From Amphibalanus amphitrite (Eukaryota; Arthropoda; Thecostraca; Balanomorpha; Balanidae), in the NCBI RefSeq assembly GCF_019059575.1, contig NW_024881691.1, positions 62,001 to 126,000 of the forward strand: a stretch of 64,000 bases of DNA, read 5' to 3'. Both the position numbers and the translations under genes were made by a program. Positions 1 through 64,000 of the stretch are shown one piece after another. Every line of letters starts with the position of its first letter. Within the stretch, counting starts at the first letter, position 1. The notes under the pieces are model-generated. The model saw only the letters and a program-made list of their open reading frames with translations, searched no databases and was not told where the DNA came from.

Positions 1-366
1 ATCTTTTTTACGGAGCTGTCCTGGATCACTAGCTGCTCCCACGCAGTGGTGGACAGTGGTATAACCCTCGAGTGGAAACTGGAAAGGTAAGCGGACGACA
101 CACGCCGTGGGCCAACCTCTGCCACCCATTTATAACAGTTCTGAGTCAGCTTTACCGTTTAATTTATCATGGCATCATGAGACTAGCACGTAAATCATGT
201 GGACGCTGAGTTTCAAGGTGTATATTTATTCGAGTTGATATTGTAATACAGCACTAACAATCCGGTACATTTAAACAATTTAAAGATGGCGGTCAACATT
301 GTCGCCGTCCAGCCGGCTTGTCGACGTGGGCCGTCAGTTTTGGCCCTCCGTGGAGCCGGCAGTGCC
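1..366. other. 3' flank of the binding-protein gene
   Basis: Apart from the polyadenylation motif at 225-230 I see no gene or repeat here. Confidence 0.4.
225..230 (-). terminator. Candidate polyadenylation signal for the binding-protein gene
   Basis: AATAAA on the minus strand about 137 nt past the stop codon, in AT-richer sequence. The distance is normal for a 3' UTR; the motif alone is weak evidence. Confidence 0.4.
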
Positions 367-1890
367 TCACTCCTTGAGCCACGTGCCGAGCTCGTCAGTG
401 AGCGCGGTGATACAGGAGCGCTGCTCCCGGCAGGGCCGGTCCAGACACTCGGCCGGCGCCGCCCCGCAGCCCACCAGCCGCCGCTCGTGGCGCCACCGCA
501 CGGCCGACGCAGAGGCTCTGGTGACGTTGGCGCCCACCAGGCGGTAGTACTGCGCCAGGCAGAACACGGTGTCGGCGCCGGGCAGCTGGACGGCCGGACA
601 GCGGAGGCTGAGGTGCAGCAGGCCCGACTCGGAGGCGGCGCAGTGCAGCTCGAGCCGCGCCGGCCGGGCGGCAGACACCAGCAGCCGCTCGGGCAGCTCG
701 GCGGCGCGCCGGGCCGCGCTCAGCTCGGCGGCGCCGGCCGGCGCAGTGGCCGTCAGCTGCAGGCCGTCGCCGCCGCAGCCGCCCAGCGCCGCGTACAGGG
801 CGCGCACGTCGCTGCGGCGCACCAGGTGCAGGCCGGCGCCGGCCGAGCTCAGCACCATGCGGCCCAGGTAGGCGCCCTGCTGCGGGTCCGCCTCGATCCG
901 CACCTGGCCAGTCACCGCCCACAGCGCCGGGCCGGCGTCCGGCGCCGCTAGCAGCTCGCGCTCCAGGTCCGCGCGCGCCACTACCCGGGTCACGGCGAAC
1001 CGTCCGCCGGCGCGGCGCGAGCCGTCCCTGACGGCGGCGGCGCCGGTGACGCCCGCGCGCACGGAGGCCCGCAGCGCGGCCAGCGCGCCGGTCGTGTTGC
1101 CGTGGCCGAGCAGCAGGTGTCCCAGCTCGGCCAGCAGGGCGGCGCCGTCGTAGGCGCGCAGCACGCTGGGCGCCGGCTGCTGCGCGCCCGTGGTCAGCCG
1201 GCGCAGCACGGCCCACTGCTCGGCCGCGCTGGCCGCGTCCGCCCCGGAGTAGATGAGCGCCGTCAGTTTGACGCGGACGGCCGCCGCGCGGGCCGCCGGC
1301 GAGGCCAGGATGTCGTCCCGCAGCGCCACCGAGTCGGTGCCGAACCACTGGGCGGCCGAGAGCCGCGAGTCCCAGCCGCCCTCCTCCAGGAAGTGGCGCA
1401 TCTCGGCGCCGGAGACGAACAGCAGGCCGACGGTGGCCGGCGGCGCCGCCAGCGCGGACACCGCGTCGGCCGCCGCCCGGATGACGGCGCCGCGGCCGGC
1501 GGCCGCCGCCGCGTCGGCCGGCCGGTACCAGACCGGCTCGGTGACGGCCGTGGCGGCGCCGTCGAACAGCGCGGCGCGGCGCAGCTCCTCGACCACGCTG
1601 CGGCCGTAGGTGGTGTCGGCCGCCACGGGCACCAGGTGCCGGACAGAGCGCTGGCGCAGCAGGCAGAGCAGCGCCGCCGCCAGCGCCGCGTCCCCCAGAC
1701 TGAGCAGCAGCGGATTGCCCGAGTCCGACTGCAGGTCACCGGCCGTGGCCGTCGGCGAGACGAGCACGGCGTCGGGCGCGTGCTGCGAGGCCCACTGCAC
1801 GGCGCGCAGCAGCTCGTCGCTGTCCGGGAACCCGATAAACAGCCGCACCCCGTCCGCGTACAGCTGCTGGACAGCAGCCAGAGTGTCGCC
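367..1890 (-). CDS. Binding-protein gene exon 3: main ligand-binding domain and C-terminus
   Basis: A single large exon of 507 codons plus TGA. It begins GDTLAAVQQLYADGV, which continues exon 2 in frame. Both lobes of the binding fold are visible: the segment from LFIGFPDS to VLVSPTATA for lobe 1 and the segment around VRHLVPVAADTTYGRS for the first strand of lobe 2. An N-glycosylation sequon NVT lies near the end. Ala codons are extreme in number (runs such as DAAAAAGRG), reflecting local GC content above the genome level. Confidence 0.78.
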   Translation of the reverse strand, partial: GDTLAAVQQLYADGVRLFIGFPDSDELLRAVQWASQHAPDAVLVSPTATAGDLQSDSGNPLLLSLGDAALAAALLCLLRQRSVRHLVPVAADTTYGRSVVEELRRAALFDGAATAVTEPVWYRPADAAAAAGRGAVIRAAADAVSALAAPPATVGLLFVSGAEMRHFLEEGGWDSRLSAAQWFGTDSVALRDDILASPAARAAAVRVKLTALIYSGADAASAAEQWAVLRRLTTGAQQPAPSVLRAYDGAALLAELGHLLLGHGNTTGALAALRASVRAGVTGAAAVRDGSRRAGGRFAVTRVVARADLERELLAAPDAGPALWAVTGQVRIEADPQQGAYLGRMVLSSAGAGLHLVRRSDVRALYAALGGCGGDGLQLTATAPAGAAELSAARRAAELPERLLVSAARPARLELHCAASESGLLHLSLRCPAVQLPGADTVFCLAQYYRLVGANVTRASASAVRWRHERRLVGCGAAPAECLDRPCREQRSCITALTDELGTWLKE

Positions 1891-2945
1891 CTGCGGAGGG
1901 ACGAGGTTACACGAGCTCAGAGAGACACTCTGGCCAATAGACGACCCGGTGGATGCTGGGTCTGGACGCCAGCTTAAACGAGGACGACACCATTATTTAT
2001 ACACCGTAAAGTCGACCAAGAAAACCGGTAAAATAAACGTGCACACTAAATCCAATAGATGAAGATCTCAGCATATGAGTTAATTATTGTAAAAATTGAC
2101 GACATTGTCCCGGGCTCTCACCGTGGCGGACACGTTGGCGCTGACGAGAGTGACGTTGGAGAGGGCCGGCGGTCCCTGGTCGCCGCCTCCGTCCGGCGCG
2201 GCCGCCTGCAGCAGCGGCCGGCCCACGCTGGCGCGTGCGTTGGCGTCCCGGAGGCCCTGCAGCGCGGCTCGGTGGTAAGGCGAGCCCTCCTCGAACAGGG
2301 AGCCGACGCGAGAGGCAGCGGCCACCAGACGGGTCTCGGCCGACCGGCGACCTGGCGGCGGGCGGGGGAGTGGGTAGAGTCGGACAGGCGGTCAGACACC
2401 TGCTCCTGACAGCGCACAGTGACGAATGGTGGCCATGCCCCATGGCTCGGACGTCATTACCTGCAGGGTACGTGCCAGTGCTGAGAACATGGCAGAAATA
2501 TGACCAATTTTCATTAGCTTACCGTTTGTAAGCCTTTCATGATAATAAATATTATTTACGAGGATCATGACAGTTGGCGATGTAAAAGTTGTCAATGTAA
2601 TCTGATCAAGATACATACATACACGTCAGAAGTAGGATGCTTTCATAATCGTCCCATGAAAACCTGTCGACTCCAAAGTCCAATTAGCTTACCTGCACTT
2701 TCCCACGCTCCCGACCCTGTCCCCCTCCCCCTCCCGGAGTCGGTACCTTGCTGACACTGGAGGAGGCGGCCCCGCCAGAGCCGCTGCTGCTCGGCCATCG
2801 CCAGCTGCGCGTCCGACTGGGTGCGGTACCAGGTCACCATGCCGACCAGCAGACCCACCAGCAGCAGCATCAGCAGCACCGTCAGCGACAGGCAGAAGAT
2901 GCGCCGCTCCGACATCCTCCACCGGCTGTCCGGCTCCTCGATCAT
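367..2945 (-). CDS. Membrane-anchored type I periplasmic-binding-protein-like protein (3 exons, 650 aa)
   Basis: Exons, in transcript order, are 2945-2747, 2351-2122 and 1890-367; lengths 199, 230 and 1524 nt join in phases 1 and 0 to give 650 codons plus TGA. Donors are AAG|GTACCG and ACG|GTGAGA; acceptors are CGCCGCCAG and CCCTCCGCAG, both behind pyrimidine tracts. Residues about 16-38 form one strongly hydrophobic helix after a basic stretch (SERR), so a type II signal anchor with the rest outside is predicted. From about residue 90 the sequence has the rhythm of LivJ-like/ANF-receptor ligand-binding folds: YHRAALQGLRDANA, then LFIGFPDSDELLRA, VLVSPTATA, TYGRSVVEELRRA and AYDGAALLAEL. The last 150 residues carry several cysteines and no recognisable enzyme, kinase or seven-helix domain. 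A small-ligand binding or scavenging role is inferred from fold only. The start ATG at 2945 is chosen because the anchor follows directly; an upstream exon is possible. Confidence 0.72.
2122..2351 (-). CDS. Binding-protein gene exon 2: start of ligand-binding fold
   Basis: The acceptor follows a long C/T tract. The exon encodes GRRSAETRLVAAASRVG, then LFEEGSPYHRAALQGLRDANA, typical of the first helix of type I binding proteins where the amphipathic helix follows the ligand lip, and ends at LVSANVSAT. Phase 1 in and phase 0 out agree with the flanking exons. Confidence 0.75.
2747..2945 (-). CDS. Binding-protein gene exon 1: cytoplasmic tail and signal anchor
   Basis: Codes for MIEEPDSRWRMSERR and then a hydrophobic helix rich in Leu/Val ending near MVTWY, followed by a polar, Gln-rich juxtamembrane stretch (AMAEQQRLWRGRLLQCQQ). 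It ends with one base of a split Gly codon at donor AAG|GTACCG. An in-frame acceptor-like CAG lies about 20 nt upstream of the ATG, so this could instead be an internal exon with an unseen 5' exon. Confidence 0.65.
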
Positions 2946-3019
2946 CACCGAGAGACGGTGCTGCCGCCTGCCGGCGGGCGCCGCAAGCGTCAGGGACCGG
3001 CGGCGCTGCGGAGCCGGGC

Positions 3020-3245
3020 GGGACAGCCATTGCTGCCGGGCGGGGACAGCCACTGCTGCCGGGCGGGGACAGCCACTGCTACCGGGCAGGGACAGCCACC
3101 GGTACTGGGCGGGGACGGCCACCGGTACTGGGCGGGGACAGCCACCGGTACTGGGCGGGGACGGCCACCGGTACTGGGCGGGGACGGCCACCGGTACTGG
3201 GCGGGGACAGCCACCGGTACTGGGCGGGGACGGACACCGGAGCCG
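3020..3245. repeat. 23-bp minisatellite upstream of binding-protein exon 1
   Basis: About ten head-to-tail copies of a 23-bp unit containing GGTACTGGGCGGGGAC; copies of GGTACTG start at 3101, 3124, 3147, 3170 and 3193. Copies nearest the gene differ (GCTGCCGGGCGGGG). Read on the minus strand each unit is a C-rich tract ending in CAG, which resembles a splice acceptor pointing at exon 1. Confidence 0.85.
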
Positions 3246-3780
3246 GGCGGACCCTCTGATGGTGGGGAGGGGATACAAGGGATGCAGTTGCGTGTACCAC
3301 TCTTCTGCACTCCCCCTAAAAAAGTGACTAGAAACCCTCCAAGGGCCTGATCTAAGATTCAATCGATTACCTGATGCCAGTCACTAAAGCTGGGGCTGGA
3401 TCCACAGGGCCTCGTGTCAGCCATTGGGTCTCAGAAGTCAGAGGATCCATATACAGTTTCTAAGGACCTTAACGCATGCATCAGAGGGACCTGGCACAGG
3501 TTCTTGAGAGACCCATCGTGGTCGCTTAGGGCTTTGGGCCGATCTGAATGTCTATGCCCGCTATGCCCATCGATCTATTAGGGTCCCACGTAAGCATCGG
3601 AGGGCCCTTTGCATTCCATGAGGGCCCAAGTTTAATTCTGAAGGCCCTCGTCGTTTTCTGAGGGTCTCATGCTGACCTCTTGGGGCCTTCATGCTTCCCA
3701 CGCTCCTTATATAGTATATGAGCATTAGAGCTAACCTATGTCCGAGAGGTTTCAGAGACTCTGGCTCACGCTGCAGGCTC
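3246..3780. other. Intergenic, low-similarity G/C-run repeats
   Basis: No gene seen. The stretch 3400-3720 contains many irregular copies of GAGGGCCC-like words, similar in texture to 27160-27540 inside the TA-flanked element. Confidence 0.4.
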
Positions 3781-5390
3781 CTACCTAATTGCCGCTACTG
3801 TCTTGTGAGACACTGATGTCTCCAGTGCCAGCAGCGCTACTGTTTTGTGAGACGCTGCAGTCTTCAGTTGCCGCTAGTGTTACCGTCTTGTGGGACGCTG
3901 CAGTCTCCAATTGTGACTAGTGTTACTGTCTTGTGAGTTGTGGGACACTGCAGTCTCCATTGCCGCTAGTGTTACTGTCTTGTGGGACACTGCAGTCTCC
4001 ATTTGCCGCTAGTGTTACTGTTCTGTGGGGCGCTGCAGTCTCCAATTGTCGCTAGTGTTACTGTCTTGTGGGACGCTGCAGTCTCCATTTGTCGCTAGTG
4101 TTACTGTCTTGTGGGACGCTGCAGTCTCCGATGGCCGCTAGTGTTACTGTCTTGTGGGACGCTGCAGTCTCCATTGTGACAAGTGTTACTGTTCTGTGGG
4201 ACGCTGCAGTCTCCAATTGTCGCTAGTGTTACTGTCTTGTGGGACGCTGCAGTCTCCAATTGTCGCTAGTGTTACTGTCTTGTGGGACGCTGCAGTCTCC
4301 GATGGCCGCTAGTGTTACTGTCCTGTGGGACGCTGCAGTCTCCATTGTGACTAGTGTTACGGTCATGTGGGACACTGCAGTCTCCATTGTCGCTAGTGTT
4401 ACTGTCTTGTGGGACGCTGCAGTCTCCGATGGCCGCTAGTGTTACTGTTCTGTGGGACGTTGCAGTCTCCAATTGTCGCTAGTGTTACTGTCTTGTGTGA
4501 CGCTGCAGTCTCCAATTGTCGCTAGTGTTACTGTCTTGTGTGACGCTGCAGTCTTCAATTGTCACTTGTTACTGTCTTGTGGGACGCTGCAGTCTCCAGT
4601 TGCCGCTTGTCTTACTGTCTTGTGGGACGCCGCAGTCTCCGATGGCCGCTAGTGTTACTGTCTTGTGGGACGCTGCAGTCTCCAATGGCCGCTAGTGTTA
4701 CTGTCTTGTGGGACGCTGCAGTCTCCAATTGTCGCTAGTGCTACTGTCTTGTGTGACGCTGCAGTCTCCAATTGTCGCTAGTGTTACTGTCTTGTGGGAC
4801 GCTGCAGTCCCAAATTGCCGCTAGTGTTACTGTCTTGTGGGCCGTTGCAGTCTCCAATTATCGCTAGTGTTACCGTCTTGTTGGACGCTGCAGTCCCAAA
4901 TTGCCGCTAGTGTTACTGTCTTGTGGGCCGTTGCAGTCTCCAATTATCGCTAGTGTTACCGTCTTGTTGGACGCTGCAGTCTCCAATTGTCGCTAGTGTT
5001 ACTGTCTTTTGGGACACTGCAGTCTCCATTGTCGCTAGTGTTACTGTTCTGTGGGACGCCGCAGTCTCCATTGTCACTAGTGTTACTGTCTTGTGGGACG
5101 CTGCAGTCTCCAATGGCCGCTAGTGTTACTGTTCTGTGGGACGCTGCAGTCTCCAATGGCCGGTAGGGCTATTCTTTTGTGGGACGCTGCAGTCTCCTGT
5201 TGCCGATAGGGTTAGTGTCTTGTGAGACGCTGCAGTTTTCTATTGTTGATAGTACCTACCTATTATTGTGTTGTGAGACACTGCAAGCTCCGAGTGCGAG
5301 CAGTGCTATTGTTTTGTGAGACACTTCAGTCTCCTATTGCCAGTGGTATTGTTACATTAGACGGCTGCTATAGACGGCTGCAATTTTGTC
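3780..5390. repeat. 43-bp minisatellite, about three dozen copies
   Basis: The unit reads approximately GTGTTACTGTCTTGTGGGAC then GCTGCAGTCTCCAATTGTCGCTA, with 41-44 bp spacing and scattered substitutions. Because 43 is not a multiple of three, open frames through it (66 aa blocks on both strands) are by-products. The outer copies at both edges are more diverged than the centre. Confidence 0.93.
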
Positions 5391-6230
5391 TCTATTCGTC
5401 ACTACGTTGTTTTACTCTGAAACGTTGACCATGTCACCATGGAAAACAACTAGGAAAAATTTTAATGTTGCAGGCAACTTTTTTGCCTCTCCATCATCCA
5501 TCATTCACAATTCAGCCTGCGTGCTTTACGGATACCATGGGAAGATATTCGTACCGCTGCATGCCGAAAGAATGATGAAAGACGGACTTTGGACATGCAC
5601 ACATTCCATATTTCAAGCCTCCCGTTTGCTGATTACAAACAGTCGGAAGTGGCGTCTTCACTGCACTGATGATTCTGATAAATGTCTGCAGTCTCCCACT
5701 ATTCATCACAGCCGACGATTCGTAACGGCTCCTAATGGAACATAGAAAACGACTTCCCGACCGCGCAGAAGACTGGGAATCAGAACCACGTCCGAATGCA
5801 TGCTTCATGGCATTATCTCTGGGCATCCCGGATACAACTAAAAAGAAAATGCAAACTAAATGCAACACATGTCACATGTGTTTGCGCAGAGTTTGCTTTG
5901 CAACATAACCGTGTTCCCCACAACTACTTTTATGGTCACTTTTCTCAGCTCATGTATTCAATGTGCGCTAGTCAGTACGACAGCCTGGCCATTAGGTTAG
6001 TCATGAAAAGGAGAGACCCCGTCCGTTTGACCACCCCGTCCCCACCCCACCTAGGAGGTATAACTGCCTTGCGCACCTAAGGACACGGTCGGCTATTGAA
6101 CCACCTGCAAGGGTCATGGGATAATTGAACATCAATCAGCCAGGACGTGAAATTAACTGAGGGAAGATCAATAGAGCCGCAGGATTTTATCGCCGCTGGT
6201 GATTAGAGATGACGGAACGACGCCCGTGCT
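5391..6230. other. Intergenic, nothing recognised
   Basis: Balanced base composition, only short open frames on both strands with no recognisable motif. Nothing supported. Confidence 0.4.
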
Positions 6231-7377
6231 CAGTCGGGGAAACTGTGGTCAAATCTTCCATTTTTAGAAAGCCTTCCATTTTTGGAAGGATTTTCTATAT
6301 ATGGGTACGCACCTTCCAAAAATGGGTACGCTGACGACGTCATCGTACCCAAATATAGAAAATGTTGCGCATATGTTGGAACTTACCGATTTCCGCCGAA
6401 CATGAGGCAAATGCGACTATCGCCCCTGGTCGCTTTCTATTCGCCATAGTGAAGTGTCCATAATCTAGCGTGGATGCCTAAATCCTAGCGTGGATGTATT
6501 TTAGGTAATTTTTCAAAGTAATGAGTCGTGGAAAATTGACAAAAATTTACCGACAAACGATGGTTTTATAAGACTTTATCAAACATTTTGTAAGCAAAAA
6601 GCATCAAAAACGAAAAGTAAATATCCTTTAAAGTACTTTAGTGACGGGCCATGCTTGTTCGATACCGCCGACTTTATTTACAGTGCGGAATTGTCTGGAC
6701 AGAGTGCGGCGGTTTCGGGAGTGTAGTGGCGAGTAAAACTTGTATTTGTTGCCGTTTTCTGCATTTATTAGCATATTGTGTGGTTGATTTCAATTTTTTA
6801 AGGCTTTTGCCAAACATTTGGGTGGAGGTCTCGTCATTTTTCAATGTTTTTTCCGGAATATGGGACGAATTAAATAGGCGTTGCTGCGCCGTTTTTCGTG
6901 TTACTTTCTATCGAAGGAGCATGAATCTTCAATTTATATGAGGAATAGTAAGTTTAATTCAAACCATTTTTTGTCAGGGCTATAGCTGTGTTCCTCCTGG
7001 TTGGTTATTGACCAGCTGTTTTCTCTTCTGAATTTCTATGTGTCCTCTAGAAGTAGAAAAAGAGAGCAGTGCGCCAGGACACCATGCTATTATATCACTA
7101 TGTACATTGACATAGCATGCCTGTATTACCAACACTAGCACTGCTGCTTCTCCTTATATCAATGATCATAAATGGCAAAATCAACTATTAATGTTACACA
7201 TTTAAAAAGGCCGTAACTTAAATCAAAGAATGTGAATCACAGTTGGGAACACTGAGATTAGACCTTCCAATTTTGGAAGCCTTCCATTTTTGGAAAATGC
7301 ATACCCATTTATGGAAGGTCCTTCCAAAAATGGAAGGCTTCCAAAAATAGAAGATTTGACCACAGTTTCCCCCACTG
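6231..7377. mobile_element. Non-autonomous DNA element with about 55-bp inverted termini
   Basis: The left end CAGTCGGGGAAACTGTGGTC continues through copies of CTTCCATTTTTGGAAGG; the right end is its inverse (CAGTGGGGGAAACTGTGGTC read from 7377). Identity holds for about 55 bp with few mismatches. Flanks both read TGCT next to the ends, a possible 4-bp target duplication. The interior has no transposase; a 96-codon open frame at 6651-6941 is not recognisable. Superfamily not assigned. Confidence 0.75.
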
Positions 7378-8030
7378 TGCTCTGGCATGGTGCACAAACC
7401 AACGACTACAAAGTGCGCAGCGCGCACGAGCACTGTGCAACACTCTGATGTGCCAAAGTAGGCAGAAGATTGAGAGCTGGATGAAATTGACAGGCCCCTA
7501 GATCCGCACGATAATGACCCTTGAGCGAGGATTCTTCATGGCTCCGAGTGGAAGAAAAAACCTCGCGTTTATCGCTCGCTTTTCAGTGACCCGCTTGGAT
7601 AATATATCTTTAGGTATCTTCCACTCGGAGACACGAAGAATCATATATATGTCCCTGCACTGTTGACCAGTGGCAAATAAACCGCAACTAGAAAGACATT
7701 CGCATCTCAATTAGTTATTTGGGAGCATTGTCATAAAATGCCATTTGTATGGCCATAGTCGACAAAACTAATTCAATGCAAGACGAAAAGAAAAATCCTA
7801 TGAAAATACAGGCGCTAATATGAAAATACATGCGCTAATAGTTATATTATTATTTTAAAATCGACCGTTAGTAAAGGTTCGGTTACTATGATAAAACGTA
7901 AAACTTCAAACCTGACGTTAGCTATTTGTACTCGAACAAAACCCCGGAGAGTTCACGAACAATAGCCGTGGCCGGATAGATAAGATAGAGACATCGGAGC
8001 CGTTCGGCGCTGTTCACCGATCCGACGTGA
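7378..8030. other. Intergenic, one small inverted repeat
   Basis: No gene seen. CTCCGAGTGGAAGA near 7542 and its inverse TCTTCCACTCGGAG near 7617 could form a hairpin with a loop of about 60 nt. Confidence 0.45.
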
Positions 8031-8530
8031 CAAGGTTATCGGAATATTCATCTGGGAACAGCTTTTTCGGCGACAGACCGGCGCGCCGGCCCGTCGGGGT
8101 CGGGTGTCGTCGGCGTGACACGGGGCCGGGCGCGGCCGCGGAGCGTCGACCCGCCGCGCGGAATAACTCACGGTGTGTGCGGAGAGCGGCGCCGATCGAC
8201 AGCCGCCGGCGTCAGCGGAGAGCCCTCCGACTCGGCCGGGAGACCCAGGCTGGCGGCGTTCGAGACGGACGGAGAAGACGATGACGTTCCGGGTGAGCTC
8301 CCCAGGGTGGCCGCCTCCAGAGCGCGCGTCCTGAGTGTCCGGAGGGTCGGTGTAGTCGCGGGCGACCCGTGTCCACCGCAGAGACCGACCGGAGCCGCGC
8401 ACAGCCGCTCCCCACCGACCGCCGGGCCACCGACTGAGGCGGGCGGCGCGCTCAGCTGACCCGGGCCGCGGTCAGGGCACCGCCCCAGGCGACGGGAGCG
8501 CACTCGTAGAGGTGGGCCAGCTGTGCTGCC
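8030..8530. other. CpG-dense island without a recognised gene
   Basis: About 500 bp of very high CpG content surrounded by AT-richer DNA. Open frames on all strands are compositional. It could be a promoter or a noncoding first exon; no splice structure was convincing. Confidence 0.3.
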
Positions 8531-8933
8531 TGCTAGGACGGTAGGTTTTACCAGATGCGCTTCTTCTTAGCATATTTTCTGTAAAAATATGAGAAAGGTG
8601 GTGTATTTAATCAGCTAAAAGTTTGTATTTGTCTTTCATTCATAACTTGTCTTTAACTCGGTTTACTGTACCTACTGAATGTAAATGCCGCACTAGGAAG
8701 GTATAATAACCCGGTTTACATAGCATATTTGACGAGGCTCTAGCTCGTTAATTTGGCGATAACTTCGATGCAGTGGTCTTCAAATATTTAGAGGGGATCA
8801 TTTTGTAAATTTTTAAGCACCATTGGCATCTTTTGCAACATCACGGACGGAGATATAAGCTTGCAACAAACCCTATGTAAACGCGTCTATTATCTGCCAC
8901 GAAGACCTCATTCCAAAAAGTGTATATGTTATA

Positions 8934-9536
8934 CAGGGTGTTCCAAAAAAGGTGAGCCCCCCAACTAAGATCGACTGTATCTCTGCAACCGTGCATCCTA
9001 CAGCTTTGGGAAGCTACTCATTAGAAAGAGCAATCAAATTCCATCCAGATAGACCGTAATTCCGTTACATATCTTGCACAACACGGCCAGCATTGTGAAA
9101 AGCACAATTCAATACCAAATTCTTGGTGAAACATTTAACGGTATCGGATATGGTTGAAAGTTCTTCGCATCTGACTGCATATTTCAGTTCACGTGCTTTT
9201 ATTCATTCTTCGCACATGAACTTTTATCATGAAAATTGAACACTGAATGGATGACCTAGTTCAACCAGTATTTTGACCACTCCGATATCGGTCATGCGTT
9301 GCCGTCAGCAATAGGTACACGTTTACCGCCGGCGCCGTGTTTCACCCGATCTGGCAACACATTTTGTTCTGGTCGTTCTCGGTGTAATACGTAATCATTC
9401 AGAGCCACACTAGGTAGCCTACTAGAACCGATTTTGACCGTTCTTTCCAACAAGGGGTCTCTCATTATCGTAGGACGTACGGTTTTGGAGATAAAAGCAA
9501 TATAAGTTAAGGGGCTCACTTTTTTGGAACACCCTG
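8934..9536. mobile_element. 603-bp TA-flanked mariner-like MITE
   Basis: Inverted termini of about 28 bp begin CAGGGTGTTCCAAAAAA and continue into (G)GTGAGCCCC, with one single-base gap between the two ends. Both ends abut TA (8932-8933 and 9537-9538), the Tc1/mariner target site. No transposase frame: the 9292-9633 minus-strand frame runs across the right end and matches nothing known to me. Confidence 0.85.
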
Positions 9537-10735
9537 TAAAAAGTTTGAACGGAAAAGCAAAGTTAGCTTCTTTTGGAGATTGGTATGACTGGTCTGCAGA
9601 TACGCAGATTTTCAGGATGCCATACGATTCCATCCATTTCCACGCCCGCCCTTACGTTGACACACGGTGGCACCTACAAGACCACGCCATAAGCGATCGA
9701 GCGAATAATACGGCTGTTTTTGCCCCGAGACGTCCCATTCAGCGTGCACTGTTGGCGGTCGTCGTCACATATGGACATTGGACAAGGTGAGAGGAGGGGA
9801 TGGTTACGGTTTATGTGACGATTAGCCACTGCGGTCGGACCGCTGGGAGTTCCACTGGGTCGGCCAGGACAGGCCACGCTGCTGTGATAGCCTTAGGGCG
9901 GTGACGAGGTGGATTGGGAGCGGGCGGACCGAGCTGTTGCGGCGTTTTCCTCGACTCGGTCTTTACTCATTCATGCCTATTCTTTACTCAGCCTGGGTCA
10001 ACTTACAACGACCGGAAGGACAAGCCCTCGTCTGACCAGTGATTCACATTGCATATCTCGATTTGAAATGATATCTCTTATCTCACCTCCTAAAAGATGG
10101 TATTGCACAGTCAAGGATACTTGCATAATTACACAAGCTATATGCTTTGAAGGATACAAGATGGAAGAAAACTGAAGTATGAAAGCTCATTAATGCACTG
10201 CATATGTCTCCCAAATTCGGCGTCTCCCGTCAAGACACTGTCAACACCGCCCTCCCCCACTCCACCCTTTCCAGCAGGTCGGACTGATGACATCATCCAG
10301 TGGGAGTGGAGAGGGGACGGGAAGGGGACGGGGAGGTGGCGGAGGGGTGACGTGCGGTCAGATCCCCCCGCGGACGCCGCCGGTCTGGGACCGAGGAGCA
10401 GCGCGCCGTGTGTCACGGTGGGTGGGATATCCGATCTGCGGGAAAAGCCAACGCATTAGTGGCCGTAATGGATTGTGCTCTCTATCCTGCGGTTATGCTG
10501 ATAGATTAAACCATCTGCCATCGCCAACGAATGAAACACGGACGGTTGACCTAACGTCTAAAATAAATCGGTATAGTTATCGAGTCGCCTCATGAAAACG
10601 GTAAGCGGTTTGTGGAGCTTCCGATCAATGTGTCTAAAGCCGGAATAATCTAAAAGGCTTTACTTTCAGCTGATCAACTCTTCAGGAACAAATTTATTTG
10701 CCCCGGCGGCCGCTGGGCCTCTGTGTCCCCCGCCG
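9537..10735. other. Intergenic, nothing recognised
   Basis: Mixed composition with a short GC-rich patch at 10290-10430. No gene, RNA or repeat supported. Confidence 0.4.
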
Positions 10736-10736
10736 G

Positions 10737-11167
10737 CCGCCGGGGGGCATATAGTTGCCCCCCTTTACTTCTGCGACGATTTCGTCGTAACGCGAAGAGA
10801 TAGAGAAGCGGAACTATGCACATATCTTCCTGAATACCTAGCCGAGGTTATGAGACCGAATATAAGGGACCGATTACTGGTCAGGAACTAGTTGGAAGTG
10901 TGCTTAGGTGTTTTAGGATGACAGTAGTTGCTGTCTAGTTCATTTACAGTTGAGTTTCATGCTCAGCGACATCAGAAACGGTCCATATCGGAAAACGACA
11001 AAACTTAATGACGTCACTGTGATGTTATCTTAAATGCTACAACCACCAAACTTTTCTCAAACATTTTCTAGGCATTTCCCTGAAGCTATGCCAAGTTTCA
11101 CGTCGGTAGCTCATCAGGTTTCGGAGATATTCCACAAAACGTAAAGGAGGGCAACTTTATGCCCCCT
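10737..11167. mobile_element. Putative MITE with inverted GGGGGCATATAGTTGCCC ends
   Basis: GGGGGCATATAGTTGCCCCC at 10743 is matched in inverse by GGGCAACTTTATGCCCCC ending at 11167, with adjacent CCTTTAC/GTAAAGG also paired. The exact outer ends and target duplication were not found. Confidence 0.55.
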
Positions 11168-12125
11168 CCCCCCAGCGAGGGGCTCGTGAGTTAAAATACA
11201 AATAGCATTAAAGAAGGAAGATCTCATTAAGCATGATTCTAGCTATGAATCGGTATTAACTTTAACTCATAGAATTTTCGAGCGCACCTTCTTATTCGAA
11301 ATCATGCAATATTACATTTTCCGTATTACGTGTATTGAGAGCGATGATAAATTATCGCGCCGTTTTATATAATGCCCGGTTAAAGTGCACTCAATTAATT
11401 CCTTGTCGCTTTTAGGGTTTGGGTGTTACCTATTGAAATAACTGGTACGTCTCTATCGTGGCTGGAGTGCCGACAAATAATTGAAAGCGTAAAAATTACC
11501 ATTTAGAATTGATCTGACAAGTAATGTGTGTGGCCAGTTGCATTTGTTCAACCATCCGACCGATAAAACATTCATTCGATATGTTTCCAGTGTATCGATG
11601 GGCTCATAAATGTCATTTGGAAGTCTGATCAGATATTTCGCGGATAGAGGAGCGATAAAAGGGCTGACAGGAGTCCAGATCACCGAATCAGGAAGTACAC
11701 CACTGTATATATAGGATTGGCACCAATGAAATCGTCATTCTGTGATGCACGAGAAAATAATGTGGAATAGGTATACTTGATTTTCATAAATGTTTTTGCT
11801 TAATATTGGAATATGAAGTATTTCACCCGCTTCATAATATGTGAACCGTATCTTCTGTCCCTCCTCCCAATCGGTTGATAAAAATGCATCCTATGATCTG
11901 GAACCGATGATCCGATATCTGAGTTCTCCGAGGACATCTGCCGGTACCGGTTCAGTTCAATGCAGCCTGCATTCCTATGAACATGTTTCGGGCGGGCGGT
12001 GAAGCACTTCCTGTCCACTGCGCGGTGTTCATGGCTGATGATTTGTTGTAGCTATATTTTCCATGCAGTATGATGTGCGTTATGTTTGCTGTGTGAGACA
12101 GAGGCAGGGAGCGCCGAGCGCCGCC
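11168..12125. other. Intergenic, AT-richer, nothing recognised
   Basis: No coding signal; open frames are short and without motif. Confidence 0.4.
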
Positions 12126-12130
12126 GGCGG

Positions 12131-12168
12131 TTCCGCTGCCGCCGCCGCCGCCGCCGCCGCCGCTGCCA
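12131..12168. repeat. (CCG)n microsatellite
   Basis: Nine or so uninterrupted CCG triplets in a GC-rich stretch upstream of the peroxidase first exon; probably part of a CpG-rich promoter-proximal region. Confidence 0.85.
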
Positions 12169-12639
12169 TGGGTACTATTAATACGACGCAGCCGTTATGC
12201 GGGCGTCAGTAGTGCTGGCTGGGGCGGTCGCGGTGGATCGCACCGTCGGAAGTGTCCCGTGCTCGTGCCACCCAGACCGGCTGCCGTCCCGACTCGGCAG
12301 AGCAACGTCCTGAACAAGACGAGCTTACACAAATCTAGACGTGACTCGTAGACGACCTCCTGCTAAAACAGCTCCTGGAACGCCGCTTAGGGCTCAATCG
12401 ACTCCGAGTTATTGCCAGCAAGAGACTAAAGTCACAGCTCCTGCGAGGACACTCTGCTGAGCCTATCGTGTCCGACCGTTTCTCTGAAACCTAGTCGGAT
12501 AGGATTCACCCGACGCCGGCCAACCGAGACAACCGGCGAAAAACAGGACTGGCGCGCTGCAAATTGATTAATGACAAACTGAACTGATCGTTTTGGAGTT
12601 AAAGGAGCGGCGCCCTGCTGAGGTTGTTTGCTGCAGTCG

Positions 12640-12670
12640 CCGGTCGGTCAGTCAATCAGTCACCAGTCAC
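12640..12670 (+). promoter_or_regulatory. Possible initiator cluster for the peroxidase gene
   Basis: Two copies of TCAGT (12648 and 12655), the arthropod initiator consensus, about 140 nt before the start codon. No TATA box at the expected distance. Inference only. Confidence 0.22.
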
Positions 12671-12757
12671 AGTGCATCGCTCCAGCTGTTGGTGACAGTG
12701 CCGCTGCCGTTCACACCGAAGGGAGCGGCGGGAGCAGAGTCGGGGAGGATCCTCACC

Positions 12758-12775
12758 ATGTCCAGGAGGAACTAG
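12758..12775 (+). CDS. Five-codon upstream ORF before the peroxidase start
   Basis: ATG in context CTCACCATGT encodes MSRRN and stops at TAG 15 nt before the main ATG at 12791. It would lie in the leader if transcription starts upstream, and could lower translation of the main frame; that is inference. Confidence 0.4.
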   Translation: MSRRN

Positions 12776-12790
12776 AAGGGGAGCAACACC

Positions 12791-12837
12791 ATGGCATTGC
12801 TGCGGCCGGGAGCGCCCCGGGCGCTGTGGCTGCTCAG
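12791..12837 (+). CDS. Peroxidase exon 1: start codon and signal peptide
   Basis: ATG in strong context (CACCATGG) encodes [15 protein letters not shown] and two bases of a Ser codon, ending at CAG|GTCAGT. Joined to exon 2 it gives a basic N-end, a hydrophobic core (LWLLSISVLV) and then RGGVG. Phase 2 fits exon 2. The 5.6-kb intron and short length make this the least certain exon. Confidence 0.6.
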
Positions 12838-15800
12838 GTCAGTACCGAAGTACCTACCCCTTCATGAAACGTTTATGTGAATCTTACTTTGAATGATGTT
12901 TCGCTACCATGCCGTAGACCATATTGCAACTTCACACGGTTTTTCAGTCAGAAATCCTTGTTAAGGTAGATTACCTAATGATAACTCATGTGCAATTATT
13001 CGGTGAACGACGTAAAAGCATCCTATCAGTGGCTATCCCATGCTGCTCACGGTCAATGACCGCAATCTTGCAAGGATCATTTCACCGCATTAAGAGCATG
13101 CCAACGGAGCTCACGACGCATTCTCTATAAAATCAACAACGGTCAATTCGATACATTCGGAATTTGATGGAGCCATATAACGTGCTTTTAGCAAGAGTCT
13201 GTACCTATACCTACAAATAAAACAAGGTACGTAAAGTGCTCATAACGCGTCTATAGAAATGACAAGCAAGCTGTGCAAGTGATCGTTCATATTGTTGCGT
13301 TTACAAAGTGATAATTAAGACGAGAATATCGGACTTTGATGTACATTATATCACTCATAACAAAATTAAGTTTATTCTGTTTACGACAGCACAATTCATA
13401 ATGCACAGCAAAATTCATTAAACAGAAACCATGCAATCCATCAATAGTCACGCAATATCGAAAAGTTTGTAATGTTGGCAGCATAGTTGTAAACACTGTG
13501 AGCAGTACGGATTATATCCGAGAAAAGACTAGATCATTTTTTTTATTTCCCTGCCACTCTCCGAGCCGTTTGTTCATAACTACTAAAACAGATATTCGAT
13601 CAGAGCAACATCTGCCTCCATCTCTGAAATAAGTCACTATACGGTAGTCTACTACCACAGATTGATTTCGATCGTATCTTTATGTGAGAGCGCTGTCTTA
13701 TAGTGGCGCCAAACATCTGATCAGAAGTCGATGGCCCGAGAGTCTGCCGCACGCGAGCGAACCATTAGAGCACCGAAAGAAGTGGCGCTGGAAAGCGCGG
13801 ACGTTTTTCGTGGGATGATTGCCCGCCTTTTCCGGCCACTAGTGGCGTAACAAGCGGGTGTGAACGACACGATGTCATGAAGTCTCGACGCGTTTTATTC
13901 CCAAACCGGTGGTTAAGGTACTTGAGTTTGATATAAATGCTGCTATTTTGTCGACGATAACGTATTCTCATGCTAAGTCTTCTTGTTTTTACGAGATGTA
14001 ATATTTTCAACATTGTTGCGTGTTTTTTGTTGAAAGTACTTCCTGACCCATAGTATATTTTAATGTTAAGCGTTAACGTGAAAACTCAATTAACTATCTA
14101 TACCATTTCTTTTTTTTTTTAGAACGGCGCCTTTCTACAGGCGTTCAATGGCTCAGATGGTGGTAACATATTTAGTGTTGTACACGATAAAGTCTGCGCC
14201 GATTACGATAGACCGCTATCGTCCTGTCCAAATATCTGCTCAGTCGAATGTCATCCATAAAGGATTTGTTCTCAGTCAGTGGTCACTGCAGATCATATGT
14301 AGTTATGAATTGTAATGAAAAATGGCTGACGTTATCATATGTTAACTATACGCTGACTATTTGCAGAGAGCCTAAGGTTTACCTATACATGCATTCACTT
14401 CTAAACGCCTAAACGTCAGCTTTTTCCTCTAGGGAATAGTCTACCATTTTCATCTCCCCATGATCTAGTGGCGAAGTGACGTTTTTATTGCAAGCAAGCG
14501 TCACTACCTGCACGCCGTCCTCTTCGAACCCCGTAACCCACCCACTGCAAGACGATCTCGATCTCTGTCCCCACTGATCCGAATAGACAGGGGGCGGGGC
14601 CAGGCCGGCCCACGGCAAACCCAGACCGGCCCACGGCAGACCCAGGCCGGCCCACGGCAACCTGGGCAGACCCAGACCGACCCACGGCAAACCCAGACCG
14701 GCCAACGGCAGACCCAGGGCAGGGCGGCCAGCGTCAGACCCAGGCCGGCCAGCGTCAGACCCAGGCCGGCCAGTGGCAGACTCGGGCCGGCCCACGGGAG
14801 ACCCAGAGCGGCCAACGGCAGACCCAGAGCGGCCAACGGCAGACCCGGGCCGGCACACGGCAGACCCGGGCCGGCCCACGGGAGACCCAGAGCGGCCAAC
14901 GGCAGACCCAGGCCGGTCCACGGCAGATCCAGACCGGCCCACGGGAGACCCAGGCTGGCCCACGGCAGACCCACGCCTGCCCACGGGAGACCCAAAGCGG
15001 CCAACGGCAGACCCAGGCCGGCCCACGGCAGACCCAGGCCGGCCAATGGCTCTCTGCACCCGAGCACCGCGGCCGGCCATTAGTGGCGCCGCGTGGTGCC
15101 GGCGGCCCGTGCGGCTTAGCGCTCCGATAATTCCCAGCGGCCCGGCGTGGTTATTTCCGAGTGCAGTAGCGCATGGGAGTCTCCCGCGACACCCAAAACG
15201 ATCGGACTGACCCCGGCCGGGTGGATGACCGCCGCTGAACGGATAGCCCGCAAACCCAGCGGGGCCATATGAGCCCGGAGCGTGTGTGGTTCGGACGGAC
15301 GCTGCCACTCCCGCTAAGTGCTCACTCATGGAACCGGTGACTGGCCTGATCGCAGGGTGAACGGATAGCTAAATATACCTACACCGGTTTTGACATTACC
15401 CTATCCAGCGGTGCACAGGACCATGTTGTGTACGGACATGTACGGACAGGGTGCGCACCGGTGGAGTAATTAGAGCGTCGTCACCGTCCACCGGTCCGGC
15501 CCGCCGGGGGACTGGTGGCGCGCGACACCCCAGTGGCTCATATTTGGCCGCTCATCGAACGGTGAATCCAGTTATTGGGAGGTCACAACTCAGCTATGTA
15601 GGCCGGCTGGCAGTCACAGGGCGGCTTATTGGAATGCTTATTTCACCAGGTTTGTATTGTTATTTGACATTTCTAAGAATCATGCCTTGGCAAGAAGTCT
15701 ATTATATGTGTAAAACTCATTAATACCCTGTTTTCCCTTGTCAAGTAGCCAATGGACTCAACCAGCAGTCCCAGCACATTCAATCGACAATTTTTCATTG

Positions 15801-18800
15801 ATCAATGCCAGAATCACTGGAAGTGACTGCCGTTTCCTGACCATAACAGCTGTGACTTGGCCATCACCCAGACCCACATGGGCACGGTTCTGGTCGTGGC
15901 GCAGGTTATGACGTCACAAAGTAATATGCAGGTAAATAACACTGCGGTAGCAACCTCACTTACCACAAACACATTCCCGAATTAGCTGTTCACAGCCACA
16001 TTGTGTGGGTGTCGAACAATGGGCTTATATTTATAATCAGGAGTGGTAAGATTTGAAAAATGCGTGCTCCGGTACAAATAACTGCATAATAAAATGATGT
16101 ATGGGGGCGTAACAAAGCTATCACGGTGCTTTATCAACTGGTCGGTATATTCCTCGAGTACTTATTTAAACGGTGACAAATTAATTATGTATACTGCATT
16201 TAAAGTGACAAACAGCGTCTGATGGATCCGTTTCCTGAGTGGTAATTAATAAGGACAAAAAGTCGCCAGCCGGCTCCTGGGGCGCTCGTCCCAGGGCCGG
16301 GCCTCATCCCCACTGAAACTGACAGCGGCCGTGTGCGGCGGCCGGCCGTCAGTCCCGGGGCACAGCGGGGCGCCCGGCGTCAGAGGCCACCCCAGGACAC
16401 CTGATATGTCCTCCGCAGTCTCCGGGGTCAGTCGGTGTCAGCGGATCCACTTGATGACGTCATGTACGTGTCAATTTTTACAGGAACTCGTAATTAGTCA
16501 CAAGAGCGCCCGTAGCTTTACACACTAACATAGCAGCGGGATAACTTATAGCATATCAGAGGGCGATCATGTGGCCCCGTCAACAGCCACATCGAATAAA
16601 ACGATCGGCATCTGTATCAGGCAAGTCCCTATGTCATCTGTTCGTCGTCAGTCAAGCCCGCAAACATGATTCGATGTCAGTTTTCCGTCCATCCCGTCTC
16701 CATCGAGCATGCTGCCGTAAGTCCGTGAACACAGAACAGTAATGCAGACAGCCACTGTGCCGGTGACCGCCGAGGCCCGTGTCAGAGATCCCGGGGGCGG
16801 TGACATAGGGACGTCCTCCTGCGGCCGGACGACTAGCTCCCTCGAGCAGTGTCGTATCGCTCAGTGTGCTGCAGTCCACGCCGGCCCGGCCCCCTGCACC
16901 AGAACACTGCTGGGAAGCGGGAGCCGCTCGGACAGAGGTGACAAATGGTTACCGGCCACCTGCCCGGTGATTAGGCAGCGCCGAGCAGGTGCCGACGCCA
17001 CGGAGGCAGGTCACAAAGGAACTGCATGCAGATGTCACCCTCTGTAGTCACCTAGGATGACCGGAGGTTTTACAAAGGTGTGCAGAGTTTAGATTGTTTT
17101 GTCATGCGGTTAATGTAACTACTTCACAAGTTTCTCGTTTTGTCATGCGGCTTGTGTACTTCGTATGTTGCAGCAGGTTTCTTTAAGTTAATTCAGATGT
17201 TGTAACTTGCAGAACAACCATGACCATTATGATGCATTGTTAAGAGATGGTAGCCCAGCCTCGAGCCCAGAATAAAGTTAAGCTGGGCCATTGGCAACTA
17301 CTTAGTGACAGCCTGTAATGCAGTGGCCAGCAAAACCGACACAGACGGTGTGCCTACTCGAGTGTCCAGCCGCGGCTGTCGCTAGCGGCACCGACTCCGG
17401 CACCGGCGCGGCGGCGGCTCGTGAGTCGTGGCCAGCCGACGGTCGGCAACGGCTCGTGGCCACGGACGGTCGGCGGCAGCTCGTGAGTCGTGGCCAGCGG
17501 ACGGTCGGCGGCGGCCACCTCGGCACGCGGCGCCGCCACGGTCCCACCGACTGTGTGCACCGCCCGTTACCCACCGCCCGCCTGCCGGCTACCGACCATC
17601 GAGTACCGACCGACTACCGACCACTAACCACCAAACACCGGCCATTGCCGGCAGCTGGACCGTGTCGCCTTGCATTCAACGGCGTGATGTCGGCCTGTCG
17701 GCTGTCGCCCTGACGTTGGTGACAAATGGGAAAATGAATAACTGCGGACTGAATGCAAAGAGTCGACAGCGGTTCGGAAAGAACAAACTGAGAGCGGTCT
17801 GGAAGCTACAGACCAAAGGGCCATGGACCACCGACACCGGCTGGAAGTATAGGCCCGACAGAGCCATGGGAGGCGGCCGAAATTGGACTGGAACTCGCCC
17901 ACGGCTGGCTCAGCGCCTCGCGATAAAAACGCCCGCTCCCGCACGAAACACGCGCCCGTCCGGCCCTGGCGCTATCATCGAACATTTGGTGCACTCGACA
18001 AGCATGCGAAGAAAAACGATAAGTGGATTTTTATGCGTGATTCGGTATGTTTTAATACGACAACAAAAGAGACAAACACAAGGATGACCATGCAGACATT
18101 CGAATGCCATGACTCACCTATGTTGCACGAATGCAAATATGACTTGGATGGCCGGTTAAGTGTTTTTCAAGCTACTTAAGGATGCCGGATGTTTCTACAG
18201 CCCTTACCGCCAGTCTTTATTCAGTATTATAAAGACGTCTGTCTCGGCATTGCAGGTCCATCCCCCAGTCATCGTCTCTCTGAATTGACAGCTGCTGTTT
18301 ACCATTGTTTCTGAAGACCCACTCAGTCGATGGGTCTCGGTTCATATCCCGGACGTCCTCGTCGCAGTGCCCCTGAGCTGACCTGCCTGTTCCCGGCAGT
18401 ACCCCCTAAGCTGACCTCTCTGCCCCCGTCTGTTCCCCACAGTATCTCGGTGCTGGTCCGCGGTGGAGTCGGCCTGTTTAACCTGCGGCCGCTACTCGGT
18501 AACGAGTTCCCCCGTCCGCCGCTCGGCGACATCGATCCGCCGGCCGACCTGACCTTCCGCGGCGACCTGCTCGGGGACGTGGTGTCGACGGCCACAGACG
18601 AGATGGACAGCCTGCGCACCCGAGAGGCCCCCCAGGGTGAGCCGATCATCACAGCCGGCTGCATTAGCCATCTCCGCCGACAAATGTGCTCCTGAAACGT
18701 ACAATTAACGTCGTAAATCGTGTATGCTCTAATCAATTTATAGGGACCGCCGTGCTAACCCCATACATTACAAAACGAAATCGCCGATCCACTTCAGGTA

Positions 18801-21320
18801 ATTGTTTATAAGTAGCTATCAAAGAATGATCCATTGACACTCTAACTAATACGCCAGGCATTGAACTCCAGCTTCCACTCATCCTTCTTCCACGGAATCC
18901 CTTCTGAAAAAGTGCCGCTGCCGGCCCGCCGCGGAGCCGTTTATTTGGGAGCGGTGTGGGCGGTTCCGAGCGCCTGCCGCTCCCACGACGCCATTGACGC
19001 ATACCGGCCGCGGAGAGTGCCCCGCTTTACGAGTGCGTCGCCACCGCGGCCGGCTCCGCGTGCTGTATGTACGCGGAAGTCCGGTGGCCGGCGGCGGCCG
19101 CAGTGCGCTCCGAGCTCCGGCTCCCATCGTAAACCGGCCGCCGCCGAAAAACCGGGGATGGCCGGCGCCCGCGGCGGTGCCGTCAGCGGCAGTGGACATA
19201 TCCACATAAAGAATAACTTACCGGAGGGTGTGGCAAGGAGAAGCACAAGAGGTAATGCAACTTGCAACAAAAGATTTCCCTCGCAGTCGAACTTTGTTAA
19301 GCATAACAAACTGGTACGATTAAGTGATTTTAGAAATCACGCGTCACGCTCACCATTGTTTTTTTTGTGTGTGTGTGAACATTTAACTTTGTTTTGCCAA
19401 GGCATTACATTCTTATTTCTTACTTGTGTGACCGTACTGACGAATGCTTTATGGCTACCCCTTAGGCTTTCAAAACCAGTCGCGAACGGGGGCGGCGTAC
19501 CCCTCCCGCCTGCACGGTATGCACCGAAAGCCACTGGAAGAGGTCCTGAACGACTCCTACTTCGCCCGAACGGCAATCCGGGCCACGCAGCTGCTGCAGA
19601 AAAGGTGAGGGAACGGGGAGGAGACTGGAACTAGAACGGGAGAAACAGGTGTGAGAGAGAGAGAGGATGAGAGAGAGAGAGGGGGGGAGAGGGAGAGAGA
19701 GGATGAGAGAGAGAGAGAGAGAGGGGGGAGAGGGAGAGAGAGGGAGAGAGACACAATAAACGCGTTCAATAGAAAAGTGAGAGATATAAATAGCGCCGCT
19801 TTGTCCGCCGCTCTGGACAATTGTTTCTGTCCGGCCGGTGTGATTGGAGCGATTTTCGATATGCCGCGATCGGCCGACTCCATCGGTCTCCGTCGGACGG
19901 ACAGTGTCGGCTCCCGTTGACCGTCACGGCAGCGGGCGCCACAAAGGATCGGCCGGCACGGCGACCCGGCGCCACTAATTCGCCCTAATTGCGCCGCCGC
20001 CGGGTACCGCAATAATAACATCAGTCTCGGAACGGAGGGGTGGCCGCCGCTCGGCCCCGGGTCACCGGTCGTTTGTCGGCGCCCTGTCCGCAGGCTGGCG
20101 CTCTCCGGCGCCGAGGTGGCCTTCCGTCTGCCGCTGTATGACCTGGCGGCCACCCGGCTGGGCCGCGTGTGTCCGCCGCACCACGGCGCGCGCTACCCGG
20201 CCTGCGACTCGGCCGCCCGCTACCGCACCGCCGACGGCACCTGCAACAACCTGCAGTTCTCCTGGTGGGGCAGCGCCCGGTCGGCGTTCGTGCGCCTCCT
20301 GCCGCCCGACTACGGCGACAGTGAGTACCCAGTATCACCCCGCCCAGACCACCGCGGGCGCCCGCACGGAAACACAAACAGAGGGAAGTGCAGTTCTCAC
20401 ATGTCTGTTTACGAGCGAGCGAGCGCAGCGAGCGAAGTGAGTCTTTTCAATATAACGGAAAAATCTCAGTATGAGCGGCCCGGCCCGGCCCGGCCCGGCC
20501 CGGCCCGGCCCGGCCCGGCCCGGCCTGTAACGCTTTTGAGAGGCTTATATCTCAGCAACCGCTGGACCGATTGGCCTGCGGTCTTTTTTGTTGGGTAGCC
20601 CCATCCCTTCTACCCCGTAATTGACTACTTTTGATACATCTCAGTGACCGTTGTGGCACGTGCCACGTGAAAAGTCAAGGGTGTTCAAGCTGTTTTGCAA
20701 AAGTAGTGATTTTGAGAGGCTCATATCTCAGCAGCCGCTTGGGCGATTGACTTGCGGTAGTTTTTGTAGGGTAGCAGCATCCCTTTTACCCAAAATAGGA
20801 TACTCTCGATGCATGTGGGTCACCCCCAGTGCACGTGCAAAATACAACAATAAGAGGTGCCAAATTTGCTCCCATTTCAGTAACTCGGTAATTACTGGGG
20901 CGATTTCGCTGAAACTTGGCATACAGGTAGGCACCCACCAGGCAATGCATTCCCATGTGTTGCGGTTAGGGTGCTACTGCACGTGCGCACGTGCAGGGGG
21001 CGTTTCCAGATCTCGAGAACGGCTGGGCCGATTGCGCTCAAATTTGGTACACGGTTGGTGACCAGTTAGTAGGGTGCCGTGCAAAAGTCATTTTGGACCC
21101 CGTTTGCACGTGCGCACGTGCAGAATGCCGCTTCCAGATCTCAGGAACGGCTGGGCCGATTGCGTTCAAATTTGGCACACCGCTAGCGACCGGTTAGAAG
21201 GGTGCTTTGCACAAGCCCGTTGGAAGTACCCTCTCGTTGTATGTCTGTGTGTTTACGAATTAGCTGCTTGATGTGTTCATCATGGACCAGGACTCTGCCA
21301 ATAAAGGGATTTCTCTTGGT

Positions 21321-21404
<84 letters not shown>

Positions 21405-24400
21405 ATTTGAGCGTCTCTCCTGCACCCAGTGTGCAGGGACCAGCGATATCTCACCAAAGTGTCGCCGTTGACAGAGGATCGCGTCTGGTATTTATTGAAT
21501 ATTCACTCATGTCTCCAATGCCCAATGGTGCACTGCATACAGGGACTCCCGCTAGAAGGTTGGTTATTTGCACTGCTATAAGGGAATTTCCCGAACAATA
21601 TAACAATCGATACCTACATATAGTGATTTTCTATTTTGGAATGAATGGCCGTGATATACGGATATGTAGTGGCCGTGATATACGGATATGTAGTTTCAGG
21701 CATGTTTGAGAAACATCCTTGCCTATTTTTGTCTTGCCTGACAACGACAAGGATGTCAAGAGTGACTTTACTTTAATTACGTTATCTAATTGTTTGCTCC
21801 AGTTCAAGCGTGCTATTAGAGCTTCCCATATCTCAGTATCTACCTACTTGGCGATTTGCGTGCAATTTTACGATTTTAGTGACTGATAATTTCCTGAACG
21901 CCAGCTATAATTGCCCGTCAGAATGACGAGGCCCCTCATCTGCTCAATGGGTCCTTCATCATAATTCTCAGCACTCGTGCGGGCATTCCGGATTTCCAAT
22001 GGCCGGTTTCTGACGGGCACAAAGGCTGCAGCCTTGTTCGTCATTGCACCCGATCAGTCTCTGACCACTCCCCTCCTCTTCTTCCCGTCTGCCCGGCGGG
22101 CTGCGGCCGGTCAGTGCCTCCCCTAATAGCGCTCCATAGCGTCCGTCGGCCGGACCACCTCCCTCCCTCGGCCGGACCACCTTTTTGCGTCGGCCGGTGC
22201 GTCGCCGCGACGCTTTAGCACCGTTACCAAGAAGTAACGAGCCAATTATGCACCCTGTGTTTACTCGGCCGGCTCGCTCGCCGCACCGACCAACTACATA
22301 TCCGTTTTTCTTGCGACGCCGTCGGCAGCGTGCGCCGGGACGGTCGCCGCCGCGCCGGGTTATGGGAGCGATTGTGGCCAGCCGGCGGCTATCGCGCGCG
22401 CGGCCGCCACCGCAGAACGCTGTCGGCCACCGGCGGCCGGCCGTGCGGCGAGATTATTTACCCACGGCTCGGCGAAGGGAACTGCTCCGAGCGCCGGCCA
22501 GCCACGTGCACCACTGCTGGAAACGAGCCGGCCCCCGAGCGGAGACGGCCGTCGATGACATACAAACTGGCCGCCCGCCGCGAGCGGCGCTGGGCCGGCC
22601 CTTTATCGGCGCAATCATTCACTGCACGTCCGCGGAGTCGGCGGATTATCGTAAAACGGCTGCACCGACCGCCCCAATCGCGGAGCATTGAACTGTTTAC
22701 CCACCGTATGAGGTGTACGATGACATGCAACGGAGATATGGGTCGCTGGCTCGACTCAATCAACTCAGAGAGGTGACTGACACACCGTACAGGTTCATCT
22801 ATCTCCCCTCATATCAGAGATCGCTACCGTCCGCCTGCCCAGCACCGTAACAGCTGTCTCATTACAGCTGTGCTGCTGTCATAGTCAGTCAGAATTCATC
22901 ATACTGCCTATTGACAAGAAGAACATTTAGAATGTCCATAGCTATGCAAATTCGACTATGCGAACTACCTGGATTGGACACTCGTTTTTGGCGCGAAAAA
23001 TAAGAGGCCACTTTGGCCTCTTATTTTTAATGACGGATTTTTAATAAGTATTTTAAGAGGCTGATATCTCAGCAACCGCTGGGCCGATTCGCCTGCGGTC
23101 TTTTTTGTTGGGTAGCTCCATCCTTTTTGCCCCGCAATTCACTTATCGTGGTGCGTTCATGGGTGACCGTCGTGGCACGTGGCACGTGACTAAAGTTGGG
23201 GTGTTCAAGTCGTTCAGCTGGAGTAACTATTTTGAGAGGCCTATATCTCAGTAACCTCTGGGGCGATTGACTTGCGGTAACTTTTGTAGAGTAGCTGTAT
23301 CTCTTCTAACAAACATTGGATACTCATGATGAACGTGAGTGACCCCCGCTGCACGTGCGAAGTGCAAAAAACAGAAGAGGTGTTATATTTGTTCCCATTT
23401 CAGTAACTCAGCAACTACTGGGGCGATTTCGCTGAGACTTGGCATGCATGTAGGCACCCACCGGGCAATGCATATCCGTATGTCATGGTTGGGGTGCTAT
23501 TGCACGTGCGCACGTGCAGGGGTCGCTTCCAGATCTCGAGAACGGCAGGACCGATTGCACTCAAATTTGGTACACGATTAGAGACCGGTGAGAAGGGTGC
23601 CGTGCAAAAGTCAGTTGGGACCCATATTGCACGTGCACACGTGCAGGGTGCCGCTTCCAGATCTCGAGAACGGCTAGGCCGATTGCGCCCAAATTTGGCA
23701 CCTCGCAAGAGACCAGTAAGTAGAGTGCCTTGCACCGGGTAGGTTGTAGCTCTGCGCGTGCTCACGTGCTCACGTGCACACCCCTCTGTCATATTTTAGG
23801 AACGGAGTGACCGATTGCAATGAAATTTGGTGTGTGATTGGACGCTGGATGTGTACGAGTTTTTCTGAGTCGATGAAGGTGAGGTAATGCACGTGCGCAC
23901 GTGCAGGGGTCGCCTCCAGATCTCGAGAACGGCTGGACCGATTGCGCTCAAATTTGATACACGATTAGAAACCGGTGAGAAGGGTGCCTTACCAAAGTCA
24001 GTTGGGACCCATATTGCACGTGCGCACGTGCAAGGTGCCGCTCCCACATCTGAAGAACGGCTGTGTCGATTGCGATCATATTTGGGACACCGCAAGAGAC
24101 CAGTTGGTAGGGTGCCGTGCACCGAGGAGCCTGTATCTCTGCGCGTGCTCACGTGCGCACGTGCACACCCATCTGTCATATCTTAGGAATGGACTGACCG
24201 AGTACAATGAAATTTTGTGTGTGAATGGGTGCTGACCGTGTATGAGTTTTTCTAAGTCGACGAAGTTGTGCTAAAGCACGTGCGCGCGTGCACACCGCAC
24301 ACCCCATATTTACAGCTAAAAACGGACTAGCCGATCTCAGTAAAAGCTGGTGTGCGATTGGGAAATAACAAAGTGCATTTATTGTATGCTCCAGCACTGA

Positions 24401-27400
24401 GTATGCATGTGCGCAAGTGCACACCCAACATTAACAAGCTGAAGGCAGATTTCGATCAAATTTGCCGTGCGATTAAGGGATAAGGTAACAAATGCATTGA
24501 CTGTGTGCATCAGAATGGGTGTGAGTATGCACATATGAAGGTGCACAATCCATTTTTAGAGCTGAAAAACGGGCAGAGGCTGGTGGTGATCAGATTCGGG
24601 TCATAATCGATAGCGTAGCTCGCTCAGACTGGGGATTTCAGTCAGGTCAGGTATATACCTGACCTGACCGTACTACCCAGCCTGAGCGAGCTACGCTATC
24701 GATTATGAACCGAATCTGATCACCACCAGCGTGCTCGTTTTGTCAGCTCTAAAAATTGGGTTGTGCATATTCACACTTATTCTGATGCACACAGTCAATG
24801 CAATTTGTTGTCTTATCCCCTAATCGCACGGCAAATTTGATCGAAATCGGCCTTCCAGTTTTTAAGCTGTTAATGTTGGGTGTGCTCGTGCACGTGCGCA
24901 CGTGCATAAGCACACCTTCGCGACTTAGAAAAACTCATACACGGTCAGCATCCAATCACACACCAAATTTCATTGTAATCGGTCCGTCCGTTCCTGAGAT
25001 ATGACAGATGAGTGTGCACCTGCGCACGTGAGCACGCGCAGAGCTACAGGCTCTTCGGTGCACGGCACCCTACCAACTGGTCACTTGCGATGTGCCAAAT
25101 ATGATCGCAATCGACACAGCCGTTCTTCAGATGTGGGAGCGGCACCTTGCACGTGCGCACGTGCAATATGGGTCCCAACTGACTTTGGTAAGGCACTCTT
25201 CTCGCCGGTCTCTAATCGTGTGACAAATTTGAGCGCAATCGGTCCAGCCGTTCTCGAGATCTGGAGGCGACCCCTGCACGTGCGCAGTCGCACGTGCATT
25301 ACCTCACCTTCATCGACTTAGAAAAACTCATACACATTCAGCATCCAATCACACACCAAATTTCATTGCAATCGGTCACTCCGTTCCTAAAATATGACAG
25401 AGGGGTGTGCACGTGAGCACGTGAGCACGCGCAGAGCTACAACCTACCCGGTGCACGGCACTCTACTTACTGGTCTCTTGCGAGGTGCCAAATTTGGGCG
25501 CAATCGGCCTAGCCGTTCTCGAGATCTGGAAGCGGCACCCTGCACGTGCGCACGTGCAATATGGGTCCCAACTGACTTTTGCACGGCACCCTTCTCACCG
25601 GTCTCTAATCGTGTACCAAATTTGAGTGCAATCGGTCCTGCCGTTCTCGAGATCTGGAAGCGACCCCTGCACGTGCGCACGTGCAATAGCACCCCAACCA
25701 TGACATACGGATATGCATTGCCCGGTGGGTGCCTACATGCATGCCAAGTCTCAGCGAAATCGCCCCAGCAGTAGTTGCTGAGTTACTGAAATGGGAACAA
25801 ATATAACACCTCTTCTGTTTTTTGCACTTCGCACGTGCAGCGGGGGTCACTCACGTTCATCATGAGTATCCAATGTTTGTTAGAAGAGATACAGCTACTC
25901 TACAAAAGTTACCGCAAGTCAATCGCCCCAGAGGTTACTGAGATATAGGCCTCTCAAAATAGTTACTCCAGCAGAACGACTTGAACACCCCAACTTCTCA
26001 CGTGCCACGTGCCACGACGGTCACCTGAATGCACTACGATAAGTGAATTGCGGGGCAGAAGGGATGGAGCTACCCAACAAAAAAGACCGCAGGCGAATCG
26101 GCCCAGCGGTTGCTGAGATATCAGCCTCTCAAAATACTGATTAAAAATACGTCATTAAAAATAAGAGGCCAAAGTGGCCTCTTATTTTTCGCGCCAAAAA
26201 CGAGTGTCCAATCCAGGTAATTCATGTTATCTATGCTTTTACGTATCTGTGCCTATGTGTTAGACAACAATACACGCCGTACCACTTCCCTCAAATTATT
26301 ATTTTTTTTTTGCTACAGTTCTATAATTTCATGCTCAAAATTATCAGAAAGGAAAACAATATTTACGTTTTTAAATATTTTCATAAAGAAGAACTATTTT
26401 CGGTATTTGGTAGAGGCTATATAGTGTTTGCAGCGGAAGCTGATTGCATATTGACCAATCATATCACCTTATAGCTCCGTCCATACTGCATGCTGATTGG
26501 CTGATGATTGGCCTCTACCACAGATGGCTCCATCCTTGGCATTCTTCTGTAAGGGAAAACTCCTTCGTAAACCGTAAGGAAGTGATTTGGAAACGAGAAA
26601 TGGAATATCTTTTCCTAGAGCGATCGTTCGGCCGCAAATGCTCCTGATTTGTATTATATAGGGGAGAGTGGGGTAAGATGCCCAGGGTGGGAAAGACGCC
26701 CCACCCCCTCTAGCGACGAAACAAAGAATCGGACCTGGAAATTAATGTTCTTAGCGTAAAGCGGAAGCCTGCCTTGTTAACGGCACAAAAAATTGCGAAG
26801 CTCAGTTGGGCAACGGCTGGCTGATGACTGCATGTTTTTTATTTGCTGCTTTCAAAAAATATTTTGGTGTCAGAACATTGTAAATATCAAAGAAGGTAAA
26901 TAATTTTTGCGTCCCTTGCTATAGTCGTGATACATTAGCATGCGTGTACTGTGTCCCAAACAGTTTGTTTCATGGTGTAGTTTTATGGCTAACAAATTGT
27001 ACTGATTTAATGTTACTTCGGTACCTTGGGGTAAGATGCCCCCTGTCCTGATGGGGAAAGACGCCCCCCTAAATCCGTAGGCTGTCCTTCAAACAGCCCG
27101 TCAAATCATTTATTACATACTTGTGATGTAGACAAAAGCCGATCTGGGACTATTGAGAGTCCAGTACGGTCGGGTGCTCCCCATGCCGGTCTCTCGGCCC
27201 ACATAGCGACTTTTTGGGCGGCATCTGACTCTGAGAGCCCTCACGACGGCCTCTGTGGGCCCAATTATTGGATCCAGGGCCCATCACGACATCCTTTGAG
27301 GGCTCCCACGTTGGCCCCACGGGCCGCACTGGCATCGGAGGTCCCCACGATGGGCTCGAGGGCCCTCAAGCATCATGAAGACCTATAAGAGCCCCACAGT

Positions 27401-30400
27401 GGTCTCCGAACGCCACCACGGAGGCTTGTTTGGCCGCGCTGGACTATGATGGCCCTAACGATGACCTCTGAAGCCCCTTACGACTACTTTTGAGGGCCCT
27501 TATGATGACGTTTGGTGTCTACTGCAGGCTCGAAGGGACTACTGATTCGTTCAGGCGATTCACGTGCCCATTTATGTCACTTTTAGTGCAGGGGGCATCT
27601 TTCCCAACGTCAGGGGGCGTCTTTCCCACCCTGTTGGGTAAGATGCCCCCTTTCACTTCTTCAGGAAAATGCTTAATAGCAAAAAAAGTAATAATATTTC
27701 AGGCACGAAAGTGTGATATTTTTGGAGAAAAATGATGTCGGCTTCCGTTGAAACTCCAAGTTTTTGCTTTCCCATCGTCATTTTCGAATAATATATGACA
27801 TAGTAAAACCCTGGGCATCTTTCCCCACTCTCCCCTACAACTCAAGCTACAAAATTGCCATTTCAGTTAAAAAACCCATGTTAGTGATATGCTTTCTTTA
27901 AAAGCTGTCATATGTCTAAAAAGTGATTAAAAACTAGCCAAGAGCACTACCGATTAATTTAAAGGGACCCTCCCACCTTCAAAAAAGTTAATGAATTGGC
28001 ATGAAAGTGATGTCGCTCGGTTCAGAAAGAGCAAAAACGAATATCTACCAAATTTCATCAAAAAATATTCACCGGTTCTCAAGATATTAGACTTTTACTT
28101 TTGTTTACTTTTTGGGATCTCCGCTGTTCCTAGCGACTTTATTTGAAAGTGCGGCATTTGTTGCGCGCAAAGCAGCATTTACCACCGCGTGCTACAAAAC
28201 GTTTTAGTCAAACATTTAAAAATCGTTAGATATCTGCTCTGACGTCACACATTCAGAGGGGTATTCCTATGCATTAGCCCCTCTGAATCAAAATGCTGCA
28301 ATTTTGAAATTCAATATTTCCTATTTAAGGCATTTCTCGATGTTGTGAGTGCCGAAACCGGTAATTGTGAGCCAGGGACCCCATTTTGGCTATCTCAACT
28401 CAAATCTAATGTTAAGGTGGGAGGGTCCCTTTAATGAAAATATTTACGCATGCATCTGTAGATAGGTAACTGAATGATGAATGAATGAATAAATAAATAA
28501 ATTAATAGATGAATGAATGGATGAATACGGGAATTAATCAATGTCCCAATGACTGAGTGACCAAATGAATAAATGAGTGAATGAATGAACGAGTGAATGA
28601 ATAATTTGAAAAGAAGAAAAAAATAGATAACCTGAGCTTTCAATATTCACTCCTTAACAGCACCATAAATGTGCTATGCGACACAGTTTTTCCAACTACC
28701 CCTGCCCCTGTACCCTTTGACAGAGCTGCCCCCCGTATTCTGTAACAGTTATCCCCAGTAGCACCCACTGTGCCTTGTGCCAGAGGTGAACAGCCCGGTA
28801 ACATTCCCGCTGTGTTCTGTGCCAGAGGTGGACAGCCCGGTAACGTCCCGCTGTGTTCTATGCCAGAGGTGGACAGCCCGGTAACGTCCCGCTGTGTTCT
28901 GTCCCAGAGGTGAACAGCCCGGTAACGTCCCGCTGTGTTCTATGCCAGAGGTGAACAGCCCGGTAACATTCCCGCTGTGTTCTGTGCCAGAGATGGACAG
29001 CCCGGTAACGTCCCGCCGTGTTCTGTCCCAGAGGTGGACAGTCCCCGGTAACGTCCCGCTGTGTTCTGTGCCAGAGGTGGACAGTCCCCGTGCGGCGGCG
29101 GACGGCTCGGCGCTGCCCAGCGCCCGCCGGGTGAGCGCCGCCTGCCTCTCTCAGCCGCTGGTGGTCTCCGAGCTCTCGGAGAGGATCTCGCTGATGGTGA
29201 TGCAGTGGGGCCAGTTCCTCGACCACGACCTCTCCCACACGCCCATGAGCACAGGTCAGCGGCGCCCCCCGCCCCCGCCGGTTATCTTTCAACCAACTGC
29301 GCGGAATCTGTTTGTACTGGGATCGTTCTTTTCCTCCTTGTTTGTAAGGGCTGGCTCGTCAATACCCGTTCAAAGTTTGATGTCAAACAGTCTCGTATGT
29401 ATGTAAATGCAATGCAAAGCATTCTGTGGTTGACGGTTCCGTCTAAATCTTGATGTGATTTCTGTGAGTCCTTATCGACATAGTTAGCTTTGAATGAGAT
29501 TTCAGCGGATTTCTTAGAGATTCTGATAAGTGTGTCGAATAACAGAACAATGGCCAGTCTCCTTACATAAGCCCGTCGTGCGTTCCGCTGATGATCCGTT
29601 CTGTCGGCGCCGGTGCTGTATTTGGCCGTGTCTCTGCGTTTTCAGCCACCCTGTACGGCCGGCCGGTCTCGTGCTGCGGGCTGTCGGACCCCGGCCAGCA
29701 CCCGGACTGTTACCCGATCTCGGTGCCGCGCGGGGACAGCCTGTACCGGGAGCACGGCCAGACGTGTATGGAGTTCGCCCGCTCCGTGCCGGCCCTGCAC
29801 AACGGCTGCGGACTGGGTGAGTCGTCTGCCGCCCATCCAGAGCCGCCGGGTGTTTAGTGAAGCCCGCTCCCCGCCGGTTGTGTTAACTGATGCTGCCGTT
29901 ATCCAGTGTCGCTCGGTTGTGATTGACAGCTTTCTGTGAGCGTACTGACCAATATTTATCGCAACACTGTTTCCGTGCGTTGAACTTGTTACGCTTCCGT
30001 CGCCGTATATCTCTGCGGCGATTTGCGGGCATTGTTCCGGGACATACGGTCTAAGGCTGTTTGCGGCGTTAATTGCGCCGGTCAGCCACCTGCCGTGGGA
30101 TTAATGGCACCCTTTGCCGAGAACCCCGTCCATGCATCGGTCGTCAGGCGGCGGTCATTACGTGCGAGGCGGCCGGCGCGCGGGCGGAGGCTACGGCGAG
30201 CCGCCCCCGCTCCATCACCGGACGGCGCCGAAATTGGACCGGCAACCATCAACAAACGGACGAGCAGACAACTATTTGTCATAGTTCTCGCCCATACGCG
30301 CTCAGACGGCGACATAAAATATGGCTCGTGTGGTGAATTAGCCGAAAAACATGCCCTAAAACGAGTCACAAAAACCGGCGGCTCACTAACATATCGTATA

Positions 30401-33400
30401 TAAATGTCGGGGCGGCGTGGAGAGCCTCTAACAAATACAGAGCTACCGTGGCGTGTGCTGAAAAACTTGAAACACGAGACTCCGCGGCTACGGCAGAACT
30501 CTATGCGATACCCTTCTATCGACTTGGCAGTGATTGTGTTCGATAATGGCTATCAGCAGGCGCGACTGTGGCTTCATTTACCCCCTTCACGCTGGATAAT
30601 TCCTAATGCCTCCTCGGACTGAGGAAGCACGGTCATCAGCTCCTAATGACACGGCATGCCACCACAGGCGCATCAAAACTGACCAAATCAAGGCGTCATT
30701 TCATAGTCGTCTGGGCGCCAGTTATTCGTTTTTTGGGCTAAATTAGGATGCTTAATTAGCGGCACGCTGCCGTCCCCGCCAGGTCCTCGGGAGCAGGTGA
30801 ACCAGGTGACCTCCTACATAGACGGCTCGGTGGTGTACGGCAGCTCGGACGCCGAGATGAGCCGGCTCCGGCAGTTCGAGGGCGGTCGGATGAAGACGGA
30901 GGACAGCCGCCTGCCCACCACTGAGGACGAGGGGGGCTGTATCCGACAGCGCAGAGACGTCCGCTGCTTCCAGTCGGGTGAGTCGCCGGTGGTGGGAACA
31001 CTCAGAAAGGGTCGGGTAGTGTGAGTGCAGTTAGCGCCGAGTCCAATTACAGCACACGAGGGCTTAGAGTACATTATTGTGGGCGTTGTTTTTCCTTTTG
31101 TATAATGAATGTCATCGGCAAGGACATATGATATCCATTCCCTATTTTTTATACCTAAATCTTAACCATGTCTTAATCAGAGAAAGGGCCGTTTTTAATA
31201 TGAAAATACCAATATGAATAAATGGAGCACATGTAAGTGCCCTTGATATTTAAACATATGACACTTAACATATGAAACAAAGCAAACCTTTTTCAAGCAT
31301 AACTTAAGGAGAACACAGTGTACAATTGAAAACTATATGATACACGATGCCGGAAACGGGGCATACACTCCACCAAAGCAGTACGATATGAAGGCAATCA
31401 GTGCTACTGTCGTGTGCTGCGATGAAATCTCCCGCTGGTCGCGCGCCGTGCGGGTGTTAGCTTGTATTGCTCCGATGCAGTCACCAGCGGTGGCCTGGGC
31501 CGAACGCAGTAGGAATTGGGAGGATGCCACTCGACGTCGGAACTCGGATTAGCGATAAAAAATGGCCCAGCAATCAATGCGCGTTGTCTTGTCTGTCCTT
31601 AATCACTGCGGCACGCTAAAACTAATAGAGGCCAGAAATGAACAGGTTATATATAAGTAAGTCAACCAACTTGAAGCTCAATTGCACGCATTCCATGTCC
31701 AGAAGATCTGAAGTGACGCACGTACCAAATTACAACAAAATATTTGTGTCATTAGCTCATTGCTCCTTGGTATCGTAGATCGTTGGGAAAACTAGGAAAA
31801 CTACACCATCTTATTTTGACCCCTCCTTTATGTCTACTTTTCCCGTGCCGAGTCGCTCGCATAATCTTCGCCCTCTCTCTGCTCTGTCCCCTGCCAACCC
31901 TCTGAAACCTTCCCCAGGCGATATCCGTGTGAACGAGCAGCCGGACCTGACCACCCTGCACACTCTGTGGCTGCGAGAGCACAACCGGGTGGCCGGCCGA
32001 CTGCAGCGCTACTGCCCCGCCTGGGACGACGAGACGCTGTTCCAGGTGAGACCCGGGGCCGCGGCGGGGACCGGGCCGCAGTCCCGCCGCCGGAACCGGC
32101 GTGCACCCGCGCCCGTCATTAGGGAGCGCTGCACGGGCACTGACCGGGCTGAGAACACTGTGCAGGGGAGGACGGGGCACCGGCCGCGGCGCTACGCCGG
32201 CCGGAAAGCACTGTCATGAGCAACAGTGATGGACACTTATGAGGCATTCCCAGACTTTCCGGTTCTCAGTCGTAAGAGGAAAGCATCGTTGTGCAAAATT
32301 ACTTTCTGCTGGGAAAAGGCACATGTGACATAGCGTTATTACTAGACCAGACAGACGATGTACATTTTTATGCCGGAAACGCATTAGTCTTGGGAATTCG
32401 CTTCGGCACACTAATCCACCTTTGGATGCATCCAATATCAAAATCTTCAAGTTTCTATGCATTCCAAAATGATTACGCAGAATGACAACATTACTTTACC
32501 TTAGATCGCCTATCTCGAAGTCCGATAGTATCGCAGAGACAGTTGAGTGACGTCGAATGCCGTGTGTCGGACGCGCACCTAAACTGCAGTCAGGATCGTC
32601 AACCAGCTAGCCCACACTGACGGCCGACCCCTGACTTCACCAGCGGCAGTCCTGACTGATGAATTCCTCACTGTCAGACGGCTTAGGTGTTCACCTCGTC
32701 GGACAACTGCTGTCCCGCCCATCCGTCTCTGTTAGGAGTCCCACCGGCTGGTCCCAACTGGTTGTCTCGTCTCGCCCCACCTCGTTTGTCCCGCACAGGA
32801 GTCCCACTAGTGTCCCCGACTGACTGTCCACTGTCCGCTCCCGTTCTGTTTGCCCCACTAAGGAATCCCCCCGATTTCCCCGACTGACTGCACTGTCTAG
32901 CCCTGTCCGTCTCTGGATTCCTGCAGGTCTTCCTGTCTGAGTATTGTCCCGTCCCATTCGTCCCTGTCCGGAGTCTTGCCGGCTGTTCCCGTCTGACTAG
33001 TGTTGCCCCATTCCGTCTGTCTCCCGACTGACCGTCCGGTCCCGTTTGTCCCCCTATCTCTCCCAGGAGTCGCGCCGTCTGGTGGCGGCCATGCTGCAGC
33101 ACGTCACCTACCGCGAGTGGGTGCCGCTGGTGGTCGGTCCCCGGCTGGCGGCCCGCCACGGCCTGCAGCCCCTCCAGGAGGGCTACTTCAGCGACTACAG
33201 CCCCGACGTGGACGCCACCATCGCCAACGTCTTCGCCACCGGAGCCATGAGGTAGGTCTTCCAGGGCATCCAGTACAGAGAGACGATTAGGGGAGCGTAT
33301 TTTCAAAGACACAGCTGCTCCATAAATATGGAAAGGCGTAAACAAAGGCTATGCTAATGTTTTTCTTGCTTTGCTGCATATTTTACTCGTATTTTATCTA

Positions 33401-36400
33401 GCTGACATTTAATAATAATATTTGAATACAATGGTCCATTATTTGATCCCACGCCTGTCTCACTCCTATTATTTGCATTGCATGTTACCATGCAACAAAC
33501 GGATTTAGTCGAAAGAATTCGTATATTTGTAAACGGAGACTTTTTATCATTATTCGAGACCCTTCTTAATTTTTAACTTACATAAGAAATTGCATATCAA
33601 CAATTATTTTCCTCCTTAGATGCAGATACCGTTATAATGCTTTCGTTAACAATGCTGCAAAATCAAATAAATCCGTTTTAAGATATTTCAAACATATTTT
33701 CATGGTCATAGTTGTATTGTACTGATCGCCGTACGACTCCGTTCTCCAGGTTCGGCCACACGCTGGTGCCCGACCACCTGATGCTGTTCACCCCCTGGCA
33801 CACCAAGCTGGCCGGCGTGGCGCTACACAAGAACTTCTTCCGACCTCACTCGCTCTACCACCCCGGCAGGATAGACGAGTACATGGCCGGTAAGGGTATA
33901 CGATAGATAAGTGGATTTCGGTACTACCTAGTGAATACATGGGCACGGTAGATTAATTGCCCGTCTTCGTAACGACACAGAAATGCCATCCGAAAGGTCA
34001 GGTAATCTACATATTTAAGTCACAATTATGTGATGACGAGTTCATGATGTCAGTTCCCATGCTATATTTAGGTAGGACTGTTTGTCCCTGCCCAGTTTTA
34101 ATGACGGCATTGAAATTGAATTTCACCGTGCATTGTTGTCGACGTAAGAATGATGAGCATTTACGGTTTGATTTGACAAATAAGCGTTACTGGAGATCGT
34201 ATTGTGGTCTCCGGTGCCGATTCATATCTTAATAGCGCCCGTGAACTTTACAGCTCGGTAAGTGCCCTAGTGATTTAATGACTGCTCTGTGTATAGAGCC
34301 AATTAGAGGAGCGCCGGCGCAGAGTGTCTGACTAAAAGAGTGGTCCATTTCCTGTCGAGTGACGTCGCGAAGTGAGTGACCTCTCCCGGTGACCAGTCGC
34401 GGCGCGATATGAACCCGGACGGCCACCGCAGGCCCTCGTCCCGACCGGCGCGCTGCGCGATAACATCGGCGTCACTCGACTCATTGGACACATGTAACCT
34501 TTAGAAGGCTAATTAAGCGGCTGTAAAACCATCTTCCGGTCAAATATTCGTCTTGCAGCATTCAACAAATGTCGTCCTTAAAACGCGAATCGAAATGTTT
34601 TGCTATCCGAACTGAAACCCTTTTCAGTCTTCTCGTGTCCCTAAACATATATTTTATCTACACATACGCGAAACCATCCGACTGTCCATTTCGTGTTCCA
34701 GGCCTGGCCAACGCCAACAGTAGCGAGGCGGACAACTACCTGGTGGATACGATCCGTAACCGTCTGTTCGCGCCGCCCGGCGCCGCGTTCGGCCTGGACC
34801 TGGGTGCTCTGAACATCCAGGTGAGGTCCCAGTGTCTGTCCGGCGGTCCCACGGTGGGAGCGCGCGCGGCGACTCCCAGCGGTCCCCAGCGCGTCCCAGA
34901 GCGTCCCAGCCGGCCGCCCAGGGGACCGCCGCCCGACACCGCAATCAGCGTCCCAGCCGCCGCCGACCAAACAACACAAATGAAGCGCGGTCCATTTTTT
35001 GCCGAACTGACGAGCGTCGCTCCGGGCGGCGGCCACGGGTCATGACCGGGAGCCGACGGTGTCCCACGGACGGTGAATTAGCCGTGCATCGCGGGCCGCG
35101 GTCAGCTCGGGCGCAGCGGCCGCCGGCTCAGTAAGTGATGGCGGGGGCGGCGGCGGCGGCGGGGGCGACTTCCTGCGGCCGGGCGCGCGCCGTCACGCTC
35201 GTAAAAAGCGGCCCGAGGTGCGCTGCTCGCGTCGGGTGATCACCGTGCCGACCTTGGAGGGCCACACGCCATCGGCGGTCGGCGACCGATGCAGCCACAC
35301 GGGGGCCGTCACTGATTCACCCACCGTCAGCCGGGGTAGGAGCTGACCCCTGCCCTCCTACACTGTGAGAGCAGGGGAACACACATGTGGGAATACGTCT
35401 ACCTCGTGTGTTTAACGCCGCATTCATGGAACATTCCGTGGCTGTTGCGAGCTTTAATGCAAAATTCTGCAATGTGTTGGTAATCGTGTGCACTGTGCAG
35501 TTCGTTGGCATCAGCTCACGTCAGGGGTCACGGGTGGGTGCAGGTAAGCATGTTCAGCGTTACGGCAACAAAGCAGCGCTTTACACGCTGCTGAAACTGT
35601 TTTAGTACGGAGATGACTCGGCGTTTGGACCGCAGTTGTGGTGCACAAACACTGACGTTATGGGCTGGTGCGGTGTTGTGGCAGTGTAACGATTATTCAC
35701 GGATAACAAGATGGCAAAATAAGCGACGTTTTCTCAGAATATATGACCACACAAATATGAACCACTGAAGCACTAAGAAGTGACTTCGTGAAGATATCGA
35801 GCGCGCTGACACAACTACACAAATACACCAATACCTGACCTGACCTCGTGTTTCTCACTCTGACATCCTGTTCCTCTGTGACCGTAACCACTCTCCTTGG
35901 TATTGACCTTCCCCTGTCACATCCGTGTCGCCCAGACCGTTCTGACCGCCGTAGCGATCTGACCATGTCATTCGCCCTGTTTCAACGGGGTCGGGACCAC
36001 GGCCTCAGCTCTGTGCCGCACTGGGCGCGTCCCTCGGCCTGGTCCGTGTCCCTCAGACTGCTCTGACCTCCGTGCTGCACTGACCGTGCCCCTCGCCCTG
36101 TTCCAGCGGGGCCGGGACCACGGCCTGCCCAGCTACGTCCAATGGAGGCGCGCCTGCCGCCTGACGCCCGTCGACAGCTTCGCCCAGCTGAAGACGGTCA
36201 TGAGCCCGCTGGCGGTGGCCAAGCTGATCACCACTTACAAGTAATGGGCCGTGGCGGTCTTAATCATGATGAGGGCCGTCGGGACGGAACGGAACGAATC
36301 GTCACGCCCCCCGTTTTTGCAGCGTCTTCTTTAGAGCCATCACTTTGATTCATGACATCGTTTCGGATTTTATTGTCACCGGGCATGCATGCGGTCTGTC

Positions 36401-39400
36401 TCATATTTCATGGCGATATAAGATCCCGCCCGGAATGTGCTGTATAACGTAATTGCAGCTGCCCGTTTAGTTCCCCCTATGTCCGGGAGGTGGCAGCAGT
36501 GTCTATGGCTGACGGTGGCGCCGCCTCGGTAGGGACCTGGCCGACGTGGACCTCTACGTCGGCGGTCTGCTGGAGACGCCGCTGGAGGGCGCCCTGGTCG
36601 GGCCCACACTGGCCTGTCTGATGGCCAATCAGTTCCAAACGCTGAGGAGGGGCGATCGGTTCTGGTACGAGAACGGCGACGAACGCCATTCGTTCACGCC
36701 AGGTCAGTATTTTCTTTAGGATCGGCGGTCACACTGCGCCAGTATAGGACCGGCGGTCCGTCAGGTCAGTAAAGAGCCGGCGCGGCGGTCCGTCAGGTCA
36801 GAGTCAGGTCAGCTGGCCGTGGGAGCAGAGGTTCTCATCTACTACAGGTCAGCTGGACCGATAGCCGAACCAAACCCGTCTGGGACAGAGCCGAGCTGTA
36901 GCCAGCTCCAAACCGAGAAACGACGAACGGCGGAGGGGCAAAATTGAGGCCCGAGGCGGCCTCGGCACAGTCCGACCCCGAGCTTAGAAACTTCGGAAAT
37001 CTCGCCCTGCTGACAAAACACGTGCACGACGCACTTTCTGAATAACGTCTATAAAATTGGTCCCCTGCCACCCCAGGATGTGGCAACTCGCGGATAGTTA
37101 TACAGATGTCGTTATGATCGGGAGCTATCAGCTATCCAAATCTATGTACCGTATCGGGGCACATATTATGTCTTATTGTGTATGATGAGCAAAACGTAAG
37201 CGGTGACCATGCCTTCGTATGTAAAATATCTCCATCCCGGCATTTCAATGGTTTTCAACAAGAAGAAGTAGCACATGCCATGTCCAAAGTTTCTGCAGCA
37301 ATGCCTTCCTATAAATATGAATGTCCTCAATTCAATTCCAGGAACTATTTACAAACGTCGATTTTACCGATGCATCCGTAACGAGCGTATGTCATTGGAA
37401 TCCGTGAAGAATCTCAGCGCTGTTCAATTGCAAACCGTCCTCGAACGGCTTGGGCTGATTGTATAACGCTCGTTTGTATCGTCGTCACGACAGGCTGGCC
37501 GGTTTTCGGCGTGCCACTGGACGTGAGCCGACACTGAATAATCCATCGGATGGAGCGCATCCCGATGAGCGTCCCACTGCCGAGTATGTGTGCAGTGTGC
37601 AAATGGAGAGCCACTCCCTGACTGTCGGATGGCGATTACCGGACGGCTCGACCACAGACCCAGCTGATAGAGGCGCTACAGCTGGCCTCCGCACAGCTGA
37701 TAGAGATGCCCCTCCACCGCTCAGCTGATAGAGATGCCCTTCCACTGCACATCTGATAGAGATAGCCGCCCAGCTGACAGAGTGGTCCAGCCTGGCTGGC
37801 AGAGCTGCCCGTTTAACTGACAGGACTGTCAGTCCCAGGACTGGAGGGCTGACAGGATCTCCGCTCTCCACAACCCAGCTGATCCATTCACAGCTCAGCT
37901 GACGACATCCCCGCCCTCTCTCCACAGCCCAGCTAATCTCTGTCCCTTCTCCCCACAGCCCAACTGAGGGAGCTCCGCAAGGTGACCCTCTCCAAGGTGA
38001 TCTGCGACAACTCGGCTCTGGCCACCATCCAGCCCGACATCATGTTCAAACCAGACGACACGTAAGTGGTCGTCAGAAACTGTCAATCGCTTTAGCAATC
38101 GGTCAATCAAATAACAAACACAGTGACATTTATTGTCGATTTCGTACGGTGCGTGAGATTGAGGCTTGCGCTATTAAGTCAGCTGTTAGGCAACTCTGCA
38201 TACGTGCAGACACTTACTGAACATCTGAGTGTTAGCTTGAGTTCTTGGCATGCCTGGCTGTCGAGGACCAACTACTTCACCAGCCTCGACGACCCTCGAA
38301 AAGCGCGATGCCTCATGCATCTTTGCGAGGTCTCTCCTGCTGACACGTTTCCGCCTATCGCAGGTCCAATCAGCGCGTCAAGTGCCGCCACCTGCCTGCG
38401 CTGGACCTGCGTCTCTGGGCCTCGGAGCTGGGCTGTGTGGCGCCGCAGCGCCCCCAGACCGGGTCCGGCGGCCGGCCCGGCCCGGCGCGGCCGCCGCCGT
38501 TCTGGCCGGGCGGCCGGCCCGCCGGCGGACCCACGCCGTTCCCAGGAGGCCCTCCGCCGGCCGGCAGCACTCCGCCGCCCACCAGACCGGCAGCAGGCAC
38601 CGACGACAGTCTGGAGCGGCCGGTGTTCCCCGGCTCCGAACCCACCGAGCCCGTCACACCGACCGGCGCCGGTCCGAGCACCGGCCCGGCGACCTCCGAC
38701 GGACAGCCGCCCAGCTGGGAGCCCCAGCCGCCCTCACGGGCCCCCGCGGTCGAGCCGCCCGCACAGGTGGTCCCCGTGGACCCCGCAGTTCTGCCGCCAT
38801 CCGAGCCGACCCCAAGCCCCGCTGTGGTGCCTGTAGACCCGGCGGTGTGGCCGCCCTCCAGGCCGACTCCGGGACCGGCCCCGCTGCCGGAGATTGCCGT
38901 GGACCCGCCGCGGACCACCACCCCCAGACCGACACCCGGTCCCGCCGTGATCCCGGTGGACCCGCCGGTCCTGCCGCCCGCTGGTCCCACCCCGGGACCG
39001 GTGGCTCCGGTGCCCGTGTCCCCGCCGCTCCTGCAGCCGGGTGAGCCGCTGCAGCCGGCGCCGGCCCCGCTGCCCACGCCCGGTCCTCACCAGCCGATCC
39101 ACCCTCCGGTCCTCCCACCGGCGCCGGCTCCGACCCCGGGTCCCGGCGGGGGAGTCAGACCGGTCCCACTGCCGACTCCGGGACCGCACCAGCCGATCCA
39201 CCCGCCCGTGCTGCCGCCGGCCCCTGGCCCCGGGGCTCAGATCCGGCCGACTCCCGGCCCCGGGGCTCAGATCCTGCCTGCCCCGGTCCCGGACCCCGGA
39301 GTGGAGGTCCTGCCGACTCTCGGCGCAGGGGCACAGATACAGCCGCCGGTACAGCCGCCGCCAGTGCCGTTCCCGTCCCGTCCTACACCCACCATGATGA

Positions 39401-42400
39401 TGTCGGCGATGACGCTGACCGTGCCGGCCGCCCTGTGGCCCACGGCCCCCGGAAAGCAGCTGGTGATCGTAGCCGGCCGGCGGCCCGTGGTCACCATCAT
39501 CCCGGTGCCGCGGCCCGCTCTCGGCGGACTCACGGCCCTCAGCTCTCTCCCACCCGCGGTCATCTTCCCCTCGAGGGAGAGCAGCGGCGGCGGAGGAGCG
39601 CCCGCGTCCGTCTCCGGGACTCCCACCGTGCCAGCGATGACGATAGAGGCGACGGGGAGCTTCACCACGCTCTCTGTGCTAACGTCACTGACGGCGTCAG
39701 TGTCTGTGACGCCGGTGACATCCGCAGTGCCGGCGACGTCAGTGGTAACGCCGAGGCCGCCCCCGATGCCGGTGTTCCCGCCGGGCTTCGACCCCGACTT
39801 CCCGTTCATCCCGCCGGGCGAGTCGATTGAGATCGAGCCCACCGACACGGGACCGTCGGGCGGCGAGACGACGGTGACCATCCCGGAGATCGGCCAGCCG
39901 GTGTACCCCGACACGGAGGACGCTGAGCTGTACCCGGACTACCTGCAGCCCGGCGTGGAGCCCGAGTACCCAGACGGGGGGTGGGAGGAGGTGTCCGTGC
40001 CGACCTCACCCGGCGGCACGCAGCCGCTGCCGCCCGGCCCGACCACCGACTTTGACTACCCGACCATCCCGGCCGGCGAGTCGATCGCCATCGAGCCGAC
40101 CGACACCGAGTACGACGACGGGCCGCCGACGGTGGTGTGGGTGCCGGACGCGGCGCTGCCCGACCGGCCCGGCTCCTCGCCGCACCTGGAGCCGTCCGTG
40201 CAGCCGGCGGGGGCGGCCGGCGGGCCCAGCACCGCCACCGCGGACCCCGCCGCCGGCCGGCCCGGCCTGACCCCGGCCATACCCGCCGGGGCCGCGCTGG
40301 GCACCGCAGTGTCCTCGGTCCCAGTCGGAGCCACGGAGAGTGGATCGGCCTCGTCCATCCTCACTGGCGTCACATTGGAACCTTCCGTGTCGTCTATATT
40401 GACAGGAGCGACTCTAATTCCCTCTCTCACGTCCTTCACGATTGGAGGGACATTTAGGCCGTCCATTTATCCATTCATTACTGGGGCCACACTTCGGCCG
40501 TCGATATCTTTTGGTACTGGAGCGACGCTGGAGCCCGTGATTACATCAATCCTTACTGGGGCTACTCTTTGGCCTTCAATATCTTTCATTACTGGAGCGA
40601 CATTGACACCGTCAGTTACTTCATTCGTTACTGGCGTGACGCTGAAACCGTCTATATCGTTTATTACTGGAGCGACACTGAAACCATCTTTAACGTTTAT
40701 CACTGGAGCAACACTGAAACCGTCCGTTACTTCTTTTATAACCGGGGCGACACTGAAACCGTCCGTTACACCGTCTATTACTGGAGCGACACTGAAGCCA
40801 TCCCTTACTTCGTTCATTACTGGAGCGACGCTGAAACCGCCTATATCATTTATTACTGGGGCGACACTAAGACCTTCTGTTACATCATACATTACTGGAG
40901 CGACACTGAAACCGTCCGTTACATCATTCATTACTGGAGCGACACTGAAACCGTCCGTTACTTCATTCATTACTGGAGCAACACTAAAACCGTCTGTATC
41001 ATTTATTACTGGAGCGACCTTAAAACCATCCGTTACTTCATTCATAACTGGAGCGACACTGAAACCGTCCGTTACTTCGTTTATAACCGGGGCGACACTG
41101 AAACCGTCCGTTACTTCGTTTATAACCGGGGCGACACTGAAACCGTCCGTTACTTCGTTCATTACTGGAGCGACGCTGAAACCGTCTTTAACGTTTATCA
41201 CTGGAGCAACACTGAAACCTTCCGTTTCTTTGTTCATTACTGGAGCGACACTGAAGCCGTCAGTTACTTCCTTCATTACTGGAGCGACGCTGAAACCGTC
41301 CGTTACTTCGTTCATTACCGGGGCGACGCTGAAACCGTCCGTTACTTCGTTCATTACCGGGGCGACACTGAAACCGTCCGTTACTTCGTTCATTACCGGG
41401 GCGACACTGAAACCGTCCGTTACTTCGTTCATTACCGGGGCGACACTGAAACCGTCCGTTACTTCGTTCATTACCGGAGCTACCCTGAGTCCCTCGGTCA
41501 CCTCCGTCCACCCTAGCGCCACCCTGACCGTTCCGTCCCCGGCGGTGACCCCGTCCCGGCCTGACCGACCACAGGTCACCAGCTGGCTGACGTTTGAGAC
41601 AGTCGTGGTGACGGGCCCCTACGGACCGGTCACGGCCATCCGACCGGGGTCGACCGCGGTCACCGAGCGCCCCTCGGCCAGTGCCGCGCCTCCGGTCACC
41701 GTGCGCCCCTCGGCCAGCGCGGCGCCCGTGATGGTGACTTCCATCGTGTGGTCGCGTCCGTCGCCGGCCGGCTGGCCGCCGCGACCCCGGCCCGGCCCGC
41801 CGCAGGTCACCATTATCGCCGGTCCGACGCCGACCATGGCGGGCGTGCACCGGCCCGGCGCCACGCTCACTATCGAGTCGGCGGCGGCCGGCGACATGGG
41901 CCCGGCGCCGGCCGTCCCCGTGCCCCGGCCCACGGCCACCCTGACCGTCACCGTCACCGCCCAGCGGCCGACCCGACCTGGCGCCGGCCGCCCGGGACAC
42001 GGGGCCACCGGCGGCGTCTACCCCGGCCTCGGCGGCTCGCTCGGAGGGTATCCTGGGTCTGGAGGAACGGTCGGAGGATATCCAAGTCCTGGAGGGTCAG
42101 TCGGAGGATACCCAAGTCCAGGTGGATCCGTCCAAGGATACCCTAGACCTGGTGGATCCATCGGTGGGTACCCTAGGCCCGGAGGATCGTTTGGTGGATA
42201 CCCCAGGCCCGGAGAATCAGTTGGAGGGTACCCGAGTCCCGGAGGATCACCTGGAGGATACCCCAGGCCCGGAGGATCGTTCGGAGGATACCCCATGGCC
42301 GGTCCGGCAGTTTACCCAACTCCGCGACCCCCGGCAGGACTACCGATACCATCTGAATCGAGCGAGCTGACACCGGAGGATGGTTCTGATAGCCCAGAGC

Positions 42401-43275
42401 TAGGTGTACGACCAACAGATGGTGAAGAACCGATCCAGTCCCTTCAGAAGGAACCAGGCCACCCGGTTCAGACCAAGCCGACCGGCGATCTCCAGCCGAT
42501 ACCCGTCCTGCCGGAGACCGGGCACCCGGTACAGAGTAAGCCCATCGGGGACGTCGAGCCGATCATCGTCCGTCCTCCCGAGACGGACCACCCCGTCCAG
42601 TCCAAACCGATCGGCGACGTGCAGCCAGTCCCTGTGCTGCCCGCCGAGCCCGACCGGCCGGTTCAGACCAAACCGACTGGAGACGTGCAGCCCGCCGAGC
42701 CCGACCAGCCGGTCCAGACTAAACCGACTGGAGACGTGAGGCCGATTCCAGTGCTGCCCGCGGAGCAGGGCTACCCGGTCCAGACCAAACCCACCGGAGA
42801 CATTCAGCCGATCCTCGTCCTGCCGGCGGGGCAGGGTCCCCACCGGCCGACCGACGACCAGGGGCCTCCCCCCGACCGGCAGACGCCGAGCACCATGGCG
42901 CCGATGAAGCCGGACGGCCTGGCGCAGCCCATGCCGTCCCCGTCCTCCGACCTCGGCTCCCACGTCCTCACCAAGCCCGTCGGACACGTGCAGCCCATCC
43001 CTGTCCTCGGGCCGGCGCCGCAGGCCTCCACCGTGCCTCCATCGGCCAGTTCAAGCACCACGGCCCGTCCCTCGACCTCCCAACCCCCGCCGACCACCAC
43101 GACCAGCCGGCGGCCGTCCGTGCCGCCGGTCCCGGCCCGGCCCGGCGCCCTGGTGAGCGCGTGTGAGGCCACCGGCGCCTGGCGCTGGGTGCCCGGCATG
43201 AGCCAGTGGTGCGCCTCCAACTGCCTGATGAAGAACCCACCCTTCTGTCCGCCGTCCCACTGCCGCTGCTGGTGA
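12791..43275 (+). CDS. Secreted heme peroxidase with giant mucin-like C-terminal extension (15 exons, 2347 aa)
   Basis: Fifteen GT-AG exons sum to 7044 nt with every phase matching. Order: 12791-12837, 18443-18636, 19466-19604, 20094-20320, 29075-29254, 29646-29816, 30783-30977, 31918-32045, 33067-33251, 33750-33889, 34702-34820, 36107-36240, 36533-36702, 37959-38061, 38364-43275. Residues 1-25 look like a signal peptide. Residues about 153-735 are a full animal heme peroxidase: [19 protein letters not shown] with Asp252/His253 (distal side), calcium loop [13 protein letters not shown], Arg388-x-x-Glu391 (catalytic Arg and heme-linked Glu in myeloperoxidase), FGHTLV with proximal His492, and [10 protein letters not shown]. 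All key residues are present, so an active H2O2-using enzyme is expected. Residues 736-2310 are Pro/Thr/Ser/Gly repeats; 2311-2346 hold six cysteines. Likely secreted to cuticle, egg coat or mucus-like matrix. Chorion peroxidases and peroxinectins are relatives but lack such a tail as far as I know. Confidence 0.88.
12838..18442 (+). other. Peroxidase intron 1
   Basis: 5.6 kb. Holds the 21-bp minisatellite at 14590-15050 and a degenerate GC-rich repeat at 17400-17530 (CGTGGCCAGC-GACGGTCGGC). No other gene recognised; the 219-codon frame at 17428 has no motif. Confidence 0.6.
14590..15050. repeat. 21-bp minisatellite in intron 1
   Basis: About 22 copies of GGCCGGCCCACGGCAGACCCA with variants (CGGGAGACCCAGAGCGGCCAA). 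Period divides by three, so long frames open on both strands (to 306 codons) without meaning. Confidence 0.92.
18443..18636 (+). CDS. Peroxidase exon 2: end of signal peptide and propeptide
   Basis: Acceptor TTCCCCACAG; encodes [18 protein letters not shown] through [13 protein letters not shown] to LRTREAPQ, one base left over at donor CAGG|GTGAGC. Fits the variable pro-region before animal peroxidase domains. Confidence 0.75.
19466..19604 (+). CDS. Peroxidase exon 3: pro-region
   Basis: Acceptor ACCCCTTAG; encodes [18 protein letters not shown] and then [19 protein letters not shown], a helical segment like those preceding the catalytic domain in relatives. Donor AAAAG|GTGAGG, phase 2. Confidence 0.78.
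19651..19750. repeat. (GA)n microsatellite with G-run interruptions
   Basis: Purine-only tract of GAGAGA blocks interrupted by GGATGA and GGGGGG. Confidence 0.9.
20094..20320 (+). CDS. Peroxidase exon 4: start of catalytic domain
   Basis: Encodes [30 protein letters not shown] and [11 protein letters not shown], the standard N-terminal signature of the family (YRT-DGTCNN-WG-LPP-Y-D). Phase 2 in, phase 1 out at GACA|GTGAGT. Confidence 0.93.
20476..20525. repeat. (CGGCC)n satellite-like array
   Basis: Ten uninterrupted pentamers in intron 4, directly beside the half-copy of the palindrome repeat family. Confidence 0.93.
20533..21235. mobile_element. Single-arm copy of the palindrome repeat family
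   Basis: Matches the left arm of the 22967-26218 palindrome unit by unit: GAGAGGCTTATATCTCAGCA, TTTTTTGTTGGGTAGC, then GGCTGGGCCGATTGCG-type units and two copies of TGCACGTGCGCACGTGCA (20979 and 21106 areas). Only one orientation is present. Confidence 0.75.
21326..21402. repeat. (CT)n microsatellite
   Basis: About 36 uninterrupted CT dinucleotides. Confidence 0.95.
21403..22966. other. Intron 4, unique-looking stretch
   Basis: A 24-bp direct duplication GGCCGTGATATACGGATATG at 21646 and 21670. CpG-dense 22100-22690 with compositional open frames; no gene recognised. Confidence 0.45.
22967..26218. mobile_element. 3.25-kb near-perfect palindrome built from about 130-bp units
   Basis: The left end ACCTGGATTGGACACTCG reappears inverted at the right end, and arms of about 1.69 and 1.56 kb pair along their length, meeting at GTATATAC (24651-24658). 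Next to each end is a small hairpin, AAAATAAGAGGCC/GGCCTCTTATTTT. Inside each arm are tandem units of about 127-135 bp with a GGCCGATTGCG core and the palindrome TGCACGTGCGCACGTGCA. The right arm lacks one unit (left 24276-24410), which explains the length difference. No transposase and no clear target duplication. Possibly a foldback-type element; unclassified. Confidence 0.88.
26219..26660. other. Intron 4, AT-rich spacer
   Basis: No gene or repeat recognised. Confidence 0.4.
26661..27835. mobile_element. 1.18-kb TA-flanked inverted-repeat element
   Basis: Ends GGGGAGAGTGGGGTAAGATG and its inverse (one mismatch over about 27 bp) abut TA on both sides. Subterminal copies of GGGGTAAGATGCCCCC and its inverse occur at about 27030, 27595 and 27640. 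A G/C-run repeat block fills 27160-27540. No transposase seen. Confidence 0.85.
27964..28430. mobile_element. 467-bp TTAA-flanked MITE (piggyBac-type target)
   Basis: Inverted ends AGGGACCCTCCCACCTT abut TTAA at 27960-27963 and 28431-28434. Internal sequence noncoding. Confidence 0.82.
28468..28612. repeat. (GAAT)n-like microsatellite
   Basis: Degenerate ATGAATGA/AATAAATA tetranucleotide tract. Confidence 0.85.
28781..29095 (+). repeat. 41-43-bp minisatellite made of the exon 5 splice acceptor
   Basis: Eight copies of TGTGTTCTGTGCCAG followed by AGGTGGACAGCCCGGTAACG; CAG of the acceptor recurs at 28781, 28823, 28864, 28905, 28946, 28988, 29029 and 29072. The last copy is the one continuous with the coding exon. 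Each earlier copy also contains a GTAACG donor-like word 14 nt after the acceptor. Confidence 0.93.
29075..29254 (+). CDS. Peroxidase exon 5: distal heme pocket
   Basis: Encodes [20 protein letters not shown] and [13 protein letters not shown]; Asp252 and His253 match the heme-linked Asp and distal His of myeloperoxidase. The acceptor (GTGCCAG|AGGTGG) is the last of eight near-identical tandem copies, so the start rests on phase and family alignment. Confidence 0.88.
29255..30782 (+). other. Peroxidase introns 5 and 6
   Basis: 29255-29645 and 29817-30782, separated by exon 6. No repeat or gene recognised; 30060-30260 is CpG-rich. Confidence 0.5.
29646..29816 (+). CDS. Peroxidase exon 6
   Basis: Encodes [19 protein letters not shown] and [19 protein letters not shown], matching the family pattern C-x(n)-C-PI-IP then CM-F-RS. 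Acceptor GTTTTCAG, donor CTGG|GTGAGT. Confidence 0.93.
30783..30977 (+). CDS. Peroxidase exon 7: calcium-binding loop
   Basis: Encodes [20 protein letters not shown]; Thr329, Tyr331, Asp333 and Ser335 occupy the calcium-ligand positions of myeloperoxidase (where Tyr is Phe, a backbone ligand). Ends [13 protein letters not shown]. Confidence 0.94.
30978..31917 (+). other. Peroxidase intron 7
   Basis: AT-richer, nothing recognised beyond a normal pyrimidine tract before exon 8. Confidence 0.5.
31918..32045 (+). CDS. Peroxidase exon 8: catalytic arginine
   Basis: Encodes [19 protein letters not shown] and [10 protein letters not shown]. Arg388 and Glu391 correspond to the catalytic Arg239 and heme-ester Glu242 of myeloperoxidase; the Met that follows Glu there is Gln here, as in non-myeloperoxidase members. 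Confidence 0.94.
32046..33066 (+). other. Peroxidase intron 8
   Basis: First 640 bp featureless; the last 370 bp are the acceptor-like repeat described separately. Confidence 0.5.
32700..33080 (+). repeat. Degenerate repeat carrying copies of the exon 9 acceptor
   Basis: GTCCC/GTTTGTCCC-rich units each followed by an AG and a GAGTC-like word: 32736 (TTAG|GAGTCCCACCGGCTGG), 32799 (CACAG|GAGTCCCAC), 32863 (AAG|GAATCCC), 32972 (GAGTCTTGCCGGCTG), and the true exon 9 start 33067 (CCAG|GAGTCGCGCCGTCTGG). Spacing is about 50-95 bp. Confidence 0.75.
33067..33251 (+). CDS. Peroxidase exon 9
   Basis: Encodes [33 protein letters not shown] and [15 protein letters not shown], the helix that leads into the proximal histidine. 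Phase 0 in, phase 2 out at ATGAG|GTAGGT. Confidence 0.94.
33252..34701 (+). other. Peroxidase introns 9 and 10
   Basis: 33252-33749 is AT-rich; 33890-34701 is mixed. Nothing recognised. Confidence 0.5.
33750..33889 (+). CDS. Peroxidase exon 10: proximal heme histidine
   Basis: Encodes [14 protein letters not shown]; His492 is the proximal heme ligand. Continues through [19 protein letters not shown]. Donor GCCG|GTAAGG. Confidence 0.95.
34702..34820 (+). CDS. Peroxidase exon 11
   Basis: Encodes [20 protein letters not shown] and DLGALNIQ, matching the family stretch before RGRDHG. An NSS sequon is present. Phase 1 in, phase 0 out. Confidence 0.94.
34821..36106 (+). other. Peroxidase intron 11
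   Basis: CpG-rich start with a short GGC run near 35145; the remainder is featureless apart from the decayed exon copy near its 3' end. Confidence 0.5.
35955..36060 (+). pseudogene. Decayed duplicate of the exon 12 start
   Basis: CTGACCATGTCATTCGCCCT then GTTTCAA|CGGGGTCGGGACCACGGCCT parallels the true CTGACCGTGCCCCTCGCCCT and TTCCAG|CGGGGCCGGGACCACGGCCT. It would encode RGRDHGL but its acceptor is CAA, not CAG, and the frame then drifts and stops. Confidence 0.85.
36107..36240 (+). CDS. Peroxidase exon 12
   Basis: Opens with [17 protein letters not shown], one of the most conserved motifs of animal heme peroxidases. A decayed copy of its acceptor and first 12 codons lies about 125 bp upstream. 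Confidence 0.95.
36533..36702 (+). CDS. Peroxidase exon 13
   Basis: Encodes [32 protein letters not shown] and FWYENGDE, matching the family pattern [11 protein letters not shown] and GPT-AC. Acceptor GCCTCGGTAG lacks a strong pyrimidine tract. Confidence 0.94.
36695..36860 (+). repeat. Repeated donor-like CAGGTCAGT words after exon 13
   Basis: The exon 13 donor CCAG|GTCAGTA is followed by TCAGGTCAGTAAAGAGCCGG, TCAGGTCAGAGTCAGGTCAG and ACAGGTCAGCTGG, with CGGCGGTCCGTCAG shared between the first two. Confidence 0.6.
36865..37655 (+). other. Peroxidase intron 13, central part
   Basis: No gene or repeat recognised. Confidence 0.4.
37655..37958 (+). repeat. CAGCTGATAGAG repeat leading into the exon 14 acceptor
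   Basis: About ten degenerate units of roughly 25-35 bp, for example CACAGCTGATAGAGATGCCC, with later copies CCACAACCCAGCTGATC and CCACAGCCCAGCTAATC that closely match the real CCACAG|CCCAACTGAGG. Confidence 0.8.
37959..38061 (+). CDS. Peroxidase exon 14
   Basis: Encodes [20 protein letters not shown] and [12 protein letters not shown], the C-terminal peroxidase signature with its conserved CDN. Its acceptor follows degenerate copies of the same acceptor sequence. Confidence 0.93.
38062..38363 (+). other. Peroxidase intron 14
   Basis: 302 bp, no feature beyond splice sites (AC|GTAAGT and CCTATCGCAG). Confidence 0.6.
38364..43275 (+). CDS. Peroxidase exon 15: domain end, mucin-like repeats, six-Cys module
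   Basis: 4912 nt, open throughout. The first 30 codons ([20 protein letters not shown]) finish the peroxidase domain. Residues 736-1360 are Pro-rich ([26 protein letters not shown]) with two copies of an acidic block containing [10 protein letters not shown] and [10 protein letters not shown]. Residues about 1375-1760 are 13-residue [13 protein letters not shown] repeats; about 1933-2023 are ten-residue [10 protein letters not shown] repeats; about 2074-2203 are some 20-residue [20 protein letters not shown] repeats. The end has cysteines spaced C-x15-C-x3-C-x7-C-x4-C-x-C around PGMSQWC and [10 protein letters not shown]. The dense Thr/Ser/Pro suggests O-glycosylation and matrix attachment. 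Confidence 0.9.
40355..41515 (+). repeat. 39-bp coding tandem repeat ([13 protein letters not shown] units)
   Basis: About 30 in-frame units of 36-39 nt with strong homogenisation near the 3' end (41290-41490), where four consecutive units are almost identical. A second plus frame and a minus frame are also open for over 300 codons because the unit length is a multiple of three. Confidence 0.93.
42028..42305 (+). repeat. 30-bp coding tandem repeat (GGYPxPGGSx units)
   Basis: Nine ten-residue units alternating [20 protein letters not shown] and similar. Gly-Tyr-Pro repeats with regular Tyr could be cross-linked by a peroxidase through dityrosine; that is inference. Confidence 0.9.
42450..42840 (+). 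repeat. Approximately 60-bp coding repeat ([18 protein letters not shown] units)
   Basis: Six units of about 20 residues, one shortened by an internal deletion ([14 protein letters not shown]). Confidence 0.85.
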
Positions 43276-43455
43276 GCGGATACGGGGGACGGGAGTCGCG
43301 GGAGGCGGAACCCGCCCTTCTGTCCGCCGTCCCACTGCCGCTGCTGGTGAGCGGGTGGGGCGAGCGGGAGTCGCGGGAGGCGGAACCCGCCCTTCTGTCC
43401 GCCCTCGCACTGCCGCTGCTGGTGAGCGGGTGGGCGAGCGGGAGGGGCGGGAGGC
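43234..43455 (+). repeat. Three 75-bp tandem copies of the peroxidase 3' coding end
   Basis: AACCC..CTTCTGTCCGCC begins at 43234, 43309 and 43384. The first copy is the true C-terminus with TGA at 43273-43275; copies two and three would encode [13 protein letters not shown]-stop or a near variant but lie beyond the stop. Confidence 0.93.
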
Positions 43456-45718
43456 AGCTGCACAGATGCCAGCACCACAACTCTAGTAGTGGATTGGCAT
43501 CTAATGACACCGTTAACCAGTATTGATGCGAGTGTAGTTAGCTGACGAGTAAATGTGAGCGGCGATTGATAGGGTCAGGAAACTCCCACGTCATTGAAGA
43601 ATTAACGCTGGAGCTGTTAGTTATGATAATGTTTTGTTGAGGGTGTGCGATTTGTGAATCGTAAGAGGGCAGTGCCGTGGCATTCTGTTATGGTGGGCAT
43701 TACTCTCCGTTGAAAGTTTTTGTTAGGATTAGTGTTTTGTTGAGGTGAAACTTCGACTAGTATTTTCTGCAAATGTTTCCTTACCAGCAGCTCTCTAAGA
43801 CTGTAACAACAGGCATTTGTAACAGTGGCATTTTGGTTGTTACGACTTTTTTACGAACACGATGTAGATGCTTGTCGCCATAATACATATAACGTGATTT
43901 GCTTACGACAGTGTTTACCTGCCTGCCGACACCACACAATTAGTGCGAAGTCTGCATCCCGAATGACTGTCCCCTCAGCGAGAACAATGCACGGCAACTA
44001 CGGCGATGACCACACAACAAGACCACTGTAATTAGGCTTGCTTTATTGTGTATTGTTGGCATTTTAAAATGAACAAACAACGCAAAAGAGCCTGCATTTG
44101 GCAGAAGTTCGTCTCAATCGTGCGCAGGTAGCGACCCTCTTCGATAGGCATGATCAACAACTGTCGGCGCGGCTGCCGGCCCCGCGCCGCCGCACACAGC
44201 ACCATAGATCGGCCGCCGCTACACCCACAACTACAGACGGCGTCCGTTTGAACTGCGGCTGGCAGCTGGCGGCGGCCGGGCACCCACCCACCTCTACCGA
44301 TCGTAAACATAAAATATAGAATTTGTATCCGCGGCCACGGCCACGGCACGCCGCGCCCACAATGCCCCGTGCGAGAGCCAGCGGCCGCTCGGCACCGTTT
44401 GATTAGCGGGTCACTGCCGCGGCGGCCAGCGGCCCGGCGCCGCCCGCCAGCCATTGTAAGTCTAAATCACCTTAAAGCGAATGCTATGCTACTGCAGGGG
44501 CGCCCGGCGGCGGCGCCGGTGGCGCACCCGCGGACATCACGACAAATCACCGGCAGGTAACACAGACACGGGCCACCGAGACGGCCGAAACGCAACGCCC
44601 AAAAGCCGGGGACTGGCAAAAATAACCGAGCGTACCGTCGACCGGACCAAGCACACGGAGGCTGGACAGGGCCGAGCAGCGGGCCGCCCGCCGCCCACAC
44701 CAACACAAACAACGAGCGCCGGTCAGCCGCCAACCCATCACGGCCAGAGGTGGCGCACAATCAACATCGACGAGCGGACCGGGGCGTCGGCCGCGCCACC
44801 GCCCGGCCGGCCGTCCCGATCACAGCGCAGCGCGGCCGGGACGGACGGCCGCCCGCCGCCCATTGCACCCAGCGCCGACACGAGTTTGTACTGATCGCCG
44901 CTCCTCTCTCCATTCTCCGGCCGCTCTACCCCGTCAGCCCAGCGCGCGCGCGCGCGCCAATCTCAGAGATATATTGAAGTTTTCAGGTACTTTTCCTCTC
45001 ACTGCCGTTCACATCTAGCTACGCACCCGCCTCGGTAAAATATATCTATTTCTCTGACATGATGCCACCCGCGGGCAGTTTTTACGCGTAAATCGTTCAG
45101 CACCATAGCAAATCACACACGACGAAACCACGACAAAAGCGACACCTCACGGCGCACAACATCAGCAAGCCTTCCTTCGCTCTCAGTCAGTCCCAGCTTA
45201 AACGGTAAAAACTAGCCTCTAGCCGAGCGAGACGTAGCGACTGGAGCCGGGGGGCGGCCGCGCACACACGGTGTACGAGCTCCGCGCCCCGGGGTCGGGG
45301 TCGAGCCAACCCATCCGTCCGCCAGCCCGCGGCAGGCCGGCGCCCGACCCAGAGACTGCCGGCGGGACGCGCCCCCTCTGACGGACATCACATGGCGCGG
45401 CGCGATGGAAACAGTGTCCGAACTCTGATGATGTGACGTGTATCAAATGTCTGATTAAAAGCGGCAAATACCCAACTATGTATCTGGGTACAAAGATAAA
45501 CGAGACGTGGACGATATTAAAGAGTCATGCGTTTGAGGCAAAGCCGAGCATATGGAGCAGCGGACAGCTCAGCCGTGTCAGACTGTGTGTAGAATATGTG
45601 TGTGTCGGTCCCGCACCCCTCCCCGCCGGCCCGGTCGGACTCCCTCCGATCAGTCAGTCTGCCTGTGTGTCTGTGTGGGTGTGTGACTGCGCCCGCCTGA
45701 GGTACGTCACCGCGCCGC
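43456..45718. other. Tail-to-tail spacer between peroxidase and RFX7-like genes
   Basis: Holds both 3' untranslated regions. No canonical AATAAA was found on the plus strand for the peroxidase; AATACA near 43882 is a weak alternative. 44150-44960 is CpG-dense with a (GC)n run at 44941-44958. No further gene. Confidence 0.5.
44042..44047 (-). terminator. Candidate polyadenylation signal for the RFX7-like gene
   Basis: AATAAA on the minus strand, 1.67 kb past the stop codon; the only canonical hexamer I noticed on that strand in the spacer. A long 3' UTR would be needed. Confidence 0.25.
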
Positions 45719-47827
45719 CTACTCGTTCTCCGGGACCTCCATCATCAGCCGCGAGAAGTCGTCGCACTCGCTGAGCGCCTGCAGCGTCTCGCCGAGGTCG
45801 GCGTCCACGCTGGGCGGCGGCGGCTCCTGCACGCCGCCACCGCCGGCCATCGGGTCGCGGCCGGCCGCGCACGACACCGTCGGCCGCTGCAGCGACGTGT
45901 TCAGCTCGGCCAGCGTCATGTTGGACGAGCAGGAGGCCGGCGGCGGCGGGCAGGAGGCCGGCGGCGCGCTGAAGCCGGCATCCATGGCGCCGCCGTACTC
46001 GAGCGCCAGCGGCGCCACCAGGCCGTGTCCCGAGTGGGCGCCGGCGATGGCGGCCGGCGGCGCGCGGAACACGTAGCCGCCGTCGGCGCCGGGCGCGCCG
46101 CCCACCGCCATCGAGGTGGGCGGCACGCTCTGCGACCGCTGCAGGCCCAGCTGCCCGCCGCCGCCGCCCGTGTCCATACCCTCGGTCAGACCGGACATCT
46201 CGAAGCCGAGCTGGTCGAAGCGGGTGTCGGCGGGCCGCGCCGGCGGCCGGTAGTGGACGGTGGCGCCGGCCGACTGGTGCCGCCGGCGCAGGTCGCTGTA
46301 GCCGGCGCGGCTGTCCACCAGCGCCGCGCTGGTCGGCGACACGGGCGCCGAGATGGGCGAGATGCCCGAGCCAGAGGACGAGTGGCGCGAGCGGACCGAG
46401 GGCGTGCCGTCCGGCGTCGGGAAGTTGGACGTCTGGATGCCCGACTCGTCGACGGACATGTGCGGCGAGCTGGGCGCCAGCGTCGACATGGGCGAGTACG
46501 GGTTGGGGTTCATGGGCGCGTAGAGCGGCTGTGGCTGGCGGCAGCCGACCGCCGACATGGGCGTGGCGCCCGACGAGTGCCGTGACCGCGACTGCGGGAA
46601 CCGGCATGTCTGCTGGCTCGAGTTGTGCCGCGACCTGGCGAACGGCACCGGGGTGGACTGCGGCGACAGGAACGGCGTCGAGTTCTCCGAGCCGATGGTG
46701 GCGCACCGCGAGAGCTCCGAGATGGCCGAGAAGGGCGTGATGGTGCCGGTGCCGGGGCCGCGCACCAGGTACGGCGCCGGCAGCTGGCCCGAGTTGTGCC
46801 GGGACCGCGACAGCGGGATCGGCGTGCTGTGCGGAGACACGAACGGCGACTCGGCGATGCCGAGGCCGGGCGGCGGCGGCGGCGGCGGCGGGTCGTGCCC
46901 GATCGGCTGGAAGTTGAAGAAGCGCCGCCGCGTGTTGGGACTGGGCGGCACCATGCCGGCCGGCTGTCCGGCCAGGCCGTCCGGCGCCGACAGACTCGGC
47001 TGGAAGCTGACCCGCCGCCGCATGGCCACGGAGTTGGCGGCGCCGTTCTGGCCCTGCGCGCCCGGGAACGGTCCGGCCGGCTTCTCCACCTTCTGAGTCT
47101 CCTTGCTGCCGGGTAGATTCTGCTCGAGCAGCATGCGCAGCTGCGACAGCTCCTCCTTCTGGTGGTGGTGGTCCTTGTTGTTGAAGTACTGCATCAGCTC
47201 CTCCTCGTTATCCTGCGCGGCCATGGCGTCGCCGTACTCGCGGTGGTGCGGCGGCTCGGCGCCTCCCGAACACGACGAGCGAGCGTCGTACTCGCCCGAC
47301 TCGTACTTCAGCTTGAACTTGGAGTGGGGCGGTGGCGGCGGTGGTGGCGGAGGCAGTGGCGGCGGCGGGGGCGGGGGCGGCGGCGGCGGCGGCTGGTAGC
47401 CGTTGTGCCGCGGCCCGGCCGGCTGCACGAAGGTGGTGTGCGCGCCCGGCTCGTGCGCAGCGCTGGTGATGACGGCGCAGTGCGAGTGGCCGCTGGCCGC
47501 CGAGCTCGGCACCGGGCCGCCGCCGCTCATGGCCGACATGTTGACGCAGGCGGCCTCGGAGAGCGGCGCGTACTCGGGCCGCTCCTGGTCCATGGCGTTG
47601 GGCGGCGGCCCGGCCGGCGCGCCGCCGCCGCCGCCGCCGCCGAACGCGTCGCCGGGCGGCCGCGGCTCCAGCCAGCCGCCGCCGTAGTGGTCGCCGTAGC
47701 CGGGCGGCTCGCTGTAGCCGGCAGAGTCCATCGACAGGTCCTCCGTGCCGTCCGGCTTGTCGTCACCCAGGCCCTTCTTGCGCTTCCGTCCGCGCGCGCC
47801 CACCTTATCACCCTTGCCGTCGGCGTC
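45719..47827 (-). CDS. RFX7: RFX7-like last exon: low-complexity regulatory C-terminus
   Basis: 702 codons plus TAG. Order: basic GARGRKRKKG, acidic stretch, Gly run, poly-Pro tract of about 21 residues, EEELMQYFNNKDHHHQKEEL, MRRRVSFQPSLSAP, FFNFQPIGHD, three SRHNS/SRHSS motifs each beside STP(I/V)P, and the acidic, hydrophobic end LGETLQALSECDDFSRLMM, which could be an activation domain. Stop fits the frame; the antisense frames are by-products of GC content. Confidence 0.88.
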   Translation of the reverse strand, partial: DADGKGDKVGARGRKRKKGLGDDKPDGTEDLSMDSAGYSEPPGYGDHYGGGWLEPRPPGDAFGGGGGGGAPAGPPPNAMDQERPEYAPLSEAACVNMSAMSGGGPVPSSAASGHSHCAVITSAAHEPGAHTTFVQPAGPRHNGYQPPPPPPPPPPPPLPPPPPPPPPHSKFKLKYESGEYDARSSCSGGAEPPHHREYGDAMAAQDNEEELMQYFNNKDHHHQKEELSQLRMLLEQNLPGSKETQKVEKPAGPFPGAQGQNGAANSVAMRRRVSFQPSLSAPDGLAGQPAGMVPPSPNTRRRFFNFQPIGHDPPPPPPPPGLGIAESPFVSPHSTPIPLSRSRHNSGQLPAPYLVRGPGTGTITPFSAISELSRCATIGSENSTPFLSPQSTPVPFARSRHNSSQQTCRFPQSRSRHSSGATPMSAVGCRQPQPLYAPMNPNPYSPMSTLAPSSPHMSVDESGIQTSNFPTPDGTPSVRSRHSSSGSGISPISAPVSPTSAALVDSRAGYSDLRRRHQSAGATVHYRPPARPADTRFDQLGFEMSGLTEGMDTGGGGGQLGLQRSQSVPPTSMAVGGAPGADGGYVFRAPPAAIAGAHSGHGLVAPLALEYGGAMDAGFSAPPASCPPPPASCSSNMTLAELNTSLQRPTVSCAAGRDPMAGGGGVQEPPPPSVDADLGETLQALSECDDFSRLMMEVPENE

Positions 47828-50800
47828 CTGTGGACAGAGGAGGGCTGTCAGACGGGCGGCACAGGGCGGCACCAGGTAGCTGGCGTAAGGACCACGGCTT
47901 CACAGACACGGCCAACGGGGCAAGGCAGGGAGGGCCATCCAGTGCAGTGCACGCCAGTCAGGGAAACAACAGCACCGGCCGAGAGGTAGTGGTATGAGGA
48001 GCCGAGAAGTCCGCGGATCACCCAGTGGAAGATTTGCGCAGTGATATTTGGGCGTTGGTGCACCAAGACATGTGTTGTTTTAGCTGCCTCTATTACGACA
48101 CAGCTGGAGCGGCCTGGCCAGGACGCATGTTATCTAACATGACATTTGTTTACGGCTGGTCTGTGTTTTCACTAGCACTCGGCGCTTATAGAAGGGCGGC
48201 GCCGTTCGTCCAAGACGGGTAGCCAGGTCAATTATATCGCGTGCAGCACTGGTGACTTGATCCGCCGAGTTAGGTCAGGTCACAACTGAGCCCTAATGCG
48301 CGGATGGAACAATGACATTACGAAGTGCGCGTGTACCAGCGGCGGCCCACAGCGCGCGGGCGGCCGCGGCCAATGTCAGAGCCGGCCGCGCCGCCCCCGC
48401 TGCAGGCCGCCTGTTTATTTATTCACACATTCTCGGCTCGGGCCGCACACTGGACGTGCGCAGACTCGGCCGATGATGGTCGTGGGCGGACTGGGGAGGG
48501 AAGGCGGAGTCATGGCCGGCACAAATCACGGCTGATACAGACAGTGTCTTGCCAGCATGGCACAGAACACAGGGCAACAGACACCGGAGGCAGATCGACA
48601 GAGCGACCACCGAAACACAGACCACCACACACACACGGACGGGTTAAGCAGTCCCACGGAGCAGACGGGAGCCCCACGCGGGACAGGCCAGACGAGCCCG
48701 ACACGGGACAGGCTAGACAGACCAGACACACAGCAGGCCAGACAGACCAGACACACAGCAGGGCAGACAGACCAGACACACAGCAGGGCAGACAGACCAC
48801 AGACACACAGCAGGGCAGACAGACCAGACACACAGCAGGGCAGACAGACCAGACACACAGCAGGGCAGACAGACCAGACACACAGCAGGGCAGACAGACC
48901 AGACACACGGGACAGGCCAGACAGACCAGACACACAGCAGGGCAGACAGACCAGACACACAGCAGGGCAGACAAACCAGACACATTCCAACGACGCCGGT
49001 CAGACAGCAGAGCGAACAGAGCCCAGATCGGCTGTCTGTGCCGCCTCCGTCGGATGAGCCTGGAGGCCCCGGCACCGAACACAGGAGCACAGCGGCAGGC
49101 GACCACGGCAGTCGCGGAACACACTGACACCGTACCCACCAACGACAGACACAAGTCGCTACCAGATATATCAGTCCGGCGCCAAACCCGAGCCAAAGCA
49201 GCGCGCGACAACCCTGGACTCGCCCGTGACATTGCCAGTCGTGTATGGGGAGGGGAGGGTAGGGGCTGTGGCTCCAAACCGGACGGCGCGGCGGCCTCAA
49301 CTCGTTACCGACGGAAAGATCAGCCGTTAAGCCGTACCCATAACGCTGACATATTACAGATTAAAGGCCAATGATATACGCAGGAACATGACGCAGTTTC
49401 AGCGAAAGCTAAACCTTAATTAGCCAGTTTTGATGATAAAATGCAGGTAGCGCTAAGGACCTTACGCAACTATTGCAACTCGGTAACGCACAAGATGTAG
49501 GTGTTGAATAAAAAGCCAGCCAGATCGTTGACTGAAAATAAAATAAAACTTCATCGCCGCCTACAAAGATCATCAAATAGGCCAAATCGAAGAGCTCCTC
49601 AAGGCGTAACATCATTCAGAGGCCTGTCTGTGTAGCCCTGATTTAAATCTTGTGAACGTGACGAAGGAGGATACAAAACTCAATATCCGCCGGAGAGTTT
49701 CGGTAACTAGTCAGGAAATTGGACTGACAACTCCAAATATGTTGGATCCTATCTGCGAACTTGCCTCCGGCCTTATATAACACGACTGACTGGCACCTGG
49801 GCCAATCACAATGAGGCAATCACCGGTGCCACTATACAGGGCCTCAGCTCAGCGGTAAAACTGCCGGCTTCACCTGACAAACCGCACACTGGGACAATTT
49901 CCTGCCGTATTTGAAGTTACCAAAACAATGACAATGCCAGTTGCATTCAATTTAACTTCAAACAGCGGAGTCTAGACAAAAGAGAGCAAGTAAAGACTTC
50001 CTGTAAATAAAGTATGCAAAATTATTGTGCATACCTGTATTTTCTTCTTCTGTTCTCGAAAAAGTTCCTTCTCCTGCAGTTTTCTTTGAAGCTGGAGCTG
50101 CGTCTCCCTATGCCTATTTACAGGCGGCAAGCAGCCTGACGGCAAGTCTGGAACAAAACAACACAGTGTGTCACAAAACGCCGCCCAGCAGCTCGGCCCG
50201 GAGAGACCGGAGCCGCTGGCAGGGTAGCGGGCGATGGGAGCTAGCCGGTTCGAGCCGTTTCGGCGGACACTTTTTGGTTCTTGACGAAGATGGGCATCGT
50301 TCATTGGCAATGGTCGGGTTACAGACTGAATGAAGTCAGCAGTACGTACCAGAGGGTATACGCATACGATTAATATTCAACGACGCAATTATGCATTTGA
50401 AACCAGACTACGTTCTGTTCTAGAATAAAATTTAGTGCCCTTGGTCTGATCTGCAGCAGAGAATAAAGAGCTCATTTGAGCGCGACTGACAGATGGTCCG
50501 TGTCGGGAAAGGAGAGCAGTCGGGTCGCCGGGGACGCTGCGGAGAACCTGCGGCCGCTGTCGGCCCACCACTGATGTGCGGTGATACGACATGATGCACG
50601 GCGCCGGGTCACCGCGGCCGGCCGGCCGACCGGCGGTAATCCGGCCGGCCCGGCCCGCAGCCCGCGCCACAAGGCCGCCGCCGCCCACCTTTGATCACGT
50701 TGGCTGCCGCCGCGGCCATGCCCAGTGGCGTCGGACCGCTCACGTAGTTCTTCTTGACCAGGTAGCTGCTGAGCTGAGAGAGCGTCTCGAACTTTTCTCC

Positions 50801-53800
50801 GATCAGCTTCTCGGCCCACTGTCGGATGAGCACCGAGGAGGCGGCCAGCTCCCCGGAGCCGTCGCCGCCGCCGCCGCCGCCCTCGCCGCCCGCCTGCCGG
50901 CACAGGAGGAGCAGAGGTGTCAGACACGGGGAGCAATGGTCAGCGCGGCGGGCACAGTACAACGGCGTCCTATGCACACCTGCAGTCGGCACACAAACTG
51001 AGGGCGCTAGCACAAGTTTGTGTACAAGTGTACAAGACAGACAGGGGTGGAGCACACACAGACAGGGGGCCGGCAGACGGCGGACAGCAGGAGTGGAGCC
51101 GAACAGAAGACCCAATCCCTAATAATAAAATTGTATATTACAGCCCAGGTGTGAAACCATGTAGCGCCATCCATGAACCCAGGGATATGTTCGTTAACTG
51201 CCAACTTCTGACAAGTGACAACTCTTCCTCGAGGGATGCACCCACACAAATTAAGCACAACACTATCTTCTGCGCAGCGTTCATAGATTACCGGGGCGGA
51301 GACGAGTGACACCGTGAAGGGATCAGCTCCGGTGTCCGGAGGTCATTGGGTACATGCCACACGGTATCCGTGGCGAAGGTCCGTAGGAAGGGCGGTTACA
51401 TCGTCCCGTCAGTAGGGGAGGTAGGCAGGCATAAGTGCGTCAGAAGGGAGTAGGTCAGCCGGAAGGGGCCACCTGTGACCTGACCATCCCGTCAGTCGGG
51501 AGAGGCCACCTACCCACTGTGTCAGTCGGGAGGGGCCACCTGACCGCCCCGTCAGTCGGGAGGGGCCACCTGACCACCCCGTCCACCGGCAGGCCGCGGC
51601 CCCCGCCGGGCCGGCTGGTACGCCGTGGATGCCGAGCTGCGGCTAAGCCGCGGCCTCTTCCTGTACCTGTCGCGGTGGCCGGCTGTGGGGTGACGGCGCA
51701 GTACCGAGCGGCCAGACGGGGTCGAGTCACACCGGCGCGGCGCGGCGGCAGACCGGCTGGGCGGCGACTCCCTGCACTGGCACACTGCCAGCCAGCCGGC
51801 TGAGTTTCCCCATCGGCACACAGCTGTCCACTGTCCACACGGCCAACGGCTGTCCACTGTCCACATGGCGGACACTCCACTGTTAGCCCCACCTTCCACT
51901 GTCCACAAGGCCGGCGGTCCACTGCCCACACGGAGCCAGTTCCACGGTCCACCTGGGCCCAGCTCCACTATCCACACGGCGCCAAGTTTGCACATCCCAT
52001 CGCTGAACTAACAGACCGCTCAGAGGCGGCACCTGGGGCGCCAGCAGACGAGAAATGAGATGAAAGCCAGTCTCCCGAGAAGTGCAATACAACTTGGACG
52101 TGATTTGAAGCACGACTTTTCATCTCAGACTTTGGTTAATAATTTCTTTTCAGGTGATATGCGCCCGCAAATATTGCCTTCGTTTTCTGCAACGTCTTTG
52201 CTGGTAGACTTGTAGGACATCTTACAGAAAACATCATTGAATCGTTATCTTCCCCTCCCCCAAGACAGTGATAATCTCCGCAATCTCAGCAGCATTGTAG
52301 CCCTCCCCCCCCCCTGCCACGTAGCCCACCCCTGGTCACCACCACCCGGGAGGGGGGGAGGGGGTGCCGGTGTCGCCCCATGTCGGCCCAGCCGGCCACT
52401 CGCCGCTCGCCACTCCGATGCGGCCGGCGTCATTCGACACTGGCCGGCCGGCCGTGCACTGTTTGGCCTTGGTCGGCGGGCAGCGGGCTGCGGAGTCGGT
52501 CCGAGTCCGACCGACGGCGGCGCGGCGCGGCGCGGCCCGGCGGCCGCCCCAGTACCGACCGGGCCAGTCGCCTCCCGGCCGGCGGGCGGGCCGCAGCTCC
52601 TGACCGAGCCAGGCTCCGGTTCCGGGGCCGGGCCACGGGGCTCCATGTCCCCAGGACAGCGCCAGATCGCCGTGCTCCGGCGACGGACCGCCTGCCATGG
52701 AGTCCCCGTGTCTCAGTCGCCGCTCCGGGCAGTCCACACTGACACAAAGCCATGGGGTGTGCCGCCTGCCGGCCGAGCCGGAACCCCGCGGTACACCGTC
52801 CCCGGCTGCGGTCCGGCCCAGCCCGGCCTCAACAGGCCCGTGTGAACCCGCCACGCCCTCTCCCCAGCAGCCAGCCCCTCCGCCGCGCGGTCTGAGAAAC
52901 CAGCACCTGAGAGGAACCAGTCTCTTCATCCAATGTCACCTATGACAAGCGTTTTTTCACTTTGACAGTGCAGGGGAACATCCATTGAAAAACATCCATT
53001 GAATTCAGGGAGTCTGATCAATTTTGTTACGTTAGGGCATAGACCACTTAATACCCTAAGGTATGCAGCAGTCTATGGTTAGGGTATCACATCCCGAAAT
53101 ATACGTGAACGGTTTTGAGCAATGACATGACCAAATCAAGTTAGCCTGGAAACGATCTTGAAACTCGTCAAGAGTAAAAAGGGCGATACAAAAGAATGCT
53201 TGAACTAATATATACTAGGTTTGCTGTGGGGACAGGGTTATGTCAAGCACGCAGCCAGATGACTCAGGAAGTTTAGTGGTAGTAGCCAGGGCCGAGTCGT
53301 GAAAACTTTCCAGTTGAGGAGTATCTGCGATTGAAAGTGGCACCAATAAGCTATTCCTTCAATTAATTTATATGCCCGAGGCCCATGACCTCCCAGGCCC
53401 AGCGCCGGCGGACACGGGCCCGGTTAAAACAGCGGCGGCAACGGACACGCTCGGCTTGTCCGTACGCCGAGCTCGCACCGCGCGCGGACGGCGTGGGAAG
53501 TGGGCGGGGCGGGGCGGGGCGGCACACCGGCGCGGACGGCACACCGGCAGTGCCCGCGGCAGCGGCGTAACGCGGCCAGCGCGGGTGGCAACAGCGGCCG
53601 GCGTCTCGGCGTCTGCCCGACCCGCACGGAGTTACGACGCGCCGCGCACGGCCTGACCTGGCCCGCAGGCCGGCCCCGCCGCCGAATAACGGGGCGACGC
53701 TCACACGTCGTCCTGGCGACCGAGGCGTTGCGAACACCAACTCACACACGTAGCCAGCGTCCGGCCAACCTAGTAGAGCGCGCCAGTCGGTGACCTGGCC

Positions 53801-56800
53801 AGATCGTCACGGTCGGTCCCGAGCTCTATCGCTCGTCACATGGGTCCTTTCCGACCTACCCATGGCCCATCCGTGGTCATATCAATTATCATATGTGATC
53901 TGTATCGGCCGGGTGTCATACGTCACTGCAGTCTATCACCACACGACGGCGTATCGTAACTCGATATGATATATTTTACCCGCGGTTGTTATCAACAAGT
54001 TATTCCCGCATATCGAGATGAGAGCACACGAGCCTGGTCATCCCAAAAAAATAAGTTGAGGACGTTTCTATTCATTCCGGTACGCTACATTCCGACTTGG
54101 TACGGAGACACAGTCACTCTGCTCATCCCAACACACAACACGAATCGACCGGAGCCGCCCTGTTCGGGGTCATCTCCGGGCCGTTCTACCCGAGTATCTC
54201 AGCAGACTCTCGACATTAGCAGGCGGGACATGGTCGGGCGGCAATCGCCGGCCACGCCAATTTTAGCGCTCTGCGCCATAACCCATCGACCGGCCGGCCG
54301 CCGGCGGAGGACCGCGGGCCACTGGCCGCCGGTGGGTGGACGGCCCTATCGACGCGCCGGCCGGCCGGGCCGCTCGGCTGGCGCCGGGCCGACACTGACC
54401 TAGCCTCCACGCCGCCGCCGTCGCCGGACGGTAACAGAGCGGACGCCAATCGATGTCGGCCTACAATGGTGGGAGGCGAGGCGCGTCGTCACGCGCCCGG
54501 GCCGGCGGCCGTCACCGTGACGCTCGGCGCTCACGGCGGGCGCGCACGGCCGGCCGGCCGGCAGCCAGCACTACCTAACCTACCCTCCCCGGCCGGCGCG
54601 GCGGCGGCGGCCGGCGGCCACCGGCAGCCAGCGCTACCGACCCAGCCCCCCCCCCCCCCCCGGCCGATCAGTAACGGGGGGGGGGGGAGGGGGAGGGCCG
54701 GCCATGGACAATGACGCTGCGGCCGCTCGCCGCCTGGCGGCCGGCATGGTGTTAATAACTACATGCATTACTCGCTGGCTGTGGAATGGGACTCTGCACT
54801 AAGAAATGATAAAGTTGGATCCCTTCGGATTATAAATTGCATTTAGAATGTTTGAAATTGTCGGAAAACGAGCATTTCAGCTAGTAAGGTAGGAGATTGA
54901 GGAAATATTAAAAGTTTTTCCTCCTCATTATCGACATGGCAATCCTCATTCCGTTTCTGAACTGGTGCTAAAACAACCGGCTTTGGTTTCAGGTAGCTGC
55001 AAAATTTGCAGCATACAGATTAGTGATGTCAATTACGGAAAATCGTGATACCGATACCAAACCAAATACCAACAAAAACCATGAGAAAATACCGAAACCA
55101 AACCGACTTTGGAAAATGAGAAAATACCAACTTTTTACCAAATTCATTAGCCAAATTCATTAGCCTCTTTCGTTAGTCAGGATTCATAATACCAACAAAA
55201 TACCGAAAGCCTTAGCATTGAAATAGGTACCAAATACCAAGTTGGTATCGGTTTGGTATCGGTATACCAAAAAGTTGGTATCCGATTGACATCTCTAATA
55301 CAGATACATACTCTGTACTGCAGCATATATAATCTGCCGTATGGGGGGGGGGGGGGGGGGGAGGGTACTGCAGCATATATAATCTGCCGTATGGGGGGGG
55401 GGGGGGAGCGCGCCACCAAATCTGCCGTATACAGATACTGAGCACTATAGCATAAGGATTCTGCACTACACAGATACAGTGTAGTGTGGTACCGTAGTAA
55501 AGAGATTCTGCAGTATACAGGTTATGCAGTATACCGAGCTGTTATACCGAGCAGTTATGGCGGTCGTGCAGAGCTCAGAAGACTGGTCAATGCTCGTTGC
55601 TCATTATGCAGGCAGTGTGCACACCGCACAGGGCACATCGCTTCCAACCTTTCGCACAAAGGGGTCACAGCGACTTTCCACCTCCGTGGGGTAGAGGCTC
55701 TGTGTATCCCCACGGTCCAGCTACTCATGGCTCGGAGCTGCAATCTAAGAATAACCCAAACTAACAGCGCCTCTAAAAATGAGCTCCGCGTTAACAGGCG
55801 GCCCTATGGAGGTCCAAACACCGGACTGTTATCCGCGGCTCGCAGCTGGAGCCAAGCAGTCGCCGCTGGACAAAAACCGCCGACCGGGGCCCAAAATATA
55901 GGCGAGTCCACAAAAAAGAGCCAGATTAAGAAAAAAAAAATACTGCGGATTGATGGTGACATGTATTGTACCGATCAACCGACCAGTATTTGTTGACAGC
56001 GATGAAGTTGACTTGCCAGCGTTTAGGTCCATGCACAGATCCCATTGCACAGTCACCGGGACCTGAGCACAGCTCCCCGGCACGTCCAGAGGCCCCGCCG
56101 TCTGACCGGTAAGGTGCAGCGCCTGATCACACGTCTGGTGCGCCAGGACCAGGGGCGGGCCGGGCGGCGGCCCTACGGCGGCCTCCGCGCCGGCCGCCGC
56201 GCCCTCAGCACCTGCATTATGGATGGCCGGCCGTTCGCAGACGACCAGCGCGTCTCAGAGCTGATCGGGACATCGGACGTGGCAACTGCCGCCGCCAATG
56301 GCCATGCTAATTGGCTGGGCGCAGTGGCGGCGCCCTCCGTCCCGACACGGCAGTCCGGGCTGCCGCCCTGTTTACTGCTGGGGCCACCGGGACAGTACCG
56401 GAGTGGCATCACAGCTCTGTCATGTAAGACGACGCCACCTTTCCCTGAACGAGACTTAGCCGAGCTGCGCATCAGCTATATCCGGGATATCATTACATTA
56501 CATCGTGAACCATTGAAAAGACATGCGGCATCGCTGAAAACGTGACAAAAGAACAGCGTCAGGCGCCGCCACGGCACAGCTATCGGCGTAAAAACGTCTG
56601 CTCCGACCGGCGCCGAGCTGCCGTGTAACGAGAACACCCCGCTGAACCGGAGGGGACCGGGGGCGGACGGGACGGACGGATCGGCCAGCCGGCCACCCGA
56701 CCCAGGCCCCAGGACAGGTATTCCAGGCCACATACGACGTGTGTGGTTCATACCGGCACCGTACCTCCCTGTAGTACGGCGTATATGGTTCATCCCATAC

Positions 56801-59800
56801 CATACCGCCCTGTACGGCGTAAATGGTTTATCCCGTTCGCTGAACGCTTGGCATACCATCCTCCCCATGCCTATTGCCTGCTTATGAATTATATGGCAGG
56901 ATGCGCGGGATGCGAACAAACAGAGCACGGCGGGGCTATCGGACATTGTGTATTGCGTAATACGGACGGTATTGGTCATTGCGCCACGTCTGTAAGCGAC
57001 ATGTCAACCCCTGCCAGCACAATGCCAGCATCGCTACCGAGTACAGGCGACACATCAATAATCTGCGCTCCGTAAATATGAGGCATGGACACTGCATTAG
57101 ATAACGCTCCGCGGCAGGTGTACAGCGTGTCTTCCCGCGTCGCAACAAGGCTCTGCCTGACCTTGGAACTTATTTGATATCCAGCATGCGCCATTGACCG
57201 GTGCAAGTAGTCGTCAAGTACTTACGGAGAAATATTACTTCTATTCAGTCTGCGCGGAGGAAGACAATTTGTTTCGTAAGAAGTTTCGATTGATCTTGAG
57301 GTGCTCATTGATCTGTCCCTTCCCTGGATACAAACACTGGTCCGGTCTATTGATACGGGAACTGCCATGTGAAGTAGATCCGCTGCTGTGTAACCCGGTC
57401 GATATTCAAAGCTCGGCCCTCAGTGGTGAATAGCCGGCCGGTCTGTGCCTGCCGCTGAGTCGTCTGACGCGCCCCTGTCAGCGCGGCTCGGACGGCGGCA
57501 CAGCGCCGAGGAAACCACTGCCGACAGTGAGTCAAAGCGAGCTGGCGCTGCCGCGGCACGAATCTGAGGATCAGTGTACCGAAAGACTGTTCATGAGTAA
57601 CAGAAGGCGCCTTACATGCAGTCTAAGGACTGAAACGCACAACCCGTACCGACAGAACCCACTAGAAATACGCTTGAATTAGTGACTACACTACATGAGC
57701 GTCTGTAACTCAGGCGACGATCCGAGCTGGATCCACACTCGGCCGAGTGCGATAATTGGGTGTCCTTGGGACCGCCCGGCCGGCCACACACTCTGACGGT
57801 GAGTGCGCCGGCCGGCCCGATCGCCGACCCCACGGTAAGTGATTGGGTGCCGGCCGCGCTGCGCACAGCCACTGACCTCAGAAGCCCCGGCCGCCGCCTG
57901 ACGGACGTCACCGGAGCTGGATACAGAGCCGGCCAGCGCCGACGGCCATATAAATTACCGCCGACAGCAGCATTTAATGCGGCGCGGCCGACCGCGCAGA
58001 TACAATGCAAATGACGGGAGCCGAGTGTCCCCGCTGCACGTGCGGCAGTGCCGGCGGTGAGCGGCGATCGCTCTCAGAAGGCAGCAGGTGACCGTCCCCC
58101 GTGTCCGCGCGTCTCCCTCAGTGTAAAGGACCGCCGCGGCTGACCGTTCTGCACCGTTCCGCGGCCACCGACCGGCGTAACGGAGAGAGCCATTATCTGC
58201 CCGGATGATTTATCGGTGCATTTCTGCGCTGAGGCCATTAGTGGCAGCGCCCATTGGCCGTGAGGGTATACGCCGGCGCCGGCCAGCCAAGGCTGAGGAT
58301 AGCGGCGAGAGGCGGGCTGGCCGGGAGACGGCGGGCCGACAGACTCCGTGCGGAGGGACAGCATGGGCCGGGGGAACAGTGGACACAGCGGCGAGAGGCG
58401 GGCCGACAGACTCCGTACGGAGCGATAGCATGGGCCGGAGGAACAGTGGACACAGCGGGCCGGCCGGGGGACGGCGGGCCGACAGACTCCGTGCGGAGGG
58501 ACAGCATGGGCCGGGGGACCAGTGGACACAGCGGCGAGAGGCGGGCCGACAGACTCCGTACGGAGGGACAGCATGGGCCGGGGGAACAGTGGACACAGCG
58601 GCGAGAGGCGGGCCGACAGACTCCGTACGGAGAGACAGCATGGACCGGGGGAACAGTGGACACAGCGGGCCGGCCGGGAGACGGCGGGCCGACAGACTCC
58701 GTGCGGAGGGACAGCATGGGCCGGGGGAACAGTGGACACAGCGGCGAGAGGCGGGCCGACAGACTCCGTACGAACAGACAGCATGGGCCGGGGGAACAGT
58801 GGACACAGCGGCGAGAGGCGGGCCGATAGACTCGGTGCGGAGAGACAGCATGGGCCGGGGGAACAGTGGACACAGCGGCGAGAGGCGGGCCGATAGACTC
58901 GGTGCGGAGAGACAGCATGGGCCGGGGGAACAGTGGACACGGCGGCCCGGCGGTGAGATGGAACTGTGGGGAAAGTGAGACGGTAAAGGGGGGGGGGGGC
59001 ACTTTACAGTTTACAGTAGCCGCAAGGTACTGTAAAATACGCCAGCGACGTCGGTGCTGAAGAAATAAGCACATCTTCACGAAGGAAGCACCAACCTGGA
59101 GCTGCTGCACGCACTCAGCCATATGTCACCGTCAGGGGCAAGGCAGCTCGCCCCCCCCCCCCTCCGGTCGGCCCCGGAGACGATCACACCACCACGTGGT
59201 CGCGACAAACACGCGGAACGGCCAGGAGGGCCTCTGCGGCCGCAACCAACGACTGAAGAAGCCCGTAAACATTTACATTCACCTCGGGCCAGCCGGTTCC
59301 AGGTCCACCGGCTGACCGGGGCGCCCGAAGGAACATCGGACCCAGCGGCTGATGGGGGCGCCCACAGGAACACCGGGCGCCCGAAGGAACATCGGACCCA
59401 GCGGCTGACCGGGGCGCCCACAGGGACACCTGCTGACCGGGGCACCCACAGGAACGCCTGCTGACCGGGGCTCCCACAGGGACACCTGGTGACCGAGGCG
59501 CCCACAGGAACGCCTGCTGACCGGGGCTCCCACAGGAACGCCTGCTGACCGGGGCTCCCACAGGGACACCTGGTGACCGAGGTGCCCACAGGAACACCTG
59601 CTGACCGGGGTGCCCACAGGAACGCCTGCTGACCGAGGCGCCCACAGGGACACCTGCTGACCGGGGCTCCCACAGGGACACCTGCTGACCGGGGCACCCA
59701 CAGGAACACCTGCTGACCGGGGCACCCACAGGGACACCTGCTGACCGGGGCTCCCACAGGGACACCTGCTGACCGGGGCACCCACAGGAACGCCTGCTGA

Positions 59801-62559
59801 CCGGGGCGCCCACAGGAACACCTGCTGACCGGGGCACCCACAGGAACACCTGCTGACCGGGGCTCCCGCAGGGACACCTGCTGACCGGGGCACCCACAGG
59901 GACACCTGCTGACCGGGGCGCCCACAGGAACACCTGCTGACCGAGGCGCCCCACAGGAACGCCTGCTGACCGGGGCGCCCACAGGGACACCTGCTGACCG
60001 GGGCTCCCACAGGAACACCTGCTGACCGGGGCCCCCACAGGGACACCGGGCGGCGCTCGGATGCGTGCGCCGCCGGCCGGTCTGCCTGAGGACGCGGCCT
60101 GTCACCTGCCCGGCCGGCGAGGCCGCCGCCGCCGCCCACTGATCAGCTCTGCGAGTGTGCAGTGTACAGTCTGTCTTAAAAGTACCGCACAAAGTAACGG
60201 AGGATCCATCAAGCCTGACCGAGGAAGGGCCTGCTATAATTTGGAAGTCACCGAACCAATTGACCTGGGGAATGGACGGGGATGTCAATTGCTTCGGTGA
60301 CTCAAATTTAGCAGGCCCTTCCTCGGTCAGGCTTGATGGATCCACCATTACTTTGCGCGGTACAGTACAGTACGGACCGACTGTACTGACCACTCATACT
60401 TCACAGGCGGCCGGTGTATGTGTGTATTTACCGGGGCGGTGGCGTGTGATCCAGGTGCCGTGTTCAGCCCCGAGAGGGCGCAGTGGCTCAGCGACACGAT
60501 GTGGGCCACCGGTCAGCTGTTCAGCGACCAGCGCCGTTCCTGGAAGTCACCCAATGCGGCGCGGCACGTGTCCGGTATCCGGGCAGAAATCACCCAATGA
60601 CGTATGTGTTTACGGTTCTGTGTCACCAGCCCGGCCCAGCCGAGTGGTTAGGCTAATCGCTGTAACCTGGCGATAGCGGAATGCCACTGCAATGCAATTA
60701 AAAGACGGCGGACATAGTCACTTTACAGAAAAAAAAGAATGAAAAATATAACCTCGGCCGGGGAGGCAATTGCGAAAACTGCACATTTCTTTGGTGACAT
60801 TTTCTTTTGACATAGTACTTCCATATCGAGTGGTTGCATGGATTATCATTGTGCTTTGCGAAAAGCCATCCACCAACGTTCTGATGTCCGTCAAGTCCAG
60901 CGACCGAGCGCCAGGTGACAGGGTACGCCTACCAGTGACCAGTTCGTAACACGCTGCCGGACATAGGGTACAGGGAAAGGGAACGGCGGCACAGCTGGAG
61001 CCAAAAACCGTCACGACACCGCTCCGCCCAGTCCGTCGGCCGCGGGCATCGCTGCCACCCTCAGCCGCGTTACTACCGGCGCGGCGGGCGTCAAGTGCAG
61101 CGCCGAGCGCCCGGCAGTGGCACAGCACCGCTCCGGCGGCGCGCAGCTTTGATCCCACTTGTCTGCCGCTCATCACGGCGACCCCTCCCCCTCCCCACCC
61201 TCACATCCCGCCGGTCGGAGCTCTCGGCGCGCCGTGTTCGCTCCGTGCGCGCCATTGATCGTACCCGAGCGGAGCCGGAGCGACCAGAGCAGAGAGACGA
61301 CGGCACACAGACCCCATACGACTGAGGAGGGTATCAGACTGTCCACACTGCCGCCACGGGACCCAACGCCTCCGCTTCACCGGCTCCACAACACAACCGA
61401 TCCTGTCGGCGAACCCGCTGAGCGAACGTAAAAAGCCGCCAATTGAGGCCAATCTGTCCAAACAGCTTGGGTAGCACGGTTAGCGCTTTGTCAAGTAGGT
61501 AAAAACTAGCACCGCCCGGCGCCGCTCGCTGTCGCCAATGGCCGTGAATTACGTATGCATGCAAGTCGCTGGTCGTGACTCGGTCAGCAACAAACCATGT
61601 GTATGCAGGTGGGGCAACAGCCTTGTAAAGGCTCCCTAAACGCTGCTCAAACACGGTCCCTGGCCATACGCCACTGCCACACGCGTCAGAGCGTATTTGT
61701 TACGCAGCCGGGGTGCGGTTTATGCCGAGCCGGCCGGGTATCACTGGCGTCCAGCTGGAGAGAGCAGACATTCCCCTGTCCGTCCCTGATGAATGCGCAT
61801 ATGGCCCTGGCTCGGGCACGGTACTATCAGGTGTCGCCGCTGTTTTCACAATGCGGACATGAACCCTCGGCCAGGCAGCCGGGCGAACGGCAGCGATTAC
61901 ACACAGCCGTGTGCGGCAGATCCGTCCCCGAGACAGTGCACTAATGTGCGCGGCGGCTTGTCTACCGCCGCTCTGACAGCCCCGACAAAGACAAAAGGTC
62001 GACAAAAGGTCACCGCGTAAGCCGATTAACCCTACAGTGGTACAGTAAACGGTCACAGACTGCCACAGACCAATCGATGTTAAACGGCTTTCAGATGTGC
62101 GTGCCAGACTCATAATGGCATGAACCCCATGGATGACTCAAGCGGAATCCACTTCCCACAAAAATATCTTTCAACAACCACACAAATAAGAGGCATGACA
62201 TTTCTTCTGGGTACCGCGCGTCCACTCGTTTTCTTTTTCCCAGCGTGAGGCTCCACCCGGCGCCTAATCACTATCAGGACACGGCTGAGGGGAGTCGAGG
62301 CCGGGGAGCGGGGTACCTTCGAGAGCCGGGCAGCGGCCGACCACTGCCACCGGGACCCACCTTGGCCGGAGAGTCGCCGTCCAGGTCGGGCAGCTGCGGC
62401 GGCTCCAGCTTGGTCTTGCGCCGCAGGCCGGCGTAGCAGTAGCGCGAGTGGCCGCGCGTGCCCAGACGGCGCGGCCGTACGCGCGGGAACACCTGCTTCA
62501 TCACCTTGCCGAAGTCGGCCGTGCTGAGACCCTTCATGCTGTTGTTGCTGCAGTACATC
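45719..62559 (-). CDS. RFX7: RFX7-like winged-helix transcription factor (3' four exons; 5' end missing)
   Basis: Exons in transcript order: 62559-62361, 50893-50689, 50147-50035 and 47827-45719; 199, 205, 113 and 2109 nt in matching phases give 874 residues plus a split first codon. The first exon holds the C-terminal half of the RFX DNA-binding domain: LSTADFGKVMKQVFPRVRPR, then RRLGTRGHSRYCYAGLRRK, the recognition helix and wing that read X-box DNA. The ADFGK form and the second exon (LIRQWAEKLIGEKFETLSQL) are typical of RFX5/RFX7 rather than RFX1-4. The large last exon carries a GRKRKKG basic cluster (nuclear import), poly-Pro, and repeated SRSRHNSG/ARSRHNSS/SRSRHSSG motifs, possible kinase sites. 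Nuclear, DNA-binding. Upstream exons with the rest of the domain were not found before the window end. Confidence 0.87.
47828..50034 (-). other. RFX7: RFX7-like last intron
   Basis: 2.2 kb; contains the 25-bp minisatellite at 48715-48980. No other feature. Confidence 0.55.
48715..48980. repeat. 25-bp minisatellite
   Basis: About ten copies of AGACAGACCAGACACACAGC plus AGGGC; ACCAGACACA begins at 48721, 48746 and 48771. Long Cys/Val/Leu frames on the minus strand are artefacts. Confidence 0.92.
50035..50147 (-). CDS. RFX7: RFX7-like exon: charged coiled-coil-like segment
   Basis: Acceptor TGTTTTGTTCCAG, donor CAG|GTATGC. Encodes LPSGCLPPVNRHRETQLQLQ, then RKLQEKELFREQKKKIQ, probably a short charged helix. 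Confidence 0.88.
50148..50688 (-). other. RFX7: RFX7-like short intron
   Basis: 541 bp, no feature beyond splice sites. Confidence 0.55.
50689..50893 (-). CDS. RFX7: RFX7-like exon: conserved helical region
   Basis: Poly-Gly start, then ELAASSVLIRQWAEKLIGEK, FETLSQLSSYLVKKNYVSG and MAAAAANVIK. This is the helical segment following the DNA-binding domain in RFX5/7 proteins. Acceptor GTGCCGGCAG, donor AAAG|GTGGGC. Confidence 0.9.
50894..55012 (-). other. RFX7: RFX7-like 11.5-kb intron, 3' part
   Basis: Short tandem duplications: GTCAGTCGGGAGGGGCCACC at 51482-51590 (four copies) and TCCACTGTCCACA at 51826-51910. CpG-dense 52360-52870 and 53390-53790. Facing C14 and G-run tracts at 54646-54690. 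No gene recognised. Confidence 0.5.
55021..55297. mobile_element. 277-bp hAT-type MITE with 8-bp target duplication
   Basis: Ends TAGTGATGTCAAT and ATTGACATCTCTA are inverse with one mismatch. Flanks are identical ATACAGAT at 55013-55020 and 55298-55305. Interior consists of ATACCAA/CGATACC words and is noncoding. Confidence 0.9.
55316..55427. repeat. Two copies of a 45-bp unit with long G runs
   Basis: TACTGCAGCATATATAATCT plus GCCGTAT and then G18, repeated once with G14. The G runs could form quadruplexes. Confidence 0.85.
55440..58250 (-). other. RFX7: RFX7-like long intron, middle part
   Basis: No gene or major repeat recognised; several CpG-rich patches. Confidence 0.4.
58300..58950. 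repeat. 67-bp minisatellite
   Basis: About nine copies of a unit with GACAGACTCCGT, GACAGCATGGGCCGGGGGAA and AGTGGACACAGCGG; some copies carry an extra GGCCGGCCGGGGGAC. Confidence 0.93.
59290..60050. repeat. 28-bp minisatellite
   Basis: More than 25 copies of CTGCTGACCGGGGCACCCAC plus AGGAACAC and variants. A minus-strand open frame (59077-60393) runs through it without coding meaning. Confidence 0.93.
60179..60365. mobile_element. 187-bp foldback element
   Basis: Arms of about 84 bp pair almost fully: GTACCGCACAAAGTAA and GGATCCATCAAGCCTGACCG on the left, their inverse on the right, loop of about 20 nt around GGGGAATGGACGGGG. A single transcript would form a long hairpin. Confidence 0.85.
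60400..62360 (-). other. RFX7: RFX7-like long intron, 5' part
   Basis: Nothing recognised apart from a CpG-rich stretch at 61000-61300. Confidence 0.4.
62361..62559 (-). CDS. RFX7: RFX7-like exon: second half of the DNA-binding domain
   Basis: Acceptor GGTCCTTTACAG, donor AAG|GTGGGT. After one base of a split codon it reads MYCSNNSMKGLSTADFGK and ends LEPPQLPDLDGDSPAK. ATG here is internal, not a start, because the first half of the winged helix is missing. Confidence 0.92.
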
Positions 62560-64000
62560 CTGTAAAGGACCGGGCGGGCATTAGCAACTCAGCCGTCGTC
62601 GCTAGCGTAACGAGCGCAGCGGTCCGATGCGCTGGTGACCGAGCTGGTATTATGAAGTACGGCGAATGAAACACATGTCATAAAATGAAATACCCAAAAT
62701 CGTAATGCCACAGCCCAACAAATAAAACAGCACACGCTAAGTGCTAACGAGCCGAAATAATCAAATGAATGCAAAACAAATCTCCACAGCAGCTCAGCTT
62801 ATTTAGATAGGCAGTAACATTGGTTCCATTACATAGGCTCACAAAAGAGTAAAGATTTTGCGAGGTTTTTAGGTCAGTATCCTGGAGCTCCTTCCAGATA
62901 TAGTCTTTTTTGCGACCTAGAGGAGGTTTCTGACGCACATGTTGCATTATCGTGATTCAGTTCCTTTTCCATTTATTTAGCAGAAGCCACAGAGAAAATC
63001 TCCGTCAACCATTCCGTCAGCAGATGGCTTATAAGTCGCCACCATCAGACCCTATTTCGAAGTTTCATTTTTGCTGAGTCACCAGCAGGACGTGCGAGGC
63101 TAAGCCTCCGACGGGCGAGCAGAATAGAACAATACCGGCTCGGGCAGACAGCACGTCCTGACAGTCGGAGCGCGCGCCTCTGATCTGGGGACCGGCGCGC
63201 CGCAGATGTGTGCTTTATTTGGCCTGCATGACAGGCAGGCAGCGAGTCACCGCCCCCGGCACCGGCGGCCGACAAAAGGCCGCACGGTAACGACACCAGG
63301 CCACCGCCTCCATCCCGCGGCAATCAATACGGCGCATCCCGCAAACGACACCGGCACGAACTCGTAATACAACCGGTTTGAATAATATCGAGCCAGGCGG
63401 CAAACCGTGCTGTATGAAAACACCGTGTGCCTGAACACCGAATACACTACAAAACTTCAAAAAGTAGCCCCGGGGTCAACAAGCCAGGAAAACAAAGTAA
63501 AGGCAACTAATTTTCTTTAATTTTGAACAGCACGTTGTTCAAAAGTAGCGTGGTAAACAACATTGAAAAAATAGCATGCCCAACAGGCTGGGATTCGTAC
63601 GTGTCCACAAAATCCAAGATTGGCAATCCTATTAATAGAAGGATGAAGAATAATCTGTTGCTCATTTCTATCAGAAATAGAAAACCATATGTATATATAA
63701 ACCATATAAATAGAAAACCATTGACAATCCTCATGAATCTTACATCTGTGGCTTGCGTCAAGATTTGCGTCATGACTGGGGTCACTCCATGGCCACAGCT
63801 CGACGGAGAGGGAAATGTTGGACCCGTGGACCAGCCGAGTATCCCAGTACCCAGCTGACGGCTCATCAAAGAGGGCTAATTCACGGCCCCAACCGCCGCC
63901 AAATCGGACATACACCGGGATTCCCTGGCCTGCTGGCCGCCCGGCGGCCGGCCGCGGGCGGCGCCGTTGGCGGCCCGGCCAGAGGCGGCGTGCCAGACGA
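62560..64000. other. Upstream of the recognised RFX7-like exons
   Basis: No exon for the first half of the RFX domain was found on the minus strand. Small AT-rich palindromic words near 63685-63720. Nothing else supported. Confidence 0.4.

Follow-up and report, generated by a model that had tools for sequence, protein, structure and literature searches.

An intron that ends in several near-identical acceptors raises two related questions, namely which of them is used and how such a series came to stand in front of a coding exon. A peroxidase gene of Amphibalanus amphitrite presents this situation within the 64-kb stretch of DNA analyzed here (hereafter, the window). According to TRF, a minisatellite with a period of 41 and 7.4 copies (score 505) occupies positions 28776-29084 of the forward strand, which also carries the peroxidase exons and the acceptor copies given below. 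The word CCAGAG[AG]TG[AG]ACAG has eight forward-strand matches in the 64-kb window (starting at 28780, 28822, 28863, 28904, 28945, 28987, 29028, and 29071), all within the array. Each of the eight units carries CAG|AGRTGRACAG, which is the acceptor of intron 4 followed by the first 10 bases of exon 5, and the splice dinucleotide and coding bases therefore lie within one unit (CAG|AGGTGGACAG) at the exon 4-5 join. The successive acceptors are spaced by 42, 41, 41, 41, 42, 41, and 43 nt. Of the seven units between acceptors, 1 and 5 have the same sequence, which leaves six distinct ones, and all seven contain GTAAC. An earlier note had described an eight-copy minisatellite with 41-43-bp units, each including the first 10 coding bases and only the last continuing into coding sequence. 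The TRF array and the eight core-word matches bear out this description, with two A/G variants allowed in the coding bases, and copy 8 alone runs on into the coding exon (29075-29254). Copy 7 has 16 bases in common with exon 5 and retains the exon version of the sequence (AGTCCCCG), whereas copies 1-6 lack two bases of it (AGCCCG), as would be expected in the absence of coding constraint. Judged from these bases, copy 7 appears to be the one copied most recently from the last unit.

The gene to which the array belongs was identified from the exons around it, numbered here as in the earlier note. Exon 4 (20094..20320) ends in GAC A|GTGAGT in phase 1, and is followed by the 8.75-kb phase-1 intron 4 (20321..29074) and by exon 5 (29075..29254; 180 nt), which starts CCAG|AGGTGGACAGT, also in phase 1; exons 6 and 7 lie at 29646..29816 and 30783..30977. 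The join of exons 4 and 5 is in frame, and the translation of exons 4-7 matches the animal haem peroxidase family PF03098 with 222.5 bits (E-value 1.3e-65; curated cut-off 25). An alignment with myeloperoxidase spans the exon 4-5 junction without a gap (YGDKVDSP vs. YEDGFSLP), and a 5-residue gap follows directly after YGDKVDSP, inside exon 5. A search of the genome with the exon 5 peptide found 26 places, of which 24, without the window and the homologous contig C780 (discussed below), fall into 15 paralogous groups, nine being pairs of closely similar loci and six being found once. In 9 of the 15 groups a phase-1 intron stands at the place of intron 4, as read by eye from the printed sequences, while five groups read through this place without an intron and one has an intron further upstream. 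The shared place and phase indicate that intron 4 is old, that the start of exon 5 at copy 8 is ancestral, and that the upstream units are derived from it. Together with the in-frame join and the myeloperoxidase alignment, they uphold the proposal that the unit is built from a true acceptor and exon start.

The array differs between two copies of this gene in the same assembly. For approximately 66 kb, the window together with its left flank aligns collinearly to C780, with main blocks of 85-96% identity interrupted by insertions, and this collinearity indicates that C780 is probably the other haplotype. The nine paralogous groups that likewise occur as pairs of similar loci favour this view, and the six groups found once speak against it. 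The C780 array contains four units, of which one has CCTG, and hence no AG, in place of the CCAG of the other three. The unit number is thus eight in the window and four on C780, a comparison of two sequences taken as alleles from their collinearity. Identity between the two is 99.4% in exon 5 and 95.2-99.6% in exons 4-9, and in an ungapped comparison of 361 codons no stop was seen and the codon differences were synonymous in 14 cases and non-synonymous in 5, from which both gene copies look functional. Two insertions with inverted-repeat ends, delimited by eye at approximately 26.66-27.84 kb and 27.96-28.43 kb, are present in intron 4 of the window and absent from C780.

Which acceptor is used is not evident from the strength of the sites. 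With a small matrix built from 17 acceptors (10 of paralogues and 7 of the same gene), the eight window copies score 2.9-5.96, as compared with 8.2-15.3 for all 17 reference sites. The true acceptor scores 5.22, copy 6 equals it, copies 4 and 7 are slightly higher (5.75 and 5.96), and copy 5 (2.9) is among the two lowest. No acceptor of the array is strong, and the last copy does not stand out by its sequence alone. Since the true site is not the top-scoring one, the earlier note was right to question which of the near-identical acceptors is chosen, and use of the upstream copies could be heavy. AG is present in all eight window copies and in three of the four C780 units, and the pyrimidine tract is weak. 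A putative branch point can be assigned to the true acceptor at 29048..29052 (GTAAC), as its 31-nt AG-free zone contains only two adenosines, both within this word, at -25 and -24. Branch points normally lie at this distance from the acceptor, which makes GTAAC more likely to be a branch point than a donor. The word is suitably placed in the AG-free zone of every window copy except copy 1.

The consequences for the reading frame separate the copies more clearly. Splicing to copy 1 (AG at 28782..28783, exon start 28784) would add 291 nt and to copy 2 (28824..28825, exon start 28826) 249 nt, both in frame, with a stop after 33 and 19 amino acids, respectively. Copies 3 (28865..28866, exon start 28867) and 4 (28906..28907, exon start 28908) would add 208 and 167 nt, shift the frame, and in each case reach a stop after 15 amino acids; copy 7 (29030..29031, exon start 29032) would add 43 nt, again with a frameshift, and reach a stop after 6. 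The additions from copy 5 (28947..28948, exon start 28949; 126 nt) and copy 6 (28989..28990, exon start 28991; 84 nt) preserve the frame and run without a stop through exon 7, with 42 and 28 extra residues, respectively. Copy 8 (29073..29074) alone leads to the complete exon and the normal protein, from which we infer that 29074|29075 is the acceptor mainly used. Accordingly, five of the seven upstream acceptors in the window would lead to a stop. On C780, the upstream starts are 136, 94 (the unit without AG), and 47 nt away and none is in frame; both usable ones (2 of 2) lead to a stop, and an in-frame insertion is therefore not common to the two contigs. The AG is nevertheless intact in all seven upstream copies of the window, where decay would be expected if upstream use were harmful. 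Folding of the array RNA is not unusual (z 0.77), and RNA structure that would hide decoy acceptors was rejected as an explanation on this result.

These data are best explained by a copy-number-variable minisatellite that straddles a splice acceptor, with the last acceptor mainly used and the upstream ones acting as decoys, a reading that we regard as probable. It would have begun with a tandem duplication straddling the intron 4/exon 5 junction of the animal haem peroxidase gene. Along with the CAG acceptor, the duplicated piece would have included GTAAC as a candidate branch point, a tract poor in pyrimidines, and 14-16 bases from the start of the exon; it would then have expanded and contracted as an ordinary minisatellite, giving eight units in the window and four on C780. 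Growth of the repeat by chance, presumably neutral, is the most likely course. Since the exon side is fixed by coding constraint, growth is visible only on the intron side; and since almost all units appear to hold a complete 3' splice site, the intron keeps an acceptor when units are gained or lost, which would account for tolerance of the array. The upstream acceptors may be used at times and would then mostly yield truncated messages, while occasional use of copies 5 and 6, on the window haplotype only, would insert 42 or 28 residues.

Several other readings of the same units were weighed against this one. The earlier note had suggested that the units could be 14-nt micro-exons, with CAG before and GTAACG after each, and copies 1-6 do have 14 nt between CAG and GT. 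As a donor, CCG|GTAACG reaches a score of 1.87, and its variants 2.4-2.6, whereas the 51 donors scored range from 5.77 to 14.1. This gap is inflated, as 45 of the 51 were picked automatically for their consensus, at approximate junctions of multi-exon loci, and both members of locus pairs were included; the six donors of the peroxidase gene score 7.1 or more. A 14-nt exon also shifts the frame. On the window haplotype the frame could be kept by three such units (42 nt) or by one 14-nt unit together with the 16-nt copy 7, but C780 offers at most two such units and the frame would never be restored, and GTAAC sits where a branch point is needed. With its donor below every donor of the set and its frame broken, the micro-exon is hardly credible. 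An error of assembly, or insertion of a repeat from elsewhere, would be a more trivial origin of the array. Tandem arrays are prone to error in assemblies, but six of the seven units are distinct and the arrays of the two contigs differ in both sequence and length, making an artefact unlikely; and a whole-genome DNA search, in which very common words were perhaps skipped, found the unit at the peroxidase locus and one homologous locus only. Either origin is considered very improbable.

Other explanations would assign the upstream copies a function. Copies 5 and 6 could serve as alternative acceptors that insert 42 or 28 residues as regulated isoforms, since on the window haplotype neither shifts the frame or introduces a stop through exon 7, and copy 6 scores as high as the true site. 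Against this, copy 5 is among the two lowest-scoring copies, the insert would land in a conserved segment of the peroxidase domain, and C780 has no upstream start in frame (136, 94, and 47 nt), so that regulated isoforms of this kind seem quite unlikely. The array might instead be a splicing platform, in which multiple branch points and acceptors jointly recruit the spliceosome to a weak exon that follows an 8.75-kb intron, and do so more efficiently as copy number rises. The score of the true acceptor, which falls below all 17 reference sites of the matrix, and the presence of GTAAC in the AG-free zone of each acceptor after copy 1 are consistent with such a platform; the copy number, at eight and four, is not constant, and we consider the platform improbable. 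In a broader form of the same idea, each unit would contribute its own branch point, tract, and AG, and the number of units would set both the efficiency of exon 5 splicing and the share of frame-shifted or 28/42-residue-extended products. This is also doubtful, if somewhat less so; if true, peroxidase output would be unequal between the two alleles of a single animal. The minisatellite with decoy acceptors upstream of a mainly used last one is therefore preferred.

Similar duplications occur at other junctions. Upstream of exon 9 of the same gene, the acceptor and exon start (AG|GAGTC...) have four degenerate look-alikes in the window (at 32736, 32799, 32863, and 32971, in what appears to be an old degenerate array at 32736-33067) and three on C780; four core words were reached in 0 of 2000 base shuffles, with a motif chosen after the sequence had been seen. 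A partial copy of the acceptor and exon start of exon 11 lies at -121 on both contigs (35986-36125 in the window), with AA instead of AG in the window and AG on C780. In a paralogue on contig C515 (L052:1213-1541), the intron 4/exon 5 junction is itself present in three diverged copies, which include up to approximately 60 bp of exon; a similar locus, L051, is found on contig C406. Approximately 14% of the window consists of tandem arrays of period 10 or more, the figure for C780 being 7% over 70 kb, and the repeat itself looks ordinary for loci so rich in tandem repeats.

Counts against random points place these cases in proportion. Within the gene, at a threshold of 26/40, duplications were scored at 3 of 9 acceptors and 0 of 6 donors, compared with 20.75% of 400 random points. 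Across multiple loci, where the automatically called junctions are approximate and single-exon loci were left out, 3 of 68 acceptors and 1 of 45 donors compare with 54 of 1000 random points when both members of locus pairs are included, and two of these three acceptors are exon 11 of the window gene on its two contigs. With one member kept per pair, the values are 3 of 48 acceptors and 1 of 33 donors, compared with 31 of 800 random points overall and 38 of 300 in the window gene; L058 and L059, as repeats of the window gene, were dropped from this count, and the member kept from the C406/C515 pair was the one with a match, which favours acceptors. As the rates at acceptors and donors match the random-point background, duplication targeted to splice sites was rejected. 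Given the related duplications at exons 9 and 11 and in the paralogue, a bias toward acceptors may still exist in a sample of this size. Most simply, tandem duplications would arise often and in some cases span a splice junction, with only growth on the intron side surviving.

Tandem duplication near splice sites also figures in the AGGT model of intron gain, in which a genomic segment holding AGGT is reportedly duplicated. The likeness lies in the duplicated segment; intron 4 itself was not gained in this manner, as it is old and recurs, with the same position and phase, in nine of the 15 groups of paralogues. Closer relatives are found in the human CBS gene. A 31-bp VNTR named c.1444_1467+7(16_21), that is, with 24 coding and 7 intronic bases by its name, is described in a passage of PMC2630376 as variable in copy number with internal substitutions in its units, and a table row of PMC1395315 lists it as 'exon 13-intron 13'. 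As described there, its unit spans an exon-intron boundary like that of the peroxidase array; the CBS VNTR repeats the donor side of an exon end, whereas the peroxidase array repeats the acceptor side of an exon start, in a different gene and animal. In CBS 844ins68, according to the same paper, an intron-exon junction is duplicated and the distal site is strongly preferred (PMC2630376); the text there says 'donor', while the title of the work it cites (Romano et al., 2002) says 3' splice site. Site use was measured in that case of two copies, as the source reports it, and is deduced here for eight or four; by analogy, the distal preference supports use of the last peroxidase acceptor. A minisatellite of three or four units, MSY2, lies in the 5' part of the DDX3Y transcription unit (exon-T) with alternative splicing nearby, according to PMC3039753, where it supplies a transcription start, unlike the peroxidase array, which repeats acceptors. 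Set beside these systems, the peroxidase array is an acceptor-side counterpart of the CBS junction VNTR, with more copies than 844ins68. Titles and abstracts of the open-access literature yielded no acceptor minisatellite like it, which is not proof of absence.

The two probable alleles, with eight and four near-identical acceptors in one genome, constitute a natural test of 3' splice-site choice, as exon context and position are nearly the sole differences among the acceptors. If the decoys are used, the locus would illustrate how a minisatellite can tune the output of a gene; if they are unused, it would show how strongly an intact exon dictates acceptor choice.

Further repeats were also observed. 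Two stretches of an open reading frame at 38344-43272 were searched and gave no Pfam match. A 39-bp repeat at 40585-41488, likewise with no Pfam match, forms 13-residue units in a 1643-codon open frame, and its array is present on both contigs. A 75-bp array at 43233-43455 has three copies in the window and one on C780; its unit, also with no Pfam match, ends an open reading frame and includes CTG|GTGAGC, which may be the end of an exon followed by its donor. In L037 (contig C74, gene strand), a donor-like exon end (gggaacag|GTGAGA) is duplicated at approximately 2125-2226, the two copies lying 101 nt apart.
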